Positions 1 to 64,000 of a stretch of 64,000 nucleotides of DNA are shown piece after piece. Position 1 is the stretch's first letter. Every line of letters starts with the position of its first letter. Source of the DNA: Pseudomonas mendocina (GTDB taxonomy: Bacteria; Pseudomonadota; Gammaproteobacteria; Pseudomonadales; Pseudomonadaceae). A program made the position numbers and the translations under genes. The notes below the pieces were generated by a model. The model was not told the DNA's origin. It saw nothing but the letters and a program-made list of their open reading frames with translations, and did no database searches. The stretch covers positions 3,596,001 to 3,660,000 of the forward strand of contig NZ_CP027657.1 in assembly GCF_003008615.1 (NCBI RefSeq), written 5' to 3'.

Positions 1-455
1 AGGGGCTGGATCAGGAGATCGGCTTCCTGCCTGGCACCGAGGCGGAGAAGATGGAACCCTGGCTCGGCGCCATTACCGACAACCTCGAGGCTCTGCACAT
101 GGATGACGAGAGCACTCATGGCAGTGTCGACTACATCCTGCAGAAGGTGCCGCTGCAATTTAAGTCGCTCAACTACATCCGCGGGCGTAGCTTCCAGCAG
201 AGCCTGATCCTCATCGACGAGTGCCAGAACCTCACCCCGCACCAGATGAAGACCATCATCACCCGTGCCGGCAGTGGCTCGAAGGTAGTATGCCTGGGCA
301 ACCTGGCGCAGATCGATACGCCCTACCTGTCAGCGCCCAGCTCGGGGCTGACCTACCTCACCGAACGCTTCAAGGACTTCCCGCACGGCGTCCACATCAC
401 CCTGCAAGGCGTACCACGCTCGATCCTGGCGGAATACGCGGAAACCCATATGTAA
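1..455 (+). CDS. PhoH-like ATPase, C-terminal part (5' end outside window)
   Basis: The reading frame is open from the window edge and ends at TAA 453-455, so only about the last 150 residues are present. They match the end of the PhoH domain of YlaK/PhoH2-type proteins, which are P-loop ATPases linked to RNA metabolism and often carry an N-terminal PIN domain. The Walker B-like stretch LILIDECQNLTPHQMKTII is followed by ITRAGSGSKVVCLGNLAQID, a typical PhoH pattern. A hairpin terminator follows 24 bp after the stop. The N-terminal half, including any PIN domain and the Walker A motif, cannot be seen. Confidence 0.9.
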   Translation, partial: GLDQEIGFLPGTEAEKMEPWLGAITDNLEALHMDDESTHGSVDYILQKVPLQFKSLNYIRGRSFQQSLILIDECQNLTPHQMKTIITRAGSGSKVVCLGNLAQIDTPYLSAPSSGLTYLTERFKDFPHGVHITLQGVPRSILAEYAETHM

Positions 456-478
456 CCCTCGGTCTGTTAAACACTGGC

Positions 479-507
479 GCCCCTGCTCGCAAGAGCAGGG
501 GCGTTTT
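479..507 (+). terminator. Rho-independent terminator after the PhoH-like gene
   Basis: A 10-bp perfect stem GCCCCTGCTC / GAGCAGGGGC with a GCAA loop is followed by GTTTT. It lies directly downstream of the PhoH-like stop codon. Confidence 0.85.
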
Positions 508-535
508 AGTCTGCATTAACGAATTTCTACAGGTC

Positions 536-668
536 TCGTGGGAGCGGCTTCAGCCGCGATGATCGCGGATAAATCCGCTCCTACAGTTGTGTAGCCGAAT
601 GCAGTTAGTAGCCCGGATGAAATCCGGGGATTTTTGCCGCTCTGGCCCCGGGTTTCATCCGGGCTACG
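536..668. repeat. REP-like palindromes (two families)
   Basis: Two repeat families lie back to back. The first reads GTGGGAGCGGCTTCAGCCGC and is followed by an inverted partner ending GGATAAATCCGCTCCTAC. The second is an inverted pair, GTAGCCCGGATGAAATCCGG at 606-626 facing TTTCATCCGGGCTAC at 653-667. Related copies lie near 30.7 kb and 36.0 kb. They occupy the gap before moaC and resemble the REP/BIME elements of Pseudomonas. Confidence 0.75.
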
Positions 669-720
669 AAATCCTGACCTGCAGGTTTACAATCGGCCGA
701 TTCTCGCCAGGAGCTTTCCC

Positions 721-1197
721 GTGCTGACCCACCTCGATTCCCAAGGCCGCGCGCATATGGTCGACGTCACCGACAAGGCGACCACCTTCCGCGAGGCCAC
801 CGCCGAAGCACGTGTGCGCATGCTGCCTGCCACCCTGCAGATGATCGTTGCCGGCGAGCACCCCAAGGGCGACGTGTTCGCCGTGGCGCGCATCGCCGGT
901 ATCCAGGCGGCGAAGAAAACCAGCGATCTGATCCCGCTGTGCCATCCGCTGATGCTCACCGGCGTCAAGGTCGAACTGCGTGCGGAGGGTGATGACAGCG
1001 TGCATATCACCGCGCGATGCAAACTGTCCGGGCAAACCGGTGTCGAGATGGAAGCACTGACTGCCGCCAGCGTCGCCGCGCTGACCATCTATGACATGTG
1101 CAAGGCCGTGGATCGCGGCATGGTCATCGAGCAGGTACGCCTGCTGGAAAAACTCGGCGGCAAGAGCGGTCACTACAAGCTGGAGGAGCAAGCATGA
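721..1197 (+). CDS. moaC: Cyclic pyranopterin monophosphate synthase MoaC
   Basis: MoaC converts the MoaA product to cyclic pyranopterin monophosphate in molybdenum cofactor synthesis. The 158 residues fit the family length of about 160. Family signatures are [15 protein letters not shown] near the start, [20 protein letters not shown] (the substrate site), and [20 protein letters not shown] near the end. I chose the GTG at 721, preceded by CAGGAGC, because the upstream ATG at 634 would add a non-conserved extension that runs into a REP element. The stop overlaps the moaD start, so the two are translationally coupled. Confidence 0.93.
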
Positions 1198-1436
1198 TCC
1201 GCGTGCAGTATTTCGCCCGCTACCGCGAAGCCCTGGGCCGTGACGACGAACAACTCAGCGGCGATTTCGCCACCCTCGACGACCTGCGCCTGCACCTGGT
1301 TGCCCGTGGCGGCGAGTGGGAGGTGCTGGGGGAGCAGAACCTGATGTGCGCACGCAACCAGGAGCTGTGCAGCCTCGACGAGCCGTTGGCCGAAGGTGAT
1401 GAAGTGGCCTTCTTCCCCACCGTAACCGGCGGCTGA
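1194..1436 (+). CDS. moaD: Molybdopterin synthase sulfur carrier subunit MoaD
   Basis: MoaD is a small ubiquitin-like sulfur carrier that forms molybdopterin synthase with MoaE. The protein has 80 residues and ends in the required Gly-Gly (VTGG), the site of adenylation and thiocarboxylation. The ATG overlaps the moaC stop (ATGA). moaE follows after a 129-bp gap that contains REP-like sequence. A MoeB-type activating enzyme for this protein is encoded at 36854. Confidence 0.93.
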
Positions 1437-1565
1437 TCACCCTGTAGGAGCGGTCGGGCGGTGTTCCGCTTCAACCTTGTAGGGTGGGCCGGGCGGCGCT
1501 CCGCTTCAGCCCACCAATCACCCGCCGACCGTCCTTGACCACAGCCCCATCAAACGAGACACCCC
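1437..1565. repeat. REP-like repeats between moaD and moaE
   Basis: Two degenerate repeat units are visible, TGTAGGAGCGGTCGGGCGG at 1444 and TGTAGGGTGGGCCGGGCGGC at 1479, each ending in a CGCTTCA motif. The second unit closes with GCCCACC, complementary to its GGTGGGC start, so it can fold. Confidence 0.6.
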
Positions 1566-2021
1566 ATGACCATCCGCGTCCAAGCCCAACCCTTCGACCC
1601 CGGCACCGAGCTCAATGCCCTGCATGCCGCCAACCTCGGCATCGGCGCGGTGGTCACCTTCGTTGGTTACGTGCGTGACTTCAACGATGGGCGTGAAGTC
1701 GGCGGCATGTTTCTCGAACACTTCCCCGGCATGACCGAGAAGGCCTTGGCCAAGATCGCCGATGAAGCGCGTGAGCGCTGGCCGCTGCTGGGTATCGAGA
1801 TCATCCACCGCATTGGCCGCCTGGAGCCGGGCGAGCCTATCGTCTTCGTCGGCACCAGCAGCGCCCACCGGCAGGCGGCATTCGACGCCTGCAACTTCAT
1901 CATGGATTACCTGAAGACCCGCGCACCGTTCTGGAAGAAGGAAGACACCAGCGAAGGCCCGCGCTGGGTCGAAGGGCGCTGCAGCGACCAGAGCGCTGCC
2001 GAACGTTGGCAGCGTCAGTAG
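1566..2021 (+). CDS. moaE: Molybdopterin synthase catalytic subunit MoaE
   Basis: MoaE inserts two sulfurs from MoaD thiocarboxylate into cyclic pyranopterin monophosphate. The 151 residues match the E. coli length. Visible signatures are GAVVTFVGYVRDFNDG, LEHFPGMTEKALAKIADEA, HRIGRLEPGEPIVFVGTSSAHR, and the C-terminal lysine region YLKTRAPFWKKE that contains the catalytic lysines. It ends the moaC-moaD-moaE cluster. moaA is not in the window. Confidence 0.94.
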   Translation: MTIRVQAQPFDPGTELNALHAANLGIGAVVTFVGYVRDFNDGREVGGMFLEHFPGMTEKALAKIADEARERWPLLGIEIIHRIGRLEPGEPIVFVGTSSAHRQAAFDACNFIMDYLKTRAPFWKKEDTSEGPRWVEGRCSDQSAAERWQRQ

Positions 2022-2320
2022 GGTGTGCCGCGCACACCGGTTTTTCGCAATTCCTCGCACGGCGGATGACCGCACAGCGCGTCCCCCTCGATACCGTTCT
2101 GTGCGCATGGCGCACCCTACGATGCGGCGCGTGATTCCGAACCCGCAGGGTACTCCGCGCGTGTCCACCCATATCACCTGATACTCATGACCTCCGGTGA
2201 TCGCGATCCGTAGGGTGCGCCGTGCGCACCGGCTCCTCGCACACCCTGACCGAATGAATCGCGACACCCTCAAGATCGCTTGAGGCGCATGGCGCACTCA
2301 CGGTAGCCGCGACTCTTTGA
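2022..2320. repeat. Array of GTAGGGTGCGCCGTGCGCACC-type REP elements
   Basis: The stretch between moaE and the next gene is filled by repeats in both orientations: AGTAGGGTGTGCCGCGCACAC at about 2020, TGTGCGCATGGCGCACCCTAC at 2100-2120, TAGGGTGCGCCGTGCGCACC at 2211-2230, and a decayed copy near 2287. Each unit is an imperfect palindrome (GTGCGC...GCGCAC). Further copies lie at 4654, 35911, 35941, 62807 and 62890. No gene is supported here. Confidence 0.75.
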
Positions 2321-2324
2321 AGCC

Positions 2325-2489
2325 CTAAGCCAGCGCCAGATGCACCCGCAGCGCAATCGGCACCAGCATCAGCAACACGCCCAGGCCCAGCACGCGTATG
2401 CCCCATTCGTGTTCGCGAAAGTTGAAGCCGACTCCCAGCAGCAGGAAGCCGCCAACCAATAGCAGCAGCATCAGGTGATAGTGATCCAT
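2325..2489 (-). CDS. Small two-helix membrane protein, function unknown
   Basis: The 54-residue protein has two hydrophobic helices, MLLLLVGGFLLLGVGF and VLGLGVLLMLVPIALRV, separated by a short charged loop (NFREHEWG). I chose the ATG at 2489 because GGAGAAG lies 6-8 bases upstream. The longer frame that opens at 2708 is repeat-like and lacks a better site. I do not recognise a family. It is transcribed divergently from the nucleotidase gene. Confidence 0.6.
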   Translation of the reverse strand: MDHYHLMLLLLVGGFLLLGVGFNFREHEWGIRVLGLGVLLMLVPIALRVHLALA

Positions 2490-2662
2490 CGCTCTTCTCC
2501 GTTTCGCAGCCCTCTGTTTACAGACTAGCCCCTCCATTGGCCTTCGGTGCTGACCTGGGGCAATACGACTGACTCGATTGGCGACAATACGCGGCCCGAT
2601 TGGTCGCTGTCTGGCGTCACGGCCTGCTCCATACTGTGCGTAGTCATCGTCAAGGATCGTCC

Positions 2663-4579
2663 ATGCACCTGTTCTCCTCACTCCTGCTCGCCGGCCTGCT
2701 GACCGCAACGCCGCTGGCCGCTGCCGAACGCAGCTTCACCATCCTGCACAGCAACGACTGGCAGTCGCGGCTGCTCGGGTTTGGCCCCAACAACGAATAC
2801 ACCCCGGCGACGGTGAACGATGACGACACCGTCGGCGGTGTTGCCCGCCTGGCCACGCTATTGGGTGAGCGTCGCGCGGCGGCTGGCGAAGAACCCTTGC
2901 TGCTGCTCGATGGCGGCGACTTCACCATGGGCACGTTGTTTCACACCATAGCCCGTGAGATGGGCAGCGAGCTGCGTCTGATGACCGACCTGGGCTACGA
3001 CGCGGCGGTGATCGGCAACCATGAGTTCGACTTCCGCCCGGCTGGCCTCGCCGCGATGATCAGCTCCGCGCACAAGGCCAAGGGCGATGCGCTGTTGCCG
3101 TTGTTGTCGAGCAACATGCGTTTCGATGCCACGAGCAAGGCCGATGACAGCCTGCAGGCGCACTACGATGCTGGACGTATCCTGCCGTACACGCTGATCG
3201 AGCGCGGCGGCATTCGCTTCGGCCTGTTCGGCCTGCTCGGTAACAACGCCGTAGCGGTCAGCCCGATGATCAAGCCGCTGACCTTCGCCGACCCGGTGGC
3301 CATCGCCAAGGAAACCGTGGCCAAGCTGCGTGAGGAGGGCGCCGAGGTGGTCATTCTGCTGTCGCACATGGGCGTCACTCAGCAGGCCGATGGCAACTGG
3401 CGCGGCGAGGAAGTGGAACTGGTCGAGCAGGTGCCGGGCATCGACATCGTCGTCGGCGGACATTCGCATGTGGCGCTGCCACAGCCGGTGCTGGTCAACG
3501 GGCATACCCCGATAGTGCAGGCCGGTTCGGAAATCCAGTACCTCGGCGAGTTGCGCATGACCCTCGGTGACGACGGCGTACCGCGCGTGCGCGATTACCG
3601 CCTGCACCCGATCAACGACAGCATTGCCGGCGACGCGACCATCACCGCCAAGGTCGAAGACTTCAAGCAGGTGGTCAGCGAACGTATGCTGGCGCCCAAG
3701 GGCTATCGCTTCGATCAACCGCTGGCCAAGGTCGACCAGAGTCTGGGCCGCGACTTCAGCGACAACACCCTGGCCAACCTGGTGACCGACGCCCTGCGCC
3801 ACGCCGTGGATGCCGACCTTGCCTTCACCGGCAACGGCACCATCCGCGATGACCTGCTCAAGGGCCGCCATGGCGTACAGGACGTGTCCGACCTGTTTCG
3901 CATTGCCCCGCTGGGCATTGGTCACTTCGATGACGAGCCCGGCTATCCGCTGATCAAGGCCTATGTCAGTGCCCGCGAAATCAAGTCGCTGCTGGAAGTG
4001 CTGCTGCTCGCCTACCAGTTGCGCGATAGCCAGAGCTATTACCCGCGCGTCTCCGGCGTGCGCTTCACCTACAACCCCTGGCGCGTGCCGTTCGACCGGG
4101 TCAGCCGCATCGAGATCGGTGATCCGCGCAATGGCTACCGTGATCTGGATCTGAATGACACACGCCTCTACAGCATCGGTGCCACCAGCTATGTCGGCAG
4201 CTTCACCTGGCTGGTGCCGGATCTGACCAAGGGCCTGCTCGATGTCGTGCCCAAGGACGCCGAGGGCAAACCGCTGCCGCGCATCGAAGACGCCATCGTC
4301 GACCAGGATCCGGGCAAGGAAGGTGTGCAGGAACTCAAGGAGTGGCAGGCACTGCTCGACCATATCCGCAGCCTGCCGGATCTCGATGGCGACGGCCTGC
4401 CCGACATTCCCACTACTGGCGCCGCAGCCGAAGAGCGCATGGTGCGTGCGCCCAGCCTGCACCCGGCGGAAATGTTCCGCCTGGCGGGAACGATGCAATG
4501 GGGCGTCAGCGTGGTGATCCTGGCCTGTGTGCTGCTGATCCTCTGGCTGCTCACCCGCCCGCTGCGCCGCCGGCACTGA
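2663..4579 (+). CDS. Membrane-anchored bifunctional metallophosphatase / 5'-nucleotidase (UshA/CpdB type)
   Basis: This is a periplasmic two-domain nucleotidase of 638 residues. A signal peptide (HLFSSLLLAGLLTATPLAAA) precedes the calcineurin-like phosphoesterase domain with LHSNDWQ, DGGDFTMGT, GNHEFD, LLSHMG and GGHSHV, the metal-binding and catalytic blocks. A 5'-nucleotidase C-terminal domain follows (FSDNTLANLVTDALRH, FTGNGTIRDDL). The protein ends with a transmembrane helix (VSVVILACVLLILWLL) and a basic tail, so it is probably anchored to the inner membrane and faces the periplasm, unlike soluble UshA. It should release phosphate from nucleotides. The exact substrate cannot be told. Confidence 0.88.
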   Translation: MHLFSSLLLAGLLTATPLAAAERSFTILHSNDWQSRLLGFGPNNEYTPATVNDDDTVGGVARLATLLGERRAAAGEEPLLLLDGGDFTMGTLFHTIAREMGSELRLMTDLGYDAAVIGNHEFDFRPAGLAAMISSAHKAKGDALLPLLSSNMRFDATSKADDSLQAHYDAGRILPYTLIERGGIRFGLFGLLGNNAVAVSPMIKPLTFADPVAIAKETVAKLREEGAEVVILLSHMGVTQQADGNWRGEEVELVEQVPGIDIVVGGHSHVALPQPVLVNGHTPIVQAGSEIQYLGELRMTLGDDGVPRVRDYRLHPINDSIAGDATITAKVEDFKQVVSERMLAPKGYRFDQPLAKVDQSLGRDFSDNTLANLVTDALRHAVDADLAFTGNGTIRDDLLKGRHGVQDVSDLFRIAPLGIGHFDDEPGYPLIKAYVSAREIKSLLEVLLLAYQLRDSQSYYPRVSGVRFTYNPWRVPFDRVSRIEIGDPRNGYRDLDLNDTRLYSIGATSYVGSFTWLVPDLTKGLLDVVPKDAEGKPLPRIEDAIVDQDPGKEGVQELKEWQALLDHIRSLPDLDGDGLPDIPTTGAAAEERMVRAPSLHPAEMFRLAGTMQWGVSVVILACVLLILWLLTRPLRRRH

Positions 4580-4639
4580 TGCGCTACTGAACCGCAGGTG
4601 CGCGGGGCTGCCTAGGCTGCGTGCGCCGGCTCTTTCGGT

Positions 4640-4680
4640 GCGTAACGACTTCGGTGCGCACGGCGCACCCTACATCGCCC
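4640..4680. repeat. REP-like palindrome downstream of the nucleotidase gene
   Basis: The unit GGTGCGCACGGCGCACCCTAC at about 4654-4674 belongs to the family seen at 2.0-2.3 kb. The rest of the 262-bp gap up to the EamA gene shows nothing else I can support. Confidence 0.6.
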
Positions 4681-4841
4681 CGCCCGCAATCTTGCCAAGC
4701 ATTGCCTGCCTCCGTATGGTGCAAAGCCGCCTGATTCGGAAGCTACGCAATGATTGCTCAGCACTGCCCGCTCGGTGACCGCGCACAGCCGGCCAAGACC
4801 CTCTCGGATATCCGTCACGTCGTTGGCGTGGCCCAAGCCTT

Positions 4842-5756
4842 ATGACCGCACTCAATCACTCGCGCCCGCTGGCGCTGTTCGGCCTGTTGCTGGCCAATCT
4901 CTGCTGGTCCGGCAACGCCTTGGTGGCGCGCGCCTTCGCCGGTGAAATCGCCCCGTTCACCCTGTCGTTCTGGCGCTGGTGCCTGGCGCTGGCGCTGCTG
5001 CTGCCCTTCGTCGCCATACCTTTGTGGCGTCATCGCGCTGCACTGCGTCACGCGGGCTGGCGCCTGCTGGTGCTCGGCGGCCTCGGTATCGCAGGCTACA
5101 ACTCGCTGCTCTACAGCGCGGCGCAGACTACCGCCGCGATCAACATCTCGCTGGTCAATACCTGCCTGCCGCTGGTGACCTTCATCGGCGCCGGCTTGTT
5201 GCTCAACGAATGGCCCGCGCGGCGTGCCTGGTGGGGAATGGGCGTTGCCGTGATTGGTCTGGCGGTGCTGATCAGCCATGGGCAATGGAGCCGCATCGCC
5301 AGCCTGTCGTTCAATCAGGGTGACCTGATCATGCTGCTGGCCGTGGTCGATTGGGCGCTGTACTCGCTGCTGCTGCGGCGCTGGTCGGCCTACCTGCAAC
5401 CGATTCCGCCGCTGGCATTGCTCGGTGCATTCATTCTGCTCGGCGTGCCGCTGATCCTGCCCTTCTATTTATACGAGCTGAGTCAGGGCGCCCATCTGGC
5501 GCTCAACGCCGCCAACCTCTCGGCTGTCGCCTACACCGCTGTATTCGCCTCGCTGCTCGCCTATCTGGCCTGGAATCACGGCATCCGAGTGGTCGGCGCG
5601 GCCAAGGCGGCACTGACCAACTACGTGATGCCGGTATTCACTGCGCTGTTGGGCTGGGTGCTGCTGAACGAGAGCCTGGAGATCTACCACTGGCTAGGTG
5701 CTGCGATGATTTTCGGCGGCCTGCTGGTGGCCACACGGCCGAGTAAAAGCGCCTGA
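4842..5756 (+). CDS. EamA/DMT-family transporter (RhaT-like)
   Basis: The 304-residue inner membrane protein has about ten predicted helices in two EamA repeats, as in drug/metabolite transporters. The N-terminal repeat begins ALFGLLLANLCWSGNALVAR. The second repeat ends with the conserved block TNYVMPVFTALLGWVLLNE followed by a last helix. Such proteins export metabolites or amino acids, but the substrate cannot be inferred. A second, unrelated EamA gene lies at 59861. Confidence 0.85.
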   Translation: MTALNHSRPLALFGLLLANLCWSGNALVARAFAGEIAPFTLSFWRWCLALALLLPFVAIPLWRHRAALRHAGWRLLVLGGLGIAGYNSLLYSAAQTTAAINISLVNTCLPLVTFIGAGLLLNEWPARRAWWGMGVAVIGLAVLISHGQWSRIASLSFNQGDLIMLLAVVDWALYSLLLRRWSAYLQPIPPLALLGAFILLGVPLILPFYLYELSQGAHLALNAANLSAVAYTAVFASLLAYLAWNHGIRVVGAAKAALTNYVMPVFTALLGWVLLNESLEIYHWLGAAMIFGGLLVATRPSKSA

Positions 5757-5770
5757 GTTCAGCATCACGA

Positions 5771-5794
5771 CCCTCTCCTGATTGTGGGAGAGGG
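5771..5794. terminator. Possible hairpin between convergent genes
   Basis: CCCTCTCC and GGAGAGGG form an 8-bp stem around TGATTGTG, between the EamA gene and the convergent lipoprotein gene. There is no clean T-run on either side, so it may equally be a repeat remnant. Confidence 0.4.
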
Positions 5795-5808
5795 CTAGCC
5801 GCCTTTCT

Positions 5809-6255
5809 TCACTCCGGCTTGAGCATCAAGAACGCCTCACCACCCTCGCGGTCATGCATCAGGATGAACGGCTGCCCGGCGATCATCATCTTCGCCGGCG
5901 TCTTGCGTGGCACTGTGGTGCCGGCGTTCACCGCCGCGGCCGTCAACAACTGGCTGGTCAGCGTCGCATCCTGCTGCGGCTCGCTGGTCACCACGCACTC
6001 GTGGCTGACCTTGACCTGAATGCTCAGGCTCTTGTCCGCATTGAAGCCGATGGTGGCAAAGCCCATATCGGTCATCTCGGTGATGCCATGCTGGCGCGCC
6101 ACGCGATGCGCCTCGGCAAAGCTCGGTGCAGTCTGCAGGCAGATATCGCGAAACGCCTGCACCACGGGCGAGGTAATCGGCACTGGCGGCTGCGAGCCGA
6201 AGTTGGCGCAGGCGCCGAGAAGACTGCAACTGAACAGCAGGGCGAACTTTTTCAT
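5809..6255 (-). CDS. Putative lipoprotein, function unknown
   Basis: The 148-residue protein starts with a lipoprotein signal, MKKFALLFSCSLLGAC, with the lipobox LGAC. The mature part holds FRDICLQTAPSFAEAHRVAR and HECVVTS, with two cysteines that could form a disulfide. The start at 6255 is set by AAGGAAG upstream and by the signal peptide. The longer frame to 6306 would bury the signal. The family is not recognised with confidence. The next gene upstream on the same strand ends 26 bp away, so the two may be co-transcribed. Confidence 0.75.
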   Translation of the reverse strand: MKKFALLFSCSLLGACANFGSQPPVPITSPVVQAFRDICLQTAPSFAEAHRVARQHGITEMTDMGFATIGFNADKSLSIQVKVSHECVVTSEPQQDATLTSQLLTAAAVNAGTTVPRKTPAKMMIAGQPFILMHDREGGEAFLMLKPE

Positions 6256-6281
6256 CACATCTTCCTTAATGCTCGGTTGGT

Positions 6282-6455
6282 TCAGGGTTGCTGTGGTTGC
6301 TGGCAAAGATCATGCCCCAGCACCTTTGATGCCAGCCCCTTGGCCAGATAGGTTTCCACCACGCGGCCATCGCCGCACTCGGTCTTGTGGCCGATGGCGA
6401 GACCGATGGAAAGCAGGACGAATAGCGCCAGGCCGATATTCTGGATGGGCGTCAT
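6282..6455 (-). CDS. Small membrane or secreted protein, function unknown
   Basis: The 57-residue protein has one N-terminal hydrophobic helix, IGLALFVLLSIGLAIG, followed by a short tail with two cysteines (KTECGDGR and GHDLCQQ). The start at 6455 is tentative because the ribosome site is weak and the frame continues upstream to 6599. It lies just upstream of the lipoprotein gene on the same strand and diverges from the excalibur-domain gene. Confidence 0.5.
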   Translation of the reverse strand: MTPIQNIGLALFVLLSIGLAIGHKTECGDGRVVETYLAKGLASKVLGHDLCQQPQQP

Positions 6456-6598
6456 GACAGGGCTCTTTTGCGAAAACAATGGGGCAGGATGAAGAGGCGG
6501 GCAGGGGATGGCAAGTGTGTCAGTGCCCAACCCTGGCGTTGCCGGCTCGGCGAGCCAATACTGGTGGTCACTCCGCATAATCGGCAAGGGACTGCGCA

Positions 6599-6955
6599 AT
6601 GAAGAAGCTGATCATCATCCTGCTGCTGGGCGCCGCCTTCTGGCAGTTCTACCTGAGCAAACCCGGCAGCCCGGTGATCAGTAACATCGCCAGCGACGGC
6701 TCGGTGATGGAAAGCCCGGTGGTCACCCAGTCCAGCTCGTCCTCTTTCTCGCTGGACAGCCTGCGGTCGCCACCTTCGATCAACCAGCCGGCCGCCCAGG
6801 TGGGCAGCAGTCAATATCGCTGCGATGGCCGTACCCATTGTTCGCAGATGACCTCCTGCGCTGAAGCCACCTACTTTCTGCGCAACTGCCCCGGCACGAA
6901 AATGGACGGCGACAACGATGGCGTGCCCTGTGAAGGGCAATGGTGCGGCCGTTAA
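6599..6955 (+). CDS. Excalibur calcium-binding domain protein (chromosomal copy)
   Basis: The 118-residue protein has an N-terminal signal-anchor (KKLIIILLLGAAFWQFYL), a Ser/Pro-rich linker and a C-terminal excalibur domain. The domain reads CDGRTHCSQMTSCAEATYFL then NCPGTKMDGDNDGVPCEGQW, with the DxDxDGxPCE calcium loop. It is probably displayed in the periplasm. A close paralogue is encoded at 7570-7896 on the other side of the tRNA-Met gene, inside the prophage boundary. Between residues 74 and 116 the two are nearly identical, while the linkers differ. Confidence 0.85.
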   Translation: MKKLIIILLLGAAFWQFYLSKPGSPVISNIASDGSVMESPVVTQSSSSSFSLDSLRSPPSINQPAAQVGSSQYRCDGRTHCSQMTSCAEATYFLRNCPGTKMDGDNDGVPCEGQWCGR

Positions 6956-7230
6956 GGCAGATTGATGGAGAGGTCGCCGAGCACGAGTCGGGCGACGATC
7001 ATCCAGGCAACCGCGCTGACGATCCCGAGCACGCTGTAGCCGACGACGATACCAATCGCGATCTGCTTCCACAGTCCGGCGAAGCGGTTGGGCTCGTTTC
7101 GGTAGCGCGTCGGCATATCGCGCTCCGCCCGCAAATCGTCGAAGTCGTCTCTCGCTCTCAAGGTGCTCTCCTGGTTCATGGGCCAGCGCGCGGCGGCGCT
7201 GCAGCCTGGCTGGGGCGAATTTTCCTGCAT
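6952..7230 (-). CDS. Single-helix membrane protein, function unknown
   Basis: The protein has about 92 residues. A charged N-terminus (DDFDDLRAERDMPTRYRNEP) precedes a membrane segment, QIAIGIVVGYSVLGIVSAVA. The start is uncertain: the ATG at 7230 has a GAGG-like site, and an internal ATG at 7179 is also possible. Its stop codon overlaps that of the convergent excalibur gene. No family is recognised. Confidence 0.55.
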   Translation of the reverse strand: MQENSPQPGCSAAARWPMNQESTLRARDDFDDLRAERDMPTRYRNEPNRFAGLWKQIAIGIVVGYSVLGIVSAVAWMIVARLVLGDLSINLP

Positions 7231-7375
7231 CGCCTCACGGCCCCGCAAGCACCGTCCGTGCGCCGCGCAGGCAGGTGAAGATGCGTGTCGCGAGCCTTGA
7301 GCCCACCACCTGCTCTGCCCGATTCCCCCGAAGCCTAACCGCTTGATAAAACGTAAATTTATCGATGTGCTGGGG

Positions 7376-7404
7376 TTGACAGCGCTATTCGAGACGCGGA
7401 AAAT
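7376..7404 (+). promoter_or_regulatory. Promoter of the tRNA-Met gene
   Basis: TTGACA (7376-7381) and GAAAAT (7399-7404) are spaced by 17 bp. A GC-rich discriminator GCGCGCCG follows, as is common for stringently controlled stable-RNA promoters. The tRNA begins 11 bp downstream. Confidence 0.6.
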
Positions 7405-7414
7405 GCGCGCCGTT

Positions 7415-7491
7415 GGCTACATAGCTCAGTCGGTTAGAGCGCAGCATTCATAATGCTGATGTCCCAGGTTCAAGTCCCGGTGTAGCCACCA
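7415..7491 (+). tRNA. tRNA-Met(CAT), elongator type; prophage attachment site
   Basis: The 77-nt cloverleaf has acceptor stem GGCTACA / TGTAGCC, anticodon stem CAGCA / TGCTG with loop TTCATAA, T-arm GGTTCAAGTCC and an encoded CCA. It resembles elongator tRNA-Met (metT/metU type) rather than initiator tRNA. Its 3' half (7446-7491) is duplicated at 20259-20304, which marks it as the integration target of the filamentous prophage. The crossover keeps the tRNA intact. Confidence 0.95.
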
Positions 7492-7493
7492 TA
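7446..7493 (+). repeat. attL: 48-bp direct repeat at the left prophage end
   Basis: This stretch, the tRNA-Met 3' half plus 2 bp, is identical to 20259-20306. Identity begins after a C/G mismatch on the left and ends at a T/A mismatch on the right. The pair brackets 12.9 kb with a tyrosine integrase gene next to this end. Confidence 0.93.
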
Positions 7494-7499
7494 TTTATC

Positions 7500-7526
7500 A
7501 AAGGGTTAGCTTCGGCTAGCCCTTTG
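7500..7526 (+). terminator. Terminator downstream of tRNA-Met
   Basis: The stem AAGGGTTAGC / GCTAGCCCTT with a TTCG loop is followed by TGTCGTTT. A sister hairpin (loop GCAA) follows the second att copy at 20313, so each integrated unit restores a tRNA terminator. Confidence 0.8.
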
Positions 7527-7540
7527 TCGTTTCTGGGGTA

Positions 7541-7559
7541 GTGACTACGAAGTGACTAC
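7541..7559 (+). other. Candidate integrase arm-type sites (left end)
   Basis: GTGACTAC occurs twice here (7541-7548 and 7552-7559). It recurs near the right end of this prophage (20149-20156) and near the right end of the second element (25718-25725). The 8-mer close to attachment sites suggests arm-type binding sites for the tyrosine integrase. This is inference from position and recurrence only. Confidence 0.45.
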
Positions 7560-7569
7560 ACCCTGTCTA

Positions 7570-7896
7570 CTAGCGGCACCATTGCCGTTCACATGGCACG
7601 CCATCGTTGTTGCCGTCCATCTTCGTGCCAGGGCAATTACGAAGGAAAAAAGTGGCCTCAGCGCACGAAGTCATTTGAGAACAATGGGTTCGACCGTCAC
7701 AAGAGTAAGACGGAGTAGCAGGCCTCGCAGGGCTGATAGATGGCTGAGTTAAGCTAGTTGGTATACCACTGGAGACGCTAGTTGTCGGTTGACTAGCAGG
7801 GTATGAGGTCGAGCTATCAGAGCGCTCTGAATTAGGTTTCAGATAAAATTGCCAGACAGCAGCGCCGATCAGTAGAGCAATGATCAGATTCTTCAA
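7570..7896 (-). CDS. Excalibur calcium-binding domain protein (prophage-side copy)
   Basis: The 108-residue protein has a signal-anchor (KNLIIALLIGAAVWQFYL), a Ser/Thr/Pro linker and an excalibur domain ending NDGVPCERQW. The start is TTG at 7896 with GGGG about 7 bases upstream. It is paralogous to the gene at 6599-6955. It lies between attL and the integrase gene, so it belongs to the prophage as now bounded. It could be a passenger taken from the flank during an imprecise excision. Confidence 0.75.
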   Translation of the reverse strand: MKNLIIALLIGAAVWQFYLKPNSERSDSSTSYPASQPTTSVSSGIPTSLTQPSISPARPATPSYSCDGRTHCSQMTSCAEATFFLRNCPGTKMDGNNDGVPCERQWCR

Positions 7897-7946
7897 TTTT
7901 GACCCCGTAAGCTAAGTAGCATAAGGGCGATATATGACGAACCGTC

Positions 7947-8945
7947 TCACCTCCCTGTTATCACAGTATGACCGCTTTGATTGAGTGGAGATAGACGAAG
8001 CGCAGACTCCAGATGATCTGGCGACAGGTGTGCATAGCGCATGGTCATCGTGATGGTGGAGTGCCCGAGGATGCGTTGCAGACCCAGGATGTCACCACCG
8101 CCCATCATGTAATGGCTGGCGAAGGTGTGCCGGAGAATGTGAGTCATCTGTCCAGGTGTGTGGAAACCGCAACGCTGGTAAGCAGACCGGAATGCCGACC
8201 GGCAGGGCATGAACAACCGGCCATTCCCAGGCATACCCACCTTTAATGCAATTTCTTCGACCTCTTTAGGGATCGGCACCGACCGGGACTGACGGTTTTT
8301 GGTTCGGTGAAAGTGTGCCTTACCCCCGAACAGAGCTCCCCGTGACAGGGATTCCGCTTCGTCCCATCGGGCGCCAGTGGCCAAGCAGATCAGTGCAACC
8401 GGATAGGTATGGTTGTTGGTCGAGCGTTTGCACTCTTCAAGCAGTTGTTCGACCTGCTGCAAGGTCAGAAACGTCAGCTCGGTCTGATCGGTCTTAATCT
8501 GGCGAACCTTGGCCAATGGGTTGTTGCCGGCCCAGGCACCCAGGCGGATGAGTTCGGAGAACACTGCCGACAGGTAGCGCTGTTCGTGGTTGACGGTGTG
8601 CGGGCTGACATCTTTCAGGCGGGACTGGCGATAGCGTGCCCAGGCGAGGGCATCGAAGTTGGAGGCCATCGGATTGCCGAGACGTTCGACAGTGGCCAGG
8701 GTGCGGGCAAGCCGATGCTTGGCATCCTTGAGTGAGCAGCCGTGCAATTCATGCCAGAGCGTCACCAGATCCGACAGGCGATCATCGAGCGGTCGGCCGG
8801 TAGTGTTCAGGCTGGCGAAGAACTCCGATTCATAGCGCTGGGCTGCTGCTTTGGTTTTGAAACCCTTCTTGCGAATACGACGGCCAGAGCGACCGTTTTC
8901 GTAGAAGTCAGCTGTCCAGGTGCTGCCGTCTTTCCTGGCCGTCAT
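7947..8945 (-). CDS. Inovirus tyrosine integrase (Pf-type)
   Basis: The 332-residue site-specific recombinase should integrate and excise the phage at tRNA-Met. An N-terminal AP2-like/SAM-like region (DGSTWTADFYENGRSGRRIR...) precedes the catalytic domain. Catalytic residues are visible as R in LATGARWDEAE, HxxR in HILRHTFASH, H in ILGHST and the tyrosine in MRYAHLS. Its start overlaps the stop of the replication gene by 4 bp (ATGA). The order rep-int beside the att site matches Pf4 of P. aeruginosa, where IntF is PA0728. Confidence 0.92.
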   Translation of the reverse strand: MTARKDGSTWTADFYENGRSGRRIRKKGFKTKAAAQRYESEFFASLNTTGRPLDDRLSDLVTLWHELHGCSLKDAKHRLARTLATVERLGNPMASNFDALAWARYRQSRLKDVSPHTVNHEQRYLSAVFSELIRLGAWAGNNPLAKVRQIKTDQTELTFLTLQQVEQLLEECKRSTNNHTYPVALICLATGARWDEAESLSRGALFGGKAHFHRTKNRQSRSVPIPKEVEEIALKVGMPGNGRLFMPCRSAFRSAYQRCGFHTPGQMTHILRHTFASHYMMGGGDILGLQRILGHSTITMTMRYAHLSPDHLESALRLSPLNQSGHTVITGR

Positions 8946-10225
8946 ACAGCACGCCCCCAGCGGATATGGCGTTCTTCCAGGATGCCTTTGATGTGCTTGT
9001 ACAGTCCGTCTTCATCCATGCCTTTGGCTGCATAGTGGTCGCGGATCACCGGCCAGCACTCCCAATCCTTGAGCCGATAGAAAGCCTTTCTAGCGCCCAC
9101 TCGCTCCCGTGCCAGCAGGCTGACGAAGTTTCCCAAGAACAGCTCCACGTTCTTGCCGGAGAAGCCCCGCGAGGTCTTGTATTGGCGCTTGTACTCGGTT
9201 TCATCCACCAGGGAATCGACCGGCAGATCGACGCGCACGTCGTCACGGATCAGCGTCCAGATAGGTTCGAAGTAACCAGGGCGAGCCAGCAATTTGAATT
9301 GGCGCAGGCCATAGCGCCACAGGCCGTCGAGGTGCGGAGCAAAGGCGGCGTAGCTGTTTGTTTCGATGGCCGCACCGGTGTGAAGATCGACAGAGCCCGA
9401 GGCGAATTGCTGGATAACCGAGTGGTGGTAGCGCAGCTCGACACGCCACACGTCTTGCTCGGGGTTGTAGTTGTCCGGGTCTGCTTCGTCGAAGCTGTCA
9501 CGGCGACGCCAGACGTTTTCCCAATAGTCGAGCTTATCGATGGCTCGGGCCTGTTCGGTCTTGTTGTAGATCCCGAGCTGGACGCCACCAGCGGAGCCGA
9601 ATAGATACGACTGGCCTTTGCCGTAGGTGGCAGACTCCAGTGTCCACTGGATTTCCTTGATGCCGGAAATATCACGGGCAGCACGTGCACGGCAGTGCAT
9701 ACGGGCTACCAGATCGGCGGGTGGTTGCCAGCCTTGCAGGTCTAGCGCGAGGTGAACAGCGCATTGGTTGCGTTCGACGTTGGTCAGAACGTGGCTGGCG
9801 TAATAGTCCAAGCGCTCTTGCAGGCGCTCAGGCGAGAAGGTGTCGATGGCGTGGGGCGAGACTTCGACTTTCAGGTGTGGCCCGATGTTCTCCAGCTTGG
9901 CGTTGAAGTTCTTCACCAGCAGGATGATGCCCAGGTCAGCATTTTGGAGTTTGTACTGGTAGCCGGAATCCTTGCTGACACGCCCGGAATGCCAGCGCTG
10001 GCCAGCAAAGTCCACGATGGTGCCGGGTTTCTCGAACAGGCACATGATTTCAGGACGGATCAGACCACGATACAACTGGCGGACGGTATCGACGCTACAG
10101 GCCAGGATTCGGACGTTGGACAGATCCACGAAACCACCCGCTCGAGGATCACAGAAGAGACGACTTTTCGGGTCTTCTTTCCCGGTCTCAATATCAATGC
10201 GGTAGTAGTCCTTTGGTGCGCTCAT
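8942..10225 (-). CDS. Phage replication initiation protein (gpII-like)
   Basis: This 427-residue protein corresponds by position and size to PA0727 of Pf4, the rolling-circle replication initiator that nicks the replicative form. Recognisable segments are CAVHLALDLQGW, LFGSAGGVQLGIYNKTEQAR and WRVELRYHHSVI, which follow the pattern of Rep_trans/phage X replication initiators (acidic block, YxKxxE, RxExR). The C-terminal third is variable and basic. It overlaps the integrase start by 4 bp. Which tyrosine nicks cannot be decided by eye. Confidence 0.85.
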   Translation of the reverse strand: MSAPKDYYRIDIETGKEDPKSRLFCDPRAGGFVDLSNVRILACSVDTVRQLYRGLIRPEIMCLFEKPGTIVDFAGQRWHSGRVSKDSGYQYKLQNADLGIILLVKNFNAKLENIGPHLKVEVSPHAIDTFSPERLQERLDYYASHVLTNVERNQCAVHLALDLQGWQPPADLVARMHCRARAARDISGIKEIQWTLESATYGKGQSYLFGSAGGVQLGIYNKTEQARAIDKLDYWENVWRRRDSFDEADPDNYNPEQDVWRVELRYHHSVIQQFASGSVDLHTGAAIETNSYAAFAPHLDGLWRYGLRQFKLLARPGYFEPIWTLIRDDVRVDLPVDSLVDETEYKRQYKTSRGFSGKNVELFLGNFVSLLARERVGARKAFYRLKDWECWPVIRDHYAAKGMDEDGLYKHIKGILEERHIRWGRAV

Positions 10226-10346
10226 TCTCTGTATCTCTCTGGTGCAATGTGGACGCTTAAATCTGTTTATCTGACGTGCTACAGGGACGTCAGCGGCGTG
10301 CGCGCCGCTCGCTCCCTCTGAACTGAACCGCTCGCTCGCGGCGCGC
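10226..10346. other. Inovirus intergenic region, candidate replication origin
   Basis: This gap between zot and rep contains nested inverted repeats: GACGT...ACGTC at 10273-10291, GCGGCGTGCGCGCCGC at 10294-10309, and GCGCGCCGC-type arms up to 10350. In filamentous phages the main intergenic region with the plus-strand origin and packaging hairpins lies just upstream of the replication gene. No nick-site consensus was recognised. Confidence 0.4.
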
Positions 10347-11648
10347 TCACCGCCACGGCCTTGAGGCGTATTCGCTGTCCGGCACGATGGTCAGCCGCGT
10401 CTGGGAATAGGTGGACTGCGAGCGGTTGGAGCCATCCGACCGAATCGAAGACGCAGCGGATATGCCGTTGGCTTCCGACCGGTTACTGCCGCTGTCTCGT
10501 TGCTGTGGTCGCCCACGGCACATGACATGGCCGGCGTAGCCCATGGGGTGGCTGATATGCGCCATGCAGGGGCCAAGAACGCGGACGAGGTAGCCGAGCT
10601 GGCGAAGGTCGGCCAGGGATTGGCCGAGCACCTGGCCGTCACTGTCGATCACGTCGAACAGGCCCAACTCTTTGGGCTTGCCTTCGGCCTGGGCGGTCAT
10701 CAGTGCCCGAACCGCAAAGGTGCGTGGGGCGAACGGGTGGTTCAGCTCACCAGCCAGAACATCAGGCGGCTGGTTAACCAGAAGATCACCAGCAGGATCA
10801 GTGCGCGCATCAGCAGGAAGCGCAGGACTCGCCACACCGGGTGAAGTAGCTGGAGCAGCAGCGTTCGCAGGGGCTTGAGCGCTGCTAGGAGCACCGAACT
10901 TAGGTGTGCCAAGAGATAGTAGAGCGACAAACAGACAGGCAATAAATGCCAGTAGAAAAAGTAGCTTAGGTGACTTGAGGAGGCTCTTTCCGGCTTTGGT
11001 GTCCTGGGTCTTTCCGGTGGCGGTGGATTGATAGAGCCGGAAGGTGTCTTGCTTGATTCGCTTGTATTCAATGATGGTGCCTTCGGCGGGTGGCCGGTTG
11101 AGCTGGGCGTCATGCTGGGCCTCCTTGTAGCGACCTTTGATGCCGATGACGGCGAGGTTGGAATGCTTGTAGGCCATCTCGCAGGTCATGCGGATGTCGT
11201 CACGGATGTAGCTGATGTTCGGGGTGGTCAGCACCACGTCCCAGTTCCAATGGCGGTGGCGAGTCCAACCGTCGAGCCAGTTCATTGGCCGGTCAGCGGC
11301 TTGGGCGGCTTCGGATCCGCCGGGGAAGTCGAAGCGCTCGAGGTCGCGTTCGCGCCAGGCCTTGGGGAAGACCAGCTGGGTTTCGTCGAAGATGATGAAC
11401 GCGCCGCGGGGTGCCCATTGGAACCACGTGCGCATGCGTTCCATATCGGCTTGCTGTTCAAGGTCGAGGTTGATGATGTCGACGCTTTCCGGCAGATCGG
11501 GCATGACCTGCAGCACGCGCTCCAGGGTGAAGCCGCGAACGTTGGTGATGATCAACCGACCCTCTTTGAGGGCCGGCACCGCGTCGTCTTGAATGGCGCC
11601 GCTGGTTTTGTAGGAGCCGTTGGGGCCATGGTGGATTTTGATCGACAT
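10347..11648 (-). CDS. Zot-domain assembly ATPase (gpI-like)
   Basis: This 433-residue inner-membrane motor for virion extrusion has a P-loop at residues 8-16 (GPNGSYKTS) and a Walker B-like [12 protein letters not shown]. The segment [19 protein letters not shown] is typical of Zot. A membrane helix near residues 230-250 ([17 protein letters not shown]) is followed by an Ala/Pro-rich stretch and a periplasmic C-terminal domain. It corresponds to PA0726 of Pf4. It sits 2 bp from the gpVI-like gene in the morphogenesis operon. Confidence 0.93.
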
Positions 11649-11650
11649 GG

Positions 11651-12010
11651 TTAACGCCCTATGAACGGCACGAACTTGAGCGCGAAGCGGGTGGAGAGCG
11701 CCGAGAAGATGATGTTCAGCGCCTGGGGAATGCCGAAGAAGTTGAGCGCGTTGACGACTTCAGCAGGCAGAGCGCCCCAGCGCTGGCGGACGGCTTCGGC
11801 CAGGCCGATATCGTCCATGACCCCTTGGGCCGCCTCATAGGCGACCTCCAGGGCGAGTAGCTGAATCTGTACCCAGGAATAGATCGCAGCCTTGGTGAGC
11901 AGGACGAGGCCGTCTTTGACGAAGTCGTAGATGCCGGAGCTGAGGAAGTCCCAGACGAACTGGAAGAAAGCGAGGATCTGGTCGAGAAAGCCAGCGAGCC
12001 AATCAAGCAT
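11651..12010 (-). CDS. Inovirus minor coat protein, gpVI-like (DUF2523 type)
   Basis: The 119-residue, largely hydrophobic protein begins [20 protein letters not shown] and ends [20 protein letters not shown]. It lies between the adsorption protein gene and zot, where Pf phages encode the DUF2523 protein (PA0725 position). It probably caps the virion end together with the adsorption protein. Spacing to both neighbours is 2-5 bp. Confidence 0.85.
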
Positions 12011-12015
12011 GGTGG

Positions 12016-13614
12016 TTACCCTCTAAGGACGATGATGGCGGCCAGTGCGGCAGCCGCTAGGAGCAGGACGTAACGCAGGTAGGAAAGCTGGTCGGAGTAG
12101 TCAGCTGGGCAGATGCGCAGGGAGACGCCACCCGTGCTGATGGAGAAGGTTTCGCAGGGGAGCGAGCCGCTACTGGCACCGAGGTTGAGGTCGAACACGC
12201 CTTTGAACAGCGCGCCGTATTCCGCCAGTTTCTGGTCAAGCTCGGCGCGGGCACCGGCTATGCGCTCGTCCCATTCACTGAGGCCTTCGGCGAAGCTGCC
12301 CTGCTCACCTTGCTGGAGGTTGCGAGAGGGGCCGGGCGGGCCTTCTTCTTCCTCTTCTTCACCCTGGCTATCGCCGTTGCCATTACCTGAGCCGTCACCG
12401 TCCTTGATGCCGCCCGTGCCCTTGCAGTTCGGGCCGGTGCATTTGGAGCTTTCCGAGGTGACGTTGCCGTTGGAGTCCTTGGTGGTATTGCTGACGTTGG
12501 TGGTGACTTGTGTGGTGCAGGCACCCACCCCGGAGCAGACCACTTTGGTTTGCGTGTCGGTCTTGGTGGTCGTGCTGGAGCCGTCGGCGTTCTGCTTGGT
12601 TTCGACCTTGGTGTCGGTCATGGTGCCGGTGGAGCTGGGGTTCTTGCCGTAGCACTTGAACGGGCCGTTATTGAAACTGCCGCAGTTGGTGTAATCACCC
12701 GGCTTGCCGGTGTAGTCGGAGGATTTGCAGGCCAGGTGACCGCCCAGGCTGTCCTGCACGAAGACATAAACGCAGGGTTCCTTTTCGTTGATCAGCGGTT
12801 CATCGGTTGGCTTGCAGTCGGCACCAGGTTCACAGATATCCCCGGGTTCGCCGGGTGGTGCCGTCCACTGGGGAGCATCACCATCTGCAACGGCGCCAGT
12901 GAAGTCGAGCGCAACGCGGCATTTGACCGGAGCAGGCCCAAGGCTAATGCCGCCGATGCTTTTGGGCGCAGGGGCTTTGCAATGGCTGAAGTCGATGACA
13001 TTGGCGACGCAGCCTTGCTCGGTGACGGTTGGGGGCTGGATCGGATTGCCTTGGCTATCGACGGAAACATAGATGGTGGTGAAGCGGGTGGACTCAGCGA
13101 AGTGAGAGCACTGCGATGGTTTGTCCGCATCGTAGAACGCTACGCACTCGCCCTGGGCGTTGGTTATCTTGGGGATGGTCGCGCCGCCGATGATTTCTTC
13201 ACCGCACTTTTCGCCACCAGGCTCAAGCGGCGCCAGGCATTGGTTAGACCCGTCGGTGATGGTGGGATCGTAGGTAGTACCAGGAGGACAGGCGGTACCC
13301 AGTCGTACCGTAGCGATGGTGATGCGGCATGAGCCGGCAGTGCAGCCGTTGATTCTGTAGCGATAAGAAATTTGGTCGGGTGATGTAGACGTGACCGTTT
13401 CGAACGTTAGGCCACTAGGGTAGGAGCCCTGAGATACAAAGTACGCGAGTCGAGCATCGCGAACCTCAAGGCTGGTCGAGAACTTACCGAAGCCTGGGTT
13501 ACTGAGAAGCTCCCATTGATAGTCCTGGGCTTGGGCACGAGGCGATAGGAAAAGAGCCCCCACCCAAAACACCAGCAGGGCAACCATCAAGCTATTGCGT
13601 TCGCGCTCACACAT
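12016..13614 (-). CDS. Adsorption/minor coat protein, gpIII-like (TspB-related)
   Basis: The protein has about 530 residues: a signal peptide (SLMVALLVFWVGALFLSPRAQAQ), a Cys-rich extracellular region, Thr/Ser/Asn-rich and Gly/Asp/Glu-rich linkers near residues 340-430, and a C-terminal membrane anchor (YLRYVLLLAAAALAAIIVLRG). This is the layout of inoviral pIII and TspB-type proteins that bind the receptor pilus and release the virion. It matches the CoaA position (PA0724) in Pf4. The start is uncertain: ATG 13614 is used, with TTG 13620 and ATG 13587 possible. Receptor specificity cannot be told. Confidence 0.85.
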   Translation of the reverse strand: MCERERNSLMVALLVFWVGALFLSPRAQAQDYQWELLSNPGFGKFSTSLEVRDARLAYFVSQGSYPSGLTFETVTSTSPDQISYRYRINGCTAGSCRITIATVRLGTACPPGTTYDPTITDGSNQCLAPLEPGGEKCGEEIIGGATIPKITNAQGECVAFYDADKPSQCSHFAESTRFTTIYVSVDSQGNPIQPPTVTEQGCVANVIDFSHCKAPAPKSIGGISLGPAPVKCRVALDFTGAVADGDAPQWTAPPGEPGDICEPGADCKPTDEPLINEKEPCVYVFVQDSLGGHLACKSSDYTGKPGDYTNCGSFNNGPFKCYGKNPSSTGTMTDTKVETKQNADGSSTTTKTDTQTKVVCSGVGACTTQVTTNVSNTTKDSNGNVTSESSKCTGPNCKGTGGIKDGDGSGNGNGDSQGEEEEEEGPPGPSRNLQQGEQGSFAEGLSEWDERIAGARAELDQKLAEYGALFKGVFDLNLGASSGSLPCETFSISTGGVSLRICPADYSDQLSYLRYVLLLAAAALAAIIVLRG

Positions 13615-13631
13615 ATCCAACCCATTCGAAG

Positions 13632-13655
13632 AAAACCCCGCCGAAGCGGGGTTTG
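13632..13655 (-). terminator. Terminator between major coat and adsorption protein genes
   Basis: The stem AAACCCCGC / GCGGGGTTT has a 4-base loop (TTCG on the minus strand) and is followed by TCTT. A strong terminator behind the major coat gene is a common feature of filamentous phage genomes. It lets coat mRNA accumulate over downstream genes. Confidence 0.85.
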
Positions 13656-13673
13656 TTGCAACGGCTCTACTGG

Positions 13674-13751
13674 TCAGAAGAACTCGCCGATTCGAAAGCC
13701 GGTGATGAAGGCACCGGCAATGAACGCGCCGAGCATTACTGACCAGAGCAT
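13674..13751 (-). CDS. 25-residue hydrophobic virion peptide (gpVII/gpIX-like)
   Basis: The tiny gene runs from ATG 13751 to TGA. It encodes a 25-residue peptide starting MLWSVMLGAFIAGAFITG and ending GFRIGEFF, one membrane helix with a single basic residue. It starts 12 bp after the major coat stop and ends before the terminator, so it is probably translated with coat protein. Small single-helix proteins of 25-35 residues form the leading tip of filamentous virions. The role is inferred from size and place. Confidence 0.6.
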   Translation of the reverse strand: MLWSVMLGAFIAGAFITGFRIGEFF

Positions 13752-13763
13752 TGGCGCGGGCCG

Positions 13764-14024
13764 TTAGGCTTTGCGCAGCATGGAGAACACCACGCCGACG
13801 CAGGCCAGGACGGCCAGTGCCAGAGCGATGTAACCGGCGATGGTGCTGGCGTCGCCTTGGCCTTCCTGGATCTGCGCCTGAATAGCGGCGGTGTCGACCA
13901 CGGCAGCGAAGGCCGGGACGGTGGCGACGGAGACGGCAGCGCCGATGCAGGCGTTGCGAGCGAAGCGACGAGCACGACCGAAGGCGGTAGCGCCGTTTTG
14001 CAGCTGGGTTTTCAGTTGTTTCAT
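13764..14024 (-). CDS. coaB: Major coat protein, CoaB (Pf1 gpVIII) homologue
   Basis: The 86-residue precursor has a long basic signal sequence ending ATVPAFA and a mature part of 46 residues. The mature part is acidic at the front (VVDTAAIQAQIQEGQGDAS), hydrophobic in the middle (IAGYIALALAVLACVGVVF) and ends SMLRKA. Mature Pf1 coat protein also has 46 residues, shares the VIDT...GQGD pattern and ends SMLRKA. It coats the phage filament. It is followed by the 25-residue peptide and a terminator. Confidence 0.95.
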   Translation of the reverse strand: MKQLKTQLQNGATAFGRARRFARNACIGAAVSVATVPAFAAVVDTAAIQAQIQEGQGDASTIAGYIALALAVLACVGVVFSMLRKA

Positions 14025-14029
14025 GGTTG

Positions 14030-14278
14030 TTACCTCATGCGTCGTAGAACAGATGCGACCAATCCACCGGAAAGGCCGATTGCGAATGCCATCAGCGTTC
14101 CGCCAAAACCAATGGCGAAGGCTTCAGGCGAGAATCCCCCGGAGACCAGAATGTCCACATAGCCAGCGGCCTCGGGCGGGATCAGGTAGGCCTGTTGCCA
14201 TCCGTATTGCGAGCAGGACACCGACGCATCCGCGTTGGTGACCCACTCCATGCACACGTGAACGGCAACGACCGACAT
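14030..14278 (-). CDS. Inovirus small membrane protein (PA0722-like position)
   Basis: The 82-residue protein has a Cys-containing N-terminal part (VCMEWVTNADASVSCSQYGW) and a C-terminal glycine-rich membrane segment (AFAIGFGGTLMAFAIGLSGG) ending in arginines. It lies 5 bp upstream of coaB in the same direction. Proteins of this size in this place are conserved in Pf phages, but their role is not established. Confidence 0.7.
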   Translation of the reverse strand: MSVVAVHVCMEWVTNADASVSCSQYGWQQAYLIPPEAAGYVDILVSGGFSPEAFAIGFGGTLMAFAIGLSGGLVASVLRRMR

Positions 14279-14289
14279 ACAGGCCCCTG

Positions 14290-14469
14290 TTACTCAGCCA
14301 GGCTGGGGTCGCGGATGACCTCAGCCATGTCCAGGCAGTCGGGGCACAGGGTTTGGTGGGGCGCCTGGTTCAGATCGGGCAGCAGGTCGGGCTGTGGGGC
14401 AGGCTGGCTGTAGAGCTGGCCCATGGGCTGCCCGCAGCAGTCGCACAGCACGCGATCAACGATCAGCAC
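14290..14469 (-). CDS. 59-residue zinc-ribbon-like inovirus protein
   Basis: The GTG start at 14469 is preceded by a strong GGGAGGGC site. The 59-residue product has two cysteine clusters, LCDCCGQPMGQ at residues 8-18 and LCPDCLDMAE near the end, separated by a Pro/Gln-rich linker. The arrangement suggests one zinc site. It lies between the ssDNA-binding protein gene and the 82-residue gene, where Pf4 has a small gene (PA0721). Confidence 0.7.
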   Translation of the reverse strand: MLIVDRVLCDCCGQPMGQLYSQPAPQPDLLPDLNQAPHQTLCPDCLDMAEVIRDPSLAE

Positions 14470-14484
14470 GGCGGCGCCCTCCCG

Positions 14485-14865
14485 TTAGGCCTTGGCCGCG
14501 TCCGGCTGAGTGCCGGTCGGTTTGGCTTGTTGCTGGGCGGCGAGCTTGCGGGCCTCGCTGGTTGGGTCAGCAGCACCGCGAGCAGGCTTGGCCGACTCGA
14601 CGTGCAGGACGATGAACTTGCCCGCGTTCTTGGAGCCGCGATCAATCTCTACGGTGACGCGGACGGTCTCCAGTACATCGAGGCCTTTGCAGGACGCCCA
14701 GACCTCGTCCAGGGAGCCTTCTGCTACCTGCATGGAAAGCAGGGAGACGCCGAGGTCTTTCTCGCCGTCCGGTTCGTCGCCCAGGTACAGCTTCACCAGA
14801 TCCACGTTGTCGAACTTCACGCGCTCAGCGCTGATGAATGCCAGTTCCATAGTGGTGCGTGCCAT
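14485..14865 (-). CDS. Phage single-stranded DNA-binding protein (gpV-like)
   Basis: The 126-residue protein has a beta-rich N-terminal part (TMELAFISAERVKFDNVDLVKLYLG...VRVTVEI) and a flexible Ala/Gln/Pro/Lys-rich tail. It matches the size and position of the gene V protein of Pf phages (PA0720 in Pf4). That protein coats newly made single strands before extrusion and can repress translation. The start has GAGGAAACACAC upstream. Confidence 0.8.
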   Translation of the reverse strand: MARTTMELAFISAERVKFDNVDLVKLYLGDEPDGEKDLGVSLLSMQVAEGSLDEVWASCKGLDVLETVRVTVEIDRGSKNAGKFIVLHVESAKPARGAADPTSEARKLAAQQQAKPTGTQPDAAKA

Positions 14866-14890
14866 GTGTGTTTCCTCGCTTAATTGCGCG

Positions 14891-14989
14891 TTAGTGCGCG
14901 GGTTTGCCTTTCAGCAGGCCGAGCGAGTCCACACGGGCAAACTTCGCGTTTTTGCCCAGGTGGTTTTCTCGACTTGCCGAGGTTTTCAG
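14891..14989 (-). CDS. Possible very small ORF upstream of the ssDNA-binding protein gene
   Basis: An open frame of about 32 codons ends at TAA 14891 and reads [19 protein letters not shown] followed by a leucine-rich end. It has no ATG; CTG at 14989 or an internal GTG would have to start it. The residues look protein-like but the start is doubtful. Confidence 0.25.
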
Positions 14990-15118
14990 TTAGCGCCGCT
15001 GGTGCAGCGGGTTAGTTGTTCAACACCAAGGGCTTTGCCCTTGTCATCCCACTCTTGCCGCCGAGGGCTCGGGAGCGCGGGGCGGTGGAGCTGCCCCACA
15101 CTCACGAGCGGAGGCTAT

Positions 15119-15436
15119 TTAAGGTGGTGGGTGTTCAAGGGTGCGCTCCGCCCGTGCCTCCGTTTGACCGAACGGTGGAGCGTGTTCGGACAAGCCGGGG
15201 GCGCGGCCCTTGATCTGTTCAGCATCGGTGGCGTTGGCCGGATCGCTGGGGGCTGCTTTGCATTGGTCGATGACGGCCTCGAATGAACGAAGAAACAGAT
15301 CGTCGTTCGCTTCCAGAATCTCTATGTGAGCGTGACTGATATAGAGGCCGCCAAGTGATGCGCCGATCAGAAAGGGCAGCGACCATGACCAGAGCAGGGC
15401 GACCAGATAGCGGCCGACGCGGAAAGAGACGGTCAT
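15119..15436 (-). CDS. Inovirus inner-membrane protein, function unknown
   Basis: The 105-residue protein has an N-terminal membrane helix (YLVALLWSWSLPFLIGASLGGLY), a short acidic amphipathic segment (IEILEANDDLFLRSFEAVIDQ) and a low-complexity tail. It lies in the early region between the regulator genes and gene V. I do not recognise a family. The 129 bp downstream (14990-15118) hold only small hairpins such as CAAGGG...CCCTTG. Confidence 0.55.
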   Translation of the reverse strand: MTVSFRVGRYLVALLWSWSLPFLIGASLGGLYISHAHIEILEANDDLFLRSFEAVIDQCKAAPSDPANATDAEQIKGRAPGLSEHAPPFGQTEARAERTLEHPPP

Positions 15437-15972
15437 GCGATCACCCCACCAGTTCGAACGGTTCGCGCAGGGGCACGAAAGGCGTGGGTTTGCCGGTGTC
15501 GCTCACAACGCTCCAATACTTCTCCGGTCGGGACGGTGGCGTGTGTTTCTCGCAGGTAAAGGCCGGCGTAACGTGGTTGCGACCATTTACCTTTGACCAT
15601 TGCGCGGGGCGGCACTCGGTGCATGGTGTGGAAGGGGAGGTAACGCGGCGTACCGGCACCCAGTTGCGGTTCAACCAGCACACAGAGCAGTCGCAGTTGT
15701 CGGCGTGCGGGTGCCGGTGAAAGGCGAACGTCTTGCCCCGTGGATTGCGCGCAAAGCAGCTCTGGCAGCCGCAATCCTTGTGGTGCGATAGCAGGTACTG
15801 GCTCGTGTTGGTCATTGGCCGACACCTCTGGCTTTGCCTGGGTGAAGCTGGCTTGAAGGCGGGTGACGATTTCGGCGTTCAGGGAGCGGTTGGCCTGTTC
15901 GGCGGCTTGCTTTACCTGGGCGCGCAGGGCTGGCGGCATGCGCAACTTGAATTGCGGGTGCTCCCTAGTCAT
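15433..15972 (-). CDS. Arc-type ribbon-helix-helix protein, reading frame runs through the next gene
   Basis: The first 50-60 residues are a clear Arc/MetJ-type domain: MTREHPQFKLRMPPALRAQV then KQAAEQANRSLNAEIVTRLQ. Beyond about residue 55 the frame continues for 120 codons, but this part is the out-of-frame shadow of the Cys-rich gene at 15441-15815. Either the original stop was lost by an indel, or the two genes truly overlap. It overlaps the excisionase-like gene by 8 bp at its start, so it is probably co-transcribed with it. Arc-type proteins are repressors in phages. Confidence 0.55.
   Translation of the reverse strand: MTREHPQFKLRMPPALRAQVKQAAEQANRSLNAEIVTRLQASFTQAKPEVSANDQHEPVPAIAPQGLRLPELLCAQSTGQDVRLSPAPARRQLRLLCVLVEPQLGAGTPRYLPFHTMHRVPPRAMVKGKWSQPRYAGLYLRETHATVPTGEVLERCERHRQTHAFRAPARTVRTGGVIA
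15441..15815 (-). CDS. Cys-rich inovirus protein (zinc-binding motifs), function unknown
   Basis: The 124-residue protein carries cysteine pairs in DCGCQSCFARNP, NCDCSVCWLNR and TPCTECRPAQW plus CEKH. This looks like two small treble-clef or ribbon zinc sites. It is read in a different frame from the Arc-type frame that covers the same DNA. The ordered cysteines argue that this frame is the real one. Position suggests an early phage function. No family name can be given. Confidence 0.6.
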   Translation of the reverse strand: MTNTSQYLLSHHKDCGCQSCFARNPRGKTFAFHRHPHADNCDCSVCWLNRNWVPVRRVTSPSTPCTECRPAQWSKVNGRNHVTPAFTCEKHTPPSRPEKYWSVVSDTGKPTPFVPLREPFELVG

Positions 15973-16237
15973 CGCTGTAATCCCCCGCGCAGAAGATGGT
16001 TTTGCCTCGGTCGAGGTCGCGGCGGATGCGGTGCAGGTTGATGACGCGGTGACGGCCGATTTTCACGGTCGGGACGGTGTGGCTTTCGATCCAGCCGCGC
16101 ACCACGTCTTCGGTGATTTGCTCCATGCCCAGGAGCTGAGCCAGCACGTATTTCGTGCAGAACGGTGCGTCGCGGAAATCCGTTACGCGTTGGGCGTCTC
16201 CCGAAATCGAAAGCCCCACTACACCAGACTGTTCCAT
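15965..16237 (-). CDS. Excisionase-like DNA-binding protein (XisF-like)
   Basis: The 90-residue protein has a winged-helix/MerR-like excisionase core: KYVLAQLLGMEQITEDVVRG, then WIESHTVPTVKIGRHRVINL with basic residues after it. In Pf4 an excisionase (XisF4) is encoded divergently from the repressor Pf4r and promotes excision and phage gene expression. The same arrangement is seen here, with the repressor 110 bp away. A decayed copy lies at 22190-22393. Confidence 0.75.
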   Translation of the reverse strand: MEQSGVVGLSISGDAQRVTDFRDAPFCTKYVLAQLLGMEQITEDVVRGWIESHTVPTVKIGRHRVINLHRIRRDLDRGKTIFCAGDYSDD

Positions 16238-16266
16238 GCGAATGTCCTATAATTGCCTGACAGACC

Positions 16267-16335
16267 AACTAAGTAATATTTACTAGGTAGCCCCATTGTC
16301 GGGCGCTTTCCTACTAAGTACAAGCTACTAAGTAG
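16267..16335. promoter_or_regulatory. Four palindromic operator sites between excisionase-like and repressor genes
   Basis: A perfect 11-bp palindrome CTACTAAGTAG lies at 16325-16335. Three variants are present: ACTAAGTA near 16268-16275, TACTAGGTAG at 16281-16290 and CTACTAAGTA at 16311-16320. They cover the divergent promoter region and end 11 bp before the repressor start. They are the natural candidates for repressor binding sites. The repressor of the second element has different palindromes. Confidence 0.7.
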
Positions 16336-16346
16336 AATTTTTAGGA

Positions 16347-16613
16347 ATGATAAGAGATCGGCTTATAAGCCTTTTCGACAGTAAGCGGACGAGCGTCTGG
16401 TTTGAGAAGGAAACCGGTATCGACCGATACCGATGGGGCAACATCCGCAGCGGGAAGGCCCGCCTGTCTGACGCAGAGATAGATGCCGTCGTGAAGGTGT
16501 TTCCTCAGTATTCGCTATGGCTGGTCAGCGGCGAGATCGCGCCGGAGATAGGCCAGACCAGCCCCGAATTCGACGAAGCCAACCGAAACTTGGCCAATCC
16601 AAACGCGGGATAG
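16347..16613 (+). CDS. Prophage repressor (Pf4r-like), helix-turn-helix
   Basis: The 88-residue protein should keep the phage dormant. It begins IRDRLISLFDSKRTSVWFEK, contains a helix-turn-helix like region (DRYRWGNIRSGKARLSDAEI), and has the family C-terminus VFPQYSLWLVSGEIAPEIGQ ending in NPNAG. The gene at 22535 is a homologue with the same C-terminal block. The ribosome site is unusual: AGGA directly abuts the ATG, so translation may be leaderless or weak. Low repressor level would fit. Confidence 0.78.
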   Translation: MIRDRLISLFDSKRTSVWFEKETGIDRYRWGNIRSGKARLSDAEIDAVVKVFPQYSLWLVSGEIAPEIGQTSPEFDEANRNLANPNAG

Positions 16614-16676
16614 CGATCACACAGGAAGTAGCTAGGCGCTGGTACGCCCGAAAGGAATGACACAGGGAGTAGTGAC

Positions 16677-17138
16677 ATGGCTCATGAGAGCAAGCCTGAT
16701 CCGGTTGAAGATTACCGAAATATTCAGCGTGAAGTTAAGGAGTGGGAAAAATACCTAAACGATAATGTTGGGTATTTCGCATTCACATTTGCCGTTGCTT
16801 CATTAGGAACTAGCATGCCTCAACTTTGGGCGATGATTAGTCTTGTGTTTATTGTGGCGGGGCATGTTGTAAATAAAAAAGGGAAGATGGCAACTCTAGA
16901 GAGAGTTGTTGCATTGAGGAAGAAATCGGATAGTGAGTACTACGCGTTTGTTGAAAAGGAAGCTAGAAGAACTATAAGTGTAAAGCGATCTATACCGTTT
17001 GTTATAGGTTATGTGACCTTGGTTGTTATAATGCTCGCACCTGCTTTGATGCCGGGCGACTGGGTGAGCTTTCTCTATGGTGGTAAACCTTATCTGGATT
17101 TTTCAACTCTCACGTTAAGGCATGGCGTAGAGATCTAA
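16677..17138 (+). CDS. Small three-helix membrane protein, prophage cargo
   Basis: The 153-residue protein has a soluble acidic start (PDPVEDYRNIQREVKEWEKYL), two close helices (YFAFTFAVASLGTSMPQLW and AMISLVFIVAGHVVN), a charged coiled segment, and a third helix (PFVIGYVTLVVIMLAPALM). It starts with a good GGGAG site. Its AT-rich codon use differs from the phage genes. It converges with the defence-like operon, overlapping its last gene by 4 bp. Superinfection exclusion, or an effector in defence (compare SLATT-type proteins), is possible but unproven. Confidence 0.65.
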   Translation: MAHESKPDPVEDYRNIQREVKEWEKYLNDNVGYFAFTFAVASLGTSMPQLWAMISLVFIVAGHVVNKKGKMATLERVVALRKKSDSEYYAFVEKEARRTISVKRSIPFVIGYVTLVVIMLAPALMPGDWVSFLYGGKPYLDFSTLTLRHGVEI

Positions 17139-18115
17139 TCAATGCTAATGCCTAGGTCATTGGCTATGTTTTCAAGCAGCGAGCGAGATAAAGGCCAATC
17201 CTGATTTAGGCGTCGCTTTTTGTTCCGCATCATCCAGTAAACAAACAGCACAACGCTCTGTTTGAAAAAAACTTCTGAGAAATATCTATCTTTGATTTTC
17301 TCAAAAATAAATGAGTTTCTTTCTAAGAAATCGCTAATCGATTCTAGCGTGGAGTCATCAAGGAACTGTTCGAAAGCGTCATAGACTACAAGCGATGAGC
17401 GCTGAGATATTGGTTTTAATTCTGTGTTTTTTAAGAATAGTGAGTCTAGCCCTTCAGCTATTCCGTGCTCTTGAAGTGGCCCGTAATTAAGTTTTTTTGT
17501 CGCCTGAGAGAAAAATTCATCAGTTGTTTCAATCAGCGCCATGCTCTTGGCAACTGTCCTATGAACCTCAGGATGCACTTTCTTCTGAGCTTTGTATATT
17601 GAATCGTGGGTCAGTTCGGCATGGGCATGTTGAAGTAGAGTTCTTATCTGTACTTCGCAGGGTGTATTGGAAGGTATTTCTATATCGTTGTAAATAAAGT
17701 CTTCTGTCGGTCGTAATACATAATGAACTGATTGGTACGAAAAAAGCAGAGGTTCGGAAATCTTTTCTTGGGCAAAGTGCTTGCAGTTATCAAATTTCCA
17801 TAATGAGTTACGCTGGATTGTTTCGCATATGAAGTCAATGTCTTCGGTTAGCAACACAACAAACCTGATGCCTACTTTGTCTTCAATCTGATGATATGGA
17901 TCTTGATAGCTTTTTTCAGGGCGATGGAATGCCTTGTCTAAAATTGATTCGTCAGACTTTAGTCTGGGCTCTTGGATATCAATTTTTAGAAATGTTTTGA
18001 GGTCTTTGCCCTGCTCCTCGAGTGAGGCTTTAATTTGCTCAATAATGAATAAGCCCCAGGCCGAGTAAATTGGCTTCTCTTTCTGCCAAAGAGATATGAA
18101 CTCTTGTTCGTTCAT
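17135..18115 (-). CDS. RelA/SpoT synthetase-domain protein (ToxSAS/CapRel-like), prophage cargo
   Basis: The 326-residue protein has a RelA_SpoT nucleotide-pyrophosphokinase domain. EDKVGIR lies at residues 78-84, SYQSVHYVL around 126-134, and EVQIRTLLQHAHAEL at 154-168, all signatures of the synthetase fold. No hydrolase (HD), TGS or ACT domain is present. The C-terminal 150 residues are helical and unfamiliar. Single-domain synthetases act as toxins (ppApp synthesis or tRNA CCA-end pyrophosphorylation) or as phage sensors in CapRel. Its start overlaps the NA37-like gene by 4 bp (ATGA). Codon use is AT-rich. The reaction cannot be read from sequence. Confidence 0.85.
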   Translation of the reverse strand: MNEQEFISLWQKEKPIYSAWGLFIIEQIKASLEEQGKDLKTFLKIDIQEPRLKSDESILDKAFHRPEKSYQDPYHQIEDKVGIRFVVLLTEDIDFICETIQRNSLWKFDNCKHFAQEKISEPLLFSYQSVHYVLRPTEDFIYNDIEIPSNTPCEVQIRTLLQHAHAELTHDSIYKAQKKVHPEVHRTVAKSMALIETTDEFFSQATKKLNYGPLQEHGIAEGLDSLFLKNTELKPISQRSSLVVYDAFEQFLDDSTLESISDFLERNSFIFEKIKDRYFSEVFFKQSVVLFVYWMMRNKKRRLNQDWPLSRSLLENIANDLGISID

Positions 18116-19209
18116 TCTTGTTGAATCACTTTGTCTTTGATGATGACTTTAGTCCATTCTGCGTGCATACCATATTCGTCAATATCTCCTTCAATAGGTT
18201 CAATGCTTACTAGTGCTTTGAAAGCCTCAGAGGGGGCAAGGATCTTAACGTTTCCACCGAAGCTGATTTTGCGAAATCTTAAATTGCTTTCGATGTGAGT
18301 TATATCCTTGGTTATGTCTGTGCTTGGTACGCCGTGTTTATCCATGTGGCTAGAGAATTCGTCCTGAGTGTCTACATCAGAAAAGAATCTGGATGAAAAT
18401 TCTGAGGTGCTGATAGTAGAGGATTTTTCTACCTTGAGATAAGTGATAAGAGCATTTAAAAGGTCATTGCGTTGAATAGGGTCGATGTTAAGCTTTTTGA
18501 TGAATGAGCAAGTTGCATCATAAAAGCTCTTAGTATCTCTAGCGCTGGTTTTGGGGTAGCCGCACCCTAAAAAACGAGAGTAAAAGTACTGTGCAGCAGC
18601 CTTGCCGTCAGTTTGGTTTATTTGTGAGTCTGAGACCAAGACAGACCATTTTTCATTAAGGTCTTCACATTGGTCGTTATGTTCAGGTTTCTCAAAAAAA
18701 CCAGCGGTTTTATAGAGCTTGGTGGCGGGGGTTAATAAAACCTCCTCGACAAACTTTAGAGATATTTCTTTGGTTATGTCGTTTACTTCTTTTTCGTATG
18801 CACTGTGAATCTCAGCCTTTATTATTCCAAGGAACTTTCTGTGGGGGTGTCCTTGCCTGCCTGTAAATATAACGACGATTCCACCAGGGATGGAACGAGC
18901 TTTCTGTGCTTCGGTAAGCTTCAACGCCATATCGTAAGAGGATGCTGCAAAGGTTGCATCGTCTTGATCTATCATTTTGTTTACAATGGATGCCATGTCA
19001 TTATTGGCTTGGTTAATAATATCCATCTTCACCGCCTTAGAATCGCGACCGAGAGCTTCTCTAACTCTAGTCTTGAAGGTAGTCATAGCGGTTTTGTCAA
19101 ATCTTGTATATTCGTGACTTTGTAGTGGGGGAACTACTTTCCCTTCTGGGTCGCGTTGATAAACTTGGTGGATAATAATTCTGTCTATTTCTAAGTTTAT
19201 AAGATCCAT
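18112..19209 (-). CDS. NdpA/NA37-family nucleoid-associated protein, prophage cargo
   Basis: The 365-residue protein resembles E. coli YejK (NdpA) in layout. It starts NLEIDRIIIHQVYQRD, has GGIVVIFTG and FLGIIKAEI in the middle, and a central FYSRFLGCGYPKTSARDTKS region. It ends with EFSSHMDKHGV and a beta-rich end (NLRFRKISFGGNVKIL). NA37 proteins bind DNA or associate with the nucleoid, but their chemistry is poorly known. It is sandwiched in an operon between an Mrr-like nuclease (15 bp gap) and the RelA/SpoT protein (4-bp overlap), so it may sense DNA or partner the toxin. Confidence 0.72.
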   Translation of the reverse strand: MDLINLEIDRIIIHQVYQRDPEGKVVPPLQSHEYTRFDKTAMTTFKTRVREALGRDSKAVKMDIINQANNDMASIVNKMIDQDDATFAASSYDMALKLTEAQKARSIPGGIVVIFTGRQGHPHRKFLGIIKAEIHSAYEKEVNDITKEISLKFVEEVLLTPATKLYKTAGFFEKPEHNDQCEDLNEKWSVLVSDSQINQTDGKAAAQYFYSRFLGCGYPKTSARDTKSFYDATCSFIKKLNIDPIQRNDLLNALITYLKVEKSSTISTSEFSSRFFSDVDTQDEFSSHMDKHGVPSTDITKDITHIESNLRFRKISFGGNVKILAPSEAFKALVSIEPIEGDIDEYGMHAEWTKVIIKDKVIQQE

Positions 19210-19224
19210 TAGGTGCTCTCGAAA

Positions 19225-20064
19225 TTAAATGTTAATTAGACCTTTGCATTTTGGGAAGGATTTGCATCCCCAAAACTTGCCGCCGAAGTTAGGGCCGCGT
19301 TTGGCTACTCGTAGTGTCATTTCGTTGCCACAGATAGGGCAAGCGGGCTGTTCATTTACCTTCTGAGCGCTTGGGGTATAGGATATTTGGCTTGATCTGT
19401 TTTCTTTAATCCATTTGCCCAAGTGCTCGCCAGATATTAGCTGTATATTTCGGCCTTCAGCGAAAGATATAGCATCTTGAGTATATGAGCCTGAAGTAAC
19501 GATGAATCCACCAGCTGCGCCTGATGCAGTCATGACTCCGAAGAATTCACGTATAACGGTAACGCCGACTTTTACTGATTTCCATTGTTTGCATTGGACT
19601 AGATATTTGTCAGAGCCCATGCGAAGAACTAAGTCGATACCGCCGTCAGGGCCGTTGCCGCCTGTCTCAGTGACAGTGAAGCCCTTACGACGAAAGGCTT
19701 CGCCAACTAGTTGTTCAAACTCACGCCAGCTCATGCCATCAATAACCTGTGCCGACTGAGCAGCAGAGGCCGCATCGTTAAGCAGCTTACGGCGCTTAGA
19801 TCGACCAATGACAGATGCTATGGAACCGAACACAAAGGCAGCAGGCACGATGTACTGGAGGAACATCGAGAAAGTGCGGAACATCTGCCCGACCATCATT
19901 TCACCTAGTTGCTTGGTACTGGCGACGGTGGGTGCCGGGCTAGTAGCGACAGAGTGAAAGAAAAGCCAAGCCGCAAAAGCGATCAGCAGGCTAACCCACC
20001 ATGGAAGGCGGCTAGCGATAAAGATGAGATCTTCGAAAGGCGAGGTTTTACTACGACGGGCCAT
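19225..20064 (-). CDS. Membrane-anchored Mrr-like restriction endonuclease with topoisomerase zinc ribbon
   Basis: The 279-residue protein starts at ATG 20064, preceded by AGAGGTAAGG. Two N-terminal helices (LPWWVSLLIAFAAWLFFHSV and FLQYIVPAAFVFGSIASVIG) are followed by an Mrr_cat nuclease domain: WREFEQLVGEAFRRKGFTV, then GPDGGIDLVL and YLVQCKQWK, which supply the PD-(D/E)xK residues. A C-terminal zinc ribbon (CPICGNEM ... FWGCKSFPKCKG) like that of topoisomerase I completes it. It should cut foreign or modified DNA near the membrane. It is the first gene of the three-gene operon and is less AT-rich than the other two. Confidence 0.85.
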   Translation of the reverse strand: MARRSKTSPFEDLIFIASRLPWWVSLLIAFAAWLFFHSVATSPAPTVASTKQLGEMMVGQMFRTFSMFLQYIVPAAFVFGSIASVIGRSKRRKLLNDAASAAQSAQVIDGMSWREFEQLVGEAFRRKGFTVTETGGNGPDGGIDLVLRMGSDKYLVQCKQWKSVKVGVTVIREFFGVMTASGAAGGFIVTSGSYTQDAISFAEGRNIQLISGEHLGKWIKENRSSQISYTPSAQKVNEQPACPICGNEMTLRVAKRGPNFGGKFWGCKSFPKCKGLINI

Positions 20065-20148
20065 CCTTACCTCTGAGCAGTCCTTGAATTGGCACATTGC
20101 CAGTAGGGGAAAGCTATCTTGTGAGAGGTGGGCCGTAAAGAGGGAGGG

Positions 20149-20156
20149 GTGACTAC
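20149..20156 (+). other. Candidate integrase arm-type site (right end)
   Basis: GTGACTAC, the 8-mer found twice beside attL, lies about 100 bp inside attR. The extended context GGTGACTACAT recurs at 25717. Confidence 0.4.
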
Positions 20157-20230
20157 ATTGGTCGAATTTTCTGGAAAGGACTGGTCTAGCCAGCGTAGGG
20201 GAGGGCTGGAAACCCAGATTTATGGGGCTT

Positions 20231-20306
20231 TCTGGCTCAGTCGGGCGGTTTGTAGCGGATTCATAATGCTGATGTCCCAGGTTCAAGTCCCGGTGTAGCC
20301 ACCATA
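20231..20306 (+). repeat. attR of the first prophage with phage right-end sequence
   Basis: 20259-20306 repeats the tRNA-Met 3' half exactly (48 bp). The preceding stretch 20231-20258 (CTGGCTCAGTCGGGCGG...GTAGCGG) is phage right-end DNA, because a homologous stretch lies at 25801-25828 at the end of the second element. Confidence 0.9.
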
Positions 20307-20312
20307 AATTTC

Positions 20313-20343
20313 AAGGGGTTAGCGCAAGCTAGCCCCTTTTTAT
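20313..20343 (+). terminator. Terminator behind the duplicated tRNA end
   Basis: The stem AAGGGGTTAGC / GCTAGCCCCTT with a GCAA loop is followed by TTTTATTT. It is the counterpart of the hairpin at 7500 and probably the older tRNA terminator or that of the second element. Confidence 0.8.
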
Positions 20344-20364
20344 TTGGGCCGAATTTTGTCCCTT

Positions 20365-20535
20365 TCAGTCGCCGTTAGAGCGAAGCTGGCTCAATACCGT
20401 TTCGCGTGAAGGTAATGGGCGCTCCGCATCGGTAGGCGTGACCTGAAAACCCGCCAAGCGCAGGCTGGCAAAGTAGTTGGAACGACGCCCCCTGGCGAAG
20501 TAGGTCTTTTTGATCTGCAAAGATGGGGGCGACAT
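20365..20535 (-). CDS. YhfG-like Fic antitoxin, orphan
   Basis: The 56-residue protein (KKTYFARGRRSNYFASLRLA then GFQVTP) resembles YhfG/DUF2559 proteins, which pair with and inhibit Fic AMP-transferase toxins encoded just downstream. Here the downstream side is only 59 bp from attR and has no fic gene, so it may have been cut off by the prophage boundary. The start ATG 20535 is chosen by homology. The longer frame to 20631 overlaps higA. Confidence 0.6.
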   Translation of the reverse strand: MSPPSLQIKKTYFARGRRSNYFASLRLAGFQVTPTDAERPLPSRETVLSQLRSNGD

Positions 20536-20573
20536 GACGCTAACTCTATCGACTGTGACAATCGTTTCAGCGA

Positions 20574-20861
20574 TCAGGCGAACGCCAGTTTGCCCACCTG
20601 TTTGAGGTCTACGTGCTGACGGGCGATCCATAGATCATAAGCGTCCTGCATGGCCAGCCAGCTTTCCGGCGAGCGCCCCAGTGCTACTGACAGGCGCAGG
20701 GCCATTTCCGGCGTTACACGGCTACTGCCTTTGAGTACACGACTCAGTGTCGAGGGTGCTACGCCTAGCTTCTCGGCCAACTCGCGGCCGCTAATGCCGT
20801 TGGGCTCCAGGTAGATATCGGTGATGAACTCACCGGGATGGGGTGGGTTGTGCATGTTCAT
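20574..20861 (-). CDS. higA: HigA-family antitoxin (XRE)
   Basis: The 95-residue protein starts HNPPHPGEFITDIYLEPNGI, then SGRELAEKLGVAPSTLSRVL, a classic HigA/VapI helix-turn-helix, and ends with PESWLAMQDAYDLW. It should bind the HigB toxin and repress its own promoter. Its partner gene upstream is frameshifted, so the antitoxin may now act alone. As I recall, P. aeruginosa PAO1 also has higA next to a tRNA-Met and ychF, which suggests this pair is chromosomal rather than phage-borne. Confidence 0.88.
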   Translation of the reverse strand: MNMHNPPHPGEFITDIYLEPNGISGRELAEKLGVAPSTLSRVLKGSSRVTPEMALRLSVALGRSPESWLAMQDAYDLWIARQHVDLKQVGKLAFA

Positions 20862-21138
20862 CAGTGGTAATCCTCATAGTCCAGGACATAAGCGTTTCCG
20901 TCGCGAAACTCGAACGTCAGCCGCCAGTTACCGTTTACCATGATCGACCAGCGCCCACGCATTTCTCCCTTGAGTGGGTGCAAGCGAAAGCCAGGGATAT
21001 CCATATCATCTATCGTCATAGCGGTATCCAGCGCTGCCAGTTGCATTCTTAATCGCTTGGCGTGGCTGCTTGTACGCCAGCCGTGCTGCCCGTTCCGAAC
21101 AGCTTGCGCAGCCCTTTGTGCTGGAAAGATTTGATCAT
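20861..21138 (-). pseudogene. higB: HigB toxin gene with a frameshift
   Basis: From ATG 21138 the first frame reads MIKSFQHKGLRKLFGTGSTA then GVQAATPSD and hits TAA. The conserved remainder (HAKRLRMQLAALDTAMTIDD ... HPLKGEMRGRWSIMVNGNWR) lies in another frame and joins near 21062-21078. An intact HigB would have about 92 residues, so a single-base indel has broken it, unless it is a sequencing error. The RNase toxin should be inactive. higA follows with a 1-bp overlap. Confidence 0.8.
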
Positions 21139-21149
21139 TACGGGAGTCT

Positions 21150-21172
21150 AGCGTGTTGCGCAACGCGCAATA
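21150..21172. promoter_or_regulatory. Probable higBA operator
   Basis: A palindrome centred on GTTGCGCAAC (21155-21164), extended by GCG...CGC arms, lies 12-35 bp upstream of the higB start. This is where HigA would bind. Confidence 0.5.
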
Positions 21173-21289
21173 ATGCGTAAATGCTCAGAGTCTTGTGTGG
21201 ACTGCACCTCGATCCGGGTGCTGGAGTCTCGGGCTGCTGCGCCAATCTAGTCGGCTCCGCCGGCCTGTGCGATGAGCACATCGATATCG

Positions 21290-21412
21290 TGCACTAACTA
21301 CGGGGCTGCCTTTCCGCGTACGTACGGTTTCGGCCAGACGAGTATCTTCGATCATTTCCAGCATGGCCTCGTACTGCTCAGTGGGAACGGCATAGAAGAC
21401 AGGTGCGTTGTG
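21290..21412 (-). pseudogene. Phd/YefM-type antitoxin, C-terminal remnant
   Basis: On the minus strand this reads HNAPVFYAVPTEQYEAMLEM then IEDTRLAETVRTRKGSPV, the conserved C-terminal half of a YefM/RelB-like antitoxin. It has no start, and its N-terminal half is replaced by the FitA-like fragment in another frame. No partner toxin gene is seen. Confidence 0.65.
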
Positions 21413-21650
21413 ATCGTGTCTCGCCGCCGCATTCGTGAAGGATGCCTATTGGGGCTTTCCTGAAGTCAGCCAGCGATACGGCGGTATCGGCCAGTATTCG
21501 GCAGGTCTTGGCCTTGGGCTGTTCGATAAACAGCGCCTCACGCAGCATCTGCCGCACTTCCTCTGCCATCGAGCGCCCATTACGAGTTGCCTGGGCGCGT
21601 AAATGTTCCTTGAGGTCGGCATCCAGGTTGCGAATGGTCAGGCTGGCCAT
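21378..21650 (-). pseudogene. FitA-like ribbon-helix-helix antitoxin, truncated
   Basis: The frame starts MASLTIRNLDADLKEHLRAQ, then ATRNGRSMAEEVRQMLREAL, a FitA-type antitoxin for a VapC/PIN toxin. After about residue 70 the frame runs into the Phd/YefM remnant in a different frame (ETRSQRTCLLCRSH). No PIN-domain toxin follows. The N-terminal DNA-binding part may still be made. Confidence 0.65.
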
Positions 21651-22150
21651 CAGCGCCACCAGCGATTAAGCAAGGCTCGCAACGAACGCTCACCGGGTGC
21701 TGGCGGTGGGGCGAAGCGCGGCATATCGCGTAGAGCGATCCACAGGTCACCTTGCCATTCCAGCAGGCTGATGCGTTGGCGATCCCAGGCCATCAGCGTG
21801 CGTTTTGGTTCCTGTGTGCGATGCTCCCAGGCGTCGCGCAAGGCGGGCAGGGCTTCGTGAGTGAGCCAGCGGCGCAGGTGGCGATTCTCGGGATGGCTGA
21901 AACGGCACAGGGCGCGATAAAGCGCGGATTCGCTGAGCATCTGCACAGGCTCCGCATCGCCCTGGTGGGTGCGGAAGATCACCGTACGCACCTGGTCGTC
22001 ATCCATCAGTCGGCAGATCCGCTCCGGGTGACGGTGCCCCATCAACAGGCCAAACTCCTTGGCACAGACCCAGGGCTGGCGGTCGATCATCACGCCGCGC
22101 AGCGGGCGGTTGTGGCGCATCAGCAGCAATGGGATATAGCTTTCTTCCAT
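21650..22150 (-). CDS. Bro-N domain antirepressor-like protein
   Basis: The 166-residue protein has the phage Bro-N pattern: RPLRGVMIDRQPWVCAKEFG, RICRLMDDDQVRTVIFRTHQ, and MLSESALYRALCRFSHPENR followed by a conserved RWLTHEALPALR. Such proteins relieve repression in phages. The C-terminal part is short. It lies between the toxin-antitoxin remnants and the excisionase pseudogene. Whether it belonged to the second inovirus or another phage is open. Confidence 0.75.
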   Translation of the reverse strand: MEESYIPLLLMRHNRPLRGVMIDRQPWVCAKEFGLLMGHRHPERICRLMDDDQVRTVIFRTHQGDAEPVQMLSESALYRALCRFSHPENRHLRRWLTHEALPALRDAWEHRTQEPKRTLMAWDRQRISLLEWQGDLWIALRDMPRFAPPPAPGERSLRALLNRWWR

Positions 22151-22189
22151 AAAGGCCTCCGTGGATTCAGGTAAGCAAGCTGATGCCTT

Positions 22190-22393
22190 GGACGTTGTTC
22201 ATGTTGATGACGCGGCACCGTGAGTCGGCAGGGCGTGGCTTTCGATCCAGCTGCGTTCCACGTCTCCGATGATTTGCTTCATGCCTAGGAGCTGAGCCAG
22301 CACGTATTTCGTGCAGAACGGTGCGTCGTGGAAATCCGTTACGCCTTGGCCGTCTCCCGAAATCTAAAACCCCACTACACCAGACTGTTCCAT
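22190..22393 (-). pseudogene. Excisionase-like gene, decayed copy of 15965-16237
   Basis: The minus strand from ATG 22393 reads MEQSGVVGF, then an in-frame TAG, then ISGDGQGVTDFHDAPFCTKY and VLAQLLGMKQIIGDVERSWI. It is almost the same as the first-prophage gene. A small deletion near 22215-22230 shifts the frame before the basic end. The gene cannot be functional. It shows that a second inovirus regulatory region once stood here. The rest of 22151-22534 holds the operators described separately. Confidence 0.85.
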
Positions 22394-22414
22394 GTAATTA
22401 CCCCTATAATCCGA

Positions 22415-22518
22415 CCTAAAGTTCCACTTTTAGGAACCTAATGCGGTGCTCCTAAAGCGTAATTTTTACTCTTGGAGTGAATATTACGCCAAGATTCTTT
22501 TGGAGTAAAATTCACTCC
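22415..22518. promoter_or_regulatory. Operator region of the second repressor
   Basis: Palindromes differ from those of the first prophage: CCTAAA-N8-TTTAGG (22415-22434), ACTC-TTG-GAGT (22468-22478) and GGAGT-N7-ACTCC (22502-22518). Two direct CTTTTGGAGT-like units lie just before the repressor gene. Confidence 0.55.
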
Positions 22519-22534
22519 TATTGATTTTTTATAA

Positions 22535-22789
22535 ATGGACGCGGTTAGAGATAGAGCGCTTCAATTGATCAAGCGGATAGGCCCGAAGCAGCTGAGCGAG
22601 CTGGGCGGCAAGAATCACGACAGATGGAAGAACATCAGTCGGGGAGCTATCCGAATCAGCACTGTAGAGGTGGGCGTGCTTGCAGACGCGTACCCTGAAT
22701 ACGCGTTATGGCTGATATCCGGCCGGATCGAGCCCGAGAACGGCCACGTAAGTCCTGATTACGACGAAGCCAATCCAAACGCGGGATAG
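22535..22789 (+). CDS. Second prophage repressor (Pf4r-like)
   Basis: The 84-residue homologue of the repressor at 16347 shares the C-terminal pattern YPEYALWLISGRIEPENGHV and ends NPNAG, while its N-terminal recognition region (IKRIGPKQLSELGGKNHDRW) is different. This fits a different operator. The gene lacks a clear ribosome site, as does the first one. Downstream DNA keeps the same TAGCTAGGCGCT motif followed by GTACGCCCG that also follows the first repressor, and then cargo starts. Confidence 0.72.
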   Translation: MDAVRDRALQLIKRIGPKQLSELGGKNHDRWKNISRGAIRISTVEVGVLADAYPEYALWLISGRIEPENGHVSPDYDEANPNAG

Positions 22790-22902
22790 CGATCGTTCAG
22801 CAAGTGGTAGCTAGGCGCTAGTACGCCCGCAAAATATAAGGCTTTTCGAAAATTTGCTGCTGTTCTACATAAATTTTACTGGAAAGTTTCTATACAGAAT
22901 GA

Positions 22903-22919
22903 CACGTAATTAATACGTG
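22903..22919. promoter_or_regulatory. Palindrome upstream of the methyltransferase gene
   Basis: CACGTA-N5-TACGTG (CACGTAATTAATACGTG) lies 20 bp before the methyltransferase start. It could be a control site limiting methyltransferase expression, or a promoter element. Confidence 0.4.
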
Positions 22920-22938
22920 AGATGGTAGGTTAAACGGA

Positions 22939-23943
22939 ATGCAATCTAAATTTACAGCCATCGATTTATTCTGCGGTTGCGGAGGGCTAACAGAAGGGCT
23001 CAAATCTGCAGGGTTTAAAGTTCTGCACGCAGTAGAAATTGACGACAAGGCTTCTAGCACGTTCAGGGCTAATCACCCTGATGTCAATCTAATAAATATG
23101 GATATTCGGAAGGTTGATACCGCTGTTCTGGGTTTGAAACCGGGAGAGTTGGATTTGCTTGCGGGCTGCCCTCCATGTCAAGGCTTTAGCAGGATAAGAA
23201 AACTAAATAAACCGCGTCCGGCATTGGACGAAAGAAACTCACTAATTAACGAGTTCTCTAGATTCGTTACAGAGCTAATGCCTAAGCGGATAATGCTCGA
23301 AAACGTACCCGGCCTTGCGACGCACTATAGATTTCAGAATTTCTTGTCAAATTTAAGAGCACTCGGGTACCGATTTAAGTACGAGATTTTGGATGTGTCA
23401 AAATATGGTGTTGCTCAACGCAGGAAGCGGTTGATATTGTCTGCATCTATAGATTCTGAGCCATTCATTGCCGCTCCGGTGTGCAGTAAAATTACTGTTA
23501 GGTCGGTGATCGAGAATATGCCCAAGCCTGGTAGTTCGGGCGATGATCTACACGATATTCCTGAGAATAGATCTGAGAAGGTTAAAGAGATTATTAAAAA
23601 TATCCCGCTAGATGGGGGGAGCCGATCAGATTTGCCCGAGCATCTTGTGCTGGAGTGCCATAAGCAAACAAAGGGCTTCTATGATGTGTATGGGCGTATG
23701 TCATGGGATGAGCTTGCGCCAACGATAACAAGTGGTTGCCATAATCCCTCAAAAGGCAGATTTTTACATCCGGAAGAGAATAGAACTATAACTTTGCGAG
23801 AGGCTTCAATGCTTCAGGGATTTCCAGTGGACTACAAGTTTATTGTTAGTCATGGGAAGGAGTCTATTGCGCTTATGATTGGTAATGCGCTGCCTCCGCC
23901 TTTCATTAAGCATCAGGCTCTTGCTATTGCTGAAACGTTTTAA
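22939..23943 (+). CDS. DNA (cytosine-5) methyltransferase, cargo of second element
   Basis: The 334-residue protein has the ordered C5-methyltransferase motifs: AIDLFCGCGGLTEG (I, residues 8-20), GCPPCQGFS (IV, with the catalytic Cys), MLENVPG (VI), VAQRRKRLILSA (VIII), and REASMLQGFPVDYKF with IGNALPPPF (IX-X). The target-recognition region is short, so specificity cannot be read. Codon use is AT-rich, unlike the host. The ATPase gene begins 12 bp after its stop, so the pair forms an operon. It most likely protects host DNA from that partner. Confidence 0.92.
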   Translation: MQSKFTAIDLFCGCGGLTEGLKSAGFKVLHAVEIDDKASSTFRANHPDVNLINMDIRKVDTAVLGLKPGELDLLAGCPPCQGFSRIRKLNKPRPALDERNSLINEFSRFVTELMPKRIMLENVPGLATHYRFQNFLSNLRALGYRFKYEILDVSKYGVAQRRKRLILSASIDSEPFIAAPVCSKITVRSVIENMPKPGSSGDDLHDIPENRSEKVKEIIKNIPLDGGSRSDLPEHLVLECHKQTKGFYDVYGRMSWDELAPTITSGCHNPSKGRFLHPEENRTITLREASMLQGFPVDYKFIVSHGKESIALMIGNALPPPFIKHQALAIAETF

Positions 23944-23955
23944 TTTGGGGTGGCC

Positions 23956-25698
23956 ATGGAAGACTTAATTAAAAAGTTGGAAGGTATGAGTATCGAAAAT
24001 CATTTTGATACTTTTATAAAAGACGCTACTTTTCCGAATTTTAAAAATATTGTTCCTTATACGAAGATAGCGTTCGATTTTCCGATTACCTTTGTGGTTG
24101 GCGGGAATGGATCAGGAAAGAGTTCCCTGCTTCATGCTCTTTGGGGAATGCCTTTTAGGTCTAGTACAAGTAGATTTTGGTTCTCGACGGCGATAGACCC
24201 CATTGAAGAAGGGGGAGATTATGGTATCAACAGATACTGGTATACACACTGGTGCAGAGAGTTAAAAGCCTATCTACAAACTAAAAAGGTTAGAGGGAGG
24301 CGAAGAAGTGACTACTGGGAGCCAGCCAGAGCACTAAAAAGCGATGGGATGGACGAGCTTCCACCGTTCAGTGACAAAAATGCGCCATTTCGTTCTAAAG
24401 ATAGGTGGAATCCGGTGAAGCGACCGGTTATCTACTTAAATTTCAAGTGTGAGTTCAGTGCGTTTGATAAGTTCTTCTATTTTTCAACTGAGCTTTCCAA
24501 CGAGGAAAGACAGGATTCGATAAAGAAGTCGGCTAAGAAATTACAGAAAGTTATTGCAACTGGGAGGCAATCCTATAAGCCGGGTGGGAAGGAGGCAATA
24601 TTTGAGAATAGAGAGTTAACGGATGTAGAGCTCAAATGGGTAAGCTTTATTCTTGGACGTGAATACATTGAGGCTAGATATGTACTTCATAGGCTCTACG
24701 GTAATATGGAGGCTCCAAGCGTAATATTTAAACGGAAAGATTTGGTTTATTCAGAAGCTTTTGCTGGGAGCGGGGAGCTTGCAGTAGTTAGGGCTGTGAT
24801 AGAGATTCTTAAGTGTGAAAATAATACGCTTATTTTGCTAGACGAACCGGAAACATCTCTTCATCCAGGGGCTCAGAAACGACTAATAAAATTCTTGCTG
24901 GATCAGATAATAAAGAAGAAGTTGCAGGTGGTCGCTTCAACTCACTCGCCTACAATTATTGAAGGAATGCCGGCAAAGTCAATTAAGGCGATGGAAGAGT
25001 CTCCGACAGGTCGAATGAAAGCGGTAGATGTTACTCATCCACAAGTGGCATTTAATCGGCTTGGGCATATGGATGAAAATAAGATAACAGTCGTGGTTGA
25101 AGATGACTTGCTATCAAGTTTAGTGGAAATAGCTGCGATAGATTTAGATCCTGGGGAAAGAGAGGCGATAAAGCTATACATTCCCCCGGCTGGGGCCTCC
25201 GATATTTTTAAAAACCTTATCCCAAGTAGCATTCATGAAAAAAGAAACATATTCTTCATAGTTGATGGGGATCAGGAGATCCAAGAAGACCTTGAAGAGG
25301 TTGAAGACTTGGGTGATAAGCATCTAAATAAACTTTATAAGATAGTAATTAAAGCTCTTGAGTGTGAGCCTAGCTATATAAGCGCTGAGGACTTTAAGGC
25401 GCAAAGAGCTTACCTTATTTGGTTGAGAGATCGAGTCGTTTGCTTGGACACAATTTGCCCAGAACTCGTCCTTCTCAGGGATATTTTGGGTGCTGAGCAG
25501 GCTAATAAGAAAGCAAAAACCAATCAGCAAGCCAAGGATCGGTTAAAGGAAGAGGTTATAAAAATGCATTTCAAACATGACGCAAGTGGCTTGCGTTCGT
25601 TAATGCAATTTAGAATCACGCCTCAGAAGGATAATAATAGTTCGGTTGTGGAGCTGCGCAAAGCGCTAAAGAAATTCCTTTCAGTCAAACTGACATAG
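23956..25698 (+). CDS. OLD-like AAA ATPase with TOPRIM-like domain, cargo of second element
   Basis: The 580-residue protein has an ABC-type Walker A at residues 49-57 (GGNGSGKSS) and a Walker B with D-loop (LILLDEPETSLHPGAQ) near 293. The switch histidine follows in VVASTHSPTIIEGM. After about residue 370 comes a TOPRIM-like domain (VVVEDDLLSSLVEIAAI ... IFFIVDGDQE), as in OLD-family nucleases. The start ATG 23956 has GGGGTGGCC in front; GTG 23950 is possible. With the adjacent methyltransferase it resembles a restriction-like defence pair in which the ATPase is the effector. The cleavage target is unknown. Confidence 0.82.
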   Translation: MEDLIKKLEGMSIENHFDTFIKDATFPNFKNIVPYTKIAFDFPITFVVGGNGSGKSSLLHALWGMPFRSSTSRFWFSTAIDPIEEGGDYGINRYWYTHWCRELKAYLQTKKVRGRRRSDYWEPARALKSDGMDELPPFSDKNAPFRSKDRWNPVKRPVIYLNFKCEFSAFDKFFYFSTELSNEERQDSIKKSAKKLQKVIATGRQSYKPGGKEAIFENRELTDVELKWVSFILGREYIEARYVLHRLYGNMEAPSVIFKRKDLVYSEAFAGSGELAVVRAVIEILKCENNTLILLDEPETSLHPGAQKRLIKFLLDQIIKKKLQVVASTHSPTIIEGMPAKSIKAMEESPTGRMKAVDVTHPQVAFNRLGHMDENKITVVVEDDLLSSLVEIAAIDLDPGEREAIKLYIPPAGASDIFKNLIPSSIHEKRNIFFIVDGDQEIQEDLEEVEDLGDKHLNKLYKIVIKALECEPSYISAEDFKAQRAYLIWLRDRVVCLDTICPELVLLRDILGAEQANKKAKTNQQAKDRLKEEVIKMHFKHDASGLRSLMQFRITPQKDNNSSVVELRKALKKFLSVKLT

Positions 25699-25717
25699 TG
25701 GGCTCTGGATTGCGTTG

Positions 25718-25836
25718 GTGACTACATCAATCAAAAACTCTGTTGTGTTATGAGATAGTAAACATGAGAGCCGGTTGAGAGCCGCTGTTTATGGAAGCTT
25801 CCTGGCTTAGTGGGCGGTTCGTAGCGGATTCATAAT
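25718..25836 (+). repeat. Right end of the second element with decayed att site
   Basis: GTGACTAC (25718) and the 36-bp stretch 25801-25836 (CTGGCTTAGTGGGCGGTTCG, then GGATTCATAAT) match the right end of the first prophage at 20149 and 20231-20267. The homology stops inside the att core after ATTCATAAT, so the tRNA-derived part is lost. This marks where a second inovirus once ended. Confidence 0.7.
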
Positions 25837-25864
25837 CCCCAACCCAATAATTCCAAACCCCAAA

Positions 25865-25896
25865 AACAACAGAACCCCGCTTTCGCGGGGTTCTGT
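25865..25896 (-). terminator. Terminator of the ychF operon
   Basis: A 10-bp stem AGAACCCCGC / GCGGGGTTCT with a 4-base loop lies 21 bp after the ychF stop. On the minus strand it is followed by GTTGTTTTT. Confidence 0.88.
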
Positions 25897-25916
25897 TTAT
25901 ACACTGCTTACAACTA

Positions 25917-27017
25917 TCAAACGTTAAAGCGGAAGTGCATCACGTCGCCGTCTTTGACGATGTATTCCTTGCCTTCCAGGCGCCATTTGCCGGCTTCCTT
26001 GGCGCCGGCTTCGCCCTTGTACTGGATGAAGTCGTCGTAGGCGATGACTTCGGCGCGGATGAAGCCTTTTTCGAAGTCGGTGTGGATGGCAGCAGCCGAT
26101 TGCGGGGCGGTGGCGCCGACCTTGACGGTCCAGGCACGCACTTCCTTCACGCCAGCGGTGAAGTAGGTCTGCAGGTTGAGCAGCGAGTAACCGGCGCGGA
26201 TCACGCGGTTCAGGCCCGGCTCTTCCATGCCCATGGTTTCGAGGAACATCTGCATTTCTTCCAGATCGTCCAGTTCGGCGATCTCGGCTTCGATCTTGTT
26301 GCACACCGGTACGACGATGGCGCCTTCGGCGTCGGCGATGGCTTGCACCACGTCGAGCAGCGGGTTGTTCTCGAAGCCGTCTTCGGCGACGTTGGCGATG
26401 TACATCACCGGCTTGGTGGTGAGCAGGTGGAAGGTCTTGGCCAGGCGCTTCTCGTCGTCACCCAGGTCTTTGAGCAGGCTGCGCGCTGGCTTGCCTTCGG
26501 TGAGGTGCGGGATGAGTTTTTCCAGCAGCGCTTTCTGCGCCACGGATTCCTTGTCGCCACCTTTGGCGGTGCGGGCCACGCGTTGCAGTTGCTTCTCGCA
26601 GCTGTCGAGGTCGGCCATGATCAGTTCGAGGTCGATGATCTCGATGTCACGCTTGGGGTCGACGCTGTTGGCGACATGGATGACGTTGTCGTCTTCGAAG
26701 CAGCGCACCACGTGGGCGATGGCGTCGGTCTCGCGGATGTTGGCGAGGAACTTGTTGCCCAGGCCTTCACCTTTCGAGGCGCCCGCGACCAGGCCGGCGA
26801 TGTCGACGAACTCCATGGTGGTGGGGATCATGCGCTCGGGTTTGACGATTTCGGCCAGGGCATCGAGGCGCGGGTCTGGCATTGGCACGATACCGCTGTT
26901 CGGCTCGATGGTGCAGAACGGGAAGTTCTCGGCCGCGATACCGGATTTGGTGAGGGCATTGAACAGGGTGGACTTGCCGACGTTGGGCAGGCCGACGATG
27001 CCGCAATTGAATCCCAT
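25917..27017 (-). CDS. ychF: Redox-regulated ATPase YchF (OLA1 family)
   Basis: YchF is a ribosome-associated P-loop ATPase of the Obg family. The 366 residues equal the usual length. It has the G1 motif [15 protein letters not shown], the switch region [20 protein letters not shown], and a C-terminal TGS domain ending [20 protein letters not shown]. It lies 35 bp after pth, the usual order pth-ychF. Confidence 0.97.
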
Positions 27018-27052
27018 GGTGTTGTCCCTCGCGCCAAAGGCGGTGAATAAGG

Positions 27053-27643
27053 TTAAGAAGTGGCTTTCTGGCTGTGCAGCTTGCGCATGGCGACGGCCCA
27101 GTCGCCAGCGAGTATTTCCGGCAGGACGTCGAGGGCGAAGTCGATGCTCTTGTCCAGCAGTTCCTGCTCGCTGCGCGGGGCGCGGCCGAGGACGAAACCG
27201 GAAACCAGGCTGGCGTGCCCGGGGTGGCCGATGCCGAGCCGCAGGCGGTGGAAGTTATTCTGGTTGCCGAGCTGGGCGATGATGTCGCGCAGCCCGTTAT
27301 GCCCGCCGTGCCCGCCACCCTGTTTGAGTTTGGCGACGCCGGGGGGCATGTCGAGTTCGTCGTGGGCCACCAGGATTTCTTCAGGCTTGATCTTGAAGAA
27401 ATTCGCCAACGCCGCCACGGCCTGGCCGCTGCGGTTCATGAAGGTGGTGGGGATGAGCAGACGAACTTCGCGACCCTGATGGACGAACTTGCCCACCAGG
27501 CCGAAATACTTGCGATCTACGCTCAGGTTGACGCGCTGGCTTTCGGCCAGGCGCTCAACGAAAAGGGCCCCTGCATTGTGCCGGGTCTGGTCGTATTCGG
27601 GGCCCGGGTTACCCAGGCCAACGATCAGTTGTACGGCAGTCAT
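27053..27643 (-). CDS. pth: Peptidyl-tRNA hydrolase
   Basis: Pth frees tRNA from stalled peptidyl-tRNA. The 196 residues show the catalytic His region [17 protein letters not shown], the substrate site [22 protein letters not shown] and [13 protein letters not shown]. It sits between rplY and ychF in a minus-strand operon, the standard gammaproteobacterial arrangement. Confidence 0.97.
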
Positions 27644-27712
27644 ACAGGAGCCCTTTCTAGGAAATGATCCGGAGTGTCGCCTACCGGATCGGTTTCCGAC
27701 GCTGCGAGTGGA

Positions 27713-28318
27713 TTACTCGGCAGTGCCTTCTTCGTCTTTCACGCGGCTGGCGTGGATGTTGGCCACTGCCAGGTCGTTACCGTGAGCCAGTGCGACCAGC
27801 TCAACGCCTTTCGGCAGTTTCAGGTCGGACAGGTGCAGGTTCTGACCGACTTCTACGGCAGCCAGGTCGACTTCGATGAATTCCGGCAGGTCTTTCGGCA
27901 GGCAGGAAACTTCGACTTCGTTGATGGTGTGGGAAACTTCGCCACCTTGCTGCTTCACGCCAACGGAGGTTGCTTCGTTGATGAAGTGCAGGGGTACGTG
28001 GGCGCTCAGTTTCTGACCGGCAACGACGCGCTGGAAGTCAGCGTGCAGAACGAAACCCTTGGCCGGGTGACGCTGTAGGGCTTTGATGACGACGCTTTCT
28101 TTGGCGCCGGCAACGTCCAGGCTCAGCACGTGGCTGAAGGCAGCTTCGTTTTCCAGCAGCTTGGCCAGGTCTTTGGCCAGCAGGCTGATGGATTGCGGGG
28201 CTTTTTCGCCGCCGTAGATTACGGCAGGAACCAGGCTGGCGTTACGACGCAGGCGGCGGCTCGCACCTTTCCCCAGGTCGGAACGCACTTCGGCATTCAG
28301 GGCAAATTCAACAGTCAT
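27713..28318 (-). CDS. rplY: 50S ribosomal protein L25/Ctc (long form)
   Basis: The 201-residue TL5/CTC-type L25 binds 5S rRNA. The N-terminal L25 domain ([20 protein letters not shown]) is followed by a C-terminal beta domain ([20 protein letters not shown]) and an acidic tail. E. coli has only the short form, while Pseudomonas has this long form. It lies upstream of pth with a 69-bp gap. Confidence 0.95.
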
Positions 28319-28380
28319 TTCACTTCTCCAAAATAACCAAACCGCCTTTACGCTTGCGACCAGCGTTGGGGCGGTAGGGC

Positions 28381-28405
28381 AAAAAGCCCCGCACGTGGCG
28401 GGGCG
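28381..28405 (-). terminator. Terminator of prs
   Basis: On the minus strand GCCCCGC / GCGGGGC form a 7-bp stem around CACGT, followed by TTTTT. It lies 20 bp after the prs stop. Confidence 0.88.
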
Positions 28406-28426
28406 CTTTACGTCAGCGGATGTTCC

Positions 28427-29368
28427 TTAGCGGAACATGGCGCTGATCGATTCTTCATTGCTGATGCGGCGAACCGCTTCAGCGACAACCGGGGCGATGT
28501 CGAGCTGGCGAATACGCGAGCAGGACTGTGCAGCCGCGGACAGCGGGATGGTGTTGGTGACCACCAGTTCGTCCAGCGAGGAATTTTCGATGTTCTCGAT
28601 CGCGCGACCGGACAGTACCGGGTGGGTGCAGTAGGCGTAAACCTTGGCTGCGCCGCGATCTTTCAGGGCCTTGGCCGCGTGGCACAGGGTGCCGGCGGTG
28701 TCGACCATGTCGTCGACGAGGATGCAGGTACGGCCTTCGACGTCACCGATGATGTGCATCACTTCGGACTGGTTGGCCTTCTCACGACGCTTGTCGATGA
28801 TGGCCAGGTCGACGCCCAGGCTCTTGGCCACGGCGCGAGCGCGAACGACGCCGCCGATGTCCGGGGAAACGATCATGAGGTTTTCGAAGCGCTGGTCTTC
28901 GATGTCATCGACCAGTACCGGGGAGCCGTAGATGTTGTCCACCGGGATGTCGAAGAAGCCCTGGATCTGGTCGGCGTGCAGGTCGACGGTCAGTACGCGG
29001 TCGATACCGACCACGGTGAGCATGTCGGCCACTACTTTGGCGCTGATCGCCACACGTGCAGAACGCGGACGGCGATCCTGACGGGCGTAGCCGAAGTAGG
29101 GGATGACCGCGGTGATGCGGGTAGCCGAGGAACGACGGAAGGCGTCAGCCATCACGACCAGTTCCATCAGGTTATCGTTGGTGGGTGCACAGGTCGGCTG
29201 AATCAGGAAGACGTCCTTACCACGGACGTTCTCGTTGATTTCGATCATGATTTCGCCGTCGGAGAATTTACCGACCGAAGCATCGCCGAGGGGAATGTGC
29301 AGCTGACGAACGATCCGTCGCGCCAGATCGGGGTTTGCGTTCCCCGTGAAGACCATCATCTTGGACAC
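28427..29368 (-). CDS. prs: Ribose-phosphate pyrophosphokinase
   Basis: Prs makes PRPP from ribose 5-phosphate and ATP for nucleotide, His and Trp synthesis. The 313 residues from GTG 29368 equal the P. aeruginosa length. Signatures are [39 protein letters not shown], the catalytic [12 protein letters not shown], and the PRPP loop [18 protein letters not shown]. The frame open to 29446 runs toward the tRNA-Gln region and is not conserved. Confidence 0.96.
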
Positions 29369-29414
29369 GCGCAGTACCTGCCGGCTGGGGGTATACCTGG
29401 ATGGGTATGGAAAA

Positions 29415-29489
29415 TGGCAGGGGCGGCTGGATTCGAACCAACGCATGCCAGGATCAAAACCTGGTGCCTTACCGCTTGGCGACGCCCCT
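29415..29489 (-). tRNA. tRNA-Gln(TTG), copy 1
   Basis: The 75-nt gene on the minus strand has acceptor AGGGGCG / CGCCCCT, discriminator G and encoded CCA. Its anticodon loop is TTTTGAT with TTG, and its T-arm is GGTTCGAATCC. It is identical to the second copy 56 bp upstream. Confidence 0.96.
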
Positions 29490-29545
29490 ATATTCAGTAT
29501 CGAATGCTGTTTGACTCGGTTGACGATGCCTTCCGTGGAAGGTTA

Positions 29546-29620
29546 TGGCAGGGGCGGCTGGATTCGAACCAACGCATGCCAGGATCAAAACCTGGTGCCT
29601 TACCGCTTGGCGACGCCCCT
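29546..29620 (-). tRNA. tRNA-Gln(TTG), copy 2
   Basis: It is identical over 75 nt to the copy at 29415. It lies directly downstream of ispE (26 bp), so ispE, both tRNAs and prs may share transcripts. Confidence 0.96.
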
Positions 29621-29646
29621 GTATCGTATAACCGAATGCTTGGCAT

Positions 29647-30546
29647 TCACTTCTTGGCCAATGCTTGGAGCTTTCGGTGCAGCATCGAGATGTTGCGACC
29701 TTGAGCGACAAAGCTCGGCAGAGTGCCTGGAAGTTGGCGGGCGACTTTATCAGCATCGTCCCGATTTGGGAAGCTCCCAAATACGCAAGCTCCAGTGCCG
29801 GTTAATCTTGTCGGAACAAATTTGTTCAGCAAGATCAAGGCGTTACGAACCTCTGGGTAACGCCTCTCAACCACCGGCTGGCAGTCGTTTCGACCACCCC
29901 CCGCAAGAAGGCTGCGAACTTTAATGGGCGGCGTATCGCGTGTCAACTCAGGGTCGGTGAAAACTTCTGCTGTGCTGACAAAGACTTGCGGTACTGCGAC
30001 GAGGAACCAGGGTTCCTCCAGTTCGACCGCAGTGAGGCGTTCGCCAACGCCTTCGGCGAAGGCTGCACGGCCACGCACGAAAACCGGTACGTCGGCGCCC
30101 AGCGTCAGGCCCAGCTCGGCCAGGCGACCTTCGCCGAGTTGCGTGTTCCACAGGTGGTCGAGACCGAGCAGGGTGGTGGCGGCGTCCGAGCTGCCGCCGC
30201 CGATACCGCCGCCCATGGGCAGGCGCTTGTCGAGCCAGATGTCCGCGCCCAGGTGGGTGCCGCTGACTTCCTGCAAGCGACGCGCGGCGCGCACGATCAG
30301 GTTGCTGTCGTGCGCTACTCCGTCGATGGGCGTGTGCAGGCGAATCTCGCCGTCCTGGCGTAGGGCGAAGCCGAGTTCGTCGCCATGGTCGAGAAACTGG
30401 AACAGGGTCTGCAGCTCGTGATAGCCGTCGGCGCGGCGGCCGAGGATGTGCAGCATCAGGTTGAGCTTGGCCGGTGCGGGCAGGATCAGTTCGGCTTGGG
30501 CGGGTATGGCGGTCATGGTCGGGGCAGGGGCGTCGTCGTGAGGCAT
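29647..30546 (-). CDS. ispE: 4-diphosphocytidyl-2-C-methyl-D-erythritol kinase
   Basis: IspE is the GHMP kinase of the non-mevalonate isoprenoid pathway. The protein has up to 299 residues. [20 protein letters not shown] and [14 protein letters not shown] mark the start of the domain, and the ATP loop is [17 protein letters not shown]. The N-terminus is uncertain: ATG 30516 would also give a full kinase. It follows lolB, separated by a 430-bp repeat-rich gap. Confidence 0.95.
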
Positions 30547-30976
30547 GTGACGATTCTATCCGGGAAATGCATCGACAGGTGCGGCGCGTCAGATGGCCAT
30601 CGTGGCTGAAACGGAATGCGGCCTAGCCGCTCCTGCGGGAGCGGTGGTGTCGGGAGCTTTCCCGTTTGCAGGGAGGTGGTGTTGTCAGGTTCGTAGTCTG
30701 GGGATTGCCCCGGATTTCATCCGGGCTACGGTGTTGCTGTGTCTGCTGTGTCTGCTGTGCTGTTGACGTGCGTAGCCCGGATGCAATCCGGGACGGGTGT
30801 TTGGGGGCGCTCCGGATTGCCGGTGTGGTGGTATCCGTTGAGTTTGCAGGGGAGTGCTTCGCGGCTGAAACGGAATACCGCCCAGCCGCTCCTGCAGGGA
30901 ATGGTGGTGTGTGCGTTGAGGGGGGCTCCCCTCTCCCGCTTGCGGGAGAGGGGCCAGGGGAGAGGGCGATGGGGCG
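30547..30976. repeat. REP-rich gap between lolB and ispE
   Basis: No gene is supported in these 430 bp. They hold GCTGAAACGGAATGCGGCC-type units (30606, 30863), the inverted pair CCCCGGATTTCATCCGGGCTAC (30708) and GTAGCCCGGATGCAATCCGG (30773), and a hairpin CCCCTCTCCCGC-TTGC-GGGAGAGGGG near 30928-30953 just after the lolB stop, which may end its transcript. Confidence 0.7.
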
Positions 30977-31591
30977 TTACTGGCCGAGTTGGCGTGGCTG
31001 CCAATCCTTGATCACCAGGGTGATTTCCAGATCCTGGCCGTACAGCTTCAAGCGTTCAGGAAGGGCGTAGCCATTCTGCTCGGCGTAGCGCTGGTACTCG
31101 ACCTGCCAACCGTCCTGTTCCAGGCGCGCCAGGTGGCTGTCGCTGTCGAGAGTGATGCGGCTGCGGCTGTCCGGCGCGGGGAGGCCGCGAATCCACCAGA
31201 GCAGGTTGGACACTGGCAGGTCGAGGCGCAGTTGTTCACGCAGCAGCGCTTCCGGGGACTCGGCCTGGTAGCGGCCGCGGTTGGAGACTTCCAGCAGGAT
31301 GTCGCCGGGGCGGCCGGTCAGGCGTGCGGCGCCGCCACCGAGTGGGCCGGAAAGGCGGATGTCGTAGTAGTCCTGGCGCTGCAGCCAGAACAGCGTCGCG
31401 CTGCCGGAGTCGCGCGGGGCGCGAATGCCGATCTTGCCGTTGATCTGCCAGCCGTCGAGCTGGGCGATCTGTTTCTTGTGGGCCTGCCAGTCGGCAGGGT
31501 TGCCCTGGCCTTCCACCGCTTCGCGCGAGGTGAGGCCTGCGCAGCCGGCGAGCAGGGCGATAAGGCTGAATACGAGCAGGTGACGAAGCAT
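30977..31591 (-). CDS. lolB: Outer-membrane lipoprotein receptor LolB
   Basis: LolB accepts lipoproteins from LolA and inserts them into the outer membrane. The 204-residue precursor has the signal [13 protein letters not shown] with lipobox LAGC, then [20 protein letters not shown] and [20 protein letters not shown], typical of LolB. The start ATG 31591 overlaps the TGA of the upstream TPR gene, so the two are coupled. Confidence 0.94.
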
Positions 31592-33318
31592 CAAAGGGTC
31601 TCGGAACCGGTCAGGCGCAACAGGGTGTCGCGCAGGATTGGGCTGTCGGGCGCATCGGCGAAGGCGTCGCGCCAGACGCGCTTGGCTTCACGCTGTTTGC
31701 CCTGGGCCCAGAGCACTTCGCCCAGGTGTGCGGCGACTTCGTGGTCGGGGAAGCGCTCCAGGGCAAGGCGCAGCAGGCGTTCGGCCTCGTCGAGGTTGCC
31801 CAGGCGGTAATTCACCCAGCCGAGGCTGTCGAGAATGGCCGGGTCTTCCGGGTTGAGCTGGTGCGCTTTCTCGATCAGGTCGCGGGCTTCTTCGTAGCGG
31901 GTGGTGCGATCGGCCAGGGTATAGCCGAGGGCGTTGAGGGCCATGGCGTGTTCCGGCTCGCGCTTGATGATGTAGCGCAGGTCGGTTTCCAGTTGGGCCA
32001 GGTCGCCACGCTTTTCCGCCAGCATGGCACGGGTATAGAGCAGGTTCAGGTCGTTGGGGAACTGTTCCAGGCCCTGGTTGATCGTGTTCCAGGCGGCTTC
32101 GACCTGGCTGCGGTTGCTCAGCCCTTCGGCTTCGATCAGGTACAGCTGGATGGCGTAGTCGGGCTGGGCGTCGCGGGCCTGGGCCAGGCGTGCGCTGGCT
32201 TCTTCGTCGCGGTGCTGGTCGAACAGCAACGCGGCCTGGCGTTGCTGAGCCGGCAGGTAGTCGTTGCTCGGGCCAACCAGGCTGTATTCCTGCAGAGCGC
32301 TGTCGATGTCGTCCAGCGCCTCGTAGGCGCGGCCCAGGTTGTAGTGGGCGGCGTCGACATGGCTGCGTCGTTCGACCAGTTCTTGCAGGTAAACGATGGC
32401 CTCTTCCCAGGCCTCGGCCTCCAGGCACACCAGTGCCAGGGAGAAGCGCAGGTCATCGTCGTTGGGGTTTTCCTGCACCAGCTTGGAGAACTCGCCCTTG
32501 GCATCGTCCAGGCGATCCTGCTCGACCAGCAGGCGGGCGTAGGTCAGGCGCAGGCGTTTGTCGTCCGGATTCTGGCGAATGCCTTTTTGCAGCAGCGGCA
32601 GCGCTTCGTTACCGCGGCCGAGGCTTTGCAGCAGGCGAGCGCGCAGCAGGATCGGCGAAACCTCGGTCTGGCTGGCCGGTTGATCCTCCAGCAACTTCAA
32701 GGCTTCCTCGGTGCGACCGTCCTGCTGCAGGAGGATGGCCTTGCCGAACAGCAGCTGGCTGTTGTCCGGGTTCTTGCTCAACAGGCGGTCGAAGCCTTGC
32801 AGCAGGCCGGCGCGGGTGTCCGGGTCGGTTTCCGCGGCAGACAGGGCGAGGAAGTCGAAATGGGTGTCGCCCTGACGTTGCAGCACCTGTTCCATGTAGG
32901 TCATGGATTCGTCATAGCGGCCGGCGCGTGCCAGTTGCACGGCGGCGGCGCGCTGCGCGTCGATGTTGTTCGGCGCGTTCTTGGCCCAGATCAGCGCGCT
33001 GTCCAACGCTGGCTGTTCGGCACCCAGGTATTCGGCAATGCGGAAGGCGCGCTCGGCAACGCCGGCGTCGCCCGTGATCTGCGCTTGCTGCACGTAGTTG
33101 CCGAGGGCAATGTCGAAGCGATTGCGCTGGCCGGCCAATTCGGCGGTGAGCAGGGCGAACAGGGTTTCCTGGCTGAACGAGCCGTATTCACTCGGTTCCA
33201 GCTGGGTGGTCTGGTCGGCTTCCTGTACCGGTGGCGTGCCGTCTGGCTCGCTGGGGGCGAAGGTTTGGCAGCCGCTGAGAAGGGCAATTGCAGTGACTAA
33301 CGCGAGGGGTCTGTTCAT
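31591..33318 (-). CDS. Tetratricopeptide-repeat lipoprotein (PA4667-like)
   Basis: The 575-residue lipoprotein has the signal [12 protein letters not shown], a short acidic linker, and then many TPR units down to the C-terminus (for example [20 protein letters not shown] and [20 protein letters not shown]). TPR arrays bind protein partners, probably at the outer membrane. It sits between lolB and divergent hemA as in P. aeruginosa. The start at 33318 is set by the signal peptide. Confidence 0.88.
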
Positions 33319-33527
33319 AGTGCCTTGTCGTGCGTTATTCCGGGGCGACGGCCGTGCTGGCTCGTGCCCTGCGACGTTCGCGGCATCATGACACAAGCCT
33401 CGGGGCAAGCCCACTGGCCTGGACGATGCGGCGAACTGTCTATTGGGACAATCGGTCGCGGGAGTTGTTCTCTCGGAAGCGAAGTAGGACAATTGTCGGC
33501 TTCCGTATTGCCCCTCAGCGACCCTGC

Positions 33528-34808
33528 ATGGCCTTTATCGCCCTCGGTATCAACCACAAGACCGCCTCGGTAGAGGTGCGCGAGCGCGTTGCCTTCACCC
33601 CGGAGCAACTGGTCGAGGCTCTGCAGCAGCTGTGTCGGCTGACGCCCAGCCGCGAGGCGGCGATCCTCTCCACCTGCAACCGCAGCGAGTTGTACCTGGA
33701 GCAGGATCAGCTGAGCAGCGACGAAGTGCTGCAGTGGCTGGCCGACTACCACCGCCTGAGCGTCGACGAACTGCGTGCCTGTGCCTACGTGCACAGCGAG
33801 GACGAGGCGGTACGCCATATGATGCGCGTGGCCTGCGGGCTGGATTCGATGGTGCTGGGCGAGCCGCAGATTCTCGGCCAGCTCAAGTCCGCCTATGCTG
33901 TGGCGCGCGAGGCCGGCACCGTCGGGCCGCTGCTCGGCCGGTTGTTCCAGGCCACCTTCAGCACAGCCAAGACCGTGCGCACCGATACCGCCATCGGTGA
34001 GAACCCGGTGTCCGTGGCCTTCGCCGCTGTCAGCCTGGCCAAGCAGATCTTCGCCGACCTGCACCGCAGCCAGGCGCTGCTGATCGGCGCTGGCGAGACC
34101 ATCAGCCTGGTGGCGCGCCATCTGCACGACCAGGGGATCAAGCGCATCGTCGTCGCCAACCGTACTCTGGAGCGTGCCAGCCAGTTGGCCGAGCAATTCG
34201 GCGCGCACGCGGTGCTGCTGTCGGACATTCCCGAAGAGCTGGCGCACAGCGATATCGTCATCAGCTCCACGGCCAGCCAACTGCCGATCCTCGGCAAGGG
34301 CGCGGTGGAAAGTGCGCTGAAAAAACGCAAGCACAAGCCGATTTTCATGGTCGACATCGCCGTGCCGCGCGATATCGAGTCGCAGGTCGGCGAGCTGGAC
34401 GACGTCTACCTCTACACCGTCGATGACCTGCACGAAGTCATTGAGGAAAACCTCAAGAGCCGCCAGGGCGCGGCGCAGGCCGCCGAGGAACTGGTGGCCG
34501 CCGGCACCGACGATTTCATGCAGCGCCTGCGCGAGCTGGCCGCTGTGGATGTGCTCAGGGCCTATCGCCAGCAGGCCGAGCGTCTGCGTGACGAGGAACT
34601 GGCCAAGGCGCAGCGCATGCTGGCCAACGGCAGCAACCCTGAAGACGTGCTGGCGCAACTGGCGCGCGGCCTGACCAACAAGCTGCTGCATGCTCCCAGC
34701 GTGCGCATGAAGAAACTCACCGCCGAGGGGCGCATCGATGCGCTCAGCCTGGCTCAGGAATTGTTCGCCCTCGACGAGAGCGCGCCGCAGGACAAAGGTC
34801 TGCAATGA
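33528..34808 (+). CDS. hemA: Glutamyl-tRNA reductase
   Basis: HemA makes glutamate-1-semialdehyde from Glu-tRNA, the first step of tetrapyrrole synthesis. The 426 residues include [20 protein letters not shown], the catalytic Cys in [33 protein letters not shown], and the NADPH domain [17 protein letters not shown]. The gene diverges from the TPR lipoprotein gene; the 209-bp gap should hold the promoters. Its stop overlaps the prfA start (ATGA). Confidence 0.96.
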
Positions 34809-35887
34809 AAGCTTCACTGTTGAACAAGCTCGACAACCTCAGCGATCGCTTCGAGGAGTTGACGGCGCTGCTCGGCGACGCCGAGGTGATTTCCAAGCAG
34901 ACCCAGTTCCGTGCCTACTCCAAGGAATACGCCGAGATCGAGCCGGTGATCGCCACCTTCCGCGAGCTGCGCAAGGTGCAGAGCGACCTCGAAGGCGCCC
35001 AGGCGCTGCTCAAGGACAGCGATCCGGATCTGCGTGAGATGGCCGAGGAAGAGGTAGCCCAGGCCAAGGAGGCACTGGTCGACCTGGAAGACCGTCTGCA
35101 GCGCATGTTGCTGCCGAAAGACCCCAATGACGGGCGCAACGTCTACCTGGAGGTGCGCGCCGGCACCGGTGGCGACGAGGCAGCGATCTTCTCTGGCGAC
35201 CTGTTCCGCATGTATTCGCGCTACGCCGAGAAGCAGGGCTGGCGGGTGGAGGTGCTGTCGGCCAACGAAGGCGAGCACGGCGGCTTCAAGGAAGTGATCG
35301 CCCGCGTCGAAGGCGACAATGTCTACGCCAAGCTCAAGTTCGAGTCCGGCGCGCACCGCGTACAGCGCGTGCCGGAAACCGAGTCGCAGGGCCGCATCCA
35401 TACCTCGGCCTGCACCGTGGCGGTGTTACCGGAGCCGGACGAGCAGGCGGCCATCGAGATCAACCCGGCCGATCTGCGTGTGGATACCTACCGCAGCTCC
35501 GGCGCTGGTGGTCAGCACGTCAATACCACCGATTCGGCGATCCGCATCACCCACATTCCTACCGGCACGGTGGTGGAATGCCAGGAAGAGCGCTCGCAGC
35601 ACAAGAACCGCGCCAAGGCCATGGCCTGGCTGGCGGCCAAGCTGCAGGATCAGCAGGAAGCGGCGGCGCACAAGGAAATCTCCGAAACGCGCAAGCTGCT
35701 GGTGGGCTCCGGCGACCGTTCCGAGCGTATCCGTACCTACAATTTTCCGCAGGGCCGGGTGACCGACCATCGCATCAACCTGACCCTCTATTCGCTGAAC
35801 GAAGTGATGGCAGGTGGCGTGGAGGCGGTGATCGAACCGCTGCTGGCCGAATACCAGGCCGATCAGTTGGCGGCACTGGGCGACTGA
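34805..35887 (+). CDS. prfA: Peptide chain release factor 1
   Basis: RF1 reads UAA and UAG. The 360 residues equal the family length. The stop-codon-recognition region and the catalytic GGQ in [20 protein letters not shown] are present. It is coupled to hemA, with prmC, which methylates the GGQ glutamine, 140 bp downstream. Confidence 0.97.
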
Positions 35888-35904
35888 GTTTCGCTTGAGG
35901 TCAT

Positions 35905-36022
35905 TGCGGTGCGCATGGCGCACCCTACGCCGCGTATACCGTAGGGTGCGCCGTGCGCACCATAACCGTAGCCCGGATGCAGTCCGGGGACATACTTCCC
36001 GGATTGCATCCGGGCTACGAGA
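35905..36022. repeat. REP elements between prfA and prmC
   Basis: Two inverted pairs fill the gap: GTGCGCATGGCGCACCCTAC (35911) facing GTAGGGTGCGCCGTGCGCAC (35941), and GTAGCCCGGATGCAGTCCGG (35969) facing CCCGGATTGCATCCGGGCTA (35999). Confidence 0.75.
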
Positions 36023-36027
36023 GAAAT

Positions 36028-36861
36028 ATGGCCACCATCGAATCCCTGCTCACTACCGCTGATCTGCCCGACTCGCCGACGCCGCGGCTGGACGCCGAGT
36101 TGCTGTTGGCGGCCGCGCTGGGCAAACCACGTAGCTATTTACGCACTTGGCCGGAGCGTGAGCTGGACGCAGCTCAGCAGGCGCAATTCAACGCGTTCAT
36201 GCAGCGCCGTCGAAGCGGCGAGCCGGTGGCCTACATCCTTGGGCGCCAGGGCTTCTGGAGCCTCGATCTGGAAGTAGCGCCGCACACCCTGATCCCACGT
36301 CCGGATACCGAGCTGCTGGTGGAAGCCGCGCTCGAACGGCTACCCGCCGCACCGCTGGCGGTGCTCGACCTGGGCACCGGTACTGGTGCCATTGCCCTGG
36401 CCCTGGCCAGCGAGCGCCCAGCCTGGCAAGTAACGGGTGTGGATCGTGTCGAGGATGCCGTAGCGCTGGCCGAGCGCAATCGCCAGCGCCTGAACCTGGG
36501 CAACGCCAGCTTCGTGCAGAGCCACTGGTTCTCTGCGTTGGCCGGACAGCGTTACGGCCTGATCCTGAGCAACCCACCTTATATCCGCGCCGATGATCAT
36601 CATCTCGACCAGGGCGACGTGCGCTTCGAGCCGAGTAGCGCGCTGGTAGCCGGCAGCGACGGGCTGGACGACATTCGTGCGATCATCCAGGCCGCGCCGC
36701 AGCATTTGCTGGAGGGTGGCTGGTTGCTGTTGGAACATGGCTTCGACCAGGCCTCTGACGTGCGCGCGCTGCTTGCTGCCGAAGGCTTCGTCGAGGTGCA
36801 CAGCCGGCGTGACCTAGCCGGTCACGAGCGCATCAGTTTGGGACGTTTCGACCGTGAGTGA
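36028..36861 (+). CDS. prmC: Peptide chain release factor N5-glutamine methyltransferase
   Basis: PrmC methylates the GGQ glutamine of RF1 and RF2. The 277 residues include RRSGEPVAYILGRQGFWSLD, IPRPDTELLVEAAL, the SAM-binding VLDLGTGTGAIALALA and the catalytic NPPY in LILSNPPYI. It overlaps moeB by 8 bp. Confidence 0.96.
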   Translation: MATIESLLTTADLPDSPTPRLDAELLLAAALGKPRSYLRTWPERELDAAQQAQFNAFMQRRRSGEPVAYILGRQGFWSLDLEVAPHTLIPRPDTELLVEAALERLPAAPLAVLDLGTGTGAIALALASERPAWQVTGVDRVEDAVALAERNRQRLNLGNASFVQSHWFSALAGQRYGLILSNPPYIRADDHHLDQGDVRFEPSSALVAGSDGLDDIRAIIQAAPQHLLEGGWLLLEHGFDQASDVRALLAAEGFVEVHSRRDLAGHERISLGRFDRE

Positions 36862-37618
36862 TCAGATGCTGAGCGATGATGAGCTGCTGCGCTATAGCCG
36901 GCAGATTCTGCTGAAACAGATCGATGTGGAAGGGCAACTGCGCCTCAAGCAGGGTCGTGTGCTGATCGTCGGCATGGGCGGGCTGGGCTCGCCAGTGGCC
37001 CTGTACCTGGCCGCTGCCGGGGTCGGCGAGTTGCACCTGGCCGACTTCGATACGGTGGATTTGACCAACCTGCAGCGGCAGATTGCCCACGACACCGCCA
37101 GCATCGGCCAGGCCAAGGTGGATTCGGCCATGGCGCGCCTGGCAGCGATCAACCCACAGATCAGCCTGGTGCCGCATCGCCAGGCACTGGACGCCGACTC
37201 GCTGGCGGCTGCCGTGAGCGGTGTCGATCTGGTACTGGACTGCTCTGACAATTTCGCCACGCGTGAGGCTGTCAACGCGGCCTGCGTCGCGGGCGGCAAG
37301 CCGCTGGTTTCTGGCGCGGCGATTCGCCTGGAAGGCCAGCTGTCGGTGTTCGATCCACGTAACGCCGCCAGCCCCTGCTATCACTGCCTTTATGGTCACG
37401 GCAGCGAAGCCGAGCTGACCTGCAGCGAAGCCGGCGTGGTCGGTCCGCTGGTGGGGCTGGTCGGCAGCCTGCAGGCACTGGAGGCACTCAAGCTGTTGGC
37501 CGGTTTCGGTGAGCCGCTGGTGGGCCGCCTGTTGCTGATCGATGCGCTGGGCACGCGTTTTCGCGAGCTGCGGGTCAAGCGCGACCCGGCCTGCGGTGTC
37601 TGCGGCGATGCCCAGTAA
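36854..37618 (+). CDS. moeB: Molybdopterin-synthase adenylyltransferase MoeB (ThiF/HesA family)
   Basis: MoeB adenylates the MoaD C-terminal glycine. The 254-residue E1-like protein has [20 protein letters not shown], the ATP loop [27 protein letters not shown], and zinc CxxC pairs (CYHCLYG and CGVC at the end). In Pseudomonas this gene lies between prmC and murI. It may also serve ThiS-type carriers. The start is GTG 36854. Confidence 0.92.
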
Positions 37619-38396
37619 CGCGCCGATTGGCGTTTTCGACTCCGGCGTCGGCGGCCTGTCGGTGCTGCGCGAGATTCGTCAGCTGTTGCCGAACGAGTCG
37701 CTGCTTTACGTCGCCGACAGCGGCCATGTGCCCTATGGCGAGAAGAGCCCCGAGTACATTCGCGAACGCTGCGTGGTGATCATCGAGCACCTGCTGGCGC
37801 AGGGCGCCAAGGCGCTGGTGCTGGCCTGCAATACCGCCACGGCGGCAGCCGGCGCTGAGCTACGCGCGCGTTATCCGCATCTACCTATCGTCGGCATGGA
37901 GCCGGCCGTGAAGCCAGCAGCGGCTGCGACGCGCAGTGGTGTGGTCGGTGTGCTGGCTACTACCGGCACGCTCAAGAGTGCCAAGTTCGCCGCTTTGCTC
38001 GATCGTTTCGCCAATGACGTGCGGGTGATCACGCAGCCCTGTCCGGGGTTGGTGGAATGCATCGAGGCAGGCGAGCTGCAGGCGCCAGCCACACGGGCGT
38101 TGCTGCAAGGCTATGTCTCGCCGTTGCTGGCCGAAGGCTGCGACACGCTGATCCTAGGCTGTACGCACTATCCATTCCTGCGTCCGTTGCTGCACGAACT
38201 CGTGCCGGAGTCGGTGACCCTGATCGACACAGGCGCGGCAGTCGCACGACAACTGCAACGGTTATTGATCCAGGACGGTCTGCTGGCGACCGCATCCGTG
38301 CAACCGACCCGTTACTGGAGCAGTGGCGAGACTGCGCAACTTTGCCGAGTATTGCCGATTTTGCTGGGTGAACAGGCCGAAGTTCTTTCGCTATAG
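37608..38396 (+). CDS. murI: Glutamate racemase
   Basis: MurI makes D-glutamate for peptidoglycan. The 262 residues show [20 protein letters not shown], the first catalytic Cys in [10 protein letters not shown] and the second in [11 protein letters not shown]. The ATG at 37608 overlaps the end of moeB by 11 bp. Confidence 0.96.
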
Positions 38397-38492
38397 TGAG
38401 TTTTTTGCGTATCAGGCTTTCCCTGATACCGAATATTTCTATATTTTTGTAGCGAGCCTGATAAAAATCTCCCGCCAATTAAGGAAGAACTC

Positions 38493-39008
38493 ATGAAGAA
38501 GTTGTGTGCCTTAGCTGCAGCTGCGACGTTGTCATTCGCGGTGATTGGATCTGCGCAAGCTGCGGACGTGACCGCAGCCATTGGTCAGAGTGGCGACTCC
38601 ACCATGGTTTACCGTCTGGGCGCGCAGTGGGACTGGAATACCAGCTGGCTGCAGAGCAGTGTTGGTCGCCTGACCGGCTATTGGGATCTGGGTTACACCT
38701 ACTGGGATGGCGACAAGACTGCGAGCAACCACAGCCTGTCGTTCGCTCCGGTGTTCGTCTATGAGTTTGCTGGCGAGACCGTGCGCCCCTACATCGAGGC
38801 CGGTATCGGTGTGGCGGCGTTCGCCAGCACCGAGCTGGAAGACAATCGCCTGGGGTCGTCCTTCCAGTTCGAAGACCGCATTGGCGTTGGCCTGCGCTTT
38901 TCCGGTCAGGAAATCGGTCTGCGCGCGCTCCACTACTCCAACGCCGGTATCAAGCAGCCTAACGATGGCGTCGAAGCCTATACGCTGCACTACCGCATGA
39001 GCTTCTGA
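38493..39008 (+). CDS. pagL: Lipid A 3-O-deacylase PagL
   Basis: PagL is an outer-membrane beta-barrel that removes the 3-O acyl chain of lipid A. The 171-residue precursor has a signal ending SAQA, barrel strands such as LTGYWDLGYTYWDGDK and RPYIEAGIGVAAF, and the catalytic block LHYSNAGIKQPNDGVEAYTL, which holds His, Ser and Glu spaced as in P. aeruginosa PagL. It follows murI, with a promoter-sized AT-rich gap of 96 bp. Confidence 0.94.
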   Translation: MKKLCALAAAATLSFAVIGSAQAADVTAAIGQSGDSTMVYRLGAQWDWNTSWLQSSVGRLTGYWDLGYTYWDGDKTASNHSLSFAPVFVYEFAGETVRPYIEAGIGVAAFASTELEDNRLGSSFQFEDRIGVGLRFSGQEIGLRALHYSNAGIKQPNDGVEAYTLHYRMSF

Positions 39009-39069
39009 GACCTGTTCACGATCTGCTTCAGCCCACCGAATCGAAAGGTTGTTTCGGCAGCGCTACAAC

Positions 39070-39101
39070 GAAATCGCCCCTCTAGATGAGGGGCGATTTC
39101 G
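39070..39101. terminator. Bidirectional terminator between pagL and the LysR gene
   Basis: The long stem GAAATCGCCCCTC / GAGGGGCGATTTC with loop TAGAT lies between the two convergent genes and has an A/T-rich edge on both sides. Confidence 0.8.
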
Positions 39102-39114
39102 TTTCAGGTGTGGC

Positions 39115-39975
39115 TCAGATCATCGGATCCCAGCGCTGCGACCAATCGGTATCTTCGGCGACGGTTTCGCGCAGCAGTTCGAAAGCCTGCTGCAGTACGA
39201 CAGAGTCGCGCTCGCGGGAATACACCAGGTAGGTCGGGTAGTTGAATTCCGGCGCACGCGGCACACGCTTGAGCACCTTCTTGTCCAGGTAACTCTGCAC
39301 CACCCGCGTGCGGAAGTAGCCGGAGCCGCCATGTTCGAGGATGTACTGCAAGGCCAGCGGGCCAAGGTTGAAGGACACCGGCGCCTTGGCCTGATCCGGT
39401 AGCGCTCTGTCGTGTTGCAGGCGGAAGGCCTCGCCCCAGTCGACGTATACGTAGGGCTCGGCCTTTTTCGCGCGCACCAGAATCAGTTTTTCCTCCAGCA
39501 GCTGTTCTACCTGCATACCCGGCCAGTAGGTCGGCTGGTAGACCAGGGCGGCATCCAGCACGCCCAGCTCCAGTTGGCGCAGCAGTTCCTGGCCATCGCC
39601 GATATGAGTGTGCACGGCGTACTGATCGATATTGGCGCGGATGCGGCTGACCCAGTGCAGCATCAACGGATTGCACAGGCTGATCTCACCACCGATACGC
39701 AGCACGTTGTGGTAGCCGTCCGGCAGCGGCAGTTCGCGCTGCGCCGCTTCCCAGGTCTGCAGGATCTGGTTGGCGTAGGAGACGAAAGCCTCGCCGTCCG
39801 CTGTCAACTTGGCACCGGCGCGGTTACGCACGAACAGCGTGCAATTGAGGTGGCCCTCCAGCTTCTGGACACGCGCGGTGATGGCCGTCTGGGTGACATG
39901 CAGGCGTTCGGCGGCGGCGATGAAACTGCCGCTGCGAACGATTTCCAGAAAGGTGCGGGTGAGATCGATGTCCAT
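39115..39975 (-). CDS. LysR-family transcriptional regulator
   Basis: The 286-residue regulator has an N-terminal winged helix (LTRTFLEIVRSGSFIAAAER then LHVTQTAITARVQKLEGHL) and a periplasmic-binding-like effector domain. The divergently placed target is not obvious: the next gene upstream runs on the same strand 54 bp away (HPP/CBS protein). The effector is unknown. Confidence 0.88.
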   Translation of the reverse strand: MDIDLTRTFLEIVRSGSFIAAAERLHVTQTAITARVQKLEGHLNCTLFVRNRAGAKLTADGEAFVSYANQILQTWEAAQRELPLPDGYHNVLRIGGEISLCNPLMLHWVSRIRANIDQYAVHTHIGDGQELLRQLELGVLDAALVYQPTYWPGMQVEQLLEEKLILVRAKKAEPYVYVDWGEAFRLQHDRALPDQAKAPVSFNLGPLALQYILEHGGSGYFRTRVVQSYLDKKVLKRVPRAPEFNYPTYLVYSRERDSVVLQQAFELLRETVAEDTDWSQRWDPMI

Positions 39976-40029
39976 GTCGCGTTGATGCTCCGGGAGCGGG
40001 CAGAGGCTGCAGTTTACGGGCTGTGGTGA

Positions 40030-41163
40030 TTAGTCGAAATGGGCCAGGAGCTCTCGTTGCAGGGCTGCGATCAGATCCGTCTGGGTGATGATCCCCACCA
40101 GCTTGTTGTTCTCCAGCACCGGCAGACAATGCAGGCCGCGGTCGGACAGTACGTCGATCAGATCGGCGACGTGCGTATCGACAGTGGTACAGCGCACCGG
40201 GCTGCTCATCAGCTCGCCCAGGCGCGGCCGTGGCTTGCGCTCGAACAGGCCGAAGCGCCTGGCTGGGCGGCTATGCAGGGGCGCGACCAGATCGCTCAGG
40301 CTGACGATACCGACCAGTTGCCGATTGCGGTCAAGAATCGGCAGTGCCTTGAGGTGATGGTGGCGCAGCAGGTGCAGCCCCTGCTTGATGCTGGTGTTCG
40401 GCGCGGCGCAGACCAGGTCACGGGACATCACCTGGCCGGCGCAGATGCCGCCCATGCTGCGGCGCAGCGCGTAGCGCTCGGTATTTTTCACGATCAGCTC
40501 CAGATCCTCGCGGGTCACGTCGACGAAGGCGCCGAGTTCGTCGAGGGCCTGGTCGAGGTCGGTGCCGCGAATGCCCATACGCTCGCCTGGGGACGGGTCG
40601 CCAGTGTGATGTGCATCGGGCGCTGCTGCACTTTGGCGTGGGTAGCGCCTGCCGGTGAGGTTGTTGTAGAGCAGTGCGCAACCGAGCAGGGCCAGTGCGG
40701 CGATCACCACCGTCAGGGCTGGATACCAGTTGGGCACCCCCGGAATCATCGGCGCGAACACCACGCAGAAGGCGATGGCACCGCCTGGTGGATGGAGACA
40801 GCGTAGCGGGCACATCAGCAGCAAGCTCAGGCCTATCGCCAGCGCGGCGCCGAGCAGGCTGTGATCGAGCAAGTGGCCGACCAGCACGCCGACCAGCGTG
40901 GCACACAGGTAGCTGCCGAGAATCGACCAGGGCTGCGCCAGTGCGCCGGAGGACACGGCGAACAGCAATACCGCCGAAGCGGCCAGCGGCCCGGAGAAAT
41001 GCACGGCCAACTGCAGGCCGAAGAGCTGGCTGCACAACCAGGTGGCGAAGGTAAACCCCAGGCTGGCGCCGAGTGCCGCACGCAGCCATTCCCGTGAGCG
41101 TGTGTGCGGAGCCTCAGGAAGAAAAGCGCGGCACCATTGGTGCAGGCGTGATGATGTGTTCAT
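40030..41163 (-). CDS. HPP-family membrane protein with two CBS domains
   Basis: The 377-residue protein has four membrane helices of the HPP family in the first 180 residues, including the eponymous LHPPGGAIAFCVVFAP, and two C-terminal CBS domains. The domains contain VMSRDLVCAAPNTSIKQGLH and VDTHVADLIDVLSDRG, which bind adenosyl nucleotides. HPP proteins are linked to nitrite or other anion transport. Its role here is not known. Confidence 0.88.
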   Translation of the reverse strand: MNTSSRLHQWCRAFLPEAPHTRSREWLRAALGASLGFTFATWLCSQLFGLQLAVHFSGPLAASAVLLFAVSSGALAQPWSILGSYLCATLVGVLVGHLLDHSLLGAALAIGLSLLLMCPLRCLHPPGGAIAFCVVFAPMIPGVPNWYPALTVVIAALALLGCALLYNNLTGRRYPRQSAAAPDAHHTGDPSPGERMGIRGTDLDQALDELGAFVDVTREDLELIVKNTERYALRRSMGGICAGQVMSRDLVCAAPNTSIKQGLHLLRHHHLKALPILDRNRQLVGIVSLSDLVAPLHSRPARRFGLFERKPRPRLGELMSSPVRCTTVDTHVADLIDVLSDRGLHCLPVLENNKLVGIITQTDLIAALQRELLAHFD

Positions 41164-41716
41164 GGTGTCCGGAAGAAAAAAGAAGGCTCCTCACTGTTGA
41201 AGAGCCGACAAAGTGCCGCAGGCGGCACATCGGGACGCCCATCCCTGGGCGAAGGACGTTCAGGCGAGCAGGTGATCCTTGGCCGAGTGTTCGTCGAGTG
41301 GCTGTGTGATCAGGCAAGCGAACAGGGAGGTGAGGGTGAGGCGGCGGACGAGCTGATCATTGTCATCGTCGGGGCAGTCGCAAGGTGAGCCATCGTGATT
41401 CCGTTTTGCTGAGAATTTCAGGCATGTCCCTTCCATCGCTCGGCGCTGGCGCTTCGCCTGGCTGTGAACGTGCGGATCGATTCGCTGAAGGAAGCACCGA
41501 AATTGTGCGTGATGACGATGGGGGCGACTAATTAATAATAAAGACGTTTGTATTCTATTTTTTTGATATCAAATGCCGCCTGGCGTGCTTGGATGCACTG
41601 TCCTGGGGCTTTGTTCGAGTGGCGGTGAGCCTTGGAGAGCGGTGAACTAACGCAGAGTCGCTCGTTGATATTCGTTAAATTGCACTATCTGATCATTAAG
41701 ATTCATATGTGCAATT
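41164..41716. other. 553-bp gap upstream of the HPP/CBS gene
   Basis: It contains a perfect hairpin GTGCCGC-AG-GCGGCAC (41214-41229), a possible small ORF (separate entry) and an AT-rich stretch at 41530-41580 with TAATTAATAATAAAG and TTTTTTTGATATCAA that may hold promoters. Nothing else is supported. Confidence 0.45.
41260..41436 (-). CDS. Possible 58-residue ORF, unknown
   Basis: The frame runs from ATG 41436 to TGA 41260. It reads MEGTCLKFSAKRNHDGSPCD then CPDDDNDQLVRRLTLTSLFA and ends DEHSAKDHLLA. It is followed by the GTGCCGC hairpin and then the HPP/CBS gene on the same strand, so it could be a leader gene. The ribosome site is weak and no family is known. Confidence 0.25.
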   Translation of the reverse strand: MEGTCLKFSAKRNHDGSPCDCPDDDNDQLVRRLTLTSLFACLITQPLDEHSAKDHLLA

Positions 41717-42031
41717 TCACTGCGTATAGGCGGTGGCGATGCCGCGTCGTTCTTCCAGGCATTCGGCGGCGCCCAGTTCGAACTCACGGCAGATCAGTGG
41801 GCGCTGGGCGTAGATGGTGCAGCGCATGCTGTCGCGATCCAGCGCTATGCACCACCCATCGTCCAGGCGGCGCATCACTTCGCCGCCCCAGTCGTCAGTC
41901 TCGATATAGCGTTGTGGCACGCCGGTATCACCGATCAGCATGACTTCCAGCTGGCAGCAGCAGGCCGCGCAGGTGCTGCAGCTGACGCTGGGCTCGCTCG
42001 GCAATTGGCGGAGGGGGATGGTGTCATTCAT
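41717..42031 (-). CDS. YkgJ-family cysteine cluster protein
   Basis: The 104-residue protein has the metal-binding Cys pattern of YkgJ: SCSTCAACCCQLEV, WCIALDRDSMRCTIYAQRPL and ICREFELGAAEC. These proteins probably bind zinc or an iron-sulfur cluster, and their function is unknown. It is the last gene in the direction of the photolyase operon, 60 bp after the DUF2878 gene. Confidence 0.85.
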   Translation of the reverse strand: MNDTIPLRQLPSEPSVSCSTCAACCCQLEVMLIGDTGVPQRYIETDDWGGEVMRRLDDGWCIALDRDSMRCTIYAQRPLICREFELGAAECLEERRGIATAYTQ

Positions 42032-42091
42032 GGGCGCACAGTCTACGTGAGACGGGCGCCTTGCAGGTGTGGCTTCGTCGTCCTGGGGGTG

Positions 42092-42610
42092 TCACTGCAG
42101 GCGCTGTCGCTGTTGGTACTGAAGGCGGTAGAGCCTGGCGAAACCGTGCAACACCGGAAGTACCATGGCCCAGATTATCGCCAGCAGCCCCAGTGTCGTG
42201 ACGTTGCCCAGTGGCAGTTGTACACCGCCCAGTTGCGCGCCCGCGTAATAGGCCATGGGCCCGCCGATGGCACCGAGCAGGCTGGCGCGCCACCAGGGTT
42301 GCGCGCTCCAGGCCAGGCAGTGATTGAGGGTTGTGCCCAGGAGCAGCCATAGCGACGCCAGCCACAGGGGGATCAGCGTGCGCGGCTCGCCGAAATCGAA
42401 GACGCCCAGATGCAGCAGGAAGCTATCCACCGCACAGCCGAACAGGAAAATGCTGAGCAGCAACTTGCCCTCTGCTGCCCAACTGCTTACCCAGAACAGG
42501 TGCACGGCCAGCGCGACTGCCACGACCAGCAACCAGGGCCCGTCGCCGCCGAGCACGCAGGCGAACCAGCCGAGCTGGAAGAGGATGGCATTGGCGAGCA
42601 GTCTGGGCAT
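42092..42610 (-). CDS. DUF2878 membrane protein
   Basis: The 172-residue protein has about five helices (NAILFQLGWFACVLGG, WLLVVAVALAVHLFWVSSW, IPLWLASLWLLLGTTLNHCL and others). It carries the DUF2878 hallmarks WFACVLGG and HCLAWS. The family is found next to CFA-type methyltransferase and DUF1365 genes. The start ATG 42610 is 53 bp after the methyltransferase stop. Function unknown. Confidence 0.8.
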   Translation of the reverse strand: MPRLLANAILFQLGWFACVLGGDGPWLLVVAVALAVHLFWVSSWAAEGKLLLSIFLFGCAVDSFLLHLGVFDFGEPRTLIPLWLASLWLLLGTTLNHCLAWSAQPWWRASLLGAIGGPMAYYAGAQLGGVQLPLGNVTTLGLLAIIWAMVLPVLHGFARLYRLQYQQRQRLQ

Positions 42611-42662
42611 TGCGGCTTCCCTGTGGATGATCCAGGCGGCGCAGTCTAGGGCACTGAATCCC

Positions 42663-43943
42663 TCAGGCCAACGTCGAAGGCTGTACATAATGTGGCAGCG
42701 GCCTGGCGCCGGCCTTGGCCAGCAGCAGTTGCGCGGTGCCGATGGTGCGCTCGAGGAAGCCGCCCTCGCAGTAACACAGGTAGAACTCCCACAGCCGGTA
42801 GAAGTAGTCGTCGTAGCCCAGTTGCTCCAGGCGCTGGCGGGCCTGGCGCAGGTTGTCGTGCCACAGGCGCAGGGTACGCGCGTAGTGCAGGCCGAAATCT
42901 TCCATGTGGTGCAGGTTGAGATCGGTATGGCGGCTCACCACTTCCAGCATCTTGTGTACCGAGGGCAGGGCGCCGCCGGGGAAGATGTAGCGCTGGATGA
43001 AATCGACCGACTGGCAAGCCTGCTCGTAACGCTGGTCACGAATGGTGATGGCTTGCAGCAGCATCAGTCCTTCGGGCTTGAGCAGGCGTGCGCACTGCTC
43101 GAAGTAGGTGGGCAGGAAACGGTGGCCGACGGCTTCGATCATCTCGATAGAGACCAGCTTGTCGTACTGGCCATTGAGGTCGCGGTAGTCCTCCAGCAGC
43201 AGGGTGATGCGATCTGCCAGGCCCAGCTCACGGATGCGTCGCTCGGTGTAGGCGTATTGCTCACGCGACAGAGTGGTGGTGGTGACCCGGCAGCCGTAAT
43301 GGGTCGCGGCGTAGATGGCCATGCTGCCCCAGCCGGTACCGATTTCCAGCAGGTGATCGGACGGCTGCAGCGCGAGTTTCTCGCAGATGCGTTCGAGCTT
43401 GTTGAGCTGCGCCTGTTCCAGGCTGTCGTTGTCACGCAGGAACATCGCTGCGGAGTACATCATGGTCGGATCGAGAAACTGCTCGAACAGGTCGTTGCCC
43501 AGGTCATAGTGCGCCGCGATATTGCGCCTCGAGCCCTGGCGGGTGTTGCGGTTGAGCCAGTGCAGGCCCTGGATCAACGGCCGGCCCAGGCGTGCCAGGC
43601 CACCTTCCATGGCGTCGAGTACGTCGAGGTTGGCGACGAAGATACGGATTACCGCGGTGAGATCAGGCGTGCTCCAGTAGCCATGGATATAGGCTTCGCC
43701 TGCGCCGATCGAGCCGTTACCGGCAACCAGGCCCCAGACGGCCGGATCGCTGACCTTGATTTCGGCGCGCAGGTCGCTCTGTGGTTGGCCGAAATGCAGA
43801 GTGTCGTTGCCTTCCTGAATCAGCAGCAGGCCGTGTTGCAGGTTTTCCAGCTGGCGCAGCACGGCGCGTCGCAGCAGGCCGGCACCAATGCCGTTGCCGC
43901 TGCGTACCAGGCTTCTGGTGGAGGTCAGGCTAGAGCTTTTCAT
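42663..43943 (-). CDS. CFA-type SAM-dependent lipid methyltransferase
   Basis: The 426-residue protein resembles cyclopropane-fatty-acyl-phospholipid synthase. It has HYDLGNDLFEQFLDPTMMYS (substrate pocket), the SAM loop LLEIGTGWGSMAIYAATHYG, and the conserved CQSVDFIQRYIFPGGALPS and YARTLRLWHDNL. In this operon, with DUF1365 and an FAD oxidoreductase, it may methylate unsaturated membrane lipids, as in furan fatty acid synthesis, rather than make simple cyclopropanes. It overlaps the DUF1365 gene by 14 bp. Confidence 0.88.
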   Translation of the reverse strand: MKSSSLTSTRSLVRSGNGIGAGLLRRAVLRQLENLQHGLLLIQEGNDTLHFGQPQSDLRAEIKVSDPAVWGLVAGNGSIGAGEAYIHGYWSTPDLTAVIRIFVANLDVLDAMEGGLARLGRPLIQGLHWLNRNTRQGSRRNIAAHYDLGNDLFEQFLDPTMMYSAAMFLRDNDSLEQAQLNKLERICEKLALQPSDHLLEIGTGWGSMAIYAATHYGCRVTTTTLSREQYAYTERRIRELGLADRITLLLEDYRDLNGQYDKLVSIEMIEAVGHRFLPTYFEQCARLLKPEGLMLLQAITIRDQRYEQACQSVDFIQRYIFPGGALPSVHKMLEVVSRHTDLNLHHMEDFGLHYARTLRLWHDNLRQARQRLEQLGYDDYFYRLWEFYLCYCEGGFLERTIGTAQLLLAKAGARPLPHYVQPSTLA

Positions 43944-44730
43944 GGGGCATGTCCTTCACGTGCGGGCGGGCAACACTGAAGCTGCCTTGCGCGGGGCTGT
44001 GGTCGAAAATCGGTATACGTTTGAGCAGCAGGCGCAGGGCCTGCCAGTAGATGGCGGCAAGGGTCTTGCCGGTCATCCAGGGGAAGGTCAGCAGGTAGCG
44101 GTGCAGGTTGGCGCGGGTCAGCGGTTGACGGTGCAGGCTGAGGCTGGCGTCGAACACCTTGTTTTCGCCCTGCCAGTCGGCCATGTGGATGCCCAGACGT
44201 TCCCCTACCGGGCTGAAGCTCATGCGGTACTCCAGCTCTCGCGGCAGGAACGGCGAAACGTGGAAGGCCTTGTCGACACGAACCTGATGACGGCCTTCGC
44301 CGCTGGCGGGCAGCACGTAGTGATAACGCTGGCGCCAGGGGGTATTGCTGACTTCGCAGAGAATCGCCATGAGCGTCTCGCTTTCGTCGAAGCAGTAGAA
44401 GAAACTCGCCGGATTGAACGCCAGGCCCCAACTGCGCGGTTGCGTCAGCAGGCAGATGCGACCCATTGGCCGCGAGCCCAGCGCCTCTTCCACGCGGTTG
44501 CGTACTGCCTCATGCAGCGGCGTGCCCTGGCGGGTGTGCTCGGGCAGGTAGTCGGTTTCGCGAAAGGCGAATGGCGCCCAGCGGCCGTTGCCGGCCAGCG
44601 GCGACAGGGCGAACAGCTGCGCTTGTTCGCTCAGGTCGAGGTACAGCAGACCCATGCGGTAGCGAAAGGCATGCGCGCGCGGGGCGAAGCGACGATGCTG
44701 CACCCAGCCGCTATACAGGGCGCTGTGCAT
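43930..44730 (-). CDS. DUF1365 family protein
   Basis: The 266-residue protein has SGWVQHRRFAPRAHAFRYRM, LLTQPRSWGLAFNPASFFYC and LPASGEGRHQVRVDKAFHVS, all typical of DUF1365. The family nearly always accompanies an FAD amine oxidase-like protein and a CFA-like methyltransferase. The start ATG 44730 overlaps the stop of the upstream gene by 1 bp (TAATG). Function unknown, probably lipid modification. Confidence 0.88.
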   Translation of the reverse strand: MHSALYSGWVQHRRFAPRAHAFRYRMGLLYLDLSEQAQLFALSPLAGNGRWAPFAFRETDYLPEHTRQGTPLHEAVRNRVEEALGSRPMGRICLLTQPRSWGLAFNPASFFYCFDESETLMAILCEVSNTPWRQRYHYVLPASGEGRHQVRVDKAFHVSPFLPRELEYRMSFSPVGERLGIHMADWQGENKVFDASLSLHRQPLTRANLHRYLLTFPWMTGKTLAAIYWQALRLLLKRIPIFDHSPAQGSFSVARPHVKDMPHEKL

Positions 44731-45977
44731 TACAGCGTTTCCCCGAAAGCGCGGGCCACGCGCAGCGCACTGACCACGCCGTCTTCGTGGAAGCCATTGG
44801 CCCAGTAAGCGCCGCAGAAGTAGCTGTGTTGGGCACCGAGCAATTCTTCCCAGCGCGCCTGTGCAGCGGTACCTGCCAGGCTGTATTGCGGGTGGGCGTA
44901 CTGAAAGCGTGCGAGGATTCTTGTCGGGTCGATGGCGGCAGTCTGGTTGAGGCTGATGCAGAAGGTGGTGTCGCTTTCTATGCCCTGCAGGATGTTCATG
45001 TTGTAGGTGACGGCAGCCAACTGATCGCTCGGCCCACCCAGGCGATAGTTCCAGCTGGCCCAGGCCAGCTTGCGCTTGGGCAACAGGCGGGTGTCGGTGT
45101 GCAGCACCACGTCGTTGTTGGCGTAGGGCAGGGCGCCGAGGATTTCCCATTCCTGCTGGCTGGCCTGATCCAGCAGGGCCAGGGCCTGGTCGCTGTGGCA
45201 GGCGAATACCACCTTGTCGAAGCGCTCCTGGCCGGCGGCGCTGTGCAGGGTGACGCCGTCCTGGTCGCGCACGACGCGGCTGACCGGGCAGTTGAGGCGG
45301 ATGCGCTCGGCGAAGCTGGCGGTCAAGGGGGCCACGTAGCTGCGCGAGCCGCCTTCGATCACCTGCCATTGGGGACGGTCGCTGACCGACAGCAGGCCGT
45401 GGTTCTTGCAGAAGCGCACGAAGAACTGCAGCGGGAAGGCGAGCATGTCGGCCAGCGACATCGACCAGATGGCTGAGCCCATGGGCACGATGTAGTGTTC
45501 GATGAAGCGCTGGCCATAGCCGTTGCGCTCGAGGTACTCGCCGAGTGTCGTCTCGCTGTCGATGCGGCCATTGGCCAGGTCTTCCTGGGATTGGCGATTG
45601 AAGCGCAGGATGTCGCGCAGCATGCCCCAGAACGCCGGCGACAGCAGGTTACGGCGCTGGGCGAACAGGGTGTTGAGGTCGTGGCCGTTGTACTCCACGC
45701 CGGTGCGCGGGTCGCTGACCGAGAAGCTCATTTCGGCGGGCTTGAAACCGACGCCGATCTGCTCCAGCAGGCGGATGAAGTTGGGGTAGGTCCAGTCGTT
45801 GAATACGATGAAGCCGGTATCGACCGCGTACTCGCGGCCGTTCACCGTGACGTCGACGGTGTGGGTATGGCCGCCGATCCAGTCGCTGGCCTCGAACACC
45901 TGGATATCGTGCTGGCGATTGAGCAAATAGGCGCAGGTCAGACCGGCGATACCGCTGCCGATGATGGCGATTCTCAT
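44730..45977 (-). CDS. NAD(P)/FAD-dependent oxidoreductase (amine oxidase-like)
   Basis: The 415-residue protein has an FAD-binding Rossmann start (IAIIGSGIAGLTCAYLLNRQ), IGGHTHTVDVTVNGREYAVD and TGFIVFNDWTYPNF. This is the pattern of desaturase/isomerase-like oxidases paired with DUF1365 and CFA proteins. It overlaps both neighbours. It may desaturate a methylated fatty acyl chain; this is inference from gene context. Confidence 0.88.
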   Translation of the reverse strand: MRIAIIGSGIAGLTCAYLLNRQHDIQVFEASDWIGGHTHTVDVTVNGREYAVDTGFIVFNDWTYPNFIRLLEQIGVGFKPAEMSFSVSDPRTGVEYNGHDLNTLFAQRRNLLSPAFWGMLRDILRFNRQSQEDLANGRIDSETTLGEYLERNGYGQRFIEHYIVPMGSAIWSMSLADMLAFPLQFFVRFCKNHGLLSVSDRPQWQVIEGGSRSYVAPLTASFAERIRLNCPVSRVVRDQDGVTLHSAAGQERFDKVVFACHSDQALALLDQASQQEWEILGALPYANNDVVLHTDTRLLPKRKLAWASWNYRLGGPSDQLAAVTYNMNILQGIESDTTFCISLNQTAAIDPTRILARFQYAHPQYSLAGTAAQARWEELLGAQHSYFCGAYWANGFHEDGVVSALRVARAFGETL

Positions 45978-46729
45978 GCGTGTTCCTCGTTACGCGCCAG
46001 GCGGCGACCAATGGCCAGTTGCAGGCGGCTGGGCAGGCTGCCGAGCAGCTTCAGTACGGCGATGAAAGGGGTAGGAAAAGCGATCTCGTGCGGACGCTTG
46101 TCCAGACGCTCGGCGATGTGCTGCGCGGCGCGTTCGACTGGCCAGCGCATGGGCATCGGGAAGTCGTTTTTCTGCGTCAGCGGCGTATCGACGAAGCCGG
46201 GGCTGACCAGGGTGACGTCGATGCCTTCGCTGGCCAGGTCGATGCGCAACGTCTGCATCAGGTAGCGCATGGCAGCCTTGGAGGCGCCGTAGGCCTCGGC
46301 GCGTGGCAGCGGCAGAAAGGTCACCGAACTGCCGACACCGACCAGATGCGGACGATTGCCACGACGCAGCAATGGCAGCGCCGCTTCGATGCAATGGCTG
46401 GCAGAGAACAGGTTGGCGCGGACCACGCGCTCGATCATGGCCGCCTCGAACTGGCGTACATCGACGTACTCGCAGGTGCCGGCATTGAGAATCGCGCAAT
46501 CCAGCGCCCCCCACTGCTGGGCGATACGTTCACCGATGGCCCGTACCTGAGCGGGGTCTGTCAGATCGCCTGGCGCGACCAGCACCTGATCACCGTAGCG
46601 GGTGGCGAAATCCTGCAGTGGGCCGCTGCTGCGGGCGCTAAGAGCCAGCCGATGTCCATCGCGTAGCAGCCGTTCTGCCAGTGCCGCGCCAATACCGCTG
46701 CTGGCGCCTGTAAGCCAGATACGTTTCAT
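45974..46729 (-). CDS. Short-chain dehydrogenase/reductase
   Basis: The 251-residue SDR has the cofactor motif WLTGASSGIGAALAERLLRD, NAG in AILNAGTCEYV, and the catalytic AEAYGASKAAMRYL (Tyr-x3-Lys). It overlaps the genes on both sides by 4 bp. SDRs recur in light- and singlet-oxygen-induced clusters. The substrate is unknown. Confidence 0.9.
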   Translation of the reverse strand: MKRIWLTGASSGIGAALAERLLRDGHRLALSARSSGPLQDFATRYGDQVLVAPGDLTDPAQVRAIGERIAQQWGALDCAILNAGTCEYVDVRQFEAAMIERVVRANLFSASHCIEAALPLLRRGNRPHLVGVGSSVTFLPLPRAEAYGASKAAMRYLMQTLRIDLASEGIDVTLVSPGFVDTPLTQKNDFPMPMRWPVERAAQHIAERLDKRPHEIAFPTPFIAVLKLLGSLPSRLQLAIGRRLARNEEHA

Positions 46730-47148
46730 GCCAGCCTCCTTTTCAGCCAGGCGATGACGCCACCGAGCACGGGCAGGTGTTCATATAGCAAAGCACCGGC
46801 ATCGAAGTAGTCGCGGTGCTGGTAAACCTTGTCGCGCCAGAGCAGGTGCGAGCAGCCTTCGACGGTAATCTCGGCGCCGCCACGCAGACGCGGGTGGCGA
46901 TAGCGCATGCTCCAGCGCAGGTAGCCTTCGCAGGCCTCGACCCGGTCGAAACCGTGAAATTCGAAATGCAGTGCCTCGACGTTGGCGTACAGCTCGGCGA
47001 AGTAATCCTGCATGGCCGTCAGTCCATGCACTTCATGCAGGGGGTCGCGGAATACCACATCGTCGCTGTATAGCTCACTCAACAGATGCAGGTTGTCCTT
47101 GTTCAGCATGGCAAAGCGTTCGGCGAAGTGGCGCAGGAAATCGCTCAT
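46726..47148 (-). CDS. NTF2-like (SnoaL) family protein
   Basis: The 140-residue protein has an alpha+beta barrel pattern: LHLLSELYSDDVVFRDPLHE, YFAELYANVEALHFEFHGFD and WRDKVYQHRDYFDAGALLYE. Such proteins bind small hydrophobic ligands or act as isomerases. It is coupled by 4-bp overlaps to the photolyase and SDR genes. Confidence 0.85.
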   Translation of the reverse strand: MSDFLRHFAERFAMLNKDNLHLLSELYSDDVVFRDPLHEVHGLTAMQDYFAELYANVEALHFEFHGFDRVEACEGYLRWSMRYRHPRLRGGAEITVEGCSHLLWRDKVYQHRDYFDAGALLYEHLPVLGGVIAWLKRRLA

Positions 47149-48581
47149 GCTGGAACCTCCGGGTTGACGAGGTTCTTGAAGGCAGCCAAAGCGCGCTCGC
47201 GCGAGCGCGCCAGGTCGACGATCGGACGCGGATAACCGGCTGGCGCGAACAGCCCGCCGAGCGTTGATGGATCATGGATATCGCGCTTGTTCAGGCCTGC
47301 CAGTTCCGGCACCCAGTGGCGGATGAAGCGCCCCTCGGGGTCGAATTTCTGTGACTGGCTGATCGGGTTGAAGATGCGGAAGTAGGGCGCGGCATCGGTT
47401 CCGGTGGAGGCGCTCCATTGCCAGCCGCCGTTGTTCGCGGCCAGGTCACCGTCGATCAGATGGCGCATGAAGAAGCGCTCGCCTTCACGCCAGTCGATCA
47501 GCAGGTTCTTGGTCAGGAACATGGCGACGACCATGCGCAGGCGATTGTGCATCCAGCCGGTCTCGCGCAGTTGGCGCATGGCGGCATCGATGATCGGCAG
47601 GCCGGTGCGGCCTTCCTGCCAGGCGGCCAGTTCTTCCGGGGCATGGCGCCACGGTACGGCTTCGGTTTCCAGGCGGAAGGCGCGATGCCGGGAGACGCGC
47701 GGATAGCCGACCAGGATGTGCTTGTAGAACTCGCGCCAGAGCAGTTCGTTTATCCAGGTGATGACGCCGGGATTGCCACTGTCGAACTCGCCCTGGTTGG
47801 CAGCCAGTGCTGCATGCAGGCACTGGCGTGGCGACAGTACGCCAGCAGCGAGATAAGCCGACAGTTGGCTGGTACCAGGAAGGGCAGGGAAGTCGCGCTC
47901 GTTCTGGTAGTAGGCGATCTGCTCATCGGTGAAACGCGCCAGGCGCTGCTGAGCGGCTTGTTCGCCAGCCGGCCAGAGTGCCTGCAGCTCGGTGCTGGGC
48001 GTTTCGAAACCGTCCACCGCCTGCGGCAGCGGATCGGCGGCCAGCGCCTGTGGCGTCTGCGCACGCGGGCTTGCGAGTGGGCTGGGCAGGGCGCTGTGCA
48101 AGCGCTCGTAGCAGACCTTGCGGAACTGACTGTAGACCTGGAAATAACTGCCGGATCGAGTCAGCACACTACCCGGCTGGAAGAACAGCTGATCGAGATG
48201 GTTATGCCAGGCAATCGCCTGCTGGCCGAGGTAGGCCTCCACACGATAGTCACGCTGGCTCTCGTTGATACCGTATTCGTCGTTGACGTGCACGGCGCAG
48301 ATGTTGTGCTGGTGGCAGATTTCGGCGATCACGCCAGGTGCCTGCTCCCAGCTGTCACAGTGCCGCACCAGCAAGGGAACGTTGAGTTCAGCCAGGCCCC
48401 GGCTGAGCTGCTCCAGGTTGCGCAGCCAGAAGTCCACCTTGCACGCGGCATCGTCATGGCGCCGCCATTGGCCGGGCGTGATCAGATACAGGGCGATGGT
48501 TGCACCGCTGTTCATGGCACGAGTCAGGGCGGTGTTGTCCTGGATCCGCAGGTCACTGCGGAACCACATCAGTTGCTGCAT
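47145..48581 (-). CDS. phrB: Deoxyribodipyrimidine photolyase
   Basis: Light-driven repair enzyme for pyrimidine dimers, 478 residues. It has an N-terminal Rossmann domain (QLMWFRSDLRIQDNTALTRA) and a C-terminal FAD domain with TGLPIIDAAMRQLRETGWMH, then NRLRMVVAMFLTKNLLIDW, GDLAANNGGWQWSASTGTDA and PYFRIFNP. Class I CPD type. Its start overlaps the MerR gene by 13 bp, so regulator and enzyme are co-expressed. Confidence 0.96.
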   Translation of the reverse strand: MQQLMWFRSDLRIQDNTALTRAMNSGATIALYLITPGQWRRHDDAACKVDFWLRNLEQLSRGLAELNVPLLVRHCDSWEQAPGVIAEICHQHNICAVHVNDEYGINESQRDYRVEAYLGQQAIAWHNHLDQLFFQPGSVLTRSGSYFQVYSQFRKVCYERLHSALPSPLASPRAQTPQALAADPLPQAVDGFETPSTELQALWPAGEQAAQQRLARFTDEQIAYYQNERDFPALPGTSQLSAYLAAGVLSPRQCLHAALAANQGEFDSGNPGVITWINELLWREFYKHILVGYPRVSRHRAFRLETEAVPWRHAPEELAAWQEGRTGLPIIDAAMRQLRETGWMHNRLRMVVAMFLTKNLLIDWREGERFFMRHLIDGDLAANNGGWQWSASTGTDAAPYFRIFNPISQSQKFDPEGRFIRHWVPELAGLNKRDIHDPSTLGGLFAPAGYPRPIVDLARSRERALAAFKNLVNPEVPA

Positions 48582-49525
48582 GGGGTTACCTCTTGGGCGC
48601 CGAGCAGGCCGTGGCTGAGCAGCCAGGCATGCGCGGCGAGCGGGTCGGTCGCCGAGTGCAGGCCGGCCAGCGCGTCGCGGTGAATGTGGGCAGCCGGGCC
48701 GGCGATCAGTAGCGGTACCGGGGATTGCTCGGCCAGGCGCGGCAGATGCCGGCGCAGCAGGGTGTTGTCCAGGGCCTGATCGGCGTATAGCAGCAGGGCG
48801 CGCGGGGCTACATGCTCCAGGGCGGTGAGCAATTCATGGGGCGGTAGCGGCCAGTCGAACACCTCCACCGGGCAGTCGCTGGCGCTGGCCAGCCAGGCGC
48901 TCAGCCACAGGCCGGGCTCCATGGGCGCCTCGCCGAGATTGATCAGCAGCAATGGCGCGCCTCCAACCTGGCGATTGCTGTGGTAAACGCGAGTGGCCAG
49001 TTTGCTGCGCAGCCAGGAGAAGAAGAACACCTGCTCCAGGCGGGCGCCGAACTGCCCTTGCCAACGTTGATCGAGCTCGCCGAGCAGGGGCCAGAGCAGT
49101 TGCTCGACCAGGGTGCTGGCGGGATACAGCGTCAGGCTGGCATTGAAGCGATCATCCAGACGTCGCTCGTTGAGCGCGGTGATGCAGTCGAGCAGTTCGG
49201 CCCGCAGGCACGACCAGTTGTCGCTGCTCGCGGGTTGCGGTGCCTGGTTATGGTCGAGCAGCGCCTTGACCTGGCCAACGGCGACGCCGCGGGACAGCCA
49301 GGCGAGGATGGCTGCGATGCGTTCGAGGTTGGCTGGCGAATACAGGCGATGCCCCTTGGGCGTGCGGTACGGCACGATCAGGCCGTAACGGCGCTCCCAG
49401 GCACGCAGGGTCACGGCGTTGATGCCGGTGCTGCGTGCCACTTCGCGAATGGGCAGGAAGCCTTCGTCCAGCGCTTGGCGGTAGTCGTGCCCGACTTCTT
49501 CGTCGGCGAGTTGTGCGTTTGTCAT
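48569..49525 (-). CDS. MerR-family regulator, LitR/CarH-like without a B12 histidine
   Basis: The 318-residue regulator has an N-terminal MerR domain (LPIREVARSTGINAVTLRAW, ERRYGLIVPYRTPKGHRLYS) and a CarH-like C-terminal part. Where B12-dependent CarH proteins have the ExHxxG cobalamin motif, this one reads INLGEAPMEPGLWLSAWL with no histidine. It therefore resembles the class of Pseudomonas LitR-like repressors (PplR1 type) that are thought to respond to light through a partner LOV protein. It probably binds the TGTACA boxes at 50.5 kb. Confidence 0.85.
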   Translation of the reverse strand: MTNAQLADEEVGHDYRQALDEGFLPIREVARSTGINAVTLRAWERRYGLIVPYRTPKGHRLYSPANLERIAAILAWLSRGVAVGQVKALLDHNQAPQPASSDNWSCLRAELLDCITALNERRLDDRFNASLTLYPASTLVEQLLWPLLGELDQRWQGQFGARLEQVFFFSWLRSKLATRVYHSNRQVGGAPLLLINLGEAPMEPGLWLSAWLASASDCPVEVFDWPLPPHELLTALEHVAPRALLLYADQALDNTLLRRHLPRLAEQSPVPLLIAGPAAHIHRDALAGLHSATDPLAAHAWLLSHGLLGAQEVTPCSN

Positions 49526-49529
49526 CGGC

Positions 49530-50480
49530 TTAGAGTGCGTTGCGCAGGCTGAGGGGTTCCGGGTGCGGCTGCAGGTAAGCCTGGCTGGCGATGTAGCGAT
49601 CCGGATGTCGGCGGAAGTGATGCTTGAGCAGCGTCAGCGGCACCACCAGCGGCACGATGCCGGCGCGGTACTGGCCGATCAGTTGCTGCATTTCCTGTTT
49701 TTCATCGCTGCTCAAGGTGCGTTTGAGGTAGCCACTGAGGTGCTGCAGCACATTGCTGTGCGTGCCTCGGGTGGCGCACTTTTTCAGGGCTGCCATGAGT
49801 TCGCTGAAGTAGTGCGGCGCCAGTTCGGCCAGGTCATGCCGAGCCAGGTTGCCGAGCAGTTGCCCGAGCGATTTGTAGCGTGCCGGGTCGGTGGCCATCA
49901 GCAGGTACTTGTAGCGCGAGTGGTAGGCGATCAGTGCGCGGCGGCTGAGGCCTTGCTGCAACAGGCGTAGCCACTCGGCGTGGGCATAGACGCGGGTGAT
50001 GAAGTTCTCGCGCAGTACCGGGTCATTGAGACGGCCGTCTTCCTCCACCGGCAGATCCGGATGAAGGGCGCAGAAGGTGGCGGCGAAGATGCCGCGGCCC
50101 GGTTCGCTGGGGCGACCACCTTCCTGATAGACCTTGACTCGTTCCAGGCCGCAGGACGGCGACTGTTGCATGAAGATGAAGCCACTGATGCCCTGCAGGT
50201 CATCGGCCATGCGTTGTGCATAGGCAGCCAGTGCATCGGTCACGTCACGTGAGCGGTCGACGGTACCGACAGCGCGCGGCGACTGTGGGTCGCCGACCAG
50301 GCGAATGGGTTCGCGCGGAACGGGCATGCCAATGCCGACCTCTGGGCACACTGGGATGAAATCGAAGTGCTCGTTGAGGCTGCGGCTGCACAGGCGCGAC
50401 AGCTTGTGGCCACCGTTGTAGCGCACTTCGGCACCCATCAGGCAGGCGCTGATTCCGAGTTTGGCTTTGTTCGACTGCAT
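49530..50480 (-). CDS. YbgA-like protein (DUF523 + DUF1722)
   Basis: The 316-residue protein has an N-terminal DUF523 domain (LGISACLMGAEVRYNGGHKL ... CPEVGIGMPVPREPIRLVG) and a C-terminal DUF1722 domain (LIAYHSRYKYLLMATDPARY, KSLGQLLG). In many bacteria it stands next to phr and merR; the biochemical role is unknown. It is the first gene of the operon: the ATG at 50480 follows the promoter with TGTACA boxes. Its stop is 4 bp before the MerR start. Confidence 0.9.
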   Translation of the reverse strand: MQSNKAKLGISACLMGAEVRYNGGHKLSRLCSRSLNEHFDFIPVCPEVGIGMPVPREPIRLVGDPQSPRAVGTVDRSRDVTDALAAYAQRMADDLQGISGFIFMQQSPSCGLERVKVYQEGGRPSEPGRGIFAATFCALHPDLPVEEDGRLNDPVLRENFITRVYAHAEWLRLLQQGLSRRALIAYHSRYKYLLMATDPARYKSLGQLLGNLARHDLAELAPHYFSELMAALKKCATRGTHSNVLQHLSGYLKRTLSSDEKQEMQQLIGQYRAGIVPLVVPLTLLKHHFRRHPDRYIASQAYLQPHPEPLSLRNAL

Positions 50481-50499
50481 GGCGTGACCTCTGATGGCC

Positions 50500-50574
50500 T
50501 TGTACATCGTGTTGCACATGTACAACTTGTGTTCATCATAGGTTTCTTGTTGTACAAGTCAAATTATTTGTACA
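50500..50574 (-). promoter_or_regulatory. Photolyase-operon promoter with four TGTACA boxes
   Basis: On the minus strand, -35 TTGACT (50557-50562) and -10 TATGAT (50535-50540) are 16 bp apart. TTGTACAA (50550-50557) sits in the spacer and touches the -35. Further TGTACA boxes lie at 50569-50574 (upstream) and at 50519-50524 and 50501-50506 (downstream). The layout suits a repressor that blocks RNA polymerase in the dark. Confidence 0.72.
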
Positions 50575-50661
50575 GCTTTGGTATCGCTTTGCGGCGCGCA
50601 GGCAAGGCTCTCATCGCACCATGAGGTGCAGTGATGCAGGAGAGCGAGAGTGGGGGAGGAG

Positions 50662-51947
<1,286 letters not shown>

Positions 51948-52060
51948 GATGCCGTGAGTGGCACTCCCTGTCTTTAGGTTTAGGACAAACGCGGCAATCG
52001 ATAAAGGCACGTGTGTGTCTGAAAAAAGACTCTCATCCATTGCCATGCGAGGAGGATGCC

Positions 52061-52963
52061 ATGCATATCCTGCTGACCGGCGGTACCGGCATGATCGGCC
52101 GTGCGCTCTGTGCGTACTGGGCTGAACAGGGCCACCGCCTGACTGTCTGGAGTCGCGAGCCGGCCAAGGTCGCCGAGTTGTGCGGGCCGAGCGTTCGTGG
52201 GATTGGCCGGTTGGAAGAACTGACCGATGAACCGCTGGATGCCGTGGTCAACCTGGCTGGGGCGCCGATTGCCGATCGGCCCTGGAGCAAGAAACGCAAG
52301 GCCCTGCTGTGGGCCAGCCGCATCGGTCTGACCGAGCAACTGCTGGCCTGGCTGCACAGTCGCGAGCAGCGGCCGGCGGTGCTGTTGTCCGGTTCGGCGG
52401 TGGGCTGGTACGGCGACGGCGGCGAACAGGAACTGAACGAAAATACTCCGCGGGTCAGCGATGACTTCGCCGCGCAGTTGTGCGGCGCCTGGGAGGAAAC
52501 TGCGTTACGTGCCGAGGCGCTGGGCATTCGTGTGGTGCTGGTGCGCACCGGCCTGGTGCTGAACCCGGACGGCGGCATGCTCAAGCGCCTGCTGTTGCCC
52601 TTCAAGCTGGGCCTCGGTGGCCGTCTCGGCGATGGGCGGCAGTGGATGCCATGGATTCATTTCGCCGATCAAATCGCCCTGATGGATTTTCTCTTGCAGC
52701 ACAGCGAGGCCCGCGGTCCTTATAATGCCTGCGCGCCATTACCGGCACGTAACGCCGAGTTCACCAAGGCCATGGGGCAGGCGCTGAGCCGTCCGACGTT
52801 ACTCCCGGTGCCGGCTTTCGCCTTGCGGGCTGGCCTGGGCGAGATGTCCGGTTTGTTGCTCGGTGGCCAGCGTGCCGTACCGATGCGTTTGCTCGAGGCC
52901 GGCTTCAGTTTCCGTTTTACCCATCTGGATGTGGCCCTGGTGGATTTGCTGGGCCATCACTGA
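52061..52963 (+). CDS. TIGR01777-family epimerase (YfcH/SulA-like)
   Basis: The 300-residue extended SDR has ILLTGGTGMIGRALCAYWAE, VVNLAGAPIADRPWSKKRK and LLSGSAVGWYGDGGEQELNE. The start has GGAGGATGCC upstream. It shares the 192-bp promoter region with the renalase-like gene and lies 12 bp before hemH. Substrate unknown. Confidence 0.92.
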   Translation: MHILLTGGTGMIGRALCAYWAEQGHRLTVWSREPAKVAELCGPSVRGIGRLEELTDEPLDAVVNLAGAPIADRPWSKKRKALLWASRIGLTEQLLAWLHSREQRPAVLLSGSAVGWYGDGGEQELNENTPRVSDDFAAQLCGAWEETALRAEALGIRVVLVRTGLVLNPDGGMLKRLLLPFKLGLGGRLGDGRQWMPWIHFADQIALMDFLLQHSEARGPYNACAPLPARNAEFTKAMGQALSRPTLLPVPAFALRAGLGEMSGLLLGGQRAVPMRLLEAGFSFRFTHLDVALVDLLGHH

Positions 52964-52975
52964 CTAGGATTTCGC

Positions 52976-53998
52976 ATGACCGATCACGCATTGTTGCTGG
53001 TTAACCTGGGTTCGCCTGCGTCTACCGAAGTAGCCGATGTCCGCCGTTACCTCAATCAGTTCCTGATGGATCCTTACGTGATCGATCTGCCCTGGCCGCT
53101 GCGTCGACTGCTGGTGTCGCTGATCCTGATCAAGCGTCCTGCCGCGTCGGCGCATGCCTATGCCTCTATCTGGTGGGACGAGGGTTCGCCGCTGGTCGTG
53201 CTCAGCCGCCGTCTGCAGGAGGCGATGAAGGCGCAGTGGAGCCAAGGCCCAGTGGAGTTGGCCATGCGCTATGGCGAGCCGTCCATCGAGTCGACCCTGC
53301 TGCGTCTGGCCAAGCAGGGCATCCGTGAGGTCACCCTGGCACCCTTGTATCCGCAGTTCGCCGACAGCACCACCACCACGGTGATCGAGGAGGTCAAGCG
53401 GGTGATCCGCGAGCATGGCCTGTCGCTGCGACTGTCCACCTTGCCGCCGTTCTATGACCAACCCGAGTACCTCGATGCGCTGGTCGCCAGTGCCAAACCT
53501 TATCTGGAGCAGGATTTCGACCACCTGCTGCTGAGCTTCCACGGCCTGCCGGAGCGGCATCTGCACAAGCTCGATCCCAGCGGCCATTGCCTCAAGGGGG
53601 AGGACTGCTGCCGCACGGCTTCACCGCAGGTTCTCGCCAACTGTTACCGCGCGCAATGCCTGCGTAGCGCCGAGCTGTTCGCCCAGCGCATGGGGCTGCG
53701 TCCGGAGCAGTGGTCGGTGAGCTTCCAGTCGCGCCTGGGGCGTGCCAAATGGATCGAGCCCTATACCGAGACCCGTCTGGATGAGCTGGCCGCGCAAGGC
53801 GTGAAGAAGCTGCTGGTGATGTGCCCGGCGTTCGTCGCCGACTGCATCGAGACCCTCGAGGAGATCGGCGACCGTGGCCGTGAACAGTTCGTCGAGGCGG
53901 GTGGTGAGAGCCTGCAACTGGTGCCCTGCCTGAATGATCATCCCGATTGGGCAGCGGCATTGAAGGTGCTCTGTGAGCGAGCACCAGTGTCCCTTTAG
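52976..53998 (+). CDS. hemH: Ferrochelatase
   Basis: HemH inserts iron into protoporphyrin IX. The 340 residues include [53 protein letters not shown], the metal site [12 protein letters not shown], and [20 protein letters not shown] followed by [16 protein letters not shown]. It lies beside an oxidative-light-stress cluster; heme intermediates are photosensitisers, which may explain the neighbourhood. Confidence 0.96.
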
Positions 53999-54190
53999 GC
54001 CACCTCAAAAGCTACCTGCGTTGCCATCACTGCGTTAAAAACAGGCTCAATATGCTCATTTACAGCCCGTAAACTACGCTTTTCGCCTGTTTGATTCGCT
54101 GGCGCTCACCCTGCGGGCCAGCCTTCGGCTGTTACTCCCGCTGGTCGTTGCGCCTTGTGCTGGCTGCCTCGCCTACGTTTTAGAGGTGCC
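53999..54190. repeat. MITE-like repeat, copy A
   Basis: This 192-bp unit begins GGCCACCTCAAAAGC... and ends ...CCTACGTTTTAGAGGTGCC, with imperfect inverted ends. Copy B at 54341-54535 matches it along almost the whole length, including GCTCATTTACAGC and TTTGATTCGCTGGCGCTCAC. Confidence 0.78.
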
Positions 54191-54340
54191 CTTTGCGTGG
54201 CTCAGTGACCGCCGAGGCGAGGCATTCGCCTTGGCGGGTATGAAGCATTCGCCGCTCTGATAACACCTTCGAGCGATACTCACTGCCGTTTATATCGTCC
54301 TAAGCTGGCGGCTCTTTCAACCACCGCGCATCGCGTCAAG
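54191..54340. other. Spacer between the two MITE-like copies
   Basis: These 150 bp hold an inverted segment CCGAGGCGAGG / CCTTGGCGGG-like but no supported gene. Confidence 0.4.
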
Positions 54341-54535
54341 GGCACTTCTAAAAACTATCTGCGTTGTCATCGCTGCGTTAAAAACACGCTCAAAATGCTC
54401 ATTTACAGCTCGTAAACTGCGCTTTTTTGCCTGTTTGATTCGCTGGCGCTCACCCTGCGGGCCAGCCTTCGGCTGTTACTCCCGCTGGTCGTTGCGCCTT
54501 GCGCTGACTGCCTCGCCTACGTTTTTAGAAGCACC
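54341..54535. repeat. MITE-like repeat, copy B
   Basis: The 195-bp unit is bounded by GGCACTTCTAAAAAC (54341-54355) and GTTTTTAGAAGCACC (54521-54535), which are complementary at 13 of 15 positions. No coding frame is shared by the copies. A further end fragment lies at 56822. Confidence 0.8.
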
Positions 54536-54560
54536 CCAAGCGGTGCCGAGGAGAGCGTCC

Positions 54561-55892
54561 GTGCATAACAACAATAACGGCTATCCCTCCAGTACCCGAG
54601 CCTGGGTCACTGTCGCCATCCTGATGGTGGCTTACGTCCTGTCTTTCGTCGATCGGCAGATTCTCAATCTGTTGGTCGAGCCCATTCGCCGCGACCTGGC
54701 GATCAATGACACGCAGATGAGCTTGTTGATGGGGCTGTCCTTCGCCCTGTTCTATACCGTTTGTGGCATTCCCCTCGGGCGTGTGGCCGATACCCGCAGC
54801 CGCCGTGGGCTGATCGCTATCGGTGTGCTGTTCTGGAGCGCTGCCACCGCCGCGTGTGGCATGGCCAAGATGTACTGGCAGTTCCTGCTCTGCCGCATCG
54901 GTGTCGGTGTGGGCGAGGCGGCGCTGTCGCCGGCAGCTTACTCGCTGATTGCCGACAGCTTCCCCGCCGAGCGCCGGGCCACGGCCATCAGCGTCTATTC
55001 CATGGGCGTCTACCTGGGGTCGGGGCTGGCCTTCCTGGTCGGTGGCCTGGTCATCCAGTTCGCCTCGGCACAGGGCGACGTGACGCTGCCAGTGCTGGGC
55101 GAAGTGCGCCCGTGGCAGTTGATCTTCCTCATTCTTGGGGTTGCCGGTGTGCTGTTCACCCTGCTGATGCTGGCGGTCAAGGAACCTGCCCGGCGTGGTG
55201 CGGGGGCGGGTGTGGCGGTGCCGCTCAGTGAGGTGGGGCGTTACATTCGTGCCAACCGCCGCACCGTGCTGCTGCACAACTTCGGCTTCGCCGGCCTGGC
55301 CTTCGCCGGCTATGGCAGTGCGGCCTGGGTGCCGACCTTCTATATCCGCACCTATGGTTGGGACGCCGGCCAGGTCGGCATCGTCTACGGCAGCATCGTG
55401 GCGGTGTTCGGCTGCCTGGGCATCGTCTTCGGTGGCCGCCTGGCGGACTGGATGGCCAAGCGCGGGCGCAGCGATGCCAACATGCGTGTCGGCCTCTATG
55501 CCGCGCTGGGTGCCCTGCCGATGGTGGTGTTGTTCCCGCTGATGGACACCGCGTTCTGGGCCAGTGTGCTTATGGCGCCCACGGTGTTCTGCCTGAGCAT
55601 GCCGTTCGGTGTGGCGCCCGCGGCGATCCAGGAAATCATGCCCAATTCGATGCGCGGTCAGGCCTCGGCCATCTACCTGTTCGTCATCACCCTGATCGGC
55701 CTTGGGGTAGGTCCGACGGCGGTGGCGCTGGTGACCGACTTCGTCTTCGCCGATGACGCTGCGCTGCGCTATTCGCTGCTGATCGTCACCACTCTGGCGG
55801 TGCTGATGTCGATCATCCTGCTGGCCAAGAGCCTCAAGCCCTATCGTGAGAGCGTGACGCGGCTGGAGCAATGGGCCGCCAATCCGGCCTGA
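54561..55892 (+). CDS. Spinster-type MFS transporter
   Basis: The 443-residue, twelve-helix permease has VLSFVDRQILNLLVEPIRRD, IPLGRVADTRSRRGLIAIGV (the MFS A-motif) and RIGVGVGEAALSPAAYSLIA, then PAERRATAISVYSMGVYLGS, typical of spinster-like transporters. The GTG start at 54561 has GAGGAGAGC in front. The longer frame to 54435 is inside the repeat. Substrate unknown. Confidence 0.88.
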   Translation: MHNNNNGYPSSTRAWVTVAILMVAYVLSFVDRQILNLLVEPIRRDLAINDTQMSLLMGLSFALFYTVCGIPLGRVADTRSRRGLIAIGVLFWSAATAACGMAKMYWQFLLCRIGVGVGEAALSPAAYSLIADSFPAERRATAISVYSMGVYLGSGLAFLVGGLVIQFASAQGDVTLPVLGEVRPWQLIFLILGVAGVLFTLLMLAVKEPARRGAGAGVAVPLSEVGRYIRANRRTVLLHNFGFAGLAFAGYGSAAWVPTFYIRTYGWDAGQVGIVYGSIVAVFGCLGIVFGGRLADWMAKRGRSDANMRVGLYAALGALPMVVLFPLMDTAFWASVLMAPTVFCLSMPFGVAPAAIQEIMPNSMRGQASAIYLFVITLIGLGVGPTAVALVTDFVFADDAALRYSLLIVTTLAVLMSIILLAKSLKPYRESVTRLEQWAANPA

Positions 55893-56035
55893 GCAGGCGC
55901 ATTTTTCTGCCGTGCCGCGCAATGATCGGCACGGTTTATGCGCCAGGGCACAGGCAGCGTGGAATTTTTGCGCTTTACTGAGGTTCTGAGTGTTGCGCGC
56001 GCCATTTCGGCGCGTGCCAGCCAGGGAACCTCCGC

Positions 56036-56812
56036 ATGGGAGTGAGGCCAGTGTCTGCCGCGCATGGCAGGCCAATCGACAGCTCGGTATTTTGGCAACG
56101 GTTATGGCTACCGGGGCTCGCTCTTCTGTTGCTGCTGACCGGCGGCTGCAGTGGCCGTCTGGACAATGATTCCATCATCAATACGCGCAATCCGGTGAAA
56201 CCGGCCGAGTTGTTGCAGACCGACGTAGACCGCATGGCGACGCTGGCCATGCGCAACAACCTCAACAGCCTGTACCGGCTGATGAACAAGCTGTATCAGC
56301 GTAACCCACGGGAGTGGCGTAAGAATGCGCTGCCTGACGCAGCGGCGGCCGAGCGGGCGATCCAGTACGCCATCGAACACAACCAGGACTGGCCGACGCT
56401 GGGGGGCCGGCGCGATGTCGCGGCGCTGGATTATTCATTGAGTCCGGCATTCCAGGGCGATCGCGTAGCGGCTTTCACCTACGCCATCGGTAGCATGCTG
56501 GTGACCGCTCATGGTGGCCGCACGGAGTTCTACCTGACCGACAGCTTCAATGCGCAGTTCATCCACAATGCCGCGCGTAATCTGGAGAAGGCTGCCTGGA
56601 TGCTGGGGCAGCGTCGTGATGCGACGGGGCGCCCGCTGCTGCTGTCCAACGAGTTCTCCGAGCAGGGCAACAACCTCAGCTATGCGGTGGAGTTCGGCAA
56701 GATGGTGGCGCGCCTGGATCTGATCACCCATGTGCTGGAGGAGCGTTACCGGCGCATGGGCGCAAACTATGCGCAAAGCCTGCTGCTGCTGAATTTCCTG
56801 CCGGTGCAATAG
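56036..56812 (+). CDS. Putative lipoprotein, function unknown
   Basis: The 258-residue protein has an extended N-terminus, a hydrophobic signal (LWLPGLALLLLLTGGC) with lipobox TGGC, and a helical mature part (DRMATLAMRNNLNSLYRLMN, NLEKAAWMLGQRRDATGRPL). I do not know a function. The start may be later than 56036, since the signal begins only around residue 22. Confidence 0.75.
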   Translation: MGVRPVSAAHGRPIDSSVFWQRLWLPGLALLLLLTGGCSGRLDNDSIINTRNPVKPAELLQTDVDRMATLAMRNNLNSLYRLMNKLYQRNPREWRKNALPDAAAAERAIQYAIEHNQDWPTLGGRRDVAALDYSLSPAFQGDRVAAFTYAIGSMLVTAHGGRTEFYLTDSFNAQFIHNAARNLEKAAWMLGQRRDATGRPLLLSNEFSEQGNNLSYAVEFGKMVARLDLITHVLEERYRRMGANYAQSLLLLNFLPVQ

Positions 56813-56821
56813 CGCCGCTCA

Positions 56822-56853
56822 GGCACCTCTGAAAACCTAGGCGATGGCAGCCC
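56822..56853. repeat. End fragment of the MITE-like repeat
   Basis: GGCACCTCTGAAAACCTAGG and the following CGATGGCAGCCC match the terminal 32 bp of copy A (read from its right end) with few mismatches. The internal part is missing. Confidence 0.6.
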
Positions 56854-56910
56854 ACGACTGCATGGATGCGGGAGGTAGAGCGACGCGCCGGAGTGGTTTC
56901 TGAAGAGGCC

Positions 56911-57633
56911 TCAGTGTGTCCAGCGTTGTTCGATCTTGCCCAGCGTACCGCTCTTGCGCAGGCGCACCAGCGCTTCGGAGAATTGCCGGGCACGTTCGCT
57001 ATCGCCCTTGGCGAAGGCGACGAAGCGCGGCATCTGGATCAGTGGGCGGGGCAGGATGCGCACCTGTTCCTGGGCACGTTGTTCGCGCACGAAATACTGC
57101 AACTGCACGCGGTCGCCGACGATGATGTCGATGCGTCCGGCCAGCAGCATCGAGACCAGTTGCCGAGGATTCTGCGCCGTGGTGTCGCGTGCCAGATCGG
57201 CACGGTCGAAATTTTCCTCGTAGGCATAGCCGCGTACCTGGCCGATCACGTACGGAGACAGATCATCCAGGCTTTTCCAGTCGCTGAGAGCGGTCTTGGC
57301 GGTGGTCATGAACACGGTCGAACCGCTGCGCAGCGGGCCGACCAGTTCGTATTGCTGCTGGCGCAGTGGGGTGCCGGCGAACTGAAAGGCCATCTGCACC
57401 TCACCGCGGTCGAGCATGCGTTTGACCCGCTCCCAGGGATACAGGCGAATGTCGTAGTTGACCTTGGCTTCGCGCAGCACAGCATCCACCAGTTCGACGT
57501 CGAGTCCGCGCGGCGTGTCGTCTTCGGTAGTGACGAAGCTGTAGGGGGCGAACTGTTCGTCGCCCACCACCCGCCAGGGTTCTGCTGCCAGGGAGGTGCT
57601 CGTTACCAGCAGAGCAAGCAGCAGATAGCGCAT
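56911..57633 (-). CDS. Periplasmic substrate-binding protein (SBP_bac_3 type)
   Basis: The 240-residue precursor has a signal (YLLLALLVTSTSLAA), the ligand-domain start EPWRVVGDEQFAPYSFVTTE, LDVELVDAVLREAKVNYDIR and RVQLQYFVREQRAQEQVRIL. No permease gene is nearby, so it may be an orphan binding protein or signal sensor. Ligand unknown. Confidence 0.85.
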   Translation of the reverse strand: MRYLLLALLVTSTSLAAEPWRVVGDEQFAPYSFVTTEDDTPRGLDVELVDAVLREAKVNYDIRLYPWERVKRMLDRGEVQMAFQFAGTPLRQQQYELVGPLRSGSTVFMTTAKTALSDWKSLDDLSPYVIGQVRGYAYEENFDRADLARDTTAQNPRQLVSMLLAGRIDIIVGDRVQLQYFVREQRAQEQVRILPRPLIQMPRFVAFAKGDSERARQFSEALVRLRKSGTLGKIEQRWTH

Positions 57634-57707
57634 GGCGGGTTACCTCATGACTGGCCTGTGATCAGGCTAGTCAATTTCTGCGAGGTAAACGGCTGATGCA
57701 AGAGGGA

Positions 57708-58049
57708 TCAAACCTTGCGGACGAACTCCGACTTGAGCTTCATTGCGCCGATGCCGTCGATCTTGCAGTCGATGTCGTGATCGCCGTCTACCAGGCGGAT
57801 GTTCTTCACCTTGGTGCCGACCTTGACCACCAGCGACGAGCCTTTGACCTTGAGATCCTTGATCACGGTGATGGTGTCGCCATCCTGTAGCAGGTTGCCG
57901 ACCGAGTCCTTGATTACGCGTGCGTCATCGCCGCTCTCGGCGCTCTCGCCGGCTTTCCATTCGTGGGCGCATTCGGGGCAGACCAGTTGCGTGCCATCTT
58001 CGTAGGTGTATTCGGAGTTGCATTTGGGGCAGGGCGGCAGAGCGGTCAA
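57708..58049 (-). CDS. yjdM: YjdM (PhnA) zinc-ribbon protein
   Basis: The 113-residue protein has an N-terminal zinc ribbon ([20 protein letters not shown] then PECAHEW) and a C-terminal SH3-like PhnA domain ([13 protein letters not shown] and [20 protein letters not shown]). The best start is TTG 58049 with GAGGACAAG in front, which gives the family length of about 111. Despite its old name it is not a phosphonoacetate hydrolase. Confidence 0.9.
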
Positions 58050-58514
58050 GGCTTGTCCTCGGTGATTATGAATAAACCGCAGATTATATAGGGTTTTGTT
58101 CACGAGCGCCGCTCCTGGGCGTGGCGCGAGTGAAGGCGCGTGTTAAAAATATTGGACTTTACGTCCGCGGTCTATTGTCCAGGTATGCCGTATGGCTGCC
58201 TATTAACGGGCGTTAATCAGGGCTGTGCCGCAGATCGTGTTCAACTATTTTATGTCGAATCGTTTGACATATTTTACGGCTCGGGCAGACTGACAGCAGA
58301 TTCCGTTGCCGAATCGGGTACTGGACAGCTGCGCTGTTCCCCTCTCTGGATGGAGATGACTCGGTTCGAGCCGCCGTCGGAAGGCGGCACTCAGGCTCAG
58401 GATGAGTCTCGGTGCACGGGGTTAGCCAAACAGGCCACAAGTGCTACAGCAGAGCGTTCTGCTGGCCACCGGCCTGCACAGCAACGATAGGCCCGGCCTG
58501 TCCCAAGGTGACGT
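58050..58514. other. Gap between yjdM and the PuuD-like gene
   Basis: These 465 bp are less GC-rich near 58130-58280 and contain TTGACA (58264) and a hairpin GCCGCC-N7-GGCGGC (58370-58388). Promoters for both flanking genes are expected here. No gene is supported. Confidence 0.4.
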
Positions 58515-59309
58515 ATGTCCGACAACAAGATCCGCAACACCCCTCGCAAGCCCGTCGTGTTGATGTCCATGGGCGCTCAAGAGCGCAAGGGCCACGACTA
58601 TCAAGTAATGACCCACAAATACATTCAGCCTCTGGTCGAGTTCTCCGGTTGCGTGCCACTGCTGGTACCGACCTGCTGCGGTATCGATGACCTCGAGCAG
58701 TATCTGGATATGGCCGACGGTGTGTACCTGACCGGCGCTGGCAGCAACATCGACCCGGCGCTCTATGGCCAGGAGAACGAGACGCCAGACAAGGGTCAGG
58801 ATCGTGACCGCGACCTGTTCGATTTGCCCCTGATCCGTGCGGCCATCGCCCGCGGTCTGCCGATCTTCGGCATCTGTCGCGGTATGCAGGAAATCAACGT
58901 GGCGCTGGGCGGTGATATCTACCAGAAGGTCTACGTCGAGCCGGGTTTCAACGACCATCGTGAAAACCCGGATGATCCGGTCGAGGTGCAGTACGCACCC
59001 AGCCATAGCGTGCGTCCGGTGACCGGCAGCTGGTTCGCCGAGCTGATGGGCAAGCAGGAGATTCGCGTCAACTCCTTGCACGGCCAGGCCATTCGCCAGC
59101 TGGGCAAGGGGCTGGAAGTGCTGGCTACCGCCGAGGATGGTCTGATCGAAGCAATCCATGCGCCGAGCTTGTCGCCCTTCCTGTTCGCCGTGCAATGGCA
59201 TCCGGAATGGCAGGCGGCGAAGAACCCGGATTCGGTGAAGATCTTCCAGGCCTTCGGTGACGCCTGTCATCGCCGAGTCGCTTCGCGTAATCCTCGTCAG
59301 GCTGCCTGA
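58515..59309 (+). CDS. Gamma-glutamyl-gamma-aminobutyrate hydrolase family protein (PuuD-like)
   Basis: The 264-residue class I glutamine amidotransferase-like peptidase (C26) has GVYLTGAGSNIDPALYGQ, the nucleophile in GICRGMQEINVALGGD, and the His-Glu pair in FAVQWHPEWQA. PuuD cleaves gamma-Glu-GABA in putrescine degradation. No other puu gene is adjacent, so the substrate is inferred by family only. Confidence 0.88.
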   Translation: MSDNKIRNTPRKPVVLMSMGAQERKGHDYQVMTHKYIQPLVEFSGCVPLLVPTCCGIDDLEQYLDMADGVYLTGAGSNIDPALYGQENETPDKGQDRDRDLFDLPLIRAAIARGLPIFGICRGMQEINVALGGDIYQKVYVEPGFNDHRENPDDPVEVQYAPSHSVRPVTGSWFAELMGKQEIRVNSLHGQAIRQLGKGLEVLATAEDGLIEAIHAPSLSPFLFAVQWHPEWQAAKNPDSVKIFQAFGDACHRRVASRNPRQAA

Positions 59310-59332
59310 GCCAAGCGCCGTCGGCTCCTGCG

Positions 59333-59806
59333 TCAGTAGGGGCTTGGCGGCTGTGGCCAGTTCAAGATGCCGCTGTCACTGAAGCGGCGGGTGCCGAACA
59401 GGCCATCGGCGAGCTTGCCGCGCAGCATGTAGGGCACTTCCTGGCCGGGTTGATAACCGGCGACGCCCCAGGCCTGGCGCATCACCGAAAACGCGGAAAT
59501 GCTCACCGGTATGCTGAGTACCGTCTCGCCAAAGCGCGGTACGCTGCCGCTCTGGTCACTCACGCCACTGGCCAGAGGCTGCCCGTTCACATCCAGATCC
59601 AGTGCCATGCCGTTGAAGCTCACCGCGCTGTCGTTGGGGTTCTGTACCCGCAGTTTGACCGCGAAGCGTACTTCCAGGCCTTGACCGGGCAAGGGCTCCA
59701 GGCCGACCAGGTCGACCCGTAGCGGATCACGATTGCCCAGGCTGGCGCAGGCGCCCAGGCTTGCCGCGATCAGGCTGATGAAGCAAAGACGAAGCAGACG
59801 AGGCAT
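59333..59806 (-). CDS. LEA type 2 (WHy-domain) lipoprotein
   Basis: The 157-residue precursor has a signal ISLIAASLGAC with lipobox LGAC and a WHy-like beta domain (VDLVGLEPLPGQGLEVRFAV, KLRVQNPNDSAVSFNGMALD). Such proteins are linked to stress or desiccation responses in the envelope. Function not tested. Confidence 0.87.
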   Translation of the reverse strand: MPRLLRLCFISLIAASLGACASLGNRDPLRVDLVGLEPLPGQGLEVRFAVKLRVQNPNDSAVSFNGMALDLDVNGQPLASGVSDQSGSVPRFGETVLSIPVSISAFSVMRQAWGVAGYQPGQEVPYMLRGKLADGLFGTRRFSDSGILNWPQPPSPY

Positions 59807-59860
59807 GACAGTCTTCCCTGGACATTATGGGTTCAAGATAGAAGACCGCTGTGTGCCTCA

Positions 59861-60706
59861 TTAGCTCCCGGCGCGTTGTTTCGCGCCCAGCACCAGCGCG
59901 ATACCGCCGAGCACGGCGACCGCGCTCAATGTCAGGCGCAGGGACAGCGCCTCGCTCAGCAGCAGGCTGCCCCCCAACATGGCGAGAATTGGCACGCTCA
60001 GTTGCACCGTGGCGGCCTGGCTGGCGCGCAGGCCGGGCAGGGCGCTGTACCAGATGGCATAACCCACCCCCGAGGTAATGGCGCCTGACAGCAGCGCATA
60101 GCACAAGCCGGGCGCATCCCAGGTCAGTTGCGGCAGCAGCACCAACGCCAGCAGCACCGCTAGTGGTGACGCGCGCAGAAAGTTACCGGCAGTCACTGCC
60201 AGCGGGTCGCCCAGGCCGCGACCGAGCAGCGAATACGTACCCCAGGCGACGCCGGCCAGCAGCATCAGCAATGCTGCCGATAAAGGTGGTGCGCTGGCGC
60301 CGGGTAGCAGCAGTGCGAGCAGGCCGAAGCTGGCCAGGGCCGTACCGAGACTGGCAAGCAGGCCCAGGCGCTCGCCACGCAGCAGGCCCCAGAGCAGCAT
60401 GCTCAACTGTACGGCGCCGAACAGCAGCAGGGCGCCGGTACCGGTATCCAGTTGTAGATAGGCGAAGGAGAAGGCTGCCGCATAGGTGAACAGCGCCAAT
60501 GCGCCGAACCAGTTGCCGGCGATGGGCTGCCTGGACTGTTTCAGCCTGAGCAACAGCCAGAGCGTCAGCGCGCCGCAGAGCAGGCGGATCGCCGTGAAGC
60601 TGGCTGCATCGATTTCGGTTTCACGCAGCGCCAGGCGGCACAGCAACGAGTTGCCGGCGAAGGCCAGCATGGCAAGGCAGGTAAACAGCAGGATACGCGG
60701 TGGCAT
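59861..60706 (-). CDS. EamA-family transporter
   Basis: The 281-residue protein has ten helices in two EamA repeats, ILLFTCLAMLAFAGNSLLCR at the start and SVPILAMLGGSLLLSEALSL in the last repeat. The ATG at 60706 has AAGGATGGCC upstream and gives the usual length; the frame open to 60808 lacks conserved features. Substrate unknown. Confidence 0.86.
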   Translation of the reverse strand: MPPRILLFTCLAMLAFAGNSLLCRLALRETEIDAASFTAIRLLCGALTLWLLLRLKQSRQPIAGNWFGALALFTYAAAFSFAYLQLDTGTGALLLFGAVQLSMLLWGLLRGERLGLLASLGTALASFGLLALLLPGASAPPLSAALLMLLAGVAWGTYSLLGRGLGDPLAVTAGNFLRASPLAVLLALVLLPQLTWDAPGLCYALLSGAITSGVGYAIWYSALPGLRASQAATVQLSVPILAMLGGSLLLSEALSLRLTLSAVAVLGGIALVLGAKQRAGS

Positions 60707-60827
60707 CGGCCATCCTTGGGTGAAGGTCTGGTGATGCCGGGCAGCTAACCACGTCAGGCTGCCCGAGGGCATTGGCAGAAGGTCGCAAGTCCCTGCGACC
60801 TTGGCCACTCAGGCGGGGAGACCTCGG

Positions 60828-61634
60828 TCAGAAGTGCACTTTGACCAGCAGGCTTGCGGTGTTCTGGTCGGTCGAGCCCACGAAGTTCTCGCTGACGAAG
60901 CCGCCGTCCTTGATGCCGTACTTGTTCTTCCAGTAGTCGTATTCGATGCCAACGTAGAGCTGCTTTTCGCCCCACTTCAGCGCCTTGCCCAGGTCGTACT
61001 TGATCTGCGGGTTGAAGTGCAGGTTGGCGTGGTAGTCGCCACGACGATTGCTGTCGTTGTCCACCACCCAGTCCATGAAACCGTCGATGAGGATGTCCGA
61101 TTCGCCCACCGGGATGGTGTAGCTCCACACCGGGGTGATCTGCCAGACATTCTTGCCTGGGCGGCTGCCGTCCGGCTTGCGCAGGTAGGTGTTGAGCTGG
61201 AAGTAATCGAAGCCGGGGATGTCCAGGTCGAACGCCGGGCCGAGCAGGTAGGCATCGACATCCTTCTCGCCAAATTCGTAGGTGAAGGCCAGCAGCACGT
61301 CCTTGATCGGGCCGAAGGAAAGGTCGGCACCGCTGATCTTGCCGAACGACAGGCGCGGGCTGAATTCGCCGTAGTAGGTGTGGCCGTCGCCGTCACCGTT
61401 CTTGGCATCGGTGTTGTACTTGATGAAATCGGTGAAGAAGAACAGATCGCCGAAGCTCCAGCCGCTGGCGTGCTCGAAGGTGACGGTCTGCTGGATTTCC
61501 GGGTCGATCTTGAAATCCTGGCCGTAGAGGTAGGTCAGGCTGTTGTTCTGCCACTGCATCAGGTCACCGGCAATGGCCTGGCTGCCCGCCAGCAGACCGC
61601 CGGCAAGCGCCAGCGAAGAGAGGGTGCGATTCAT
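60828..61634 (-). CDS. Tsx-like nucleoside-specific outer-membrane channel
   Basis: The 268-residue precursor has a signal ending SQAIA, then strands such as MQWQNNSLTYLYGQDFKIDP, FEHASGWSFGDLFFFTDF and YVGIEYDYWKNKYGIKDGGF, and ends with the barrel signature LLVKVHF. It matches the Tsx-like channel family (nucleoside uptake). It precedes the EamA gene on the same strand, 121 bp away. Confidence 0.88.
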   Translation of the reverse strand: MNRTLSSLALAGGLLAGSQAIAGDLMQWQNNSLTYLYGQDFKIDPEIQQTVTFEHASGWSFGDLFFFTDFIKYNTDAKNGDGDGHTYYGEFSPRLSFGKISGADLSFGPIKDVLLAFTYEFGEKDVDAYLLGPAFDLDIPGFDYFQLNTYLRKPDGSRPGKNVWQITPVWSYTIPVGESDILIDGFMDWVVDNDSNRRGDYHANLHFNPQIKYDLGKALKWGEKQLYVGIEYDYWKNKYGIKDGGFVSENFVGSTDQNTASLLVKVHF

Positions 61635-61990
61635 GGAAGCTCCTGGTGGTTAAGACGTGTCGTTATGATTTTTAAACCTGTCCGCCTGGTCAGGCTGGTG
61701 CTGCTAGAGCAAAAACGGCGCCAATTCTCGTGATTGTGCATATCCCTGGCAAATCAATCGGATGCACGGAGATCAAGGGCCAATGTCAGCGCGTTCGTTG
61801 CACTGTTTTCTGACCGAAAGGACAAAAACAGCCATAACTTGGTGCGCTGCCGTCTGGCGGAGGCGCCGGTGCTTTTTCAGCGGTGTGCTTGATTAGTTTA
61901 ATTATGGTCGTAATATGAAAATTAAATTATGACTGTAATTTAATCGGTGGGAGGATGCCCTCTCACTCATCACACCCCAGGAGATTCACC
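61635..61990. promoter_or_regulatory. Intergenic region with paired ATTATGnnnGTAAT repeats
   Basis: ATTATGGTCGTAAT (61901-61914) and ATTATGACTGTAAT (61926-61939) are direct copies 25 bp apart in an AT-rich stretch before the SDR gene. Each has inverted ATTA/TAAT ends, so they could be operators for a TetR-type protein such as the one at 62931. The rest of the 356 bp shows nothing else. Confidence 0.5.
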
Positions 61991-62785
61991 ATGAATGCCC
62001 AAGCCACCCCCGGAACTGCTCTGATCACTGGTGCCTCGACCGGCATCGGTGCCACCTATGCCGAACGCCTGGCTCGGCGTGGTTACGACTTGCTGCTGGT
62101 GGCGCGTGATGCCCAGCGCCTCAATGCACTGGCCGAGCGCCTGCGCAGCGAATACGGTGTCGAGGTCGAAGTGATGCCGGCCGACCTGACGCGCAAGACG
62201 GACGTACTCCAGGTGGAGCAGCGCTTGCGTGAGGACGCGACCATCGCGCTGTTGGTCAACAACGCCGGTGTTGCCATGAACGGCCCGCTGGCAGCAGCCG
62301 ATCTGGATCAGGCCGAGACCATGATTCAGCTCAACGTGGTTGCCCTGACCCGCCTGGCGGCGGCTGCAGCGGCGAATTTCTCTGCTGCCGGACGTGGCGG
62401 CATCATCAACCTGGGTTCGGTGGTGGCGCTGGCGCCGGAAATGTTCAACGCCGTATACAGCGCCACCAAGGCTTACGTGCTGAGCCTGACCCAGACCCTG
62501 GCTGGCGAATTGCGTGGCAGCGGCGTGCAGTTGCAGGCGGTGATGCCGGGCGTGACCCGCACCGAGATCTGGGAGCGCAGCGGCACCGATGCCTCGGCGC
62601 TGCCACCGTCGATGATCATGGAGGTGGGCGAGATGGTCGATGCGGCGCTGGCCGGCTTCGATCAGCAGGAACTGGTGACCATTCCGTCTCTGCCCGATGC
62701 TGCCGATTGGGATGCCTTCGTCAAGGCACGCGGTGTACTCGGCCCGAACCTGTCGCGTAACCAGGCAGCTGCGCGTTACAAGTGA
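61991..62785 (+). CDS. Short-chain dehydrogenase/reductase
   Basis: The 264-residue SDR has ALITGASTGIGATYAERLAR, LLVNNAGVAMNGPL and the catalytic VYSATKAYVLSLTQTLAGEL, with LNPDG-like C-terminal variation. The ATG at 61991 follows CAGGAGATTCACC. The substrate is unknown. Regulation by the convergent TetR gene 146 bp downstream is plausible. Confidence 0.9.
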   Translation: MNAQATPGTALITGASTGIGATYAERLARRGYDLLLVARDAQRLNALAERLRSEYGVEVEVMPADLTRKTDVLQVEQRLREDATIALLVNNAGVAMNGPLAAADLDQAETMIQLNVVALTRLAAAAAANFSAAGRGGIINLGSVVALAPEMFNAVYSATKAYVLSLTQTLAGELRGSGVQLQAVMPGVTRTEIWERSGTDASALPPSMIMEVGEMVDAALAGFDQQELVTIPSLPDAADWDAFVKARGVLGPNLSRNQAAARYK

Positions 62786-62799
62786 CGCTGGTCGGCATG

Positions 62800-62915
62800 T
62801 GGCTGTAGGGTGCGCTGCGCGCACCGGGTGTGGTTCGCGGTCTTGAACAGCTCGACTGCTGCGCGTTTCGTTGAACCTGAGCGACCCCGGTGCGCACAGC
62901 GCACCCTACGCAACT
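62800..62915. repeat. Inverted pair of REP elements
   Basis: TAGGGTGCGCTGCGCGCACC (62807) faces GGTGCGCACAGCGCACCCTA (62889), between the convergent SDR and TetR genes. Confidence 0.7.
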
Positions 62916-62930
62916 GTCAGGCGTCAGTCG

Positions 62931-63497
62931 TTACGGCTTCTGCGCCTGCTCTATCAGCAGGCGGCGGGTCGTTTTCAGCAAACGGTCGGACAGCTCCGGA
63001 TCCTTGACGCTGCGCGACAGCAGCAGGGCGCCGACCATGGCCGAGAGCATCAGCACGCTTTCGTCTTCCGCATCCTCGCCTTCCAGGTTTTTCTCGATCA
63101 GCGCCAGGCGATTGCGCACCATCGCATCGGTAGTGGCGCTGGGTTCGCCACGTTGGCCCAGTTCTGCGGACATGGTCGGCAACGGGCAGCCGGCGCCAGG
63201 ATTGGTGCGATGCAGGTCGGACAGGTAGCGTTGGATGAACAGCTGCAACGGTGATTCGGCGCCTTCCAGCGCTTCGGCCGTGCTGCTTTCCAGCGTCTGC
63301 ACGGCATGTTGCAGGGCAGTTTCCACCAGATCGTCCTTGGACTTGAAGTGGGCATAGAAGCCGCCATGGGTCAGGCCCAGGGCCTTCATCAGCGGCTGCA
63401 GGCCGGTGGCACCGACGCCATCGCGGCGAAAGCGCAGGGCGGCTTCTTCGATGATGCGTTGATGGGTCTTGGCCTTGTGGTCTTCCGAATAGCGCAT
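62931..63497 (-). CDS. TetR-family regulator
   Basis: The 188-residue regulator has a TetR helix-turn-helix (HQRIIEEAALRFRRDGVGAT, GLQPLMKALGLTHGGFYAHF, KSKDDLVETAL) and a ligand domain with GAGCPLPTMSAELGQR. It resembles regulators of oxidoreductases with electrophile ligands. The likely target is its own promoter or the adjacent SDR. Confidence 0.9.
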   Translation of the reverse strand: MRYSEDHKAKTHQRIIEEAALRFRRDGVGATGLQPLMKALGLTHGGFYAHFKSKDDLVETALQHAVQTLESSTAEALEGAESPLQLFIQRYLSDLHRTNPGAGCPLPTMSAELGQRGEPSATTDAMVRNRLALIEKNLEGEDAEDESVLMLSAMVGALLLSRSVKDPELSDRLLKTTRRLLIEQAQKP

Positions 63498-63526
63498 GGG
63501 CTTTCTCGTCTATCAGATGCTGGATG

Positions 63527-63985
63527 TCATCTTACACCTGCGTCGATGTTCTGGCGCGGGGCGTTCATGTCCAGGATCAGGCAGGTGGTGGAGGCAACGG
63601 CGTAGAGACGCTCGTCGACGTCATACAGACGACCTTCGGCCAATGCAGTGGAGCGACCGAGGTGGATGATCCGGCCCTCGGCGCGTACCGGGCCGGCTTC
63701 ACTGCGTAGCGCGCGGATGTAGCTCACCCGCAGGTCGGCAGTGGTGTAACCCTGGCCGGGTTTGAGCAAGGTGTGCACGGCGCAGCCCATGCAGGAGTCG
63801 AGCAGGGTGGCGATGTAACCACCGTGCACGCTGCCCAGTGGGTTGTAGTGGCGCTGGTCGGGGGCGCCCTGGAAGACGAACAGGCCGCTGGCCCATTGCA
63901 CCGGGGTGAAATCGAGTACGGCGTTGATCGGTGGTGAGGGCAGGTCGCCACGGCCGATGCCGTCGAAGAAATCCATCGGCGTCAT
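63527..63985 (-). CDS. PaaI-family thioesterase
   Basis: The 152-residue hotdog-fold protein has HYNPLGSVHGGYIATLLDSC with the HGG motif, TTADLRVSYIRAL, and RIIHLGRSTALAEGRLYD. It probably hydrolyses an acyl-CoA. It lies 29 bp upstream of the TetR gene on the same strand and may be co-transcribed with it. The start ATG 63985 lies 15 bp from the window end. Confidence 0.9.
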   Translation of the reverse strand: MTPMDFFDGIGRGDLPSPPINAVLDFTPVQWASGLFVFQGAPDQRHYNPLGSVHGGYIATLLDSCMGCAVHTLLKPGQGYTTADLRVSYIRALRSEAGPVRAEGRIIHLGRSTALAEGRLYDVDERLYAVASTTCLILDMNAPRQNIDAGVR

Positions 63986-64000
63986 GGCGGCTACTTCCGC

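What the first reader, a model, noticed from the sequence alone, without database searches (positions are those of the whole stretch)
17135..20064. Candidate new defence system: Mrr-like membrane nuclease + NA37 protein + RelA/SpoT synthetase domain
Three minus-strand genes form one operon (15-bp gap, then a 4-bp ATGA overlap) in the cargo slot of a filamentous prophage. Seen: PD-(D/E)xK and zinc-ribbon motifs in the first, YejK-like layout in the second, EDKVGIR/YQSVH/EVQIRT synthetase motifs in the third. The last two are AT-rich. Known: RelA/SpoT toxins (ToxSAS, CapRel) and Mrr nucleases act in phage defence. An NA37 protein coupled to a RelA/SpoT toxin is not a combination I know. It may sense phage DNA and hold or trigger the toxin. 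Whether all three work together, or only the last two, is open.
Basis: partly seen in the sequence, partly recalled or inferred. Interest (0 to 1): 0.8.

Follow-up and report, generated by a model that had tools for sequence, protein, structure and literature searches.

The report
Conserved NA37–RelA/SpoT gene pair
A small virus-like element in a bacterial chromosome carries two genes, a DNA-associated protein and an alarm-signal synthetase, whose relatives travel together across many bacterial groups and probably form a growth-arrest or anti-phage switch, although its function is untested.

Summary
The three minus-strand genes are real and lie in the cargo slot of a filamentous prophage bounded by a 48-bp tRNA-Met repeat. 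NA37 plus RelA/SpoT is a conserved two-gene module: 135 of 140 loci found with this synthetase subfamily have NA37 directly upstream, overlapping by 4 or 1 bp in 126 of 139 pairs; 34 of 35 loci found with NA37 have the synthetase. In 398 genomes of the phylum, the same 3 hold both, adjacent. Mrr is not part of it: of 249 genus genomes, 15 have Mrr, 5 NA37, only this one both. A two-TM DUF4231/SLATT-like protein is a recurrent optional third partner. Eleven of 15 checked active-site positions are invariant in 139 rows; the fold is nearest RelQ/RelP, NA37 nearest YejK. Most likely: a mobile conflict module in which NA37 gates an alarmone synthetase. Toxicity, trigger and defence are untested, and known defence genes were not enriched nearby.

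The parts
17135..18115 (-). RelA/SpoT-domain synthetase, 326 aa: alarmone-synthetase domain about 1-212 plus an all-helical C-terminal domain 213-326
18112..19209 (-). NA37 (YejK-family) protein, 365 aa; conserved partner
18112..18115 (-). 4-bp ATGA overlap between NA37 stop and RelA/SpoT start
   Evidence: -4 in 91 and -1 in 35 of 139 pairs
19225..20064 (-). Mrr-type nuclease with two predicted N-terminal TM stretches and a C-terminal zinc ribbon; neighbour in the same cargo slot, judged not part of the module
   Evidence: Mrr_cat E 1.2e-32; TM; three other viral contigs with a full-length relative have no NA37 or RelA in the stretch fetched; genus survey 15 Mrr, 5 NA37, 1 shared of 249
16677..17138 (+). 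convergent 153-aa protein with two predicted TM stretches, overlapping the RelA/SpoT 3' end by 4 bp; role unknown
   Evidence: the only relative found in viral contigs is the copy of the same element
7446..7493 (+). attL-like repeat, 3' end of tRNA-Met
   Evidence: 48-bp identity with 20259-20306
20259..20306 (+). attR-like repeat, copy of the tRNA-Met 3' end
7947..16613 (.). filamentous prophage backbone (integrase, Zot-like assembly protein, phage families of unknown function, repressor-like ORF by eye)

Best explanation
A two-gene mobile conflict module, usually read from overlapping frames, with an optional membrane gene. Shown by computation: an NA37/YejK-type protein and a complete RelA/SpoT-type pyrophosphokinase of one subfamily are linked almost without exception, occur on prophages, plasmids and chromosomes of several phyla, and the synthetase keeps its active site. 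Inferred: the NA37 protein sits on DNA and holds or gates the synthetase; when phage or other invading DNA, or disturbance of the nucleoid, changes NA37, the synthetase is released, transfers pyrophosphate from ATP to a nucleotide ((p)ppGpp or a relative is my first guess, since the domain is nearest RelQ/RelP; a tRNA acceptor as in CapRel is not excluded), and growth stops. Where a DUF4231/SLATT-like two-TM protein is encoded in the same operon it may be a membrane effector or sensor of the same pathway. The Mrr nuclease next to it in this window is a separate gene.
For: Pairing: 135 of 140 loci; of the 5 others, L054 and L152 are fragmented copies with NA37 upstream, L115 and L151 lie at contig edges, L153 is a short match. 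Reverse: 34 of 35, the other at a contig edge. Phylum: the same 3 of 398 genomes hold the full-length synthetase and NA37, adjacent. Genus: NA37 in 5 of 249, each with RelA/SpoT next to it; in G005 the synthetase is in two pieces around a transposase-like ORF. Overlaps -4 in 91 and -1 in 35 of 139. R51, K53, K61, D79, R84, H131, E154, Q156, H170, Y174, K175 identical in 139 of 139 rows (duplicates included); S57 in 127, G82 in 136, Y127 in 138, R158 in 131. Seven of the invariant ones correspond to ATP-donor residues reported for FaRel2 (PMC11782079, passages; the matching of positions is mine, and I matched no residue to FaRel2 R77). Pairwise identities of the two proteins correlate over 101 pairs, Spearman 0.74, 0 of 500 permutations. 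Folds. Optional membrane partner: 16 of 44 adjacent same-strand ORFs of 100-260 aa have two TM stretches, against 22 of 803 others of that size in the same loci. SLATT proteins accompany other nucleotide-based conflict systems (PMC7159879 passages; DRT9, PMC12483538 passages).
Against: No experiment. No enrichment of known defence genes among sampled neighbours (100 of 385 eligible ORFs drawn, 4 dropped because they were NA37 itself). The membrane gene is missing from most loci. The synthetase is nearer to RelQ/RelP, not known as toxins, than to known toxSAS enzymes. NA37's DNA binding is inferred from its family. The search seeds were four synthetases already known to be paired, so the linkage holds for this subfamily; 16 of 398 genomes have weaker synthetase matches without this NA37. 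The permutation test does not separate function from simple linkage.
Confidence: 0.5

Rival explanations
1. Plain toxin-antitoxin addiction module: NA37 is simply the antitoxin of a toxSAS-like toxin and keeps the mobile element in the cell; phage defence is not selected.
For: Two overlapping genes, near-constant pairing, mobile location. In three broken copies (G005, L054, the N. gonorrhoeae record L011) the synthetase is broken while NA37 reads as one stretch, as expected if the synthetase is costly; in a fourth, L152, both are broken. Too few to test.
Against: 365 aa is large for an antitoxin and P0002 matches no antitoxin family in Pfam at E up to 1; nearest synthetase fold is RelQ/RelP.
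Confidence: 0.22
2. Regulatory cargo: NA37 relieves H-NS/MvaT-type silencing and the synthetase adjusts host physiology to favour the element's transfer or induction.
For: NdpA2, a YejK-family protein on ICE PAPI-1, counteracts MvaT and, with TprA, raises transfer (PMC8565334, passages); the pair sits on viral contigs and plasmids.
Against: The pair is found on unrelated element types and in several phyla, and no shared target gene showed among the neighbours sampled, which fits a portable stand-alone module better.
Confidence: 0.18
3. Three-gene defence system including the Mrr nuclease, as the reader left open.
For: Same strand, 15-bp gap.
Against: No relative of the Mrr protein at E up to 1e-3 in the pair loci L002-L153 other than the copies of this element; three other viral contigs with Mrr lack the pair in the stretch fetched; genus overlap only this genome.
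Confidence: 0.03
4. Ordinary stringent-response and nucleoid genes placed together by chance.
For: Both belong to broad families.
Against: 135 of 140 and 34 of 35 linkage in both directions.
Confidence: 0.02

Closest known systems
toxSAS toxin-antitoxin and defence modules (FaRel2/ATfaRel2, CapRel, Tas1/Tis1)
   Same: RelA/SpoT-type synthetase with conserved ATP-donor site, encoded with (or fused to) a controlling partner
   Different: Partner is a 365-aa NA37/YejK-type protein, not a small zinc-finger-like, Panacea or Tis1-type antitoxin; synthetase has a 110-aa helical C-terminal domain and is nearer RelQ/RelP in fold and profile
Small alarmone synthetases RelQ/SAS1 and RelP/SAS2
   Different: C-terminal helical domain, QHA[YH]xELxHD-type motif and NA37 partner
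YejK / NdpA (NA37, PF04245)
   Same: Family model and nearest fold
   Different: Distant in sequence (the profile finds YejK in the PDB only at E 0.11); next to a synthetase; mobile
Kiwa (KwaA-KwaB)
   Different: No profile similarity to KwaB (hhalign probability 0.3%, from a two-sequence KwaB profile); Kiwa has no synthetase (recalled)
SLATT-associated nucleotide systems (DRT9 and those predicted in PMC7159879)
   Same: Nucleotide-handling enzyme with an optional 2TM SLATT-like protein (PMC12483538, PMC7159879, passages)
   Different: Enzyme is RelA/SpoT type; SLATT-like gene in a minority of loci

Membership tests
toxSAS | RelA/SpoT synthetase domain with conserved donor-site residues | tested here: met
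   positions compared with FaRel2 as given in PMC11782079 (passages)
toxSAS | toxic when expressed without its partner | not testable with these tools
   needs expression
toxSAS | partner belongs to a known toxSAS antitoxin type | tested here: not met
   P0002 matches only NA37 above cut-off in Pfam
toxSAS | closer to known toxSAS enzymes than to RelQ/RelP | tested here: inconclusive
NA37/YejK | matches PF04245 above cut-off | tested here: met
   62.4 bits, cut-off 24.6
NA37/YejK | YejK fold | tested here: met
NA37/YejK | binds nucleoid DNA | not testable with these tools
   family knowledge only
Kiwa | KwaB family (PF16162) match | tested here: not met
   Pfam scan of P0002 at E up to 1 lists NA37 and DUF7543 only
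Kiwa | KwaB-like fold in the DNA-binding partner | tested here: inconclusive
Mrr-containing three-gene system | Mrr gene conserved with the pair | tested here: not met
SLATT / DUF4231 partner | DUF4231 above Pfam cut-off (24.7 bits) in the membrane gene | tested here: met
   above it in 6 of 11 scanned (P0013, L100, L121, L098, L044, L043); below it in L036, L041, L045, L134; L038 matched SLATT_4 only, below its cut-off
filamentous prophage | Zot-like protein, integrase and att repeats | tested here: met

The most novel reading that the evidence does not exclude
An alarmone-signalling immune system: an NA37 protein on DNA senses invading DNA and switches on a dedicated synthetase, whose nucleotide product arrests the cell and, in the three-gene form, opens a SLATT-like membrane channel. 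That would be a CBASS-like logic built on RelA/SpoT instead of a cGAS-like enzyme, and would give the long-obscure NA37/YejK fold a sensing role.
Probability: 0.22. Interest if true: 0.85.

Novelty: new variant of a known kind. Interest (0 to 1): 0.66.

Why it matters
A near-constant gene pair found in records titled as Pseudomonadota, desulfobacteria, Clostridium, Bacteroidota, Verrucomicrobiota and Streptomyces (some are metagenome bins), and on viral contigs and plasmids, is a strong sign of a portable function. None of the titles and abstract starts listed by my ten searches of the open paper library describes it. It links two families whose roles are unclear (NA37/YejK and orphan small alarmone synthetases) and makes both directly testable.

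Tried and rejected
Mrr as third component: rejected. One search also gave L193, a 30-residue match to the zinc-ribbon part, which I did not count.

P0004 (16677-17138) as a partner: only in copies of this element; left open.

Defence-island enrichment: not seen. At E up to 1e-15, 4 PADLOC families matched among 96 neighbour ORFs of 200-600 aa within 6 kb in the named-genome loci (PsyrA, PDC-S22, RTasSbcB, ShosA; one member each, and RTasSbcB may be a housekeeping exonuclease). Among 70 ORFs from ten stretches of the window's genome, mad3 matched in 3 members and four Cas7f models in 1 member each. The output counts members per family, not proteins with any hit. Of 9 cargo proteins of L190-L192 scanned with PADLOC only 1 matched.

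KwaB homology: fold hint only; profile comparison negative with a two-sequence KwaB profile. One search compared NA37 with the unrelated neighbour set as a blank.

E. coli: no near match of the window stretch or of the L129 pair in the 20,395 records of the E. coli collection. Only DNA roughly 85% alike or better would show.

Promoters: 3 sites found against 6.9 expected in shuffles; terminator-like sites 7 against 4.1; not used.

The C-terminal helical domain of the synthetase was not searched alone. Of the 115 synthetase relatives in genome contigs only the best 80 were returned.

The Kiwa paper PMC12348683 is not held.
Full report
What is there. They form the last part of a filamentous prophage: an integrase (7947-8945) and a Zot-like protein (10347-11648) are clear by PHROGs, and the 3' end of tRNA-Met at 7446-7493 is repeated perfectly over 48 bp at 20259-20306, so the element is about 12.9 kb and the three genes are its cargo. 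RelA/SpoT and NA37 have 40-41% GC, Mrr 50%, the Zot gene 61%.

The pair is conserved. Searching with the synthetase alone (an alignment of four already paired members, A3) gave 80 named-genome loci, the best of 115 relatives, and 60 viral-contig loci. An NA37 profile then found an NA37 ORF on the same strand directly upstream in 135 of 140 loci. Of the other five, two are fragmented copies with NA37 upstream (L054, L152), two begin at the contig edge (L115, L151) and one is a short match (L153). After start-codon refinement the distance is -4 bp in 91 and -1 bp in 35 of 139 pairs, which include plasmid and duplicate copies; 118 remain when synthetases over 85% identical are merged. The reverse search with NA37 gave 34 of 35 newly numbered loci with the synthetase, the last one ending at a contig edge; many of these contigs are the same as in the first scan. 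All 5 plasmid records with an NA37 match also have a synthetase match, next to it by their coordinates; I opened four of them. In 398 genomes drawn evenly from the phylum, full-length synthetase matches (E below 1e-100) occur in 3 and NA37 matches (E up to 1e-20) in the same 3, adjacent each time; 16 further genomes have weaker, partial synthetase matches without this NA37. In the genus, 5 of 249 genomes have NA37, each beside a synthetase, one of them in two pieces around a transposase-like ORF (by eye). The pair is thus rare per genome but tightly linked. Record titles and the plasmid records range over several proteobacterial classes, desulfobacteria, Clostridium, Bacteroidota, Verrucomicrobiota and, divergently, Streptomyces; some are metagenome bins.

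The Mrr gene is not part of it. Full-length relatives of the Mrr protein occur in three other IMG/VR contigs (55-59% identity) with different genes behind them and no NA37 or synthetase in the stretches fetched. Those genes include an AAA ATPase nearest AriA and PDC-M29A models, a DUF4747 protein and a MazG_C protein. In 249 genomes of the genus Mrr is in 15, NA37 in 5, and both only in this genome. No Mrr relative was found in the loci then held outside copies of this element.

An optional membrane gene recurs. A relative of the DUF4231 protein of the Klebsiella plasmid lies directly upstream of NA37 in 15 of the 140 loci and directly downstream of the synthetase in L121. A different protein, nearest SLATT_4 but below its cut-off in L134, lies upstream in L134 and, as relatives by phmmer, in two genomes of the window's genus, there with a 4-bp overlap. 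Over 118 non-redundant pairs, 16 of 44 same-strand neighbours within 150 bp and of 100-260 aa have two predicted TM stretches, against 22 of 803 other ORFs of that size (Fisher p 1.6e-12). TM calls are by a simple hydropathy rule and ORF calls are crude in both groups. Most loci have no such gene, so it is optional. In the window two nearby proteins (Mrr and P0004) also have two TM stretches, but neither is conserved with the pair.

How it may work. The near-constant pairing, overlapping frames, mobility and conserved active site point to a controlled enzyme in a portable conflict module. NA37 proteins are named for nucleoid association, and one on ICE PAPI-1 counteracts the silencer MvaT (PMC8565334, passages). 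The simplest model is that NA37 gates the synthetase in response to a DNA or nucleoid event, and that the synthetase stops growth by making an alarmone or modifying an acceptor. SLATT proteins are predicted nucleotide-responsive pores (PMC7159879, passages) and accompany some DRT9 systems (PMC12483538, passages), which suggests a role for the optional membrane gene. None of these steps has been measured.

Against the defence reading: known defence genes are not enriched among sampled neighbours, no PADLOC model matched the NA37 protein and the synthetase has only a weak match, and the synthetase is nearer to RelQ/RelP than to known toxSAS enzymes. An addiction module or a regulator of the carrier element remain real rivals.

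Literature. Of the papers listed by ten searches of the open library (titles and abstract starts seen) none describes this pair; most subscription papers and all bioRxiv preprints are outside that library. I read passages of PMC7159879, PMC8565334, PMC11782079, PMC12904381, PMC12483538 and PMC12409358, no whole paper.

Noticed in passing
window 22535-25698 (+): A second AT-rich cargo-like island just outside attR: a repressor-like ORF resembling (by eye) the one at 16347-16613, a C5 cytosine methyltransferase (MTase_II E 4.5e-86; DruM2 E 3.3e-82) and an AAA ATPase nearest HEC-04 and AriA models. It may be a remnant of a related phage with its own defence cargo.
   Followed up: partly
window 20574-21163 (-): Two adjacent ORFs that look like a HigBA-type toxin-antitoxin pair (by eye, no family scan), just beyond attR.
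   Followed up: no
L012 5854-6864: A Vibrio filamentous phage (PQ189320) carries a different, lone RelA/SpoT-domain gene downstream of its gene-1-type assembly gene, so filamentous phages have picked up such synthetases more than once.
   Followed up: partly
L241 3097-4398: In a genome of the same genus the synthetase gene is in two pieces around a transposase-like ORF, while the SLATT-like gene and NA37 are open frames.
   Followed up: partly
L117, L129-L132 and similar: In a set of related viral contigs the pair is convergent with a phage antitermination Q gene (PF06530 in L117, E 2e-48; others by similar sequence), a repeated insertion slot.
   Followed up: partly
L011 (NZ_CP119140.1): Two N. 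gonorrhoeae records of about 2.17 Mb stand in the plasmid collection although they are chromosome-sized; they hold NA37 and a synthetase match in two pieces.
   Followed up: no
L190-L192: Three viral contigs with an Mrr relative carry different genes behind it, a possible place to look for new defence genes.
   Followed up: partly
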